DNA of 33,501 nt, taken from Muribaculaceae bacterium (GTDB lineage: Bacteria > Bacteroidota > Bacteroidia > Bacteroidales > Muribaculaceae). The stretch spans positions 1 through 33,501 of the forward strand of contig JAEEJI010000034.1 of the NCBI GenBank assembly GCA_016281825.1. The letters are read 5' to 3'. The stretch's first letter is position 1. Every line of letters begins with the position of its first letter. Positions 1 to 33,501 of this stretch are shown here, piece by piece. The position numbers and the translations under genes are program-made. A model generated the notes under the pieces. It was not told the DNA's origin. It was given only the letters and a program-made list of their open reading frames with translations, and made no database searches.

Positions 1-913
1 AGCTGGCGGACATGCGCATATGAGTGGGTTGACGATGTTCTACTTGTCGATTGTCCTCACCGCAGGCGCCATGTTCATCATGTGGCTGGGTGAGAAAATT
101 ACCGACAAGGGTATTGGTAATGGTATCTCAATGATCATCCTCGTGGGCATCATTGCCCGTTTCCCGGGTGCCATCATGCAGGAGTTTACTAGCCGTCTGA
201 GCACAGCTCAGGGTGGTCTGGTAATGTTCCTGGTTGAGATTATTATCCTGTTCGCCGTCACTGCTGGTGCTGTGATGCTGGTGCAGGGCACGCGCAAGGT
301 GCCTGTGCAGTATGCCAAGCGCATCGTGGGTAACAAGCAGTATGGTGGAGCTCGCCAGTACATCCCTCTGAAGGTGAATGCGGCAAACGTGATGCCCATC
401 ATCTTCGCTCAGGCTCTGATGTTCATCCCCATTACGCTCGCCGGATTTGGTGCTCATGCACAAGAGAGCGGTGTGCTGGGATGGATCTCTCGTACGTTCA
501 GTGACATGAACGGTTTCTGGTACAATGCTGTCTACTTCTTGATGATCCTCGCGTTCACCTACTTCTATACTGCCATCACGGTGCGTCCCACCGACATGGC
601 CGAGCAGATGAAGAAGAACAGCGGCTTCATCCCTGGTGTCAAGCCTGGCAAGAAGACTGCCGAGTATCTCGATTCTATCATGTCGCGCATCACCCTGCCG
701 GGTTCAATCTTCTTGGGCATCGTGGCAATCCTGCCCGCATTTGCCCGCTACTTCGGTGTCAACCAGCAATTCGCTCAGTTCTTCGGCGGCACATCGTTGC
801 TGATTACTGTGGGTGTTGTTCTCGACACGCTGCAGCAGATTGAGACTCACTTGATGATGCACCATTACGATGGTCTGATGAAGTCTGGTAAAATCAAGGG
901 TCGCGCACATTAA
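1..913 (+). CDS. secY: SecY, preprotein translocase channel subunit (5' truncated by window edge)
   Basis: Core subunit of the SecYEG channel in the inner membrane, which exports unfolded preproteins and inserts membrane proteins. The frame is open from base 2 and about 304 C-terminal residues are visible. SecY is usually around 440 residues, so the N-terminal third lies outside the window; the ATG at 20 is internal. Visible family features are the GEKITDKGIGNGIS stretch, the basic cytoplasmic loop with VPVQYAKR, several hydrophobic membrane segments, and the late TVGVVLDTLQQIE segment before a short basic tail. It is followed 39 bp later by map on the same strand, as in the Bacteroidetes spc operon. 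Identification is by recalled family motifs and gene order; no search was run. Confidence 0.97.
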   Translation, partial: AGGHAHMSGLTMFYLSIVLTAGAMFIMWLGEKITDKGIGNGISMIILVGIIARFPGAIMQEFTSRLSTAQGGLVMFLVEIIILFAVTAGAVMLVQGTRKVPVQYAKRIVGNKQYGGARQYIPLKVNAANVMPIIFAQALMFIPITLAGFGAHAQESGVLGWISRTFSDMNGFWYNAVYFLMILAFTYFYTAITVRPTDMAEQMKKNSGFIPGVKPGKKTAEYLDSIMSRITLPGSIFLGIVAILPAFARYFGVNQQFAQFFGGTSLLITVGVVLDTLQQIETHLMMHHYDGLMKSGKIKGRAH

Positions 914-952
914 TTGGCGCTACTCCACCACTTCAATGGTTTAGATTAAGTA

Positions 953-1738
953 ATGATTATTCTCAAGACTGATGAAGAGATAGAGTTGCTGCGTGAAGCT
1001 AATCTCGTGGTGGCACGCACCCTGGGCGAGGTAGCCCGGTGGGTGGCACCCGGGATTACGACACGCCGACTCAACCAGATTGCCGACGAGTATATCCGCT
1101 CACAGGGATGCATTCCTGGCTTCTTGGGCCTGTATGGATTTCCTGGTAGCGTTTGCATCTCGGTCAACGAGAACGTGGTTCACGGCATTCCGTCGAACTA
1201 TGCCCTAGAAGAGGGCGATATCGTCTCGGTCGACTGTGGAGCGGTGACTCCAGCCGGATACAACGGTGACTCGACCTATACCTTTTGTGTAGGCGAGGTC
1301 AACGAGGAGGTAAAGCAGTTGCTGCGCACCACTAAGGAAGCCCTCTATCTGGGCATCGAGAAGGCTGTACCGGGTAACCGCATCGGTGATATTGGCAATG
1401 CCATACAGACCTATTGCGAGAAGCGAGGTTATGGAGTTGTCAGGGAGTTTGTCGGTCACGGTGTAGGCAAGAAGTTGCACGAGGACCCTGAGGTTCCCAA
1501 CTATGGCCGCCGCGGTACTGGGCCGCTCATCAAGAACGGTATGACCATCGCCATCGAGCCGATGATCAACATGGGCAGCAAAAATGTCTTTCAGGAAGCT
1601 GACGGATGGACCTGCCGCACCAAGGACCGTAAGCCTAGTGCGCACTTTGAGCACTCAATTGCCGTTCATCACGGCAAACCGGACATCCTCTCGTCGTTCG
1701 ACTATGTGAAGGAGGTACTGGGAGATCGATTCATCTAA
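953..1738 (+). CDS. map: Type I methionine aminopeptidase
   Basis: Removes the initiator methionine from nascent proteins, using a two-metal site in the cytosol. The protein has 261 residues, the usual size for type I enzymes without an N-terminal zinc extension. All five metal ligands are recognisable: Asp94 (VSVDCG), Asp106 (GYNGDS), His169 (FVGHGVG), Glu202 (AIEPM) and Glu233 (HFEHS). The substrate-site histidines His77 (NVVHGIPS) and His176 are also present. It sits between secY and infA, a standard Bacteroidetes arrangement, and is probably co-transcribed with them. The ATG at 953 lies 39 bp after the secY stop and the protein begins directly with the catalytic fold, which supports this start. 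Confidence 0.97.
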   Translation: MIILKTDEEIELLREANLVVARTLGEVARWVAPGITTRRLNQIADEYIRSQGCIPGFLGLYGFPGSVCISVNENVVHGIPSNYALEEGDIVSVDCGAVTPAGYNGDSTYTFCVGEVNEEVKQLLRTTKEALYLGIEKAVPGNRIGDIGNAIQTYCEKRGYGVVREFVGHGVGKKLHEDPEVPNYGRRGTGPLIKNGMTIAIEPMINMGSKNVFQEADGWTCRTKDRKPSAHFEHSIAVHHGKPDILSSFDYVKEVLGDRFI

Positions 1739-1776
1739 CATCGAAGTATAATCATTAACGCTTGAAACATTGATTT

Positions 1777-1995
1777 ATGGCTAAGCAAACCGCAATAGAA
1801 CTGGACGGTACAATCGTCGAATCGTTGAGCAATGCTATGTTTCGTGTCGAGTTGGAAAATGGGCATCAAATCATCGCCCACATCTCTGGCAAGATGCGCA
1901 TGCACTACATCAAGATTCTGCCCGGCGATCGAGTCAAGGTGGAGATGTCCCCATACGACCTGACAAAGGGAAGGATTTCATTCAGATACAAATAA
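1777..1995 (+). CDS. infA: Translation initiation factor IF-1
   Basis: A single OB-fold protein that occupies the 30S A site during initiation, working with IF-2 and IF-3. The 72-residue length is exactly that of the family. The sequence shows the conserved opening [20 protein letters not shown], the FRVELENG and HISGKMR segments, and the ending [13 protein letters not shown]. It lies 38 bp after map and 35 bp before rpmJ, so it belongs to the ribosomal transcription unit. Nothing is unusual about it. Confidence 0.98.
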
Positions 1996-2030
1996 TAAAC
2001 AACTATTCTTACAGCTAACATAACGACACT

Positions 2031-2147
2031 ATGAAAGTAAGAGCTTCTATCAAAAAGCGTACCCCCGACTGCAAAATCGTCCGTCGCAAGGGCCGTCTTT
2101 ACGTGATTAACAAAAAGAACCCTAAGTTTAAGATGCGTCAGGGTTGA
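2031..2147 (+). CDS. rpmJ: 50S ribosomal protein bL36, zinc-free form
   Basis: A 38-residue large-subunit protein. The ATG at 2031 opens [10 protein letters not shown] and the frame stops at 2145-2147 after KFKMRQG. The classic bL36 carries a CxxC...C...H zinc ribbon at positions 11, 14, 27 and 33. Here only Cys14 remains; the other positions read Thr11, Asn27 and Phe33. This is therefore a C-minus paralogue that should not bind zinc. To my recollection such forms are normal in Bacteroidetes, so it is a lineage trait rather than damage. The stop codon overlaps the -33 element of the rpsM promoter. Confidence 0.96.
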
Positions 2148-2173
2148 TATATCGATTTTTTTGACTAATTTTG
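2144..2173 (+). promoter_or_regulatory. Promoter for the rpsM-rpsK segment
   Basis: TTG at 2144-2146, a 19-bp spacer, then TAATTTTG at 2166-2173. This fits the Bacteroidetes primary sigma factor consensus (TTG, about 19-21 bp, TAnnTTTG). The expected start is 5-8 bp downstream, in an AT-rich leader ending at the rpsM ATG (2196). It suggests that rpsM and later genes are also expressed independently of the upstream spc genes. Confidence 0.6.
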
Positions 2174-2195
2174 CACAAATTTTTTTTAACAGAAT

Positions 2196-2576
2196 ATGGC
2201 AATTCGTATAGTGGGCGTTGACTTGCCCCAAAACAAGCGCGGCGTGATCGCTCTGACCTACATCTTCGGTATCGGTCGCAGCTCGGCCGCTAAGATTCTC
2301 GAGAAGGCTGGCGTGAGCGAGGACACCAAGGTTAAGGATTGGACCGACGCCGAGGCTGCCAAGGTTCGTGAGGTCATCACCGAGGACTACAAGGTCGAGG
2401 GTGACCTGCGCAGTGAGGTGCAGATGAATATCAAGCGCCTGATGGACATCGGTTGCTATCGTGGCATCCGTCACCGCAATGGCTTGCCAGTGCGTGGCCA
2501 GAGCACCAAGAACAACGCTCGTACGCGCAAGGGTCGCAAGAAAACCGTCGCAAACAAGAAAAAAGCTACTAAATAA
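2196..2576 (+). CDS. rpsM: 30S ribosomal protein uS13
   Basis: A protein of the 30S head that contacts 16S rRNA, tRNA and the B1 bridges to the 50S subunit. It has 126 residues, typical for the family. Visible features are the N-terminal [11 protein letters not shown], the helix-hairpin-helix-like [10 protein letters not shown], the rRNA-binding motif [16 protein letters not shown], and the basic C-terminal tail ([10 protein letters not shown] onward) that reaches the P site. Together with rpsK, rpsD, rpoA and rplQ it forms the classic alpha operon. It has its own promoter just upstream (2144-2173). Confidence 0.98.
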
Positions 2577-2585
2577 TATTAAAGT

Positions 2586-2975
2586 ATGGCAAAAAAGACA
2601 GTCGCAGCAAAGAAGAGAGTGGTTAAGGTTGACGGCGTAGGTCAGCTCCACGTGCATTCTTCTTTCAACAACATCATTGTGTGTCTCACCAACGGTGAGG
2701 GACAAGTTATCTCATGGTCTTCGGCCGGCAAGATGGGCTTCCGTGGTTCGAAAAAGAACACTCCTTACGCTGCCCAGATGGCTGCCCAGGACTGTGCAAA
2801 GGTCGCTTACGACCTGGGCCTGCGCAAGGTCAAGGCGTATGTCAAAGGACCGGGTAATGGTCGTGAATCGGCAATCCGCACCATCCACGGTGCCGGCATC
2901 AGTGTCATCGAAATCATCGACGTCACTCCGCTGCCCCACAATGGTTGCCGTCCTCCCAAGCGTCGTCGTGTCTAA
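2586..2975 (+). CDS. rpsK: 30S ribosomal protein uS11
   Basis: A platform protein that lines the mRNA exit region next to uS7 and bS21. The length is 129 residues. Diagnostic segments are the basic N-terminus ([15 protein letters not shown]), [29 protein letters not shown], and the C-terminal [18 protein letters not shown]. It starts 9 bp after the rpsM stop, so the two are almost certainly co-translated from one mRNA. A 206-bp gap follows before rpsD, unusually long for this operon, and it contains a structured leader. Confidence 0.98.
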
Positions 2976-3039
2976 CCTATCCCCGACACAAGCTTGGTCT
3001 AAACAATAAGACATTAAGATTAGATTGACAACCACTAAG

Positions 3040-3066
3040 TTCTTAATTCTTAATTCTTAATTAATT
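3040..3066 (+). repeat. AT-rich TTCTTAA-type simple repeat inside the ribosomal operon
   Basis: Three tandem copies of the 7-mer TTCTTAA followed by TTAATTT. Similar runs built from ATTCTTAA, ATTCTCAA and ACTTCTTA occur at about 25763-25795 and 29906-29938. This appears to be one of several dispersed intergenic simple repeats in this genome. Here it lies between rpsK and the rpsD leader. Confidence 0.6.
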
Positions 3067-3086
3067 TCATTTTTCAAGCGAATTAC

Positions 3087-3145
3087 TCACAGTGATTTTG
3101 ATTGCATCTCTACACGACCTCTCTGCAATCGCGGCTGCACTGTGA
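3087..3145 (+). promoter_or_regulatory. Structured rpsD leader, candidate uS4 autoregulatory element
   Basis: Two nested perfect inverted repeats: TCACAGTG (3087-3094) with CACTGTGA (3138-3145), and GATTGCA (3100-3106) with TGCAATC (3124-3130). They are separated by an internal loop of 5 and 7 nt, with a 17-nt apical loop. The element ends 36 bp before the rpsD ATG. Known biology: uS4 represses its own operon by binding leader RNA in E. coli and B. subtilis, and I recall ribosomal-protein leaders being described in Bacteroidia. The uS4 assignment is inference from position and folding. Confidence 0.55.
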
Positions 3146-3181
3146 TGGTTCTGTATCACATCTTTAATAATTTTAGAAACA

Positions 3182-3790
3182 ATGGCTAGATATACCGGTC
3201 CTAAAACTAAAATCGCTCGCAAGCTGGGTGAACCCATCTTTGGTGAAGACAAGGTGCTCGCAAAGAAGAACTATCCTCCCGGCCAGCATGGGCAGAACAG
3301 AAGAAGAAAACAGTCTGAGTATGGCACTCAGCTTCGCGAGAAGCAGAAAGCCAAATATACCTATGGCGTGCTCGAGCGTCAGTTCCGCAACCTCTTCAAG
3401 AAGGCTTCGGCCATGAAGGGCGTAACTGGTGAGGTGCTCCTGCAACTGCTGGAGCAGCGTCTCGACAATATGGTCTATCGCTTGGGTATCGCTCCCACGC
3501 GTGCTGCCGCACGTCAGCTGGTGCTTCACCGCCACATCGTCGTTGACGGTGGTGTGGTCAACATCCCGTCCTATCGCGTAGAACCCGGCCAGGTGGTCGC
3601 TGTGCGCGAGAAGTCTAAGTCGCTCGAAGTAGTCCAGGACGCACTCGCTGGGTTCAACCACAGCAAGTATCCCTGGATTGAGTGGGACGAGAATGTCAAG
3701 GGCGGCAAGCTGCTGCACCTGCCTCAGCGTGAGGACATCCCTGAGAATATCAAGGAGCAGTTGATCGTCGAGTTGTATTCAAAACAGTAA
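3182..3790 (+). CDS. rpsD: 30S ribosomal protein uS4
   Basis: A primary 16S rRNA-binding protein that nucleates 30S body assembly and forms part of the mRNA entry helicase. It has 202 residues. Features seen: the N-terminal [21 protein letters not shown], the [20 protein letters not shown] segment, and the S4 domain from about residue 93 ([28 protein letters not shown]). It lacks the four-Cys zinc knuckle found near the N-terminus of some uS4 proteins, so it is the zinc-free type. It is preceded by a 206-bp leader with nested stems and followed 12 bp later by rpoA. Confidence 0.98.
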
Positions 3791-3802
3791 AAAATAACAT
3801 CC

Positions 3803-4795
3803 ATGGCTATTTTAGCATTTCAGAAACCCGACAAGGTGTTGATGCTCGAAGCAAACAACACCTTTGGCAAGTTCGAATTCCGACCGCTCGAGCCAGGCTA
3901 TGGCGTGACCGTCGGAAACGCCTTGCGCCGAATCCTCCTGTCGGGACTCGAGGGGTACGCCATCTGCAACATCCGCATCGACGGTGTGCAGCATGAGTTC
4001 GCTACCATCCCCGGAGTCAAGGAGGACGTCACCAATGTCATCCTCAACCTCAAGAAGGTCAGGCTCAAACGCATTGTCGAGGACACTGAGTCGGAAAAGG
4101 CCACTGTCAAGGTTTCGGGCCAGGATGTTTTCAAGGCTGGCGACATCGGTAACGTGCTCAGCGGATTCGAGGTGCTCAACCCCGAACTCGTCATCTGCCA
4201 CGTTGACCCGACTACCGGCTTCCAAATCGAACTTTCCATTAACAAGGGACGTGGTTATGTGCCGGCTGATGAGAACCAGTCGCCAAATGACCCGATTGAT
4301 GTCATTGCTATCGACTCAATCTACACGCCCATTCTTAATGTCAAGTATGATATCGAGAACTACCGTGTCGAGCAAAAGACCGACTACGAGAAGCTCTTGC
4401 TCGAAATCACTACTGATGGCTCCATTCACCCCAAGGAGGCACTCAAGGAGGCTGCAAAGATCCTGATCCAGCACTTCATGCTCTTCAGCGACGAGAAGAT
4501 TGCTCTTGACACCGAGCAGACTCCCGAAAACGAAGAGTTTGACGAGGAAGTGCTCCACATGCGCCAGCAACTCAAGCAGAAGCTGGTCGACATGGATCTC
4601 TCGGTGCGCGCACTCAACTGCCTCAAGTCGGCAGAGGTCGAGACGCTGGGCGAGCTGGTGCAGTACAACAAGACCGACCTGCTCAAGTTCCGCAACTTCG
4701 GAAAGAAGTCGCTCAGCGAGCTTGAGGAGCTACTCGCAAGCCTCGGACTCTCGTTCGGCATGGATATTTCAAAGTATAAATTAGATAAAGACTGA
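3803..4795 (+). CDS. rpoA: DNA-directed RNA polymerase alpha subunit
   Basis: The alpha dimer seeds RNA polymerase assembly, and its C-terminal domain contacts UP elements and activators. It has 330 residues, normal for the family. The N-terminal domain (about 1-235) shows [19 protein letters not shown] and [10 protein letters not shown]. An acidic linker follows ([10 protein letters not shown]). The C-terminal domain (about 260-325) carries the helix-hairpin-helix segments [14 protein letters not shown] and [14 protein letters not shown]. It sits 12 bp after rpsD and 6 bp before rplQ, in the usual alpha-operon position. Confidence 0.98.
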
Positions 4796-4801
4796 TAAAC
4801 G

Positions 4802-5335
4802 ATGAGACACAATAAGAAATTCAATCACTTAAGCCGTAAGAAAGCGCATCGTGACGCACTGATGGCCAACATGACCATCTCGCTCATCCAGCACAAGCGC
4901 ATCATCACTACGCTGGCCAAGGCCAAGGCTCTGCGTGGCTATGCCGAGCATATCATCAATGTCGCTCAGCGCGGACTCAAGGCCGACGCACAGTTGGCTG
5001 AGGGTTGGAACAACCCCGACAAGTCGGCTCCCAAGGATCAGGCTTCACGCCGCTTGGTGTTCAGCTATCTCCAGGACAAGCGCGCTGTCACCGAGCTGTT
5101 CGGTGTCGTTGCTCCCAAGGTGGGTGACCGTCCCGGTGGCTACACCCGCATCCTCAAGCTGGGCAACCGTCTGGGTGACAACGCCAAGACTTGCTTCATC
5201 GAGCTCGTGGACTTCAACGAGGCCATGCTCGAGGCCAAGGCTCAGGAGACCGGTGCAGCCAAGAAGACTCGCCGCACTCGCCGCTCAAGCAAGAAGGCTG
5301 CCGTTGCCGAGGAGGCTCCCAAGACCGAAGAGTAA
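4802..5335 (+). CDS. rplQ: 50S ribosomal protein bL17 with C-terminal extension
   Basis: A large-subunit protein near the peptide exit tunnel. The first ~120 residues are the standard bL17 fold: MRHNKKFNHLSRKKAHRDAL, the MTISLIQHKRIITTLAKAK segment, and the DRPGGYTRILKLGNRLGDNA motif. The protein continues to 177 residues, about 50 more than E. coli bL17, with a low-complexity Lys/Arg/Ala tail ending in acidic residues (EEAPKTEE). Bacteroidetes bL17 proteins commonly have such tails. It is the last gene of the ribosomal cluster and is followed by a strong hairpin at 5355-5392. Confidence 0.97.
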   Translation: MRHNKKFNHLSRKKAHRDALMANMTISLIQHKRIITTLAKAKALRGYAEHIINVAQRGLKADAQLAEGWNNPDKSAPKDQASRRLVFSYLQDKRAVTELFGVVAPKVGDRPGGYTRILKLGNRLGDNAKTCFIELVDFNEAMLEAKAQETGAAKKTRRTRRSSKKAAVAEEAPKTEE

Positions 5336-5354
5336 TTCGATCTACATATCGACT

Positions 5355-5392
5355 GCAAGACCCGACCACCAAACCGGTGGTCGGGTCTCTTG
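5355..5392 (+). terminator. Terminator hairpin of the ribosomal cluster
   Basis: GACCCGACCACC (5359-5370) pairs perfectly with GGTGGTCGGGTC (5376-5387) across a 5-nt loop. The stem extends outward through GCAA/TTGC with a 2-nt bulge. It starts 20 bp after the rplQ stop. No long T-run follows, but the stem is very stable. It also lies just past the stop of the convergent small gene at 5412, so it may terminate both directions. Confidence 0.8.
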
Positions 5393-5411
5393 CGTCTAAC
5401 AATTATTCTCC

Positions 5412-5591
5412 TTAGTTCGAGACATACTTCATGTGTCCCCAAGCGCACCGGCTGCACTTATAGCCGGCACCGTATGGCCCACGGTGCTTGGACAGACAAT
5501 GAGTACAGATGCGAAAACCGCAAGTGTCGCACACATACCAGTTCCAGTTTTGCGGATACTCTTTTCCGCAACATTGACAAGGAATTAACAT
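5412..5591 (-). CDS. Small Cys-rich zinc-ribbon-like protein (59 aa)
   Basis: On the minus strand an ATG at 5591-5589 opens MLIPCQCCGKEYPQNWNWYV and runs 59 residues to a TAA at 5414-5412. Four CxxC pairs are visible: Cys5/Cys8 (with Cys7 between), Cys21/Cys24, Cys29/Cys32 and Cys46/Cys49, plus His31, His36 and His53. That is enough for two structural zinc sites. The Cys spacing, aromatic NWNWY segment and sensible codons argue for a real gene. A Bacteroidetes -7 box (5691-5698) lies 100 bp upstream on the same strand, giving a leader of about 90 nt. It converges on rplQ. The function is unknown; nucleic-acid or protein binding is typical of such ribbons. I recall similar unnamed small proteins in Bacteroidetes but have not checked. 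Confidence 0.8.
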   Translation of the reverse strand: MLIPCQCCGKEYPQNWNWYVCDTCGFRICTHCLSKHRGPYGAGYKCSRCAWGHMKYVSN

Positions 5592-5690
5592 ATCTTTCTC
5601 TATTTTAAAAAGTTACTAAATTCACGAAGCGTCTCTATTCTCCTCCCCATTCTCAGAGGGGATATACATCCTCCGATTCCATATTTTTTG

Positions 5691-5698
5691 CAAATATA
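5691..5698 (-). promoter_or_regulatory. -7 box for the zinc-ribbon gene
   Basis: TATATTTG on the minus strand matches TAnnTTTG and is followed by GC as in many Bacteroidales promoters. It is 100 bp upstream of the ATG at 5591. No clear TTG -33 element is seen at the expected distance. Confidence 0.5.
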
Positions 5699-5704
5699 GT
5701 GATT

Positions 5705-5937
5705 ATTCCAAAAATAGCCAAATCTCGTGCCAACGAGCGCAATGAAGCTTGCTTCGATTGCCAAGTGCTGCCGAGATTATGCAAATATCCACACGATAAT
5801 CAGCTAAAATCATAAAAAAATGACGATTTTAGCCAATTATCGCACCAATACCCAGCTAAAACTCTCTGTTTTGTAAGATAGGAGTAAGGTTTTCTTCAGA
5901 CAACTCGCACAACCCCAACAACAATTATTTTGTAGTC
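5705..5937 (-). ncRNA. Candidate structured non-coding RNA of about 230 nt
   Basis: A gene-free interval with its own well-spaced promoter (5944-5974, minus strand) and several stems. Stem 1: CGATAAT (5794-5800) pairs with ATTATCG (5836-5842), continuing inward as GCTAAAATC (5803-5811) with GATTTTAGC (5825-5833). Stem 2: AATCTCG (5721-5727) pairs with CGAGATT (5772-5778) and encloses a second hairpin (5739-5748 with 5751-5761). Stem 2 is followed on the minus strand by a T-rich stretch, like a terminator. An upstream copy (5853-5860) of the TTTTAGC arm can compete for the central strand of stem 1. No ORF of note lies inside. The RNA class is not identified; a 6S-like housekeeping RNA or an attenuator are possibilities. 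Confidence 0.4.
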
Positions 5938-5943
5938 CCAAGG

Positions 5944-5974
5944 CAAAGTTACACATTTCCCATGAAACAATCAA
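5944..5974 (-). promoter_or_regulatory. Promoter of the candidate ncRNA
   Basis: On the minus strand TTG (5974-5972), a 20-bp spacer, then TAACTTTG (5951-5944). Both boxes and the spacing match the Bacteroidetes sigma consensus, making this one of the best promoters in the window. No coding gene begins within 300 bp downstream except the 59-residue zinc-ribbon gene, which has a nearer box. Confidence 0.6.
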
Positions 5975-5981
5975 GAAAACC

Positions 5982-6067
5982 CACACTTTTCTTGGGGAAT
6001 ATTGCGTGAAAATCACACTTTTCTTGGGGAATGTTGCGTGAAAACCACACTTTTCTTGGGGAATATT
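5982..6067 (+). repeat. Three tandem 32-bp direct repeats
   Basis: The core CACACTTTTCTTGGGGAAT starts at 5982, 6014 and 6046, exactly 32 bp apart. Between cores the linker is (A/G)TTGCGTGAAAA(T/C); the third copy ends after the core. A period of 32 is not a multiple of three, so ORFs through it cycle through frames and it is non-coding. The first copy begins 8 bp from the -33 element of the minus-strand promoter. Confidence 0.85.
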
Positions 6068-6316
6068 TGGCCAGCCGTCCTCCCGCCCCCCCCTCAACCA
6101 CGAAGTGCTCGCGACCGAACGGGAGCCCGAAGGGCAAGCGAAGCGCAGCAATCCCCCCTAAAGAGGGGGAAGCTTGACAATGTGGGCGCGGATGTGCCTG
6201 AAGGCGCATCCCTACAGTCGCATCTGCTATTTAAGAAACGAGAACCGCGAAGCGAGCTTATTGCTTACAGCTTAAAGCTGGCTTCCCCCTCTTCAGGGGG
6301 GATTGAGGGGGGCTAA
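6068..6316 (+). repeat. Mosaic of dispersed intergenic repeats with a 25-bp inverted pair
   Basis: No gene is seen between 6068 and 6292. Identical units (24 of 25 bases) lie in opposite orientation at 6149-6173 and 6281-6305; each is itself a near-palindrome of the form CCCCCTCTT-AGGGGGG. Between them are a hairpin (GGATGTGCC 6190-6198 with GGCGCATCC 6203-6211) and the AGCTTA-type run at 6256-6278 (GCTTATTGCTTACAGCTTAA). That AGCTTA run plus palindrome recurs inverted at 31827-31884. The right-hand unit supplies the last codons and stop of the fucosidase gene. Confidence 0.75.
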
Positions 6317-7789
6317 GGCATTATAGACCCCGATGCGGGAAAGCAAGGGACAGGCCTTGCTGTCGAGGATGGTGAGGCGGAGACGGCTGGTGGTGACGGT
6401 GGGAAAACACACGATGCGGCGGTGACCGATGGTGGTCAAGCCGTCATCAGTGTCAGCCAACGAGTCTTTCAGCGGTTGCCATTCCCCGTCGACTAATGCC
6501 TCGAGCGTGAACTTGCGTACACGCTGGCCCAGGGCAATGTATTCCTCTACGAGGAAACGGTTGAACTCCGTTGGACGGGCGAAGTCGATGGTCAGTGATG
6601 CAATGGTCACACCATCGTCGGTGGCCCAGTAAGTCTCGGGGTTATTGTCGACGGTATTCTGCGCAGAAAACCGTTGGTCATTTCCGCGGACATTCGTTGC
6701 GGTCACTGTAGCACCATGAACCAGATCGTGAGCGAAGGTTTGCTGAACCATCTCGTAAAATTCTGCGCCGCGGACACTGTCCACAGGGTGGATGAGGCCA
6801 TTAGGCATCACGGGGAAGTTGAGCAGCAGCGTCGAGTTGCGGCCCACCGATTTGTAATAGCAATCCATTAACTGCGACACGGTCTTCACCTGTCCGTCCT
6901 CCGAGGCATGATAGAACCAGCCGGGACGGATGCTGGTGTTGGTCTCGCCCGGCACCCACGAGTCGCCGGTTTCCAGTCCGTGCTGCAGCAACTGCTCGTC
7001 GAGCGGGCCATCATGGTTCACTAGGCTCCAGTTAGTTGTGCCAGCATAGCCTGCTTCAGTCCCTATCCAACGCAGGTCGCCACGGTCACCGCCATCGTTC
7101 CAAATCAAGCATTCGGGTTGCAGCGCCCGTACCATTCGGTAAGTCTCAGGCCAGAGGTAGTAGGTCGTTCGGTCGATGCGACGTGTCTCATTCGCACCCC
7201 CATACCAGCCGTCACCGCCATTGGCACCGTCGAACCATACCTCGAACATGTCGCCATACTGCGTCAGCAACTCCCGCAACTGATTGCGGAAGTAGTCCAC
7301 ATATTCCGCCTCGCCATAGCGTGCATGATGACGGTCCCAGGGCGAGAGGTAGATGGCGAAGGCCAATCCCTCGTCGCGGCATGCCTCGGCCAACTCTCGC
7401 ACCACGTCACCCTTGCCGTCGCGCCAAGGGGAATTTTTGACTGAATAGTAGGTGTAGGCCGAAGGCCATAGGCAGAACCCGCAGTGGTGTTTTGCCGTGA
7501 GGATAATCCCCCGCATGCCTGCCTGCTTGCATACCTTGACCCACTGGCGGCAGTCCAGGTCTGACGGGTTGAACAGGGTAGGGGATTCGTCGCCATAGCC
7601 CCACTCTTGGTCAGTGTAGGTGTTGAGTGAGTAGTGGATAAACGCATACATCTTCATCTGCTGCCAGCGCAACTGATTGGCTGATGGCACAGGCCCGCAT
7701 GGTGCCGGCACTGTTACTTGCGCCCGCACCTCCGCGATGCCAGCCATAACGGCCACCATGGCACACAATAGATTCATCCATCTCTTCAT
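6293..7789 (-). CDS. Secreted GH29 alpha-L-fucosidase with C-terminal discoidin-type domain
   Basis: A retaining glycosidase that releases L-fucose from glycans, probably mucin or host N/O-glycans, in the periplasm or at the surface. It has 498 residues. A signal peptide covers about 1-23 (basic start, hydrophobic core, VRA-Q). The GH29 barrel (about 35-345) shows FIHYSLNTYTDQEWGYGDE, ILTAKHHCGFCLWPS, AIYLSPWDRH and EVWFDGANGG, where Asp187 is the expected nucleophile. Residues about 360-490 resemble an F5/8-type (CBM32-like) domain with NTVDNNPETYWAT. It is the last gene of a minus-strand operon, 21 bp after the L,D-transpeptidase. The final residues APLNPP and the stop are encoded by a dispersed G-rich repeat, so the original end may have been replaced. 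The GH29-A/B subfamily cannot be assigned by eye. Confidence 0.93.
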   Translation of the reverse strand: MKRWMNLLCAMVAVMAGIAEVRAQVTVPAPCGPVPSANQLRWQQMKMYAFIHYSLNTYTDQEWGYGDESPTLFNPSDLDCRQWVKVCKQAGMRGIILTAKHHCGFCLWPSAYTYYSVKNSPWRDGKGDVVRELAEACRDEGLAFAIYLSPWDRHHARYGEAEYVDYFRNQLRELLTQYGDMFEVWFDGANGGDGWYGGANETRRIDRTTYYLWPETYRMVRALQPECLIWNDGGDRGDLRWIGTEAGYAGTTNWSLVNHDGPLDEQLLQHGLETGDSWVPGETNTSIRPGWFYHASEDGQVKTVSQLMDCYYKSVGRNSTLLLNFPVMPNGLIHPVDSVRGAEFYEMVQQTFAHDLVHGATVTATNVRGNDQRFSAQNTVDNNPETYWATDDGVTIASLTIDFARPTEFNRFLVEEYIALGQRVRKFTLEALVDGEWQPLKDSLADTDDGLTTIGHRRIVCFPTVTTSRLRLTILDSKACPLLSRIGVYNALAPLNPP

Positions 7790-7810
7790 ATGAAATCTGC
7801 GTGAGATAGA

Positions 7811-8518
7811 TTATCGCAGTCGTTTTCCTTCACTCTTCTGTGCCTTGGCTTCGAAAGGCAGGTCGCCTTGGTCCTCGGCCTTGATGATGACTGGCATGCC
7901 CACATGGGCATAGTTGTCGTGCAAGTGGTTAAGGTCGCTGTCGCGCAGACGGATGCAGCCCTCGCTGTCACGGCCGGGCATCTTGTCCTCGTTGTTGGTG
8001 CTGCCGTGGATGCCGATGCCACTGAACGGTGTTTCCAGTCGCATGAACCAGTGCCCGTAGGAGAGAATCTCGCCGCGGCCGTCTCCAAAGTCATGCTTCC
8101 AGTCGCTGGCATCTTGAATTTGCTTGATGTGGAAGGGTTCGCCTGGTTCCGATTCCGGTGTCTTCATGTCGCCAGAACCCTCTTTCTGACCCTTTTTGCG
8201 GCTCAGGCAAACAGGATATCGCGCCACCAAGGTCGTGTCGCCCTTGCCCAGGTCGACATAGACGCTCAGTTGCAGGTTCTTTTTCGAGATGACGATAAAC
8301 GTCTTGTCTAGGTCGATCTCACCGTTGTAGTAGACACGTGCCGTGTCGGGACGGTAAGTAACGATGCCATTAGAGTCGACACGTTCGGCACCCTGCTGCT
8401 CGACAGTCGCTTGTGTGGCTTGTTCGGCGCTTTGTTGCTTGCTGTCGTGACATGCCGTCAGTGCAAAGGTCAGGCTCAGCACTGCCATCATCATCAAGGG
8501 ATGTTTGTTATGTATCAT
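7811..8518 (-). CDS. L,D-transpeptidase (YkuD family) lipoprotein
   Basis: A peptidoglycan-modifying enzyme that uses a catalytic Cys to form or exchange L,D-crosslinks or to attach proteins to the wall. It has 235 residues. The N-terminus carries a signal sequence with a lipobox L20-T-A-C23, so it is probably a periplasm-facing lipoprotein. A Gln/Ala-rich linker follows. The YkuD domain spans about 72-215 and contains GIGIHGSTN (His171) and the signature SEGCIRLRDSDL with catalytic Cys188. The upstream gene ends 30 bp before it and the fucosidase follows 21 bp after, on the same strand. The link between a wall enzyme and a fucosidase is unexplained and may be fortuitous. Confidence 0.92.
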   Translation of the reverse strand: MIHNKHPLMMMAVLSLTFALTACHDSKQQSAEQATQATVEQQGAERVDSNGIVTYRPDTARVYYNGEIDLDKTFIVISKKNLQLSVYVDLGKGDTTLVARYPVCLSRKKGQKEGSGDMKTPESEPGEPFHIKQIQDASDWKHDFGDGRGEILSYGHWFMRLETPFSGIGIHGSTNNEDKMPGRDSEGCIRLRDSDLNHLHDNYAHVGMPVIIKAEDQGDLPFEAKAQKSEGKRLR

Positions 8519-8548
8519 GAGTATGTTTAGGCATGTTCGTTGTACTTC

Positions 8549-9088
8549 TTATCCGAGCAACGCGTTGGCTTGTGATTTAAGCTGCTCTTTTTGTTCTTGT
8601 GTAAGCACGAGCACATCGGTGCCCCATGCTTCAGCAGGTACGGCGATGCCGGTCTGCTCGGCAAGCACATCAGCCTTGATGAACGTAAGCAGTTCGGTGA
8701 GTTTGGCGCGGCAATTAGCGGTAGCCGCCTTTCCGCCGGCTCCACTCAACGCTACGCGTTTGCCGTTGCTGCAGGTGGGTGTGGCGTAATCCATCGGTAT
8801 GACGGGACGCGAGAGCCAATCGAGCAGATTCTTTACATGGCCAGGATAACTGAAGTTATATTCAGGCGTGAAAAACCACAGTGCATCGGCTGCGGCAACG
8901 GTCTGACGGATGCGGGTCACAGCGGTGGGCTCAGGTTGCTCAATGTCTTGATTGAGTAGCGGCAAGTCGCTATAATCCAATTCTGTCACTTGCGCGCGAT
9001 TGCCGATGATTTGCATGGCTTCTTGAGCCAACTGTCGGTTGAAGGACTTTTCCCTCAGCGAACCGATAATAAAAAGAATCTTCTTCAT
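8549..9088 (-). CDS. NAD(P)H-dependent FMN reductase / flavodoxin-fold oxidoreductase
   Basis: A cytosolic flavoprotein of the NADPH-dependent FMN reductase family (ArsH/ChrR/azoreductase-like), which reduces FMN, quinones or other acceptors. It has 179 residues from the chosen ATG at 9088. The phosphate-binding loop GSLREKSFNR is at 9-18 and the flavin-contacting TPEYNFSYPG at 74-83. The frame is open 24 codons further upstream, but that stretch lies over the -7 box at 9117-9124, and MKKILFIIGS is the natural family start. First gene of the minus-strand operon with the L,D-transpeptidase and fucosidase. Physiological substrate unknown. Confidence 0.9.
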   Translation of the reverse strand: MKKILFIIGSLREKSFNRQLAQEAMQIIGNRAQVTELDYSDLPLLNQDIEQPEPTAVTRIRQTVAAADALWFFTPEYNFSYPGHVKNLLDWLSRPVIPMDYATPTCSNGKRVALSGAGGKAATANCRAKLTELLTFIKADVLAEQTGIAVPAEAWGTDVLVLTQEQKEQLKSQANALLG

Positions 9089-9116
9089 GTCTTTCTTTGA
9101 TTTATAGAATTTTGCA

Positions 9117-9124
9117 CAAAGATA
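9117..9124 (-). promoter_or_regulatory. -7 box for the FMN reductase operon
   Basis: TATCTTTG on the minus strand fits TAnnTTTG and lies 28 bp before the ATG at 9088. No TTG is seen at the -33 distance. It is back to back with the box of the divergent dipeptidase gene. Confidence 0.5.
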
Positions 9125-9167
9125 AACATTTTTCTCGAAAAGCAGAGGATAACTGGGCAAAATGTTG

Positions 9168-9175
9168 TATTTTTG
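9168..9175 (+). promoter_or_regulatory. -7 box for the C69 dipeptidase gene
   Basis: TATTTTTG followed by C, fitting TAnnTTTG, 23 bp before the ATG at 9199. It decides the start: the open frame extends upstream to 9097, but those codons lie before the expected transcription start. Confidence 0.55.
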
Positions 9176-9198
9176 CGCTCAACATAACGACCAAGATT

Positions 9199-10836
9199 AT
9201 GACAAGACGCATTTTGACTCTGATGACTGCTGTAGCGGTGACCACGGCAGCATGGGCATGCACCAGCCTGATGGTAGGCAAGAATGCCAGTGCCGACGGC
9301 TCGGTGATGTGTACCTATAATGCCGACTCGTTCGGCACGTTCCGTAACATGAACTATCTGCCTGCAGGAACCCATGCACCTGGCGAGATGCGCCGCATCA
9401 TTGACCGCGACAGCAAGGAGTACCATGGAGAGATTCCTGAGGCTCCAGTAACCTACAGTGTCATAGGCAATATCAACGAGTGGCAGGTGACCATCGGTGA
9501 GACCACCTATGGCGGTCGCAAGGAATTGAAAGATTCGACGGGACTTATTGACTATGGTTCGCTGATGGATTTGGCGCTGCAACGCGCCAAGACCGCCCGC
9601 GAGGCCATCCAAGTGATGACCTCGCTGGCCGAGAAGTACGGCTACTGCAGCACGGGTGAGTTGTTCAGCATCTGCGACCCCAACGAAGCCTGGATCATGG
9701 AGATGGTGGGCTGCGGTCCTGGCAGTAAGGCCGTCGCCTGGGTGGCATTGCGTGTACCCGACAATGCCATCTGCGCCCACGCTAACCAGAGCCGCATTCG
9801 CACCTTTGACCAGAAGGACAAGAAGAATGTACTGTTCTCAAAGAACTGCATCACATTTGCGCGTCAAAAGGGCTGGTTCAATGGCAAGGACAAGGATTTC
9901 AGTTTCTATGACGCATACGCCGAGGATAACTTTCGTGCTCGCCGCATCTGTGAGGCGCGTGTGTGGACTATCTACCGCCGCTACAGTGAGGGTTTCGGTG
10001 AGAAATATCTGCCGTTTGTGCTTGGCAAGCAGCTTGACACCGAACCGATGCCCTTGTGGATTGTCCCCAACCGCAAACTCACCGTAGCAGACGTGCAGGA
10101 GTGCCTGCGCGACCACTATGAGGGCACGCCGCTTGACATGACTAATGATCCGGGAGCGGGTCTGTACGACTCGCCCTATCGTCCCACGCCCTTATATTAT
10201 AAGGTGGACAGCATAGAGTGCTTTAACGAGCGTCCCATTGCTACACAGCAGAGCGCGTTCTCATGGATTGCCCAGATGCGTTCTTGGCTGCCACGGCAGG
10301 TGGGCGGTGTGATTTGGTGGGCCAACGATGACGGTAACATGGCGGCCTACACGCCCGTATACTGTTGCAGTACGCGTCAGCCGCTTTGCTACAACACGCC
10401 CGGAACCGATTGTGTGACTTTCAGTCGCGACAATGCCTATTGGGTATGCAACTGGGTGGCAAATATGGTATACCCGCGCTATAGTCTGATGTTCCCGAGT
10501 CTGCAGGCGGTGCGTGACTCGCTGGACAACAGTTACCGTGCGTTGCAGCCGCAGGTCGAGGCTCATGCCATGGAACTGCTGCGCACCGACGAGGCGGCTG
10601 CGGTGCGCTATCTCACCGACTATGGTTGCCAGAAGGGTGACGAGATGATTGCTCGCTGGAATCGTTTGGCCGAGTATCTAATCGTGAAATATAACGACAT
10701 GGTGGTACGTGCCGAAGAAAACGGACGCTTCAAGCGCACCAAGACTGGCTTTAAGCCCATCTTGGAAAAACCAGGCATCCCCGAAAAGACTGCCCGCCGC
10801 ATCGCTCGTGAAGCCGCAGGACATCTGACAAACTAG
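9199..10836 (+). CDS. Secreted C69-family (U34) dipeptidase
   Basis: An N-terminal-nucleophile peptidase related to Lactobacillus dipeptidase PepD; Bacteroidetes members are exported. It has 545 residues from ATG 9199. A signal peptide (MTRRILTLMTAVAVTTAAWA) is followed by Cys21, which becomes the N-terminal nucleophile after cleavage (CTSLMVGKNASADGS). The NADSFG segment near residue 45 and the CDPNEAWIMEMVG and CAHANQSRI segments match the family. The Cys at +1 superficially mimics a lipobox, but the Ntn role explains it better. It is a single gene, divergent from the FMN reductase operon, and convergent with the PorU-like array across a 72-bp gap that holds a long hairpin. Confidence 0.92.
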   Translation: MTRRILTLMTAVAVTTAAWACTSLMVGKNASADGSVMCTYNADSFGTFRNMNYLPAGTHAPGEMRRIIDRDSKEYHGEIPEAPVTYSVIGNINEWQVTIGETTYGGRKELKDSTGLIDYGSLMDLALQRAKTAREAIQVMTSLAEKYGYCSTGELFSICDPNEAWIMEMVGCGPGSKAVAWVALRVPDNAICAHANQSRIRTFDQKDKKNVLFSKNCITFARQKGWFNGKDKDFSFYDAYAEDNFRARRICEARVWTIYRRYSEGFGEKYLPFVLGKQLDTEPMPLWIVPNRKLTVADVQECLRDHYEGTPLDMTNDPGAGLYDSPYRPTPLYYKVDSIECFNERPIATQQSAFSWIAQMRSWLPRQVGGVIWWANDDGNMAAYTPVYCCSTRQPLCYNTPGTDCVTFSRDNAYWVCNWVANMVYPRYSLMFPSLQAVRDSLDNSYRALQPQVEAHAMELLRTDEAAAVRYLTDYGCQKGDEMIARWNRLAEYLIVKYNDMVVRAEENGRFKRTKTGFKPILEKPGIPEKTARRIAREAAGHLTN

Positions 10837-10853
10837 AGTCCTTTACCATAAAC

Positions 10854-10893
10854 AATTAGCCGCCAGCTGATTCTAGTCAGTTGGCGGCTAATT
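10854..10893. terminator. Bidirectional terminator-like hairpin
   Basis: AATTAGCCGCCAGCTGA (10854-10870) pairs with TCAGTTGGCGGCTAATT (10877-10893), a 17-bp stem with one G:U pair and a 6-nt loop. A/T-rich sequence flanks both sides. It lies between the convergent dipeptidase gene and the last PorU-like gene, and is followed by a short tandem GCTAATT repeat (10901-10917) that contains the stop of the latter. Confidence 0.75.
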
Positions 10894-10908
10894 GCCATTT
10901 GCTAATTG

Positions 10909-13900
10909 CTAATTGCTCAAAGCAGGCAGGACGACAAAGTCGATAAGGTTTGAGCCACCATATCCCTCATCGCAAACATAGTTGCCGTAAATGTGGTATA
11001 ATCCGTTGGGTACTCGTTGTCCTGCATTGTTCTTCAGATTCCAAGTGCAGGGGAAGGTGTTGGTTTGTTTGCTCCAGATGATGTTGCCGTTCATGTCGGT
11101 GATGTGGAGGTTGATTGTGGGGATGCTTGACAACGCAAACTCAGTAAGGTCGATGCTGACTTCATCACTGGAGGCGATGTCCGATGCTTGCAAACGCAGG
11201 TCGTTCTGACTGCTTACCACAAAAGTGATGCGTTGCGTGGTCATATTGCCGCATACGTCTGAGACGGTGAAGTCCAGCGTGTGCTGCCCTGCCGTCAGGC
11301 CATTTATCGGTATGGCGATGTCGAGTTGTCGTCCCTCGTTACTCACCTTTGCCAGGTCTTTAGCCAGGTTGTAAGATGTCTTCCCGCCGTCAAGCGTGAG
11401 ACGCATATTGCGTCCCATGCCTAGTTGTTGTGTGTTGAAAGCGGTGTTGTCGGTGGCGTGAATGTATAGTGTGGCCTGTGTACCCACTGTTGCATTTGCC
11501 GCAAACTCCTGCTCGTTATTGAGGTACATCTTCTGGATGACTGGGCTTACTTTGTCAGTCACGGCTGCACTGGCATTATAGTTGTTCTTGCGTAGCTTGT
11601 CATACAGGCCATTGACCATGTTTTCAGTCCCGTCTTCGTGTGCATAGACCGAGACCAACATGGGGTTGTTGCTTGTGCGGCTAAAGCGGGGCATGATGCC
11701 CGTACCGTGGAACTTGCCGTTGACTACTCGTCCAGTAACTTGAAGCAGTTTCTCGCGGGGATAAGCTAGGGACATCGTGTCGCCCTTGTGTATGCCCGTC
11801 CCCTTTATATACTCCAGACATGTGCGTTCGGCATCGTAGATGGTGAACGTAGCCTCGCCATTGAAGTGAGTGTTAACCATGTAAGGGCTGTTTTCCTGCA
11901 TTACCTGTGCGTCAACTGTTATACGCTGTAGCGGTGATGCTCCGATAACCTCTCCACTCGACAGGTTAACGCCATTGATGGAAGTAATCTTAAACAGAGG
12001 TTTGGGATAGTTGATTTGTAGTGCAGGGTCGCCCAATAAAACCCAATGGAACTTGTTGGAGTTTGAAGTGTTATAACAGTTCTTTGATGCCAAATAACAG
12101 TCGCCAAGTCGCGGCATGATGCCCGTCTGATTGTAGCTGAACATCTTGTTGACGAATGCTCGATTGACATCGTCGTTCATGGTGGCCATCACTTGCCGTG
12201 TGGTGGTGTATAGAGCAATGGCTCCACCGTCGCGCTTGTGGAACATCAGTTCGGCGATGCCTCGGGTGTCACTATCAAAACGTGCCACATCACAGCAAGC
12301 CGTGGTCATGATGGGCAGTCGAGTATAGGAGTTGTTTAACACATGATTTGAGGTCCATAATCCTGTCGCCGACAAGCTGGTCGCTCCGGCATGGCCAACG
12401 TAAGTGGCAAAGTATTGTCCCTCGTTGAGCATCTCCTGAATATGGCGGGTGCCATCGGCCGAGGAGCGTTTCTCTTCGGCTTTGGATGACTGTGACAAAT
12501 CCAGGGGGAACATGCGCACAAATGCCAGGTCGCGTATCATTTGAGCATGGGCATCGTTATCGATGATGTATCCGATGCCAGCGGCTTGGGATTCATGCAT
12601 CTGATACGCTTCAAAGAGTGTGTCACCCTCGGCGTTTCTCTTTATTAAAAGGCCTTCTTCCTTGAACGTACTGTTTTCGGCCCAAAGGCAATAATTGTTT
12701 CGCCAGGGGCCGTAGTCGGTCGAATAAACATATTCGTATAGCTTGTCGACGGCATCGGATGCTTCGGTGGCGTTTGCCACTGGCATGTGTCCGATACCGA
12801 TACACAGTATGTCGGACGAGAGTCTCTCTCCCGAACCGTCTAACAAGTAGCCATAGAAGTCATTGTTGAGGTAGCTGTTGTCCTCATTGTTGCTGGTGGA
12901 CGAGACATAACTGATGATACAGTTCTTCTTTCCAGTAACTAGCCCGCGGTTGTCGAAGCTAAGGTGTCCGAACATGAGCAGATATTTGAACTTGTTCGGG
13001 TTGCGATCATAGAACATTTTGCACAGCAGGCGGATCGCCATGGCATCGGGTGTGCCACCCGAGAATTCGTTGAAGATTTGTTCTTGGTCAAGTACGAGCA
13101 CGTTCATACCATCTTTCTGCTTGTGCAGTTGTGCCACTCGTTGTGCTTGTGACATGAATTCGTGGCGTGTTACGATGAGCATATCGGGTGTAGGCAATCC
13201 ATGCAGATTCTGGTTTTCGATGACTTCAAATCCGTCAATGGAATGCAAGGTGCTGGTGGGGTCAAACGCGACATATTGTCTCGGAGTGGTAGCTCTGCCA
13301 GGTGTAAACAGCGTGTTTTGTCCTTGGTTGAGGGTTTGCATCTGGATAGGGTCGGTGGGTGTGGTTACATCCCAAATGATACAATTGTTAGGCTCAACCT
13401 CGACAATGTCGTTGGCTGAGGTCTGACTGAATCCCATCGAGCACTGAGCACCTTGATGTCCCTTTATGCGATTATAGTGTTTATAGGTGATGATGAAATA
13501 GTCCAGTTTGTTGAGTTGCAGTAACGCCTCGTTTTCATCGGGTTCCAATGTGATTGAGTATTTCAGCGACCCGTTGTGGCAGGTGTCGGGAAGGTCAAAC
13601 CAGACCATGTTTTGGTTGGGATTGGCATTAACTTGGTAGTAGGTATATGCGCTTAGGCTACCAGGGATTTTGGTCGCGGTGGTAGAGTAGGGCACGTCAA
13701 TTTCTTGACTGCCGATGTTGAGTCTACAAGAGAATAGTCCATTCACATTAGCGTTGCTGTCCTTTTGTTTCCTTACCACTTTTGCAGCTATGCGACTGGT
13801 TAGCCCCATACGCATGTCACTGGGATTGATAAGTTGGAATTCGAATGGTCGACCCAAATCCTCGCCAAGTAATTCACTGCCTGTAAATGCTATTGACACC

Positions 13901-14427
13901 AGTTCTTTCTCATGCAGCAAGCAGTTCAAGCTAGTGTTTACCATGTTGGGCGTGGAGGTAGACGAGAAACTGTGTGTCGTCACATTTGCGTTGCCTGAAT
14001 TTCTCTCGGTCAGGAAGTAATAGGCTTTCAGGCTATAAGTGTTGTGATTGTAGGTGTAGTGTGGTGATGGCAGTGCCTCAAGCTTGTAGTTAATAGTCCC
14101 ATTGGCATAAAAGCAGATTTTGTCAGTAAGTCGCAACACGGGCACCTGTGCTAGGTCGTCGGGCAATGAGCTGTTGAGTATCGTGTTGAGCATTTTGCCA
14201 CCAGACCCGTACACTTGTATGTTGCTGGTGTTGCTGAAGCCCATCTGCTTGAGCTCCTCGAGTGTGATTTGGTACATTCCGGTCTCGTTGACTGCAATCT
14301 TTACCCAGTGTCCTTGCGATAGTTTTGACTGGTTGGCAAAGTGTGACAACGGCAAAGCCTGCATGGCTTGTGCAGCCACCAAGATGGTCAGGGTGATTAT
14401 CCACCCCAGTATATGTGGCTTGTTCAT
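10909..14427 (-). CDS. PorU-like C25 (gingipain-family) protein, paralogue A
   Basis: It has 1172 residues. A signal peptide (about 1-24, ending MQALP) is followed by the PorU-type N-terminal region with GHWVKIAVNETGMYQIT and IQVYGSGG. The C25 peptidase domain runs from about 410 (PTPDMLIVT) to about 808 (LLGDPALQINYP). It contains the PorU signature IFNEFSGGTPDAMAIRLLCK and the catalytic pair His679 (YVGHAG) and Cys712 (TTACCD), 33 apart as in gingipains. The C-terminal part is beta-sandwich-like and ends in a FlgD-like module (CTWNLKNNAGQRVPNGLYHI) with a GYGGSN-FVVL signature instead of the usual T9SS C-terminal signal. It follows paralogue B by 10 bp and is last in the array. A secreted sortase-like or proteolytic role is inferred; its substrate is unknown. 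Confidence 0.88.
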   Translation of the reverse strand: MNKPHILGWIITLTILVAAQAMQALPLSHFANQSKLSQGHWVKIAVNETGMYQITLEELKQMGFSNTSNIQVYGSGGKMLNTILNSSLPDDLAQVPVLRLTDKICFYANGTINYKLEALPSPHYTYNHNTYSLKAYYFLTERNSGNANVTTHSFSSTSTPNMVNTSLNCLLHEKELVSIAFTGSELLGEDLGRPFEFQLINPSDMRMGLTSRIAAKVVRKQKDSNANVNGLFSCRLNIGSQEIDVPYSTTATKIPGSLSAYTYYQVNANPNQNMVWFDLPDTCHNGSLKYSITLEPDENEALLQLNKLDYFIITYKHYNRIKGHQGAQCSMGFSQTSANDIVEVEPNNCIIWDVTTPTDPIQMQTLNQGQNTLFTPGRATTPRQYVAFDPTSTLHSIDGFEVIENQNLHGLPTPDMLIVTRHEFMSQAQRVAQLHKQKDGMNVLVLDQEQIFNEFSGGTPDAMAIRLLCKMFYDRNPNKFKYLLMFGHLSFDNRGLVTGKKNCIISYVSSTSNNEDNSYLNNDFYGYLLDGSGERLSSDILCIGIGHMPVANATEASDAVDKLYEYVYSTDYGPWRNNYCLWAENSTFKEEGLLIKRNAEGDTLFEAYQMHESQAAGIGYIIDNDAHAQMIRDLAFVRMFPLDLSQSSKAEEKRSSADGTRHIQEMLNEGQYFATYVGHAGATSLSATGLWTSNHVLNNSYTRLPIMTTACCDVARFDSDTRGIAELMFHKRDGGAIALYTTTRQVMATMNDDVNRAFVNKMFSYNQTGIMPRLGDCYLASKNCYNTSNSNKFHWVLLGDPALQINYPKPLFKITSINGVNLSSGEVIGASPLQRITVDAQVMQENSPYMVNTHFNGEATFTIYDAERTCLEYIKGTGIHKGDTMSLAYPREKLLQVTGRVVNGKFHGTGIMPRFSRTSNNPMLVSVYAHEDGTENMVNGLYDKLRKNNYNASAAVTDKVSPVIQKMYLNNEQEFAANATVGTQATLYIHATDNTAFNTQQLGMGRNMRLTLDGGKTSYNLAKDLAKVSNEGRQLDIAIPINGLTAGQHTLDFTVSDVCGNMTTQRITFVVSSQNDLRLQASDIASSDEVSIDLTEFALSSIPTINLHITDMNGNIIWSKQTNTFPCTWNLKNNAGQRVPNGLYHIYGNYVCDEGYGGSNLIDFVVLPALSN

Positions 14428-14437
14428 ATTTGTCGGG

Positions 14438-17400
14438 TCAATTGTTTAAGGGGTTGAGAACCACAAAGTTAATGATGTTGGAGCCTCCATATCCCTCCTC
14501 GTTCTCGTAGTTACCGTGAATCTTGTAAAGTCCTGGCTTGACACGTTCACCGTGCAAGTTGGTCAGATTCCATGTGTAGGGGAATTGATTGACCATTTGC
14601 GTCCACACCAGTTCACCCTTCATGTTGGTGACTTTCAAGTTGACGCTAGGTGGCTCGCTCAAAGAGTAAGAGGTTAGGCCAATCTCGGCCTGTTCCCAGC
14701 TGGCATGCTCGGTGGACTCAAGGGTCAAGTCGTTGCAAGAGGTTACGACAAATGAGATGGTGTGGTTGGTACGGTTGCCGCAGATATCGGCCAATGAGAA
14801 GTCGAGCGTGTGACGTCCTGGTGTGAGATCGGTCAGCGGCATTGCAATGTTCAGTGTACGTCCCTCGTCGCTTACTTCTGTGTGGTTCTTGACCAAGTTG
14901 TAAGATTTCTTTCCATAGTCTAGACGCAAGGTCATGCCTTGCCCTAGGGGTTGTTGCTGGACGTTGAATGCAATGTTGTCGGTTGCGCGGATATAGAGCA
15001 TGGCATCGGAACTCACCTGGGCCGAGGCTGTGAAGTCCTCGGCATCGTTGAGGAACATTGCTTCGATAACTGGTGCTTGGTCATCTTCAACGATGTTGGT
15101 ACCGTTGTAAGTGCCGATGTACAGTTGGGAGCTTAAGCCATTGACCATTTGGTCGGTACCCTCCTCATGGGCATAAACACTGATGGTGCAATTGCCGTTC
15201 CCGTCTTTAGCTCGCTCATAGCGTGGAATAATGACTGAACCATTAAAGATGCCGTTTACCACCTTACCTGTAACACGTGCAATGAGTTCTTGCGGATAGT
15301 AGACCGTGTGAGTCTCGGCATCGTGCCAGCCAGTACCGGGTACAGTCATAAACGATCGCTTGATGTCATAAATCGAGATGGTAGCGTCACCGTTAAAACT
15401 CGTATTGACCACTGTTGGGTCGTTCTCGTTCATCACTTGAGCTTCAACTTGCAGCCGCTGCAGCGGTCGAACGGTCACCGTGTTGCTAGCTGTGAGTGTG
15501 ATGTTGTTGAGTTTGGTGACCTTGAACAAGGGCTTGGGGTAATTGATTTTAATTGCCGGGTCGCCCAAAAGGAAATAGTTCAGTTTGTTGGAGTTGCTGG
15601 TGCGACCATAAGCCTGTTTAGTGGTGCGGTAGACTTCACCCAAAGTATGCATCTTATGCGAAGTCCTATAGTCGAACATGGCTCTGACAAAAGCCCGGTT
15701 AAGGGAGTCGTTGCTATTGGAATAGACCTGTCGAGCGGTGGTGAACAATGCGATGGCGCCGCCATTGCGCTGGTGGAACATCTTTTCAGCGATGCCCTGG
15801 TGGTCGCTGTCAAAGCGTGCCACGTCGCAGCAGGCGGTGGTCATGATGGGCCAATGGCTGTACCTGTTTGCGGTGACATCGGTTGAGCGCCAGATACCGC
15901 TGCCGGTAAATGTGTTGGGGCCGGCATGGCCAACGTAAGTGGCAAAGTATTGCCCCTCGTTGAGCATCTCCTGGATATGCTTGCGTCCGTTGGTGGATGA
16001 CTGTTTGTTTTCGGCCTTGAACGATTCGGTAATATCCTTAGGGAACATGCCTACAAATGCCTTGTCAGGTATCATCTTAATGTTCAAGTCGTTCTCAAGG
16101 ATGTAGTTGATGCCATCGGCCTGTTTCTCATGCAGTTTGTCCTCATCACCAGTACTCTGCTCGGCCCAGATGCAGTAGTTGTTTCGCCACACACCATAGT
16201 CGGGCGAGAGCACGTATTCATAGAGCTTGTCGATATCATGTTTAGCTTCCGACAAACTAGACGATGGGATGCGCCCCACGCCTATCTTTAATGAGTCGGA
16301 GGTGATGACCAAGCCAGAGTTGTCATTGAGGTAGCCGAAGAAGTCTTCGATGACATGGCTGTTGTCATCATAGTTGCTCAAGGAGGTTTGGTAGCACATC
16401 AGTCGGTCTTTCTTTCCTGTGACGATGCCTCGGTTGTCAAAACTGGAATGCCCCACCAATAGCAAGTCCTTGAATTTGTTCTTATCGCGGTCATATAACA
16501 TCTTGCATAATAGTCGGTAGGCCATTGCGCTGGGCGTGCCGCTTGAGAACTCGTTGAAGATTTTTTCATGATCTACAACGATGACATCAAGTCCATCATG
16601 TTGGCGATGCAGTTGTGCCACGCGCTCGGCTTGCGGCATTAGAGTGTTAGTGGTTATAATCAACATGTCAGGCACTGACATCGCATGAAGGTCTTGGTTC
16701 TCTACCATCTGGAAAGAGTCTATTTGGAGTAGTTTGCCATCAGGGTTGAAGGCGACATACTGGTGCGGTTCAAGCTGTTCGCCAGGAGTGAAGCAAATCT
16801 GGTTGTGCAGTGTTATCACAGACATGTTGATGGGGTTGGTGGGGTTGGTGATGTCCCACACCTGCGTGTTGCTGTTTGCATTGACGCGTACTTGGTCATC
16901 GGCACTAGTGCTGGAATAGGCCATTAAGCATTGGTCGGCGGGTTGGCCTTTGAGCATGTTGTGGTGCTCGTAGGTCATAATGAAGTAGTCGAGCAGAGAA
17001 ACCTGCATGACTCCCTTGCCGCTGGTCTCGATAACCTCAAAACGCAGTGTCCCGTTCCCTTCAAGTGACGAGAGCTTTGCAACTTCGGTGGCTTCGCCAG
17101 ACTCATAGAAGGAATAGTCTCGTGTACAGCCTTTGATGCGTGCTGCAGTTTGGGTGTATGGCACCTGTGTTGTGGTTCCGTTATCGGTGATGTAGCAGCG
17201 GAATTGTCCATACACGTCACTTGAATGGTCGCTGGCCGAAAGACGAGTTATCTTGGACGCGATGCGAGTGGTCAGGAAGACTGAGTCGGTACTGATGTTT
17301 ACAAGCTTAAAGTCAAACGTGCGGTCTCCGTGGGTGATATCTTCACCCAATAATTCTGAACCCGTGAACGAGAGTGAACGCATCTCGTTCTCATGCAAGA

Positions 17401-17929
17401 GGTAGTCGTAGCTAGTGGTCAACGGTGTGCTTGCGGTCTCAAGATAGGGATTCACGGCAGGTTCCAATGCATCCTCGCTGTCTTCGGTAATGAAATAGTA
17501 TCCCTGTATGCTATATGTGTTGCGGTTGCGTGTGAACTGTGGATAGATTGCTTGTTTGAACGACATGGTCACGTTGCCTACGGCGTAGAAGCAAATCTTG
17601 TCGTCTCGTCGCAGGGCAGGAATCTGCTGCAAGTCATCTGGGAGATCGTCGAGGAGTACTTCACTAAGCATTCGGCCACCATAGCCGTAGACTTTGATAC
17701 GTCGTGGGTCGGTAAACCCCATTTTGGCAAGTTGGTTACGGTTTATCTCATAGATGCCAGTCTGCGTGACGGCAACCTTGACCCATCGGCCCTGTGACAA
17801 ACGTGATGATTGTGCGAAGTGATTTGCTTCAAGTGCTGTGGCACTCAGTGTAGCGCAAGCCACAAACAAAGCGCACACTATGATTTGAAGGACTCTCTTG
17901 TTCATATTCTTGTTTTTGCTTTGTTTCAT
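14438..17929 (-). CDS. PorU-like C25 (gingipain-family) protein, paralogue B
   Basis: It has 1163 residues from the first ATG. Met9 (base 17905, MNKRVLQIIVCALF) gives a more ordinary signal peptide and may be the true start. The layout matches paralogue A: GRWVKVAVTQTGIYEI near 47, IFNEFSSGTPSAMAYRLLCK near 457, and C25 residues from about 419 to 792. The catalytic His668 (YVGHAG) and Cys701 (TTACCD) are 33 apart. The FlgD-like end has YTWNLTNLHGERVKPGLYKI and EEGYGGSN. The segment HIQEMLNEGQYFATYVGHAG is identical in A and B, marking them as the closest pair. It lies 53 bp after paralogue C and 10 bp before A, so all three are probably one transcript. Function as for A, by inference only. 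Confidence 0.88.
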   Translation of the reverse strand: MKQSKNKNMNKRVLQIIVCALFVACATLSATALEANHFAQSSRLSQGRWVKVAVTQTGIYEINRNQLAKMGFTDPRRIKVYGYGGRMLSEVLLDDLPDDLQQIPALRRDDKICFYAVGNVTMSFKQAIYPQFTRNRNTYSIQGYYFITEDSEDALEPAVNPYLETASTPLTTSYDYLLHENEMRSLSFTGSELLGEDITHGDRTFDFKLVNISTDSVFLTTRIASKITRLSASDHSSDVYGQFRCYITDNGTTTQVPYTQTAARIKGCTRDYSFYESGEATEVAKLSSLEGNGTLRFEVIETSGKGVMQVSLLDYFIMTYEHHNMLKGQPADQCLMAYSSTSADDQVRVNANSNTQVWDITNPTNPINMSVITLHNQICFTPGEQLEPHQYVAFNPDGKLLQIDSFQMVENQDLHAMSVPDMLIITTNTLMPQAERVAQLHRQHDGLDVIVVDHEKIFNEFSSGTPSAMAYRLLCKMLYDRDKNKFKDLLLVGHSSFDNRGIVTGKKDRLMCYQTSLSNYDDNSHVIEDFFGYLNDNSGLVITSDSLKIGVGRIPSSSLSEAKHDIDKLYEYVLSPDYGVWRNNYCIWAEQSTGDEDKLHEKQADGINYILENDLNIKMIPDKAFVGMFPKDITESFKAENKQSSTNGRKHIQEMLNEGQYFATYVGHAGPNTFTGSGIWRSTDVTANRYSHWPIMTTACCDVARFDSDHQGIAEKMFHQRNGGAIALFTTARQVYSNSNDSLNRAFVRAMFDYRTSHKMHTLGEVYRTTKQAYGRTSNSNKLNYFLLGDPAIKINYPKPLFKVTKLNNITLTASNTVTVRPLQRLQVEAQVMNENDPTVVNTSFNGDATISIYDIKRSFMTVPGTGWHDAETHTVYYPQELIARVTGKVVNGIFNGSVIIPRYERAKDGNGNCTISVYAHEEGTDQMVNGLSSQLYIGTYNGTNIVEDDQAPVIEAMFLNDAEDFTASAQVSSDAMLYIRATDNIAFNVQQQPLGQGMTLRLDYGKKSYNLVKNHTEVSDEGRTLNIAMPLTDLTPGRHTLDFSLADICGNRTNHTISFVVTSCNDLTLESTEHASWEQAEIGLTSYSLSEPPSVNLKVTNMKGELVWTQMVNQFPYTWNLTNLHGERVKPGLYKIHGNYENEEGYGGSNIINFVVLNPLNN

Positions 17930-17982
17930 TGTCCCAGTTGTTCAAGTCATTAAGCTAGAAACATACAACAGTCAACTGATAA

Positions 17983-20900
17983 TTATTTAACAGGATCCAT
18001 TACGATGATGGGCATGATGTTAGTTCCACCATAGTTGGTTCCATCGTTGTATTGTCCAAATAGTTTGTACAATCCTGATGCAACACGTTCACCTTGATTG
18101 TCGGTTAGGTTCCAAGTGTAGGGCAAGGAGGCATTGTCGCAGCTCCAAACCAGTTCGCCACGTGCGTTCACTACCTTGAGTGTCATGGCGCTCACGTTAG
18201 GTTGGTCGGCCTCGTCCTCGTCGAGTTCGATGGTCGTCTCGTCGATGGCTACCAAGTTTGGCGTTTTGAGTGACAAGAAATTTTGTCCTCCCACCATGAA
18301 GGTGATGGTGCGCTGTGTGAGGTTTCCAGCCACGTCCTGTGCGCTGAACGTGAGTGAGTGCTGTCCAGGTGTCAGGCTGTTGACGGGGAAGTCGAGTTGT
18401 AGCGCTTTCCCACCATCGCTGATTCTGACATAATTCTTAATGAGCGTGTAGTTTGTAGCTCCCTCATCAAGCAGGAGCCTTGCCGTACAACCCACACCCG
18501 TGCTTTGGTTGTTGAAAGCCACATCGTCAGTAGCAGTGACGTGGAGGATCGAGTTTTCGGGAACCGAAACTCCCTGTTCAAAAGTGGCTTTCTCATTGAG
18601 GTACATTTCTTGGATGACAGGTGATTCGTCATCTTGCACGGCTGTTCCTTCGTCGTAGGTAGCGGCAACTACTTGTGTGGTCATTCCGTTGACCATCTCG
18701 GTCGTGTTGTCCTGATGTGCATATACGTGTATGGCCAGTTGATCACCGGCTTTGGCTTTGAAGTAGCGTGGCACCACCGCTGTACCGACAAAATGCCCAT
18801 TCTGCACGCGTCCATTTACTTCTACCAGCAAGTCGCGGGGATAGTAAATGTTGCCCGACATGGGTGAATAAGGGTTCGTGTATGAGGCGTATTTGAGCAA
18901 TCGTTTTGTGTCATAGACCGACAGAGTTGCATCCCCGTTAAAGCTGGTGTTCACTTGCGATGTTCCTGGTTGCAATACATCGGCTTCGACAGTGACCTGT
19001 TGCATCGGAGACAATTGTACAGGGGTGTCGTTGGAGGCTATACTGATGCCATTGACCGTGGTAATATTGAACAATGGCTTGGGGTAGAGCACCTTTATCG
19101 CTGGGTCACCTAATAGCAGGTAAGCCATCTTGTTGTAACGGCTCGTGTCAGATACGTTGGTCAAGGGCGACCGTTTTGCCTTCATATACGCTTGTCCCAA
19201 TGTCGTCATCTGTCCAGTAGTGTTATATGAGAAAAGAGACTCGGTGAAAGCTTGGTTCAAGTAGTCGTTGCTTTTGGCATCCACTTCTCGGCTTGATGTG
19301 AGCAGTGCGATGGCTCCACCATTTGGCTGGTGTAACATGAGTTCGCCGATACCTTGATCATTGCTGTCGAAACGAGCCGCATCGCAACAGGCAGTCATGA
19401 AGATGGGCTGATGACTATAGCTCTGGCTGCGTACATTCGTCATAGTCCACATTCGGCTTGAGGTTAATGTCATGGGGTTGGCATGCCCCATGTAGGTGCC
19501 ATAATATTGGCCTGCGTTCAGAATTTCGATGGTATGACGGCGAGCCTCGCTCGATACTCTGCCGTCCATGGGGAACATGTCGATAAAAGTCTTGTCTGCA
19601 ACCATGGGGATGTGTTGCTTGTTTTGAATGATGTTGTCGATACGTTCACCTTGCAGTTGGTGTAGGTCGGAGTCACCGCTATCGGCCCAGATGGTATAAT
19701 GATTGCGCCAGGAACCATAGTCGGGAGTGAGGACATAGTGCATGATTTTGTCCACATTTTGCTTGGCTTGCGACAGGTCGGTAGGGGTAATACGTCCTAT
19801 ACCCAACAATAAATCGCTGGTTGTCAAGGTGACACCCGAGTTGTCCGCGAGCATGCCGAAGAAATCATCGGTGCCATAGCTGGTTTTGTCACTCTCGCCG
19901 TTGTCTGTCTCGAAGGTGATGACGCGATGGGCCTTGTCGGTGGTGATGCCTCGGTAGTCGTAGCTCGCCGGGCCGAACATAAGCAGGTGTTTGAACTTGG
20001 AGCTATTGCGGTCATAGAGCATCTTGCACAATAGACGGATGGCAGATGCATCGGGAGTGCCACTGGAGAACTCATTGAACACTTGCTCCTGGTCAACGAC
20101 ATGTATTGTCATGCCATCGTGGTCGCGGTGCATTTGTGCCAGACGTTCGGCCTCTGGACGGAAATAGGCGTTGGTGACAATAAGCATGTCAGGTGTTTCA
20201 AGCCCATGAAGGTTCTGGTTCTCTACGTCAACCGAACTGGTGACAGTGGCATGCTCTTGTTGGGGCTTGAAGGCATAGAATTGGCTAGGCACTGATCGTG
20301 CCTCAGGAGTGAAACTCATGCCAATCGTGTCGCCTTGTTCGTCAACGGCAGCAGTCAGTGTCATCTGCCGAGCATTCAAGGGGTCGGTAACATCCCATAC
20401 GACAGTGAGACTGTCGGTGCCAGGCATCACTACCTGTGTGTTGCTGTTGGTCATGGCAAAACCCATGGCGAAACTATTCTCGTCGGCAGCGTAGCTGTTC
20501 AGACGCTTGTAGGTGAGGTCGACAAAGTCGAGTTGAGCCATTCGAATGGTGGCGCCAAACGGATTATAAAGCCACAAATAGATTTGTCCATGTTCGCTGG
20601 GGTTGGCCAGACGGAACGACCGTGCTGGTGTGGCCACGTTGTAGTGTCGTTGAGCATCCCGTCCAGCGTCGATGGCGCGAATTTTGTTCTCGGTGGTGGT
20701 AAAGGCTACTGTTGTGTCTCCAACAATTTTTGCATAGATGTAAGTGGTTTGGTTGGTGGCATAAGCGGCTGCGCCTAGGTGTACGACTAGGGTGCTGTCG
20801 CACAGTTGTGGCAAGTCGAAGTCGATGGTCACACCATCGGGTAGTAACGACTCGCCCAGCAGTTGTTTGCCAGTAGAGCCTGGTGAACTCAGCTCAGACT

Positions 20901-21420
20901 CGTGTGAGAACAAATTGTAGCTAGAGGTTACCCAGGTGCTGCCTGGCGTTGTCGGACTCTGTTGGGCTACCGCAACCGGGCTATCGGTCTCGGTGATGAA
21001 GTAATAGCCATAATTGGAGTAGCCATTAACCTTGTGCGTATAGTAAGGATGGAGATTGGTGTTGTCCATCATCTTTCGTGCTACTGGCCCCTGGGCATAG
21101 AAAATGACCTTGTCGCCGACCACCATCATAGGAGCTGGCTTCAAGTCATCAATGGTGCTGCCATCCAATATCTCGCCGATGACGTGTCCGCCTTGGCCAT
21201 AAACCTGTACATGTTGCAGGTCGTTGAAGCCCATTTCGGCCAGTTGTGTGGCTGTGAGTTGGTAGATGCCGTCGGATGGTACAGAAACTTTTACCCATTT
21301 GCCAGTTGACAATTGGGAATTGTATGTAAACTGTGACAACGAGAAAGCTTGAGTGGTCAAGGTTCCCATTGTCAGAACCGTAGTGATGGCCAGGAGGCCG
21401 TGGAGAATTTTCTTGCTCAT
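17983..21420 (-). CDS. PorU-like C25 (gingipain-family) protein, paralogue C
   Basis: It has 1145 residues with a signal peptide ending near TTQAF (about 25). The N-terminal PorU motif reads GKWVKVSVPSDGIYQLT, then VFNEFSSGTPDASAIRLLCK (about 447-466). The C25 domain is about 407-775, with His646 (YMGHAN) and Cys679 (MTACCD). It keeps part of the segment typical of orthodox PorU between domain halves (WADSGDSDLHQLQGE), which A and B have lost, so it looks intermediate between the upstream porU and the A/B pair. It ends in YTWNLTDNQGERVASGLYKL and NYGGTN. It is first in the tandem trio and begins 23 bp after the FAH-like gene, apparently in the same operon. Confidence 0.88.
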   Translation of the reverse strand: MSKKILHGLLAITTVLTMGTLTTQAFSLSQFTYNSQLSTGKWVKVSVPSDGIYQLTATQLAEMGFNDLQHVQVYGQGGHVIGEILDGSTIDDLKPAPMMVVGDKVIFYAQGPVARKMMDNTNLHPYYTHKVNGYSNYGYYFITETDSPVAVAQQSPTTPGSTWVTSSYNLFSHESELSSPGSTGKQLLGESLLPDGVTIDFDLPQLCDSTLVVHLGAAAYATNQTTYIYAKIVGDTTVAFTTTENKIRAIDAGRDAQRHYNVATPARSFRLANPSEHGQIYLWLYNPFGATIRMAQLDFVDLTYKRLNSYAADENSFAMGFAMTNSNTQVVMPGTDSLTVVWDVTDPLNARQMTLTAAVDEQGDTIGMSFTPEARSVPSQFYAFKPQQEHATVTSSVDVENQNLHGLETPDMLIVTNAYFRPEAERLAQMHRDHDGMTIHVVDQEQVFNEFSSGTPDASAIRLLCKMLYDRNSSKFKHLLMFGPASYDYRGITTDKAHRVITFETDNGESDKTSYGTDDFFGMLADNSGVTLTTSDLLLGIGRITPTDLSQAKQNVDKIMHYVLTPDYGSWRNHYTIWADSGDSDLHQLQGERIDNIIQNKQHIPMVADKTFIDMFPMDGRVSSEARRHTIEILNAGQYYGTYMGHANPMTLTSSRMWTMTNVRSQSYSHQPIFMTACCDAARFDSNDQGIGELMLHQPNGGAIALLTSSREVDAKSNDYLNQAFTESLFSYNTTGQMTTLGQAYMKAKRSPLTNVSDTSRYNKMAYLLLGDPAIKVLYPKPLFNITTVNGISIASNDTPVQLSPMQQVTVEADVLQPGTSQVNTSFNGDATLSVYDTKRLLKYASYTNPYSPMSGNIYYPRDLLVEVNGRVQNGHFVGTAVVPRYFKAKAGDQLAIHVYAHQDNTTEMVNGMTTQVVAATYDEGTAVQDDESPVIQEMYLNEKATFEQGVSVPENSILHVTATDDVAFNNQSTGVGCTARLLLDEGATNYTLIKNYVRISDGGKALQLDFPVNSLTPGQHSLTFSAQDVAGNLTQRTITFMVGGQNFLSLKTPNLVAIDETTIELDEDEADQPNVSAMTLKVVNARGELVWSCDNASLPYTWNLTDNQGERVASGLYKLFGQYNDGTNYGGTNIMPIIVMDPVK

Positions 21421-21443
21421 TGTATTGAAATCCTATCTGTTTT

Positions 21444-22004
21444 CTATTTAATCTTGGTCTGCAGCACCTGCTGCCCGTTCAAGGCCAGTTCGGTGGTGGT
21501 GTTCAGATCCAGTGGCAGTGTGCACCCACTACTGACACACAAAAGGTCGCCCATCTTGAGGGTCATATATTGACTCAAATGACAGATGGTGTCATTGATG
21601 AGCGTTGTCATGCCGGGCAGTGTCACTTGTGCGACGGGCTGATTGTCAACCATGCACACTAGGTCGGCCGCGTCGTCAAGTATCTCTTCTTTGGGTATCA
21701 TTTGACCCAGCACGAGTGCATTGTCATGCGCCCGGGTCAAGGCATGACGAGCGATGGCGTTTCCTCGTTTGTCAATACCTTGTGTGAGCAGGCATCCTGT
21801 GATGGCATCCCAGTAGCGGTGTGCAAAACGTGTCGTGACGCACTTGCCCAAGCGGTTGATGCGAGCGGCCACCGACAAGGTCGCCGTGAACGATGCGGCC
21901 CAGTCGGGAATGAACAAGGGGCGACCGGAGGGCAGGATTGATGAGTCGGCCAGCAGTTCAATGCCGGCAGCAGGGACTATGCCATATTTCACCACTATTT
22001 TCAT
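21444..22004 (-). CDS. Degenerate fumarylacetoacetate-hydrolase-fold protein
   Basis: It has 186 residues from ATG 22004. The fold is recognisable from GRPLFIPDWAASF (28-39), ARINRLGK (47-54), FAHRYWDAI (60-68) and LSQYMTLKMGDLL (143-155), all matching small FAH-family proteins of Bacteroidetes. The metal-binding E-x-E of active members falls where this protein has Thr40-Ala41-Thr42, and the following Asp-containing segment is replaced by CLLTQGIDK. Catalysis by the usual mechanism is therefore unlikely. The frame is open to 22079, but the -7 box at 22036-22043 makes the ATG at 22004 the better start. It sits between the porU-like gene and paralogue C, 23 bp from the latter. It may be a binding or regulatory relic; function unknown. 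Confidence 0.78.
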   Translation of the reverse strand: MKIVVKYGIVPAAGIELLADSSILPSGRPLFIPDWAASFTATLSVAARINRLGKCVTTRFAHRYWDAITGCLLTQGIDKRGNAIARHALTRAHDNALVLGQMIPKEEILDDAADLVCMVDNQPVAQVTLPGMTTLINDTICHLSQYMTLKMGDLLCVSSGCTLPLDLNTTTELALNGQQVLQTKIK

Positions 22005-22035
22005 CCTGTTGGCGGGTGCAAAGCGCATCAACCTG

Positions 22036-22043
22036 CAAATGTA
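22036..22043 (-). promoter_or_regulatory. -7 box for the FAH-like gene and the PorU-like trio
   Basis: TACATTTG on the minus strand fits TAnnTTTG, followed by C, 31 bp before the ATG at 22004. It suggests that the FAH-like gene and paralogues C, B and A can be transcribed separately from the upstream porU. No clear -33 TTG is seen. Confidence 0.5.
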
Positions 22044-22098
22044 CAAATAATTCTTGGAATGCTCACTTGTTTTTGACAAAAAAACGTCTTTACAAGCC

Positions 22099-25000
22099 TC
22101 ATTCGCTGGTTACAGCCAGTTTTTTGCTCTTGGTGGCCTCTTGTATGCCGTCGGTCGAGAGTATGGCGCGGAAGACATAGATGCCGCGTGGCACGCGCCG
22201 TCCGCCCATGTCGCGCAGGTCCCAGGTGACCGGAAATGAGGTGTAGGTGTCGCTTACCCCATTCTGACGCGTGCGCCATACCAACCGACCCATCAGGTCG
22301 TACACCTCGATGCCCATGGTCAGCACTGCGTCGGGACGGTTGTGCTTGACGTAGAAAGTGGTCTCATAGCGGGCAGGGTTGTTGGTGCTGTACACTTCGT
22401 AGATGTCGGGCTTCAGCCCCTTGACCACGTTGAAGCTCACCGTACGCTCGCTCATGTTGTTATATACATCCCACACACGCAACCGTAGCAAGTGGCGTCC
22501 AGGCGTCAGGTCGTTCAACGTGTAGCTCAAGGTGCCCGACGAGCCGTTACCAGCCGCGCGGGGAGTGTAGTAGTCGATGAGGTTGCTATAGGTGGTGCTG
22601 CCGTCCAGTGTCAACGTCATCGTGTGACCGACGCCTGCGGTGGAGTAGTTAATGCCACTGTCATCGGTAATTTCGGCGATCACCACGGGCGACTCGTTGA
22701 CTTGGTCCTCATTCTTGAAGTTCTCGCTGTTCAGCCCCAAGAAGCGGATGACCGGCCCGATAGTGTCAGAGGCCGCCGTGTCATCATAACCGTAGATGAT
22801 GAACTCCTCGTTGCTGCCGCGGGCCTCGACCGAGTCGGTGGAGCTATAGGCATACAGGTTGATTAATGACGGGGCAAAGTTGTCGTACAGCACCGAGTCG
22901 CCTTCGCCCGTCTCACGCGGGAGGACTTCGGTGGGCAGCACGATGCGTGAGGTGAATTTGCCAGCGGCGATTGAGTCGATGCTCACGGCGAGTTTGTTAG
23001 TTCGGTCTAGGTAGGTCTCTTTCTTGCCATCGCTGCCGTCGCTCTTGTCGCTGTAGCCATGGGTGGTGATGGACTGCTCGTAGTCAAACATCTCGAGAGT
23101 GAGTTTCCCGTTGAAGTTGGGCAGAGGGGTTCCGTTGCGGTCGGTCACCGTGCCGCTCACCGTCATGGTTTGTCGGCCATGGAACACGGGCCATCCCGCC
23201 GAGGTGAATTCTTGTGCACCCTTGATGGTGTCAATGCGAATCTTGTTGGTCGGCAATGCCAGGCGCATGGCAGGATCGCCAACCAGGAAGTAGCGCAGTC
23301 GGTTCTCGTCGCGCGACAAGTTCTTGCTTAGGCGTACGATGTCTCCTAGTCGGCGTGGTTGACCGTTCTCGTCGTTGCTGAAGGCATATTGCCCGATGTT
23401 GGTCGTCAGTGTGCCATTATTGTTGATTAGCACGGGACGAGGTGGACAAATGATGGCGATCACGCCTCCGCGAGGATTCAGGAACAAGGTCTCGCCGCCC
23501 GACTCCTCGCTGCCGTCAAACTGGTTGAAGTCGCACGTGGCGGCATATAGCACCGGCAGGTGCTTGTAGTAGAACTTCGTGTCGAGGTCGACATGTCGCA
23601 ACAGGCCGTTGTCGGTCATCGCGTGAGGACCCGAGTGGCCAATATATGTCCACCACACAACGCCATTGCGCAGCGTGTTGTAGTGCTTGGTCACAGCATC
23701 GGGGAAAGTGCGCTTGGCACCGCTGCTCACGCTGTTGAACGCGTCAAGATAGACACGGTTGTAAATCATGTCATTACCACCATTTGCGCGCATGGAGGCA
23801 ACCATGTCCTCGGCCTGCTCAAGGTGCACGCCCGAGTTCCCGTCATCGGCGACAATGAGCGCGTTGTTCTTCCACCAGCCGTAGTCAGGTTGGGTCACAT
23901 AGCTCATCAACTTGTCCACGACATGCCGCGCCTCGTTGACGCTCTTGACGGTCATGCGCCCCACAGCGATATCCATCACGTTGGAGGCGATGCGTGGTCC
24001 CGCGCCGTCGGCAAGCGTGCCAAAGTAATCATCGGTGGTGTAAGTCTTCGAGTGCTGGTGGCTCATCTCGCTCTGCCATGTGAGCAGCATGGGAGCGTTC
24101 AGGGCGCGTATGCTCCCGGTAATCAGTCGGTTGTCAAACGTTCCCTTGCCCATGAGCAATAAATAGCCCAAACGGTGTCCGTCCTGACTGCCGCGGTCAT
24201 AGAACATCTTGCACAACATCCGGTAGGCCATCGCGTCGGGTGTGCCGCTCGAGAATTCGTTGTATACCTCGTAGTCGCTCACCACCAGCACCCGCATACT
24301 GTCGGCTTGATGGTGCATGGTGGCGATACGTTGGGCTTGTTCGCGGTATTCGCTGGGCGTAATGATGACCATGTCGGGGACAGGTGAGCCGTGCAGGTTT
24401 TGATTACTCAGAGCACCCACTAGGGTGGGGCGGGCAAAAGTACCGCGAGTGGTGAACACGGCATACCGGCGCAGTCCTGCCTCTAGTGGAGAGAAACTTG
24501 TTGTCGAGCCGGCACGGTTGGCGTAGACCCTGATAGGATGCCACGGCCGGGTGACATCCCACACCACGCTCGTGCTGTCCGTACCTTCCACCTTGAGTTG
24601 CACTTCAGTGCTGGCGTGATTGTCATCAAAGCACAGCTGCCCCTGGTTTAGGGACAACTGGCGGGTGTAGTTCACCGCGATGTAGTCGAGCCGTGCCAGT
24701 GACGGCGCACCAGTGCTGGCCAGTTTCAGGCTATAGCTCAAGGCGTTGTCGCTGCCCAGGTTGAAGGTTTTCTTCGAGATTATGAGTTGATAGGCGTCTT
24801 CACTGCTTTCGCCGGTGATTTGGTCGGTCGAGGCACTTGGGACGTTGGTGCCGTTGTACTGGTAGGTCACCTTGGCAGTGCCAGTGGTTTGTTTGATGCC
24901 CATGACGCTATACACGTTGACATCGGTACCCGCAATCTTTTGTGCCAGGTCAAATGCGAAACTCTGTTGCGCCGTTCCCGTGAAGTCCTCACCCAAATAG

Positions 25001-25563
25001 ACGCGTCCACTGTTGGCGGGGTTGATCAAATCTACTTCGTGCACTAGATGCTCGGTATAGGTGGTCTGGGCGGTGCCGCTAGGAGCCTCGCCCATGGCAA
25101 TCATGGGCAGGTCATCAAACCTCTCATCATCACTGACAAGATAGAAGGTATTGTTGCTATAGGGGTGTTGCGCGGGCAAGAACGTCATCTCCTCGCTGTT
25201 ACCGTCGTACCAGTAGGTGGGGCCTTGGGCGTAGAATAGGAGTTTGCCCTCGGTGCGGACCACTGGCAGTTGTGGCAGGTCATCGGGAATGTCTTCGGTC
25301 AACTTTTCACTCAATGGCAAGCCGCCCATGCCGAAGACATGCACATGATTCAAGTCACTAAAACCCCAAGCGCGAGCATCCTCAGCGGTAATCTCATGGA
25401 TGCCAGTCTGTGACACTTTGATTTTCACCCAGCGTCCTGTCGTCAACTTCGATGAGTCGGCAAAGTGCGAGAGGTCAAATGCAGATACATGCTGACTGCC
25501 CATCAGCGCAAGCCCTGTGGCAACCATCACGACTCTCAACAAAATATTTTTGTGAATGGTCAT
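22099..25563 (-). CDS. porU: PorU, type IX secretion system C-terminal signal peptidase/sortase
   Basis: Known role: an outer-membrane C25 enzyme that removes the C-terminal domain of T9SS cargo and joins the cargo to A-LPS. It has 1154 residues from ATG 25563 (the frame extends 14 codons upstream, but MTIHKNILLRVV opens a normal signal peptide). N-terminal region: GRWVKIKVSQTGIHEI. The C25 domain is about 395-766, with VYNEFSSGTPDAMAYRMLCK, VADDGNSGVH, RVYLDAFNSV, His643 (YIGHSG) and Cys677 (AATCDF). The C-terminus is the orthodox FlgD-like/T9SS-signal type: EVYDLMGRLVW, VTWDLRDMGGRRVPRGIYVF, KSKKLAV. This is the most canonical of the four paralogues, hence the symbol. It lies upstream of the FAH-like gene. 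No PorV or other T9SS component is in the window. Confidence 0.85.
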   Translation of the reverse strand: MTIHKNILLRVVMVATGLALMGSQHVSAFDLSHFADSSKLTTGRWVKIKVSQTGIHEITAEDARAWGFSDLNHVHVFGMGGLPLSEKLTEDIPDDLPQLPVVRTEGKLLFYAQGPTYWYDGNSEEMTFLPAQHPYSNNTFYLVSDDERFDDLPMIAMGEAPSGTAQTTYTEHLVHEVDLINPANSGRVYLGEDFTGTAQQSFAFDLAQKIAGTDVNVYSVMGIKQTTGTAKVTYQYNGTNVPSASTDQITGESSEDAYQLIISKKTFNLGSDNALSYSLKLASTGAPSLARLDYIAVNYTRQLSLNQGQLCFDDNHASTEVQLKVEGTDSTSVVWDVTRPWHPIRVYANRAGSTTSFSPLEAGLRRYAVFTTRGTFARPTLVGALSNQNLHGSPVPDMVIITPSEYREQAQRIATMHHQADSMRVLVVSDYEVYNEFSSGTPDAMAYRMLCKMFYDRGSQDGHRLGYLLLMGKGTFDNRLITGSIRALNAPMLLTWQSEMSHQHSKTYTTDDYFGTLADGAGPRIASNVMDIAVGRMTVKSVNEARHVVDKLMSYVTQPDYGWWKNNALIVADDGNSGVHLEQAEDMVASMRANGGNDMIYNRVYLDAFNSVSSGAKRTFPDAVTKHYNTLRNGVVWWTYIGHSGPHAMTDNGLLRHVDLDTKFYYKHLPVLYAATCDFNQFDGSEESGGETLFLNPRGGVIAIICPPRPVLINNNGTLTTNIGQYAFSNDENGQPRRLGDIVRLSKNLSRDENRLRYFLVGDPAMRLALPTNKIRIDTIKGAQEFTSAGWPVFHGRQTMTVSGTVTDRNGTPLPNFNGKLTLEMFDYEQSITTHGYSDKSDGSDGKKETYLDRTNKLAVSIDSIAAGKFTSRIVLPTEVLPRETGEGDSVLYDNFAPSLINLYAYSSTDSVEARGSNEEFIIYGYDDTAASDTIGPVIRFLGLNSENFKNEDQVNESPVVIAEITDDSGINYSTAGVGHTMTLTLDGSTTYSNLIDYYTPRAAGNGSSGTLSYTLNDLTPGRHLLRLRVWDVYNNMSERTVSFNVVKGLKPDIYEVYSTNNPARYETTFYVKHNRPDAVLTMGIEVYDLMGRLVWRTRQNGVSDTYTSFPVTWDLRDMGGRRVPRGIYVFRAILSTDGIQEATKSKKLAVTSE

Positions 25564-25637
25564 AATCAATGTTTTGATATGTTTTCTATACTCACTAAAA
25601 CGCACCTCACCCCTTTTTATTGTATTGATGGTTCCCA

Positions 25638-25670
25638 GGCTCCCTAAAGAGAGGGGGAGTCCAGTGAGGC
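25638..25670 (-). repeat. Dispersed G/C-rich palindrome copy upstream of porU
   Basis: Read on the minus strand: GCCTCACTGGACTCCCCCTC, continuing TCTTTAGGGAGCC. The GCCTCACTG lead-in is shared with the copy at 27552. The remainder of 25606-25813 holds an AT-rich TTCTCAA/TTCTTAA run (25763-25795) and no gene. Confidence 0.6.
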
Positions 25671-25801
25671 AGATAATAGTAATGGCTTCACTGCTCTATA
25701 AATCCATGACCCTGCTACTATTTTCGGTAGTTTCAAAACATAAAAATGGGTGCAAATTGAAATATTCTCAATTCTCAATTCTTAATTCTCAATTATTATA
25801 T

Positions 25802-25809
25802 TACTTTTG
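25802..25809 (+). promoter_or_regulatory. -7 box immediately upstream of the small lipoprotein gene
   Basis: TACTTTTG followed by C, fitting TAnnTTTG, only 4 bp before the ATG at 25814. With the usual start 5-8 bp downstream of the box, the mRNA would be leaderless or nearly so. Confidence 0.5.
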
Positions 25810-25813
25810 CGCC

Positions 25814-25993
25814 ATGAAGTTAAGACGTATAATCATATCATTGTTATTAGGCATGGCTCTGCTATGCGGAATGTCATCGTGCATGAATCAGAACTATCTC
25901 ATGTTTGAGGATGACGAGTGGAGTGGTCAGGAAATGGATGGCGACCGTGTGCTCACCAATGGCGAGCTTGAGATGGACGACTGGGATCGCTGA
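25814..25993 (+). CDS. Small acidic lipoprotein (59 aa), function unknown
   Basis: It has 59 residues. The N-terminus has basic residues (MKLRR), a hydrophobic core and a lipobox-like M20-S-S-C23, predicting an acylated Cys23. The mature part is only 37 residues and strongly acidic (FEDDEW, ELEMDDWDR). The frame is open 86 codons further upstream, but that reading crosses the AT-rich repeat, and the ATG at 25814 alone gives a signal sequence. It is divergent from porU and followed 92 bp later by tolC, which has its own -7 box. I do not recognise the family. Confidence 0.65.
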   Translation: MKLRRIIISLLLGMALLCGMSSCMNQNYLMFEDDEWSGQEMDGDRVLTNGELEMDDWDR

Positions 25994-26057
25994 GTTGTAT
26001 GGCAGCCCCGATAACACTTTTTTTGTAATTTTGGTGGGTTGTAAAGCAAATTATGTG

Positions 26058-26065
26058 TATATTTG
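26058..26065 (+). promoter_or_regulatory. -7 box for the TolC-HlyD-ABC operon
   Basis: TATATTTG followed by C, 20 bp before the ATG at 26086. It rejects the upstream in-frame ATG at 26053, which lies before the box. No well-spaced TTG was found. Confidence 0.55.
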
Positions 26066-26085
26066 CGAACTTAAAACCATTTGAT

Positions 26086-27516
26086 ATGCGAAAATTCACA
26101 CTACTCATTTGCTTGTTGGGCGCACTTGTGGCTCTGGCACAGCCAGTTGTGTCGCTAGACTCTTGCCGCGCTATGGCCTTGCGCAATAACAAGGAAATCC
26201 GTCAGGCAACCCTCGAAATCGAGAAGGCACACTACCAACATAAGGAGGCCCATGCCGCCTATCTGCCTAATATCGATTTCCAGGCATCCTATATCTATAA
26301 CCAAAAAAAGTTGTCGTTACTTGAGAACGATGCTTACTTGCCTATCAAGACCTTTGACTTGCTTAGTCAAGATTATGAGTACTTGGTGGTGGTGAATCCC
26401 GTCACGGGTGAGCCCGTTCTTCACGACGGTCAACCCATCCCGCTGCAGGTGGCAATGTTGCCCAAGGACGCGATGACATTCAACATCCACAACATCATGG
26501 CGGGTGCCGTTACACTCACGCAACCCATCTATATGGGCGGCAAAATCAAGGCGATGAACGAAATCACGCGCTACGCCGAGGAGATTGCCCGGTCGATGCG
26601 CGACAACAAGGCGCAAGATGTTGTCTATAATGTTGATGCGGCCTATTGGCAGGTGGTGTCGCTCAAGGCGAAGCAGCGTCTGGCCGAGAGCTACGTCAAC
26701 TTGGTGGAGTCGTTGCAGAAAGACGTGACCAAGATGCTCAACGAAGGTGTCGCTACGCGTTCAACTTTGCTCGCCGTGGATGTGCGTCTCAATGAAGCGC
26801 AGGTCGACCTGACGAAGGTGAACAATGGCCTGGTTCTCTCGCGCATGTTGTTGGCTCAATTGTGTGGCCTGCCCGTCGAGACGGTGTTGCACCTGGCTGA
26901 CGAGGACAACGAGACAGTGGGCACTGGCGTGTTGCGTCCCACTGATTATGATATGGAATTAGTTTATGCGCGTCGCAAGGATGTGCGCGCATTGACGCTA
27001 GCCACCGAGGTCTATGACCAAAAGGTCAAGGTGGCACGCAGTGAGATGCTACCCCAAGTAGCGGCATTTGGCGCTTATCATGCCACAAATCCTAATACCT
27101 ACAATGGTTTCAAGAACCGATTCGGACTGGCCTTCAGTGTTGGGGCAATGGTTAAGGTCCCTATCTGGCACGGAGGCGGCCTAAGCAACAAAGTGCGTCA
27201 GGCAGAGGTCGAGGCAAAAGCCAAGCGACTAGAACTGGCTGACGTGCAAGAGAAAGTCGCTCTGCAGGTCAACCAGGCGAAGTTCCGCTACCAGGAGGCA
27301 CTGAAGACCTACAGCATGACTCAGACCAACCTGGCCAAGGCCGATGAGAACTTGCGAATGGCGCAGGTGGCATTCAAGGAGGGTGTGGGCACCAGCGACG
27401 AAGTGATGGCGGCTCAAACCGCATGGCTCAAGGCCAACAGCGAGAAGATTGATGCCGAGATTGATGTCCGCCTCTGTGACACCTATCTAAGCAAGGTACT
27501 CGGCGAGGGAGTCTGA
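26086..27516 (+). CDS. TolC-family outer membrane efflux protein
   Basis: The outer-membrane channel of a tripartite exporter. It has 476 residues from ATG 26086. The signal peptide MRKFTLLICLLGALVALAQ is followed by the family opening VSLDSCRAMALRNNKEIRQA. Other markers are AYLPNIDFQASY, the beta-strand/turn ITLTQPIYMGGKI-like segment (AVTLTQPIYMGGKIKAMN), the repeat-half counterpart VPIWHGGGLSNKVRQAE, and long helical regions in both halves. It is the first gene of an operon with an HlyD-type adaptor and two ABC-2 permeases, so it is very probably their outer-membrane partner. A truncated paralogue lies at 31872-32321 on the other strand. Confidence 0.93.
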   Translation: MRKFTLLICLLGALVALAQPVVSLDSCRAMALRNNKEIRQATLEIEKAHYQHKEAHAAYLPNIDFQASYIYNQKKLSLLENDAYLPIKTFDLLSQDYEYLVVVNPVTGEPVLHDGQPIPLQVAMLPKDAMTFNIHNIMAGAVTLTQPIYMGGKIKAMNEITRYAEEIARSMRDNKAQDVVYNVDAAYWQVVSLKAKQRLAESYVNLVESLQKDVTKMLNEGVATRSTLLAVDVRLNEAQVDLTKVNNGLVLSRMLLAQLCGLPVETVLHLADEDNETVGTGVLRPTDYDMELVYARRKDVRALTLATEVYDQKVKVARSEMLPQVAAFGAYHATNPNTYNGFKNRFGLAFSVGAMVKVPIWHGGGLSNKVRQAEVEAKAKRLELADVQEKVALQVNQAKFRYQEALKTYSMTQTNLAKADENLRMAQVAFKEGVGTSDEVMAAQTAWLKANSEKIDAEIDVRLCDTYLSKVLGEGV

Positions 27517-27551
27517 AATAATTCATAATTTAAAATTCATAAAGCATAATT

Positions 27552-27590
27552 AGCCTCACTGAACCTTCCCCCTGGGGGGATTGAGGGGGC
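27552..27590 (+). repeat. Dispersed G/C-rich palindrome copy between tolC and the adaptor gene
   Basis: GCCTCACTGAACCTTCCCCC followed by TGGGGGGATTGAGGGGGCG. The CTTCCCCCT and GGGGGGATTGAGGGGG arms match the copy at 6281-6311. It is preceded by AT-rich sequence with ATTCATAA words and ends 14 bp before the adaptor ATG. Confidence 0.7.
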
Positions 27591-27604
27591 GAGACAATAA
27601 CAAT

Positions 27605-28621
27605 ATGGAAAAAGAGCAAAATCAGCAGCGGACGATAGTCCGCAAGAAAGACAGGGCATTGCTGGCCGCCATCGGAGTGTTTGCTGTGGCGATGGCTATG
27701 ATTGCCGTTTTGGGACTCGTGCTCATTCAGCCGCCCAAGTCTACCACGCAGGGGCAGGCCGATTGTGATGCCGTGCGTGTGTCGGGCAAGTTGCCCGGAC
27801 GTGTCGAGCGCATCTATGTACAGGAGGGACAGGTGGTACATCGTGGCGATACCATTGCCAAAGTCTACTCATCGACCGCCGATGCCAAGCTCTACCAAGC
27901 GCAACAGATGGCGAATGCAGCCTCGTCGCAGACGCAGAAGGTGGATCGTGGCAAACGTGAAGAAATCAAGCAGAGTGCCTACAACGTGTGGCAACAAGCC
28001 ATCGCTGCCGAGACAATCGCCCAAAAGACCTACCAACGTATGCAGACCCTCTTTGAGCAGGGCGTGATTACTGAGCAGAAGCGAGATGAGGCCAAGGCTG
28101 CAGCCGATGCCGCCTCGGCACAGGTAAAGGCAGCCAAGAGCCAGTATGACATGGCCGTCAATGGTGCGCAACGCGAGGACAAGGCTGCCAGCCAGAGTGT
28201 GGCGAATGCCGCACGAGGCACCGTCATGGAGGTGCAGTCGCTACTCGAAGACCAGTATCTCATCGCACCCTGCGATGGCGAGGTGACGCAGGTCTATCCT
28301 CAAGAGGGCGAACTTGTGGCGATGGGTGCACCGGTGGTGTCACTAGCCAAGATGGACGACATGTGGGTGTCCTTCAGTGTTCGCGAGGAGATGCTCAAAG
28401 ACCTGCCACTGGGCAAGGTCATCAGTGTCAATATCCCCGCATTGGGCCTCAAGGACGTGAAGATGAAGATTTTCTATGTCCACGACATGGGCACATACGC
28501 CATCTGGCAGGCCACAAAGGCATACGGACAGTATGATTCCAAGACCTTCGAGGTCAAGGCACGCCCCGAAGCGCCCATCGAGAACTTCCGCCCTGGCATG
28601 AGCGTCATTTTGAATCAGTGA
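27605..28621 (+). CDS. HlyD/EmrA-family periplasmic adaptor
   Basis: A membrane-fusion protein linking inner-membrane permeases to TolC. It has 338 residues from ATG 27605; an in-frame TTG at 27581 lies inside the repeat and is unlikely. A cytoplasmic basic N-terminus is followed by one membrane segment (about 19-42). The first half of the lipoyl-like domain is VRVSGKLPGRVERIYVQEGQ (58-77), then an Ala/Gln/Lys-rich coiled-coil hairpin (about 95-205), then the second half LIAPCDGEVTQVYPQEGELV. The order matches E. coli YhiI-type adaptors that work with ABC-2 permeases. It is flanked by dispersed palindromes on both sides. Confidence 0.92.
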   Translation: MEKEQNQQRTIVRKKDRALLAAIGVFAVAMAMIAVLGLVLIQPPKSTTQGQADCDAVRVSGKLPGRVERIYVQEGQVVHRGDTIAKVYSSTADAKLYQAQQMANAASSQTQKVDRGKREEIKQSAYNVWQQAIAAETIAQKTYQRMQTLFEQGVITEQKRDEAKAAADAASAQVKAAKSQYDMAVNGAQREDKAASQSVANAARGTVMEVQSLLEDQYLIAPCDGEVTQVYPQEGELVAMGAPVVSLAKMDDMWVSFSVREEMLKDLPLGKVISVNIPALGLKDVKMKIFYVHDMGTYAIWQATKAYGQYDSKTFEVKARPEAPIENFRPGMSVILNQ

Positions 28622-28623
28622 GC

Positions 28624-28650
28624 GTCCACCCAACCCCCCTGAAGGGGAAC
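28624..28650 (-). repeat. Dispersed G/C-rich palindrome copy after the adaptor gene
   Basis: The plus strand reads GTCCACCCAACCCCCCTGAA then GGGGAAC, immediately after the adaptor stop. The GTCCACC(C/T)AACCCCC lead-in is shared with the copy after maf (31827). Confidence 0.65.
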
Positions 28651-28673
28651 ATTGTGCATTAAACATTAATTAA

Positions 28674-29843
28674 ATGTACAAATTATTTTTCAACGAGTCG
28701 ATAAAGCGTGGATTGGTGCAGCTGGTCCGGCGCCAACTCTACTGGATAGTCATGATTGCGGCACCCATCTTGTGCGCAGTCTTCTTGCTCGAGCTCATGA
28801 AGCCCGGGACTATCAGTCGTGTGCCCGTGGGTATTGTCGACCTTGACAACTCCTCAGTGTCACGGCGCATCGAGCGCAATCTGGGTGCGATACAGACGGT
28901 GAACATCATTCATCACTACACCGACTACAATTCAGCCCTCAATGCGGTCAAACGCGGCGAGGTGAACGGCTTCATCTTGCTGCCCGAGCGGCTCGAGCAC
29001 AAGACCCTCACCGGTCAGAACCCCGTGGTGAGCTACTATATTAACTATGCTCTCTTTGCACCGGCATCGATGCAGTTCAAGGGATTCAAGACCGTCACGC
29101 TACTGGCCAACGGTGCCATCGCCAAGACTTCGCTCGAGGCCACGGGGCTGCTCGACGAGCGGTCGGTGGCTACCTTTATGCAGCCCATCCTCACCGAGGT
29201 GCACATGCTAGGTAACCCATGGGCAAACTATAGTTATTATCTTAACCTGTCGTTCATCCCCTGTCTGTTGGCGCTGTTCATCATGCTCACAACCAGTTTC
29301 AGCATTGGCACCGAACTCAAGTATGGCACCTGCCAGGAGTGGATAGCCTCCGCCGGCGGCTCCATCAAGTTTGCCGTCTTCGGCAAGCTGGCACCTCACA
29401 CCTTCATCTTCACATGCACAGGGTGGATGATTCAGTTCTTGATGTATCGTGTCTATGGCATGCCGCTCAACTGCAATCCCTGGCACATGATTCTGGCGAT
29501 GCCGCTGTTTGTGCTCGCCAACCAAGGGTTTGCCCTGTTGATGATGTGCATAGCCCCCAACTTTCGTCTGGGCACCACGTTGTGTACCCTTCTGGGTATG
29601 CTCTCGTTCTCTTTCTGTGGGTTCTCGTTGCCTGCCGAGTCGATGTATCCATGGGTCGACGCGTTGGGTTATACCGTGCCGGTCAAGTACTACTTCTTGT
29701 TGTCCATTGACCAGGCGCTCAATGGCATCCCCCTCTATTATTCACGTTTTTATTATGTGGCACTCATCGTGTTTGTCGTTTTGCCTTGGCCCTTGCAATA
29801 TCGGCTCAAGCGCGAGTGCATTAACCCTGTGTATGTACCTTAA
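28674..29843 (+). CDS. ABC-2 type permease, first of a pair
   Basis: An inner-membrane subunit of an ABC exporter (ABC2_membrane_3-like, resembling E. coli YhhJ). It has 389 residues. One membrane helix lies near 23-43 (WIVMIAAPILCAVFLLELM). A large periplasmic domain follows (about 45-185), starting with VPVGIVDLDNSSVSRRIERN, a segment typical of this permease type. Five or so hydrophobic helices follow in the C-terminal half, with the conserved GTELKYGTCQEWI loop and the FSFCGFSLPAESMYPWV segment. It is the third gene of the TolC/HlyD operon. No nucleotide-binding domain is fused to it. Confidence 0.9.
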   Translation: MYKLFFNESIKRGLVQLVRRQLYWIVMIAAPILCAVFLLELMKPGTISRVPVGIVDLDNSSVSRRIERNLGAIQTVNIIHHYTDYNSALNAVKRGEVNGFILLPERLEHKTLTGQNPVVSYYINYALFAPASMQFKGFKTVTLLANGAIAKTSLEATGLLDERSVATFMQPILTEVHMLGNPWANYSYYLNLSFIPCLLALFIMLTTSFSIGTELKYGTCQEWIASAGGSIKFAVFGKLAPHTFIFTCTGWMIQFLMYRVYGMPLNCNPWHMILAMPLFVLANQGFALLMMCIAPNFRLGTTLCTLLGMLSFSFCGFSLPAESMYPWVDALGYTVPVKYYFLLSIDQALNGIPLYYSRFYYVALIVFVVLPWPLQYRLKRECINPVYVP

Positions 29844-29864
29844 TATAATGCACAATGCATAATC

Positions 29865-29938
29865 GGCCTCACCCCCCCTCTCCAGAGGGAGAGGGGAGCC
29901 TTGTAACTCGTTTAACTTCTTAACTTCTTAATTCTTAC
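29865..29938 (+). repeat. Dispersed palindrome plus AT-rich repeat between the two permease genes
   Basis: GGCCTCACCCCCCCTCTCCA then GAGGGAGAGGGGAGCC (29865-29900) forms an imperfect hairpin. It is followed by a run of TTAACTTCTTAACTTCTTAA (29914-29933). The GCATAATcGGCCTCAC lead-in resembles GCATAATtAGCCTCAC at 27543. Confidence 0.7.
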
Positions 29939-29948
29939 ATTAAAAGAA

Positions 29949-31244
29949 ATGCTGCGTTGGTTGCACGACATATTCTTGGTGTGGAAGCGTGAATTCTGGT
30001 TGTCGTTCCACGACGAGGGCGTGATAATCTTCTTTCTCGTCCTATGCCTCGTCTATCCCATCCTCTATGCCCTGATTTATAACCCCGAGACCGCCCACAA
30101 TGTGTCGGTGGTTGTGGTCGATGACGACCGTTCGGCCGATAGCCGCCAGTTTGCTCGTGCGCTCGATGCCACCTCCGAGGTGTGCGTGACACAGTATGTC
30201 GCGAGCATGGAAGAGGCGCGCCGGCTCATGTGCGAGAAGAAATGCTATGGCGTGGTGCATTTTGCCAAGGGATTCGGGCGTAAGATTCATCATGGCGAGC
30301 AAGCTCATGTCGAGGCTTACTGTGACATGGGCGTGATGATTCGCTACAAACAGGTGTTGTCGGCTGTGACAAGTGTTCAGTTGGCGATGAATGCCCAAAT
30401 GCAACACCATTTGCTCGATGTCGTGCCCGTGTCCGTGTCATCGGGCTCGCTCGAGAGCAAGCAGGTGGCCTTGGGCAATACAGGCATGGGACTCGCCTCG
30501 GCCGTCCTGCCCGCCATCTTTATCCTCGTGTTGCAGCAGAGCATGCTGTTGGGCATCTGCATGTTGCATGGCGGCAGCCGAGAGCGTCGCCTGCACAACC
30601 GTGGAGTCGACCCCCTTGAGATTCCTGCTGGTGTGGGTGCTTCCATCTTGGGCAAGTCGTTATGTTACTGGATGATTTACATCATTCCCACCGTCTATAC
30701 CCTGCTCATCGCGCCCAAGTTCTTCGACTTTCCCCAGGTGGGTGACCCCCGTGCCATCCTCGCCATGGCTTTACCCTTCCTGTTGGCGTCATCGTTCATG
30801 GGGCAGGCCATGAAGGTGTTTGCCAACGACCGCGAGTCCACCTTCATCGCCCTCGTGTTTACCAGTGTCATTTTTGTCTTCCTCAGCGGCATATCCTGGC
30901 CTCGTTGCAGCATGACTCCCTTTTGGATTGTCGTGGGCAACTTCATCCCCAGCACCTGGGCCGTCAACGCCTATATCCAGATGCAGTCGGGTGGTGCCAC
31001 TCTGTCGCAGCAGTCCAGTGCCTACATGATGTTGTGGGTTCTCACGGGTTTGATGTTCGTACTGGCCTATATCGTCGAGCGATTCCTGTGCCGCAAGCGT
31101 TATCGCCGCATGCGTCACTACGCCAAGCGTGACCCAATGGCGCTCATCCGCGAGGAGTATCGCCGTCAGGCCATCGACATCTTGCCCGATCGCATCAACG
31201 CCCTTGACCTCGGTGCTCCTGACAACAATGATGACGATGAGTAG
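29949..31244 (+). CDS. ABC-2 type permease, second of a pair
   Basis: Paralogue of the preceding permease, with 431 residues. A first helix near 25-45 (VIIFFLVLCLVYPILYALI) is followed by a periplasmic domain with VSVVVVDDDRSADSRQFARA. Helices follow at about 178-200 and 238-380, with the loop RERRLHNRGVDPLEIPAG corresponding to the GTELKYGT loop of its partner. A long, charged cytoplasmic tail (from about 387, RKRYRRMRHYAKRD to an acidic end DNNDDDE) is absent from the partner. The two probably heterodimerise. It ends 12 bp before maf, which may be co-transcribed. The ATPase that should power the pair is not in the window. Confidence 0.9.
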   Translation: MLRWLHDIFLVWKREFWLSFHDEGVIIFFLVLCLVYPILYALIYNPETAHNVSVVVVDDDRSADSRQFARALDATSEVCVTQYVASMEEARRLMCEKKCYGVVHFAKGFGRKIHHGEQAHVEAYCDMGVMIRYKQVLSAVTSVQLAMNAQMQHHLLDVVPVSVSSGSLESKQVALGNTGMGLASAVLPAIFILVLQQSMLLGICMLHGGSRERRLHNRGVDPLEIPAGVGASILGKSLCYWMIYIIPTVYTLLIAPKFFDFPQVGDPRAILAMALPFLLASSFMGQAMKVFANDRESTFIALVFTSVIFVFLSGISWPRCSMTPFWIVVGNFIPSTWAVNAYIQMQSGGATLSQQSSAYMMLWVLTGLMFVLAYIVERFLCRKRYRRMRHYAKRDPMALIREEYRRQAIDILPDRINALDLGAPDNNDDDE

Positions 31245-31256
31245 TAAAGAAGAGTT

Positions 31257-31844
31257 ATGCTAGAACTCAAATATGATGTGGTGCTGGCGAGCAAGTCGCC
31301 ACGCCGCCAGCAGTTGCTGCGCGACCTGGGTATCAACTTCCGGGTCGAAGTGATTGAAGGCATTCAAGAAAGTTATCCCGCTACAATGCCCGCCGATGAG
31401 GTGGCGCAGTTCTTGGCTATTCAGAAAGCAAAGCCCTATCGACTGAAAGATAATGAATTGCTCATCACCGCCGATACTATCGTTGTACTCGATGGCGAGG
31501 TGTTGGGCAAACCTGCCGATGCCGCCGAGGCGCATCAGATGTTGCGTAATCTCAGCGGCAAAGTGCATCATGTCATCACGGGAGTGTGTGTTACTACTAA
31601 AGAGCGTCAAGAATCGTTCGCCGATGTCACTGAGGTGGAATTCGCCGAACTCACCGACGAGGAAATTGACTACTACATCGAGCATTACCGCCCGATGGAC
31701 AAGGCGGGTGCTTATGGAATTCAGGAATGGATTGGCTACATGGGCGTAAAACGCATCAACGGCTGCTTCTACAACGTCATGGGACTCCCAGTCCCCCGCC
31801 TCTACGCCTTGCTGAAAAGTTTTGGAGTCCACCTAACCCCCTAA
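31257..31844 (+). CDS. maf: Maf-family nucleoside triphosphate pyrophosphatase
   Basis: Hydrolyses non-canonical or excess dTTP/UTP to the monophosphate and pyrophosphate (YhdE-type Maf), a cytosolic housecleaning role. It has 195 residues. Diagnostic motifs: ASKSPRRQQLL (11-21), ITADTIVVLDGEVLGKP (70-86) with the catalytic Asp73, and DKAGAYGIQEW (148-158). It follows permease 2 by 12 bp. The last codons HLTP and the stop are encoded by a dispersed palindrome, so the natural C-terminus may have been altered by the repeat. The domain itself is complete. Confidence 0.93.
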   Translation: MLELKYDVVLASKSPRRQQLLRDLGINFRVEVIEGIQESYPATMPADEVAQFLAIQKAKPYRLKDNELLITADTIVVLDGEVLGKPADAAEAHQMLRNLSGKVHHVITGVCVTTKERQESFADVTEVEFAELTDEEIDYYIEHYRPMDKAGAYGIQEWIGYMGVKRINGCFYNVMGLPVPRLYALLKSFGVHLTP

Positions 31845-31884
31845 TGGGGGCTAAGCCTTAAGCTATAAGCTCTAAGCAATAAGC
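31827..31884 (-). repeat. Composite dispersed repeat spanning the ends of maf and the tolC remnant
   Basis: Read on the minus strand: GCTTATTGCTTA (31884-31873), then AGAGCTTATAGCTTAAGGCT, then the palindrome CCCCCATTAGGGGG (31850-31837). The same order (GCTTATTGCTTACAGCTTAA, then CTTCCCCCTCTTCAGGGGGG) occurs at 6256-6301 on the plus strand. It contains the stop codons of both maf (31842-31844) and the convergent tolC remnant (31872-31874). Confidence 0.7.
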
Positions 31885-32321
31885 AAACCCGTCCCTACCT
31901 GATTGAGCGCACCGGCAAATTTGGACAAGTCCTCTGCCATGCGCGCTTGCGTTTCAGCAGGCAACTGCGACACGAGTGGAGCCAAGGCACTCTGCAAGCT
32001 TGTGGACGCATTGGTTCCCATATTGCTCAATACGGACTTCTGTTCGTTGTTCAAGATGGAGACTTCCCTACTCATCCACTCATAGCCGGCAAGTGCATTT
32101 ACTTGGGGCAGATACTTAGTGCGCGCCGACTTTCGCAGGTTGGCGTTCACTTCTTGTTTCACCCGCGCCACGCCCATCTGTTTGTTGTTGCTCAGTGCCA
32201 TTGCTCTGCAGCTATCGAGCGTCAACACAGTTTGCGCTTCTGCCGTCATGGGTAACAACATCAACAGCCCGAGCATAGCCATTCGTGCAATTACATTCAT
32301 TATATTCTTCATATTTGCCAT
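31872..32321 (-). pseudogene. 3'-truncated TolC-family gene
   Basis: 149 residues are readable. A signal peptide (to about AEAQ, 29) is followed by VLTLDSCRAMALSNNKQM, closely matching the start of the full-length TolC at 26086 (VVSLDSCRAMALRNNKEI), and by KYLPQVNALAGYEWMSREVS. Family members run about 450-490 residues. This one stops around where the first beta-strand turn (TQPIYMGGKI in the intact copy) should begin. Its last residues LLIA and the TAG stop come from the dispersed GCTTATTGCTTAG element, so the truncation coincides with the repeat. Met4 (32312) is an alternative start. It lies downstream of the DUF4421-like gene and converges on maf. It could not form a trimeric channel as read. 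Confidence 0.75.
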
Positions 32322-32350
32322 TTTTGTCTTCTAGAACCTGCTTCTAGCTT

Positions 32351-32407
32351 CTTAAAGAGGGGGGATTTAGGGGGCTAACCCCTGGGTTAAGGGGACTTGG
32401 GGTTAGG
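32351..32407 (+). repeat. Dispersed G/C-rich repeat, two units, upstream of the tolC remnant
   Basis: CTTAAAGAGGGGGGATTTAG then GGGGCTAACCCCTGGGTTAA then GGGGACTTGGGGTTAGG. It contains the GGGGGGATTtAGGGGG arm of the family and a second palindromic unit GGGGCTAACCCC. No gene is seen in 32322-32417. Confidence 0.65.
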
Positions 32408-32417
32408 AGAACAATAC

Positions 32418-33501
32418 CTAAAACCTGATACCACCTAGAATTGAGAAGGTCATGTAGGTGTTGAACAGGTGGCTGTTGTTGTTCTTGTAGCGGTGGTGGT
32501 CGGAATAGCCCTGGAGTCCTGCAAAGAACTGCTTATGATTGTAGACGAGCCCCATGCGGCCACGCAGATTGAGCGAGAATGCTCCAGGATTTTCTTCCAA
32601 AATGTTATAACGATAGCCCAGATAGGGCGTGAGGGTAAGGTTGAACAGCCACTTGCGGCCGAGCACCCAGTTGTGGCCATAACCTACGAGCAGGCAGTAG
32701 TCATTGTAGAGGATGCGGGGTGCGGCAGAAGGGTCGGGAATATAGGACTGAGCCTGTTCGGGCAGCTGATCGATGTTGAACTTGACATCGTAGTGCTGAA
32801 GACTGATGCCCGCGAGCCATGAACCGGCACTGCGCTTCTGGTACTTGGAGTAACAATAGGCGGCTGCTTGGGCGTAGCGGCGGTTGTTGAAGAAGTAGTA
32901 GGCAGTGAGGCCCATCGCCTTGCGTTCTAGTCCAGATTGCCTCATCTTTTGGCGGCCTTTGTCGCTATTGTCGTGCTTGTAGATCACATTCATGTCGTTT
33001 CGATTCTCCCAATAATAGGCATCGGCAGTGAAACGGGCACAGGTAAACGAGAAGTCTGCCTTCTTCGATGACTTACCGCCACCAGTCAGACTGAATGAGT
33101 ACCCCACGCTCACCGCCATGAACGACAATGACACACCGATGTTCGACACCAGATTGCTGCCCATAATCATCTTGATGTCCTTGGTAGGCTTGCCGATGTA
33201 GCGGTCAATCCAGTTCTCGCTCTTGAGGATAAGTTTCCAGTTTTTCCCAGTCCCTACCACGTAGGCACTGTCGTAACTGTTGAACGCACGGTCGCCCCAC
33301 ACGTAGGTTTTATAACAAAACTTCAAGAACTTGGGATAGCCCATGGTGCTGTCGTTGAAGTTCACCTTGCCATGTTTCAACGCCCGCCACCAGTAGCCAC
33401 TGTTGCGCGTGGTGTCGTAAGGTTCGCTGAGCTTCGCATCGATGCGCTCCCTGATGTTGGCTTTGATTTGCTGGATTTTGTTTTGTTGTTCGACCGTGTC
33501 G
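32418..33501 (-). CDS. DUF4421-like outer membrane protein (5' truncated by window edge)
   Basis: The frame is open from the window edge (first full codon at 33500) to 32418, so 360 C-terminal residues are visible. The 320-residue reading starting at 33380 would use an internal TTG. Recognisable stretches are AYVVGTGKNWKLILKSENWI, NIGVSLSFMAVSVGYSFSL, GLTAYYFFNNRRYAQAAAY and KRSAGSWLAGISLQHYDVKF, which I recall from the Bacteroidetes DUF4421 family. Alternating aromatic/hydrophobic strands and the final LGGIRF, ending in Phe, suggest an outer-membrane beta-barrel. The role of the family is not established. The tolC remnant follows 96 bp downstream on the same strand. Confidence 0.75.
   Translation of the reverse strand, partial: DTVEQQNKIQQIKANIRERIDAKLSEPYDTTRNSGYWWRALKHGKVNFNDSTMGYPKFLKFCYKTYVWGDRAFNSYDSAYVVGTGKNWKLILKSENWIDRYIGKPTKDIKMIMGSNLVSNIGVSLSFMAVSVGYSFSLTGGGKSSKKADFSFTCARFTADAYYWENRNDMNVIYKHDNSDKGRQKMRQSGLERKAMGLTAYYFFNNRRYAQAAAYCYSKYQKRSAGSWLAGISLQHYDVKFNIDQLPEQAQSYIPDPSAAPRILYNDYCLLVGYGHNWVLGRKWLFNLTLTPYLGYRYNILEENPGAFSLNLRGRMGLVYNHKQFFAGLQGYSDHHRYKNNNSHLFNTYMTFSILGGIRF

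Follow-up and report, generated by a model that had tools for sequence, protein, structure and literature searches.

Four full-length, intact PorU-family genes, A to D, lie together on the minus strand of Muribaculaceae bacterium contig JAEEJI010000034.1 (the window, 33,501 nucleotides); D is an orthodox PorU, and A, B and C belong to an old paralogue clade that is not peculiar to this genome. We hold with moderate confidence, from sequence comparison, that A-C are extra active PorU-type enzymes that would provide a single-translocon T9SS with alternative attachment complexes. A first-pass annotation had described the cluster as four PorU-type C25 genes, and this description stands: all four pass the NCBIfam PorU model NF033707 (663-919 bits against a cut-off of 420 bits; a curated equivalog model of length 1095) and contain Pfam C25 (PF01364) at E 1e-70 or better.

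D occupies positions 22099-25563 (1154 aa from its ATG) and scores 918.7-918.8 bits over model positions 2-1094; an alternative open GTG start gives 22099-25605 and 1168 aa. Between D and C is a gene of the fumarylacetoacetate hydrolase (FAH) family (21444-22079, minus strand; PF01557, E 6.6e-11), which serves as a syntenic marker of the porU locus. C adjoins it (17983-21420, 1145 aa, 688.4 bits), followed by B (14438-17929, 1163 aa, 698.5 bits) and A, the last gene of the array (10909-14427, 1172 aa, 663.3 bits), with gaps of 10-53 bases within the gene cluster. The matches of A-C run over model positions 2-1071 of 1095 and score about 220-255 bits below D. Promoter-like sites in the array region exceed those in shuffled sequence (31 vs 14.0), while terminator-like sites are about as numerous as in shuffles (16 vs 14.7). 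A search of the whole genome, a draft assembly that is 83% complete and 4% contaminated, returned exactly A-D as PorU-model matches, all above the cut-off.

The earlier proposal that an orthodox porU had been amplified is borne out by the tree, in which D clusters with orthodox Muribaculaceae PorU (support 100) and A-C descend from a PorU duplication, no gingipain being included. The B set and the A set are sisters (support 99), and orthologues of C occur at the same place in two relatives (L066 and L067). Since D has the PorU-type C-terminal domain and A-C do not, we file A-C as PorU-derived paralogues and not as PorU; model-based naming labels them 'PorU' despite their altered docking domain.

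Multiplication of this kind is widespread. At least two PorU-model matches at E ≤ 0.001, a threshold that may admit other C25 proteins, were found in 99 of 101 genus genomes (Muribaculaceae: Candidatus Sodaliphilus and kin). The number per genome is 1-7, with none in one genome of 61% completeness; at most six candidates were scored per genome, and split genes may be counted twice in the PorU and PorZ tallies. Among control genomes, 2 of 14 gave a PorU-model match at E ≤ 0.001, none over the cut-off, and none gave a match at E ≤ 1e-40 (PorU) or 1e-30 (PorZ). Other Muribaculaceae genera have at least two PorU matches at E ≤ 1e-40 in 48 of 65 genomes, and of 20 regions picked non-randomly from other families of the order, 6 contain two porU genes side by side. 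The statement that PorU is normally single-copy is thus too strong for Bacteroidales, and multiple copies, which the first-pass annotation had named as a finding that would count against it, are indeed routine. Record titles place the lineage in livestock and horses, where it lives in the stomachs and gut.

The gene order here and in relatives is porU-(rex)-FAH-paralogue(s). In the comparison with related genomes that the annotation had suggested, the porU-FAH-paralogue layout was present in all 40 of the first-sampled genus regions, including that of a one-contig genome (G004, L055), and in the named record L140 the orthologues of A-D follow one another as they do here. A faulty assembly or contamination, which the draft state of the genome (83% complete, 4% contaminated) might have raised as a worry, is refuted by this recurrence and retains a negligible probability. 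The 20 regions from other families contain rex-FAH-porU in five cases and FAH-porU in one; taken with the FAH-paralogue order here, this indicates that the divergent copies occupy the place that porU itself has elsewhere.

The His-Cys pair is kept in all four proteins, as had been noted, with a spacing of 33 residues in A-C and of 34 in D. All codons are on the minus strand: His679 (12391-12393) and Cys712 (12292-12294) in A, His668 (15926-15928) and Cys701 (15827-15829) in B, His646 (19483-19485) and Cys679 (19384-19386) in C, and, counted from the GTG, His657 (23635-23637) and Cys691 (23533-23535) in D. Both columns are invariant in 213 of 213 aligned proteins, an alignment from which broken and cut copies under 1000 aa were left out, and in the comparison with 6za2, Cys701 of B falls on the cysteine of ATCD. 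A-D are under purifying selection, which, with the invariant dyad, upholds the earlier expectation that selection for activity is likely in all four. In all comparisons among A, B and C, dN peaks in the N-terminal region.

These data bear on two alternatives, both of which we consider improbable. In one, A-C would regulate D, forming mixed dimers with PorU that keep D latent until the attachment complex is reached. The part of the first Ig-like domain where the inhibitory hairpin of PorU presumably lies differs little in length between paralogues and PorU (medians 45-47), and the genes share a cluster with gaps of only 10-53 bases. Orthodox PorU dimers are indeed inhibited by a beta-hairpin of one monomer, according to an excerpt of PMC10202324. 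However, an inhibitor could do without an active site, whereas the His and Cys here never vary, and the four or more paralogues present in some genomes are hard to account for in this way. In the other, just as improbable, the copies would be redundant and merely raise PorU dosage, which tandem arrays are able to do and with which the variable copy number (1-7 matches per genus genome) agrees; against it, the copies are old (domain by domain, A-C share 32-61% identity), they are kept as separate orthologues across species, and their docking domain is consistently unlike that of D.

The paralogues depart from PorU in this C-terminal domain, which serves secretion and docking. We defined the PorU-type domain from 107 orthodox PorUs as a loop of 14-20 residues together with a basic residue before the last strand. 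The loop has 14-20 residues in 107/107 orthodox PorUs and 9-11 in 105/105 paralogues. D retains the long form, with 17 residues between two Trp (22225-22275, minus strand), and a KK ahead of the last strand; the loops of A (11044-11073), B (14573-14602) and C (18115-18144), also on the minus strand, have 10 residues each, and the tails of all three are without a basic residue before the last strand. Such a residue is retained in only 14 of 90 genus paralogues, and the HNRP motif of the PorU-type domain was found in 0 of 105 paralogues. The type A sorting domain TIGR04183 is matched at E ≤ 0.01 by 31 of 33 orthodox PorUs vs 1 of 37 paralogues; D itself scores 17.4 bits, under the cut-off of 23.

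Measured against profiles, the C-terminal domain of genus paralogues scores a median of 31.0 bits with PorZ (20.0 for genus orthodox PorU) and 36.8 bits with orthodox PorU. A higher score with PorZ than with orthodox PorU is seen in 14 of 90 genus paralogues and in 10 of 15 other paralogues, the medians of the latter being 29.9 (PorZ) and 23.0 (orthodox). When only the last 40 residues are compared with the PorZ profile, genus paralogues score no higher than orthodox PorU (10.9 vs 11.4). The likeness of paralogues to PorZ is in part explained by the lack of the long loop in both, and the idea that a PorZ-type domain was swapped into the paralogues is unsupported, the genus domain being nearer orthodox PorU (36.8 vs 31.0 bits).

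The altered docking domain could equally signify that PorU function has been lost, and in the alternative built on such a loss, A-C would be former PorUs that are sortases no longer and work as cysteine proteases, at the surface or secreted, breaking down external substrates in the manner of gingipains. The intact C25 core, the disappearance of the long loop, of HNRP (0/105) and mostly of the basic residue (14/90 genus paralogues), and the fast N-terminal region all speak for this. The paralogue C-terminal domain, however, fails the cargo sorting model too (1/37), and the position adjoining porU is widely kept among paralogues. The predicted model of A (pLDDT 88.2, pTM 0.85) has the full PorU fold, with the N-terminal cluster, catalytic domain, Ig domains and C-terminal domain, so that the PorU N-terminal and Ig parts are retained. 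The structure overlay proposed earlier also leads to PorU: the best match of the model by E-value is 6za2 (1.8e-67; 836 residues aligned over 22-1140), and the rmsd of 11.6 probably arises because the domains are turned differently. Caspase-fold and Ig-like proteins ranking below PorU and gingipains in the VIA-align list were not accepted as relatives. When a profile of 12 paralogues was searched against solved structures, P. gingivalis PorU was matched at E 5e-208, with gingipains giving no match at E ≤ 0.01; A-C are therefore nearer PorU than gingipains, as the annotation had supposed, and the sequences do not place them with gingipain-type cargo proteases. We regard the protease alternative as unlikely, though it deserves more weight than regulation or dosage.

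PorZ is multiplied as well, with at least two matches in 96 of 101 genus genomes, while PorV, a PorQ-like protein and SprA each seem to be encoded by one gene in the sampled genomes of the genus. The link between PorU and PorZ numbers is statistically weak: among the 48 genomes of at least 90% completeness it falls to rho 0.27 (p 0.07), and it is non-significant when kinship is allowed for (5-6 vs 1 independent pairs in a 43-genome tree, p 0.125-0.22). At least two PorU-type matches are present in 50 genomes from other genera and families; 33 of these show a single PorZ match and a further 6 show one PorZ frame in two pieces, so the PorU and PorZ duplications were not one event; a joint duplication at family level was not found in the other genera and families surveyed. 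Cargo number, counted as TIGR04183 matches that include some PorUs themselves, is unrelated to PorU copy number (rho 0.08, p 0.41 in 101 genomes; rho -0.007, p 0.96 in the 48 of at least 90% completeness). PorZ and cargo number are correlated in the 101 genomes (rho 0.26, p 0.008) and not in the 48 most complete (rho -0.01, p 0.93). The suggestion of one copy per cargo set is unsupported by these counts, which cannot tell which cargo meets which enzyme.

Returning to A-C as additional active PorU-type enzymes, the sequences show that porU duplicated at about the time when Muribaculaceae and a neighbouring family parted, or earlier. One copy, D, stayed orthodox, and the other, at the rex-FAH-porU place of several other families, gave rise to a separate clade that retained the PorU layout in full, catalytic dyad included, altered its C-terminal docking domain, and was amplified in tandem in Candidatus Sodaliphilus and kin (here as C, B and A). 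On this reading, A-C would be exported to the cell surface and work there as active PorU-type cysteine peptidases or transpeptidases, removing the C-terminal signal from part of the T9SS cargo, which they would hand to an acceptor such as lipopolysaccharide. Their complexes would differ from that of D in enzyme docking and in which PorZ brings the acceptor, all of them fed by one SprA translocon. A more specific version, which we put forward only tentatively, is that each paralogue docks via its altered C-terminal domain, perhaps on PorQ as PorZ does, and pairs with one of several PorZ proteins, a single cell thereby assembling distinct attachment complexes for different cargo or for anchoring cargo to different surface sugars.

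How PorU selects cargo for release or attachment 'remains to be unravelled', in the words of an excerpt of PMC10202324, and a lineage in which PorU and PorZ are multiplied while PorV, the PorQ-like protein and the translocon look single amounts to a natural experiment on cargo choice. In open-licence PMC text, no paper mentioned PorU2, PorU with fumarylacetoacetate gave unrelated papers only, and, among the matches listed, none had multi-copy PorU as its topic and none on T9SS in Muribaculaceae dealt with multiple PorU.

Among known systems, the gingipains RgpB and Kgp are C25 peptidases and T9SS cargo that are not known to have the PorU N-terminal cluster, and the paralogue profile matches neither at E ≤ 0.01. 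The putative PorU2 (NF052324) is a distant relative, with matches confined to the N-terminal and C25 parts, and A-D all fail its model (79-130 bits, cut-off 450). PorZ (NF052228) is not known to have a protease domain and is, like PorU, multi-copy in the genus. It has two beta-propeller domains (PMC5121618, excerpt) and supplies anionic lipopolysaccharide to PorU (PMC8545088, excerpt). The closest counterpart is PorU of Porphyromonas gingivalis (NF033707, PDB 6za2), the T9SS C-terminal signal peptidase and sortase, which has in common with A-D the domain layout, the catalytic His and Cys, the C25 domain and the FlgD-like C-terminal domain. In A-C, by contrast, neither the long loop nor the HNRP motif is present, and the basic residue towards the end of this domain is mostly missing; the locus described here differs further in carrying three extra copies in tandem.

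The four-gene PorU array described in the first-pass annotation holds. Four intact PorU-family genes lie tightly spaced on the minus strand of the window, in the order D (22099..25563), a FAH-family gene (21444..22079), C (17983..21420), B (14438..17929) and A (10909..14427), and the intergenic gaps of 19, 23, 53 and 10 bases make a single transcription unit likely. Each of the four scores above the cut-off (420 bits) of the curated model for PorU (NCBIfam NF033707) and carries a C25 domain (Pfam PF01364); D is filed as PorU, the orthodox copy, and A-C are classed as paralogues derived from PorU whose docking domain is altered. No further PorU copy was found in the window's genome (a draft of 2.83 Mb, 83% completeness), whose best-matching named records are Muribaculaceae and Bacteroidales metagenome genomes, Candidatus Sodaliphilus species included, and which we infer to belong to Sodaliphilus. 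The window also holds an S4-Bacteroidia ribosomal protein leader (3100-3137, plus strand; Rfam RF03139, 42.8 bits) ahead of its S4 gene.

The array is long established and normal for its genus. An over-cut-off PorU match is present in 100 of 101 genus genomes, the window's own counted, and 99 of the 101 have at least two PorU-model matches at E <= 0.001 (range 0 to 7; at most six candidates scored per genome), a threshold that may admit other C25 proteins, as 2 of 14 controls also matched, none over the cut-off. In 40/40 first-sampled regions, chosen partly for a nearby second PorU match, porU is followed by FAH, usually with rex in between, and FAH by a run of paralogues numbering from one to four or more; of four regions taken later, one has the full array. 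Being genus-wide makes the array a less surprising individual case and a more interesting system. One paralogue, in locus L043 of genome G039 (6106-9527), is split over two frames. Nine genus genomes (locus L050 of G053 and eight others) have a second porU with an orthodox-like score (844-881 bits), in some cases adjoining the first.

The window lacks the rex gene that separates porU from FAH in most relatives (gap 22080-22098). The window's sublineage, which includes loci L066, L067 and L138, is represented by four genomes, one of them 97% complete, and none of the four gave a match to the Rex N-terminal domain; two genus comparison genomes did.

L066, L067, L138 and a further locus, L140, carry orthologues of A, B and C with their order unchanged. 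In the genus paralogue tree, the copies of one locus form one clade in only 2 of 34 multi-copy loci, and the nearest copy is a same-locus copy for 10 of 82; the copies are old and have stayed separate. Omega is 0.04-0.25 in every computable comparison (0.04-0.13 in the C25 domain), with dS near saturation and several values not computable. The catalytic His and Cys are kept in 213/213 aligned proteins, and A-C are probably enzymatically active. In 86 of 91 genus paralogues a second Cys immediately precedes the catalytic one, at a position held by Thr or Ser in orthodox PorU (minus strand; A 12295-12297, B 15830-15832, C 19387-19389). Of the positions conserved at 90% or more among orthodox PorUs, genus paralogues retain a mean fraction of 0.91 in the N-terminal part (28 sites), 0.92 in C25 (54), 0.69 after C25 (39) and 0.71 in the C-terminal domain (11).

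A loop of the C-terminal domain measures 14-20 residues in 107/107 orthodox proteins versus 9-11 in 105/105 paralogues (one cut copy dropped). The HNRP motif is present in 41/45 genus orthodox proteins, 23/36 of those from other Muribaculaceae and 0/26 from other families, where variants such as HDRP are common, and in 0/105 paralogues. A basic residue immediately precedes the last strand in 105/107 orthodox proteins, 14/90 genus paralogues and 8/15 other paralogues. According to PMC11285876, P. gingivalis PorU with its last six residues replaced stayed in the periplasm, and C-terminal domains share a conserved Lys in the last strand. The type A sorting model (TIGR04183) matches 31/33 orthodox proteins versus 1/37 paralogues at E <= 0.01, and the PorZ model (NF052228) 3/33 versus 19/37, on the C-terminal end of the paralogues wherever the match was shown in full. 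Profile results agree only partly with these model matches on PorZ likeness: for genus C-terminal domains the median against the PorZ profile is 31.0 bits in paralogues and 20.0 bits in orthodox proteins, while the paralogues' median against the orthodox profile, 36.8 bits, is still higher, and their last 40 residues do not account for the PorZ-profile gain. PorU is held on PorV and PorZ on PorQ via their C-terminal domains, as PMC10202324 describes, so that a change of docking partner in the paralogues would be conceivable.

Across 20 regions, drawn from 20 other families in the order, five have rex-FAH-porU, one FAH-porU, one porU-rex-FAH-porU, six two adjacent porU genes and seven porU alone. 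The 36 regions from other Muribaculaceae genera comprise 13 with porU-rex-FAH-paralogue, one porU-FAH-paralogue, one porU-rex-FAH, one porU-FAH and 20 with porU alone, seven of the last on stretches shorter than 15 kb; genome-wide, 48 of 65 genomes of these genera have at least two PorU-model matches at E <= 1e-40. Gene order across these groups indicates that the paralogue occupies the position of porU in several other families, with the orthodox copy on the other side of rex. In a tree of 92 proteins, the 25 genus paralogues included form one clade (support 100), lying inside a clade shared with a further 14 Muribaculaceae paralogues (100) and a neighbouring family's second PorU (98). The orthodox PorU of that family (locus L240) sits immediately outside both groups (support 90), so the duplication can be dated only approximately. 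The six other-family regions with two adjacent long porU genes are L222, L223, L225, L226, L229 and L230; all these pairs have the long C-terminal loop, and those included in the tree (L222, L226 and L230) are separate from the array clade.

In the window's genome, the translocon gene sprA is present as one complete copy. It was matched in nine of ten genus genomes searched and in one gave no match; two of the ten have two pieces on different contigs and one an extra short stop-containing piece. Exactly one PorV-strength match (384-431 bits) occurs in 14 of 15 other genus genomes, and one weaker PorV-family match (171-195 bits), which we take to be PorQ, in all 15. Neither was found in the window's genome, probably because of its incompleteness (83%).

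PorZ matches at E <= 1e-30 number one to six per genome among the 101 genus genomes, with at least two in 96, although split genes may be counted twice. The window's genome has three PorZ-family genes (locus L250, G000:C172:50000-69900; 1989-4328, 13057-15399 and 15427-17778), two adjacent and one about 9 kb away; the distant one scores 242 bits, below the cut-off of 260 though nearly full length. PorZ copies form several groups with lineage-specific tandem expansions, such as five close copies in one genome. PorU and PorZ numbers are weakly correlated: rho is 0.33 (p 0.0008) over 101 genomes and 0.27 (p 0.07) over the 48 most complete. Controlling for completeness leaves the correlation unchanged (partial 0.33), and independent pairs in 43 genomes, at 5-6 versus 1, are not significant; cargo counts bore no relation to PorU number. 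Outside the genus, 50 of 74 genomes from other genera and families have at least two PorU-type matches. Of these 50, 33 have one PorZ match, 11 have at least two separate PorZ matches, some weak, and in six a single PorZ frame is in two pieces. The system of interest is a T9SS that has multiplied its surface enzyme, the sortase PorU, and the lipopolysaccharide-bringing partner PorZ, the other parts being apparently single.
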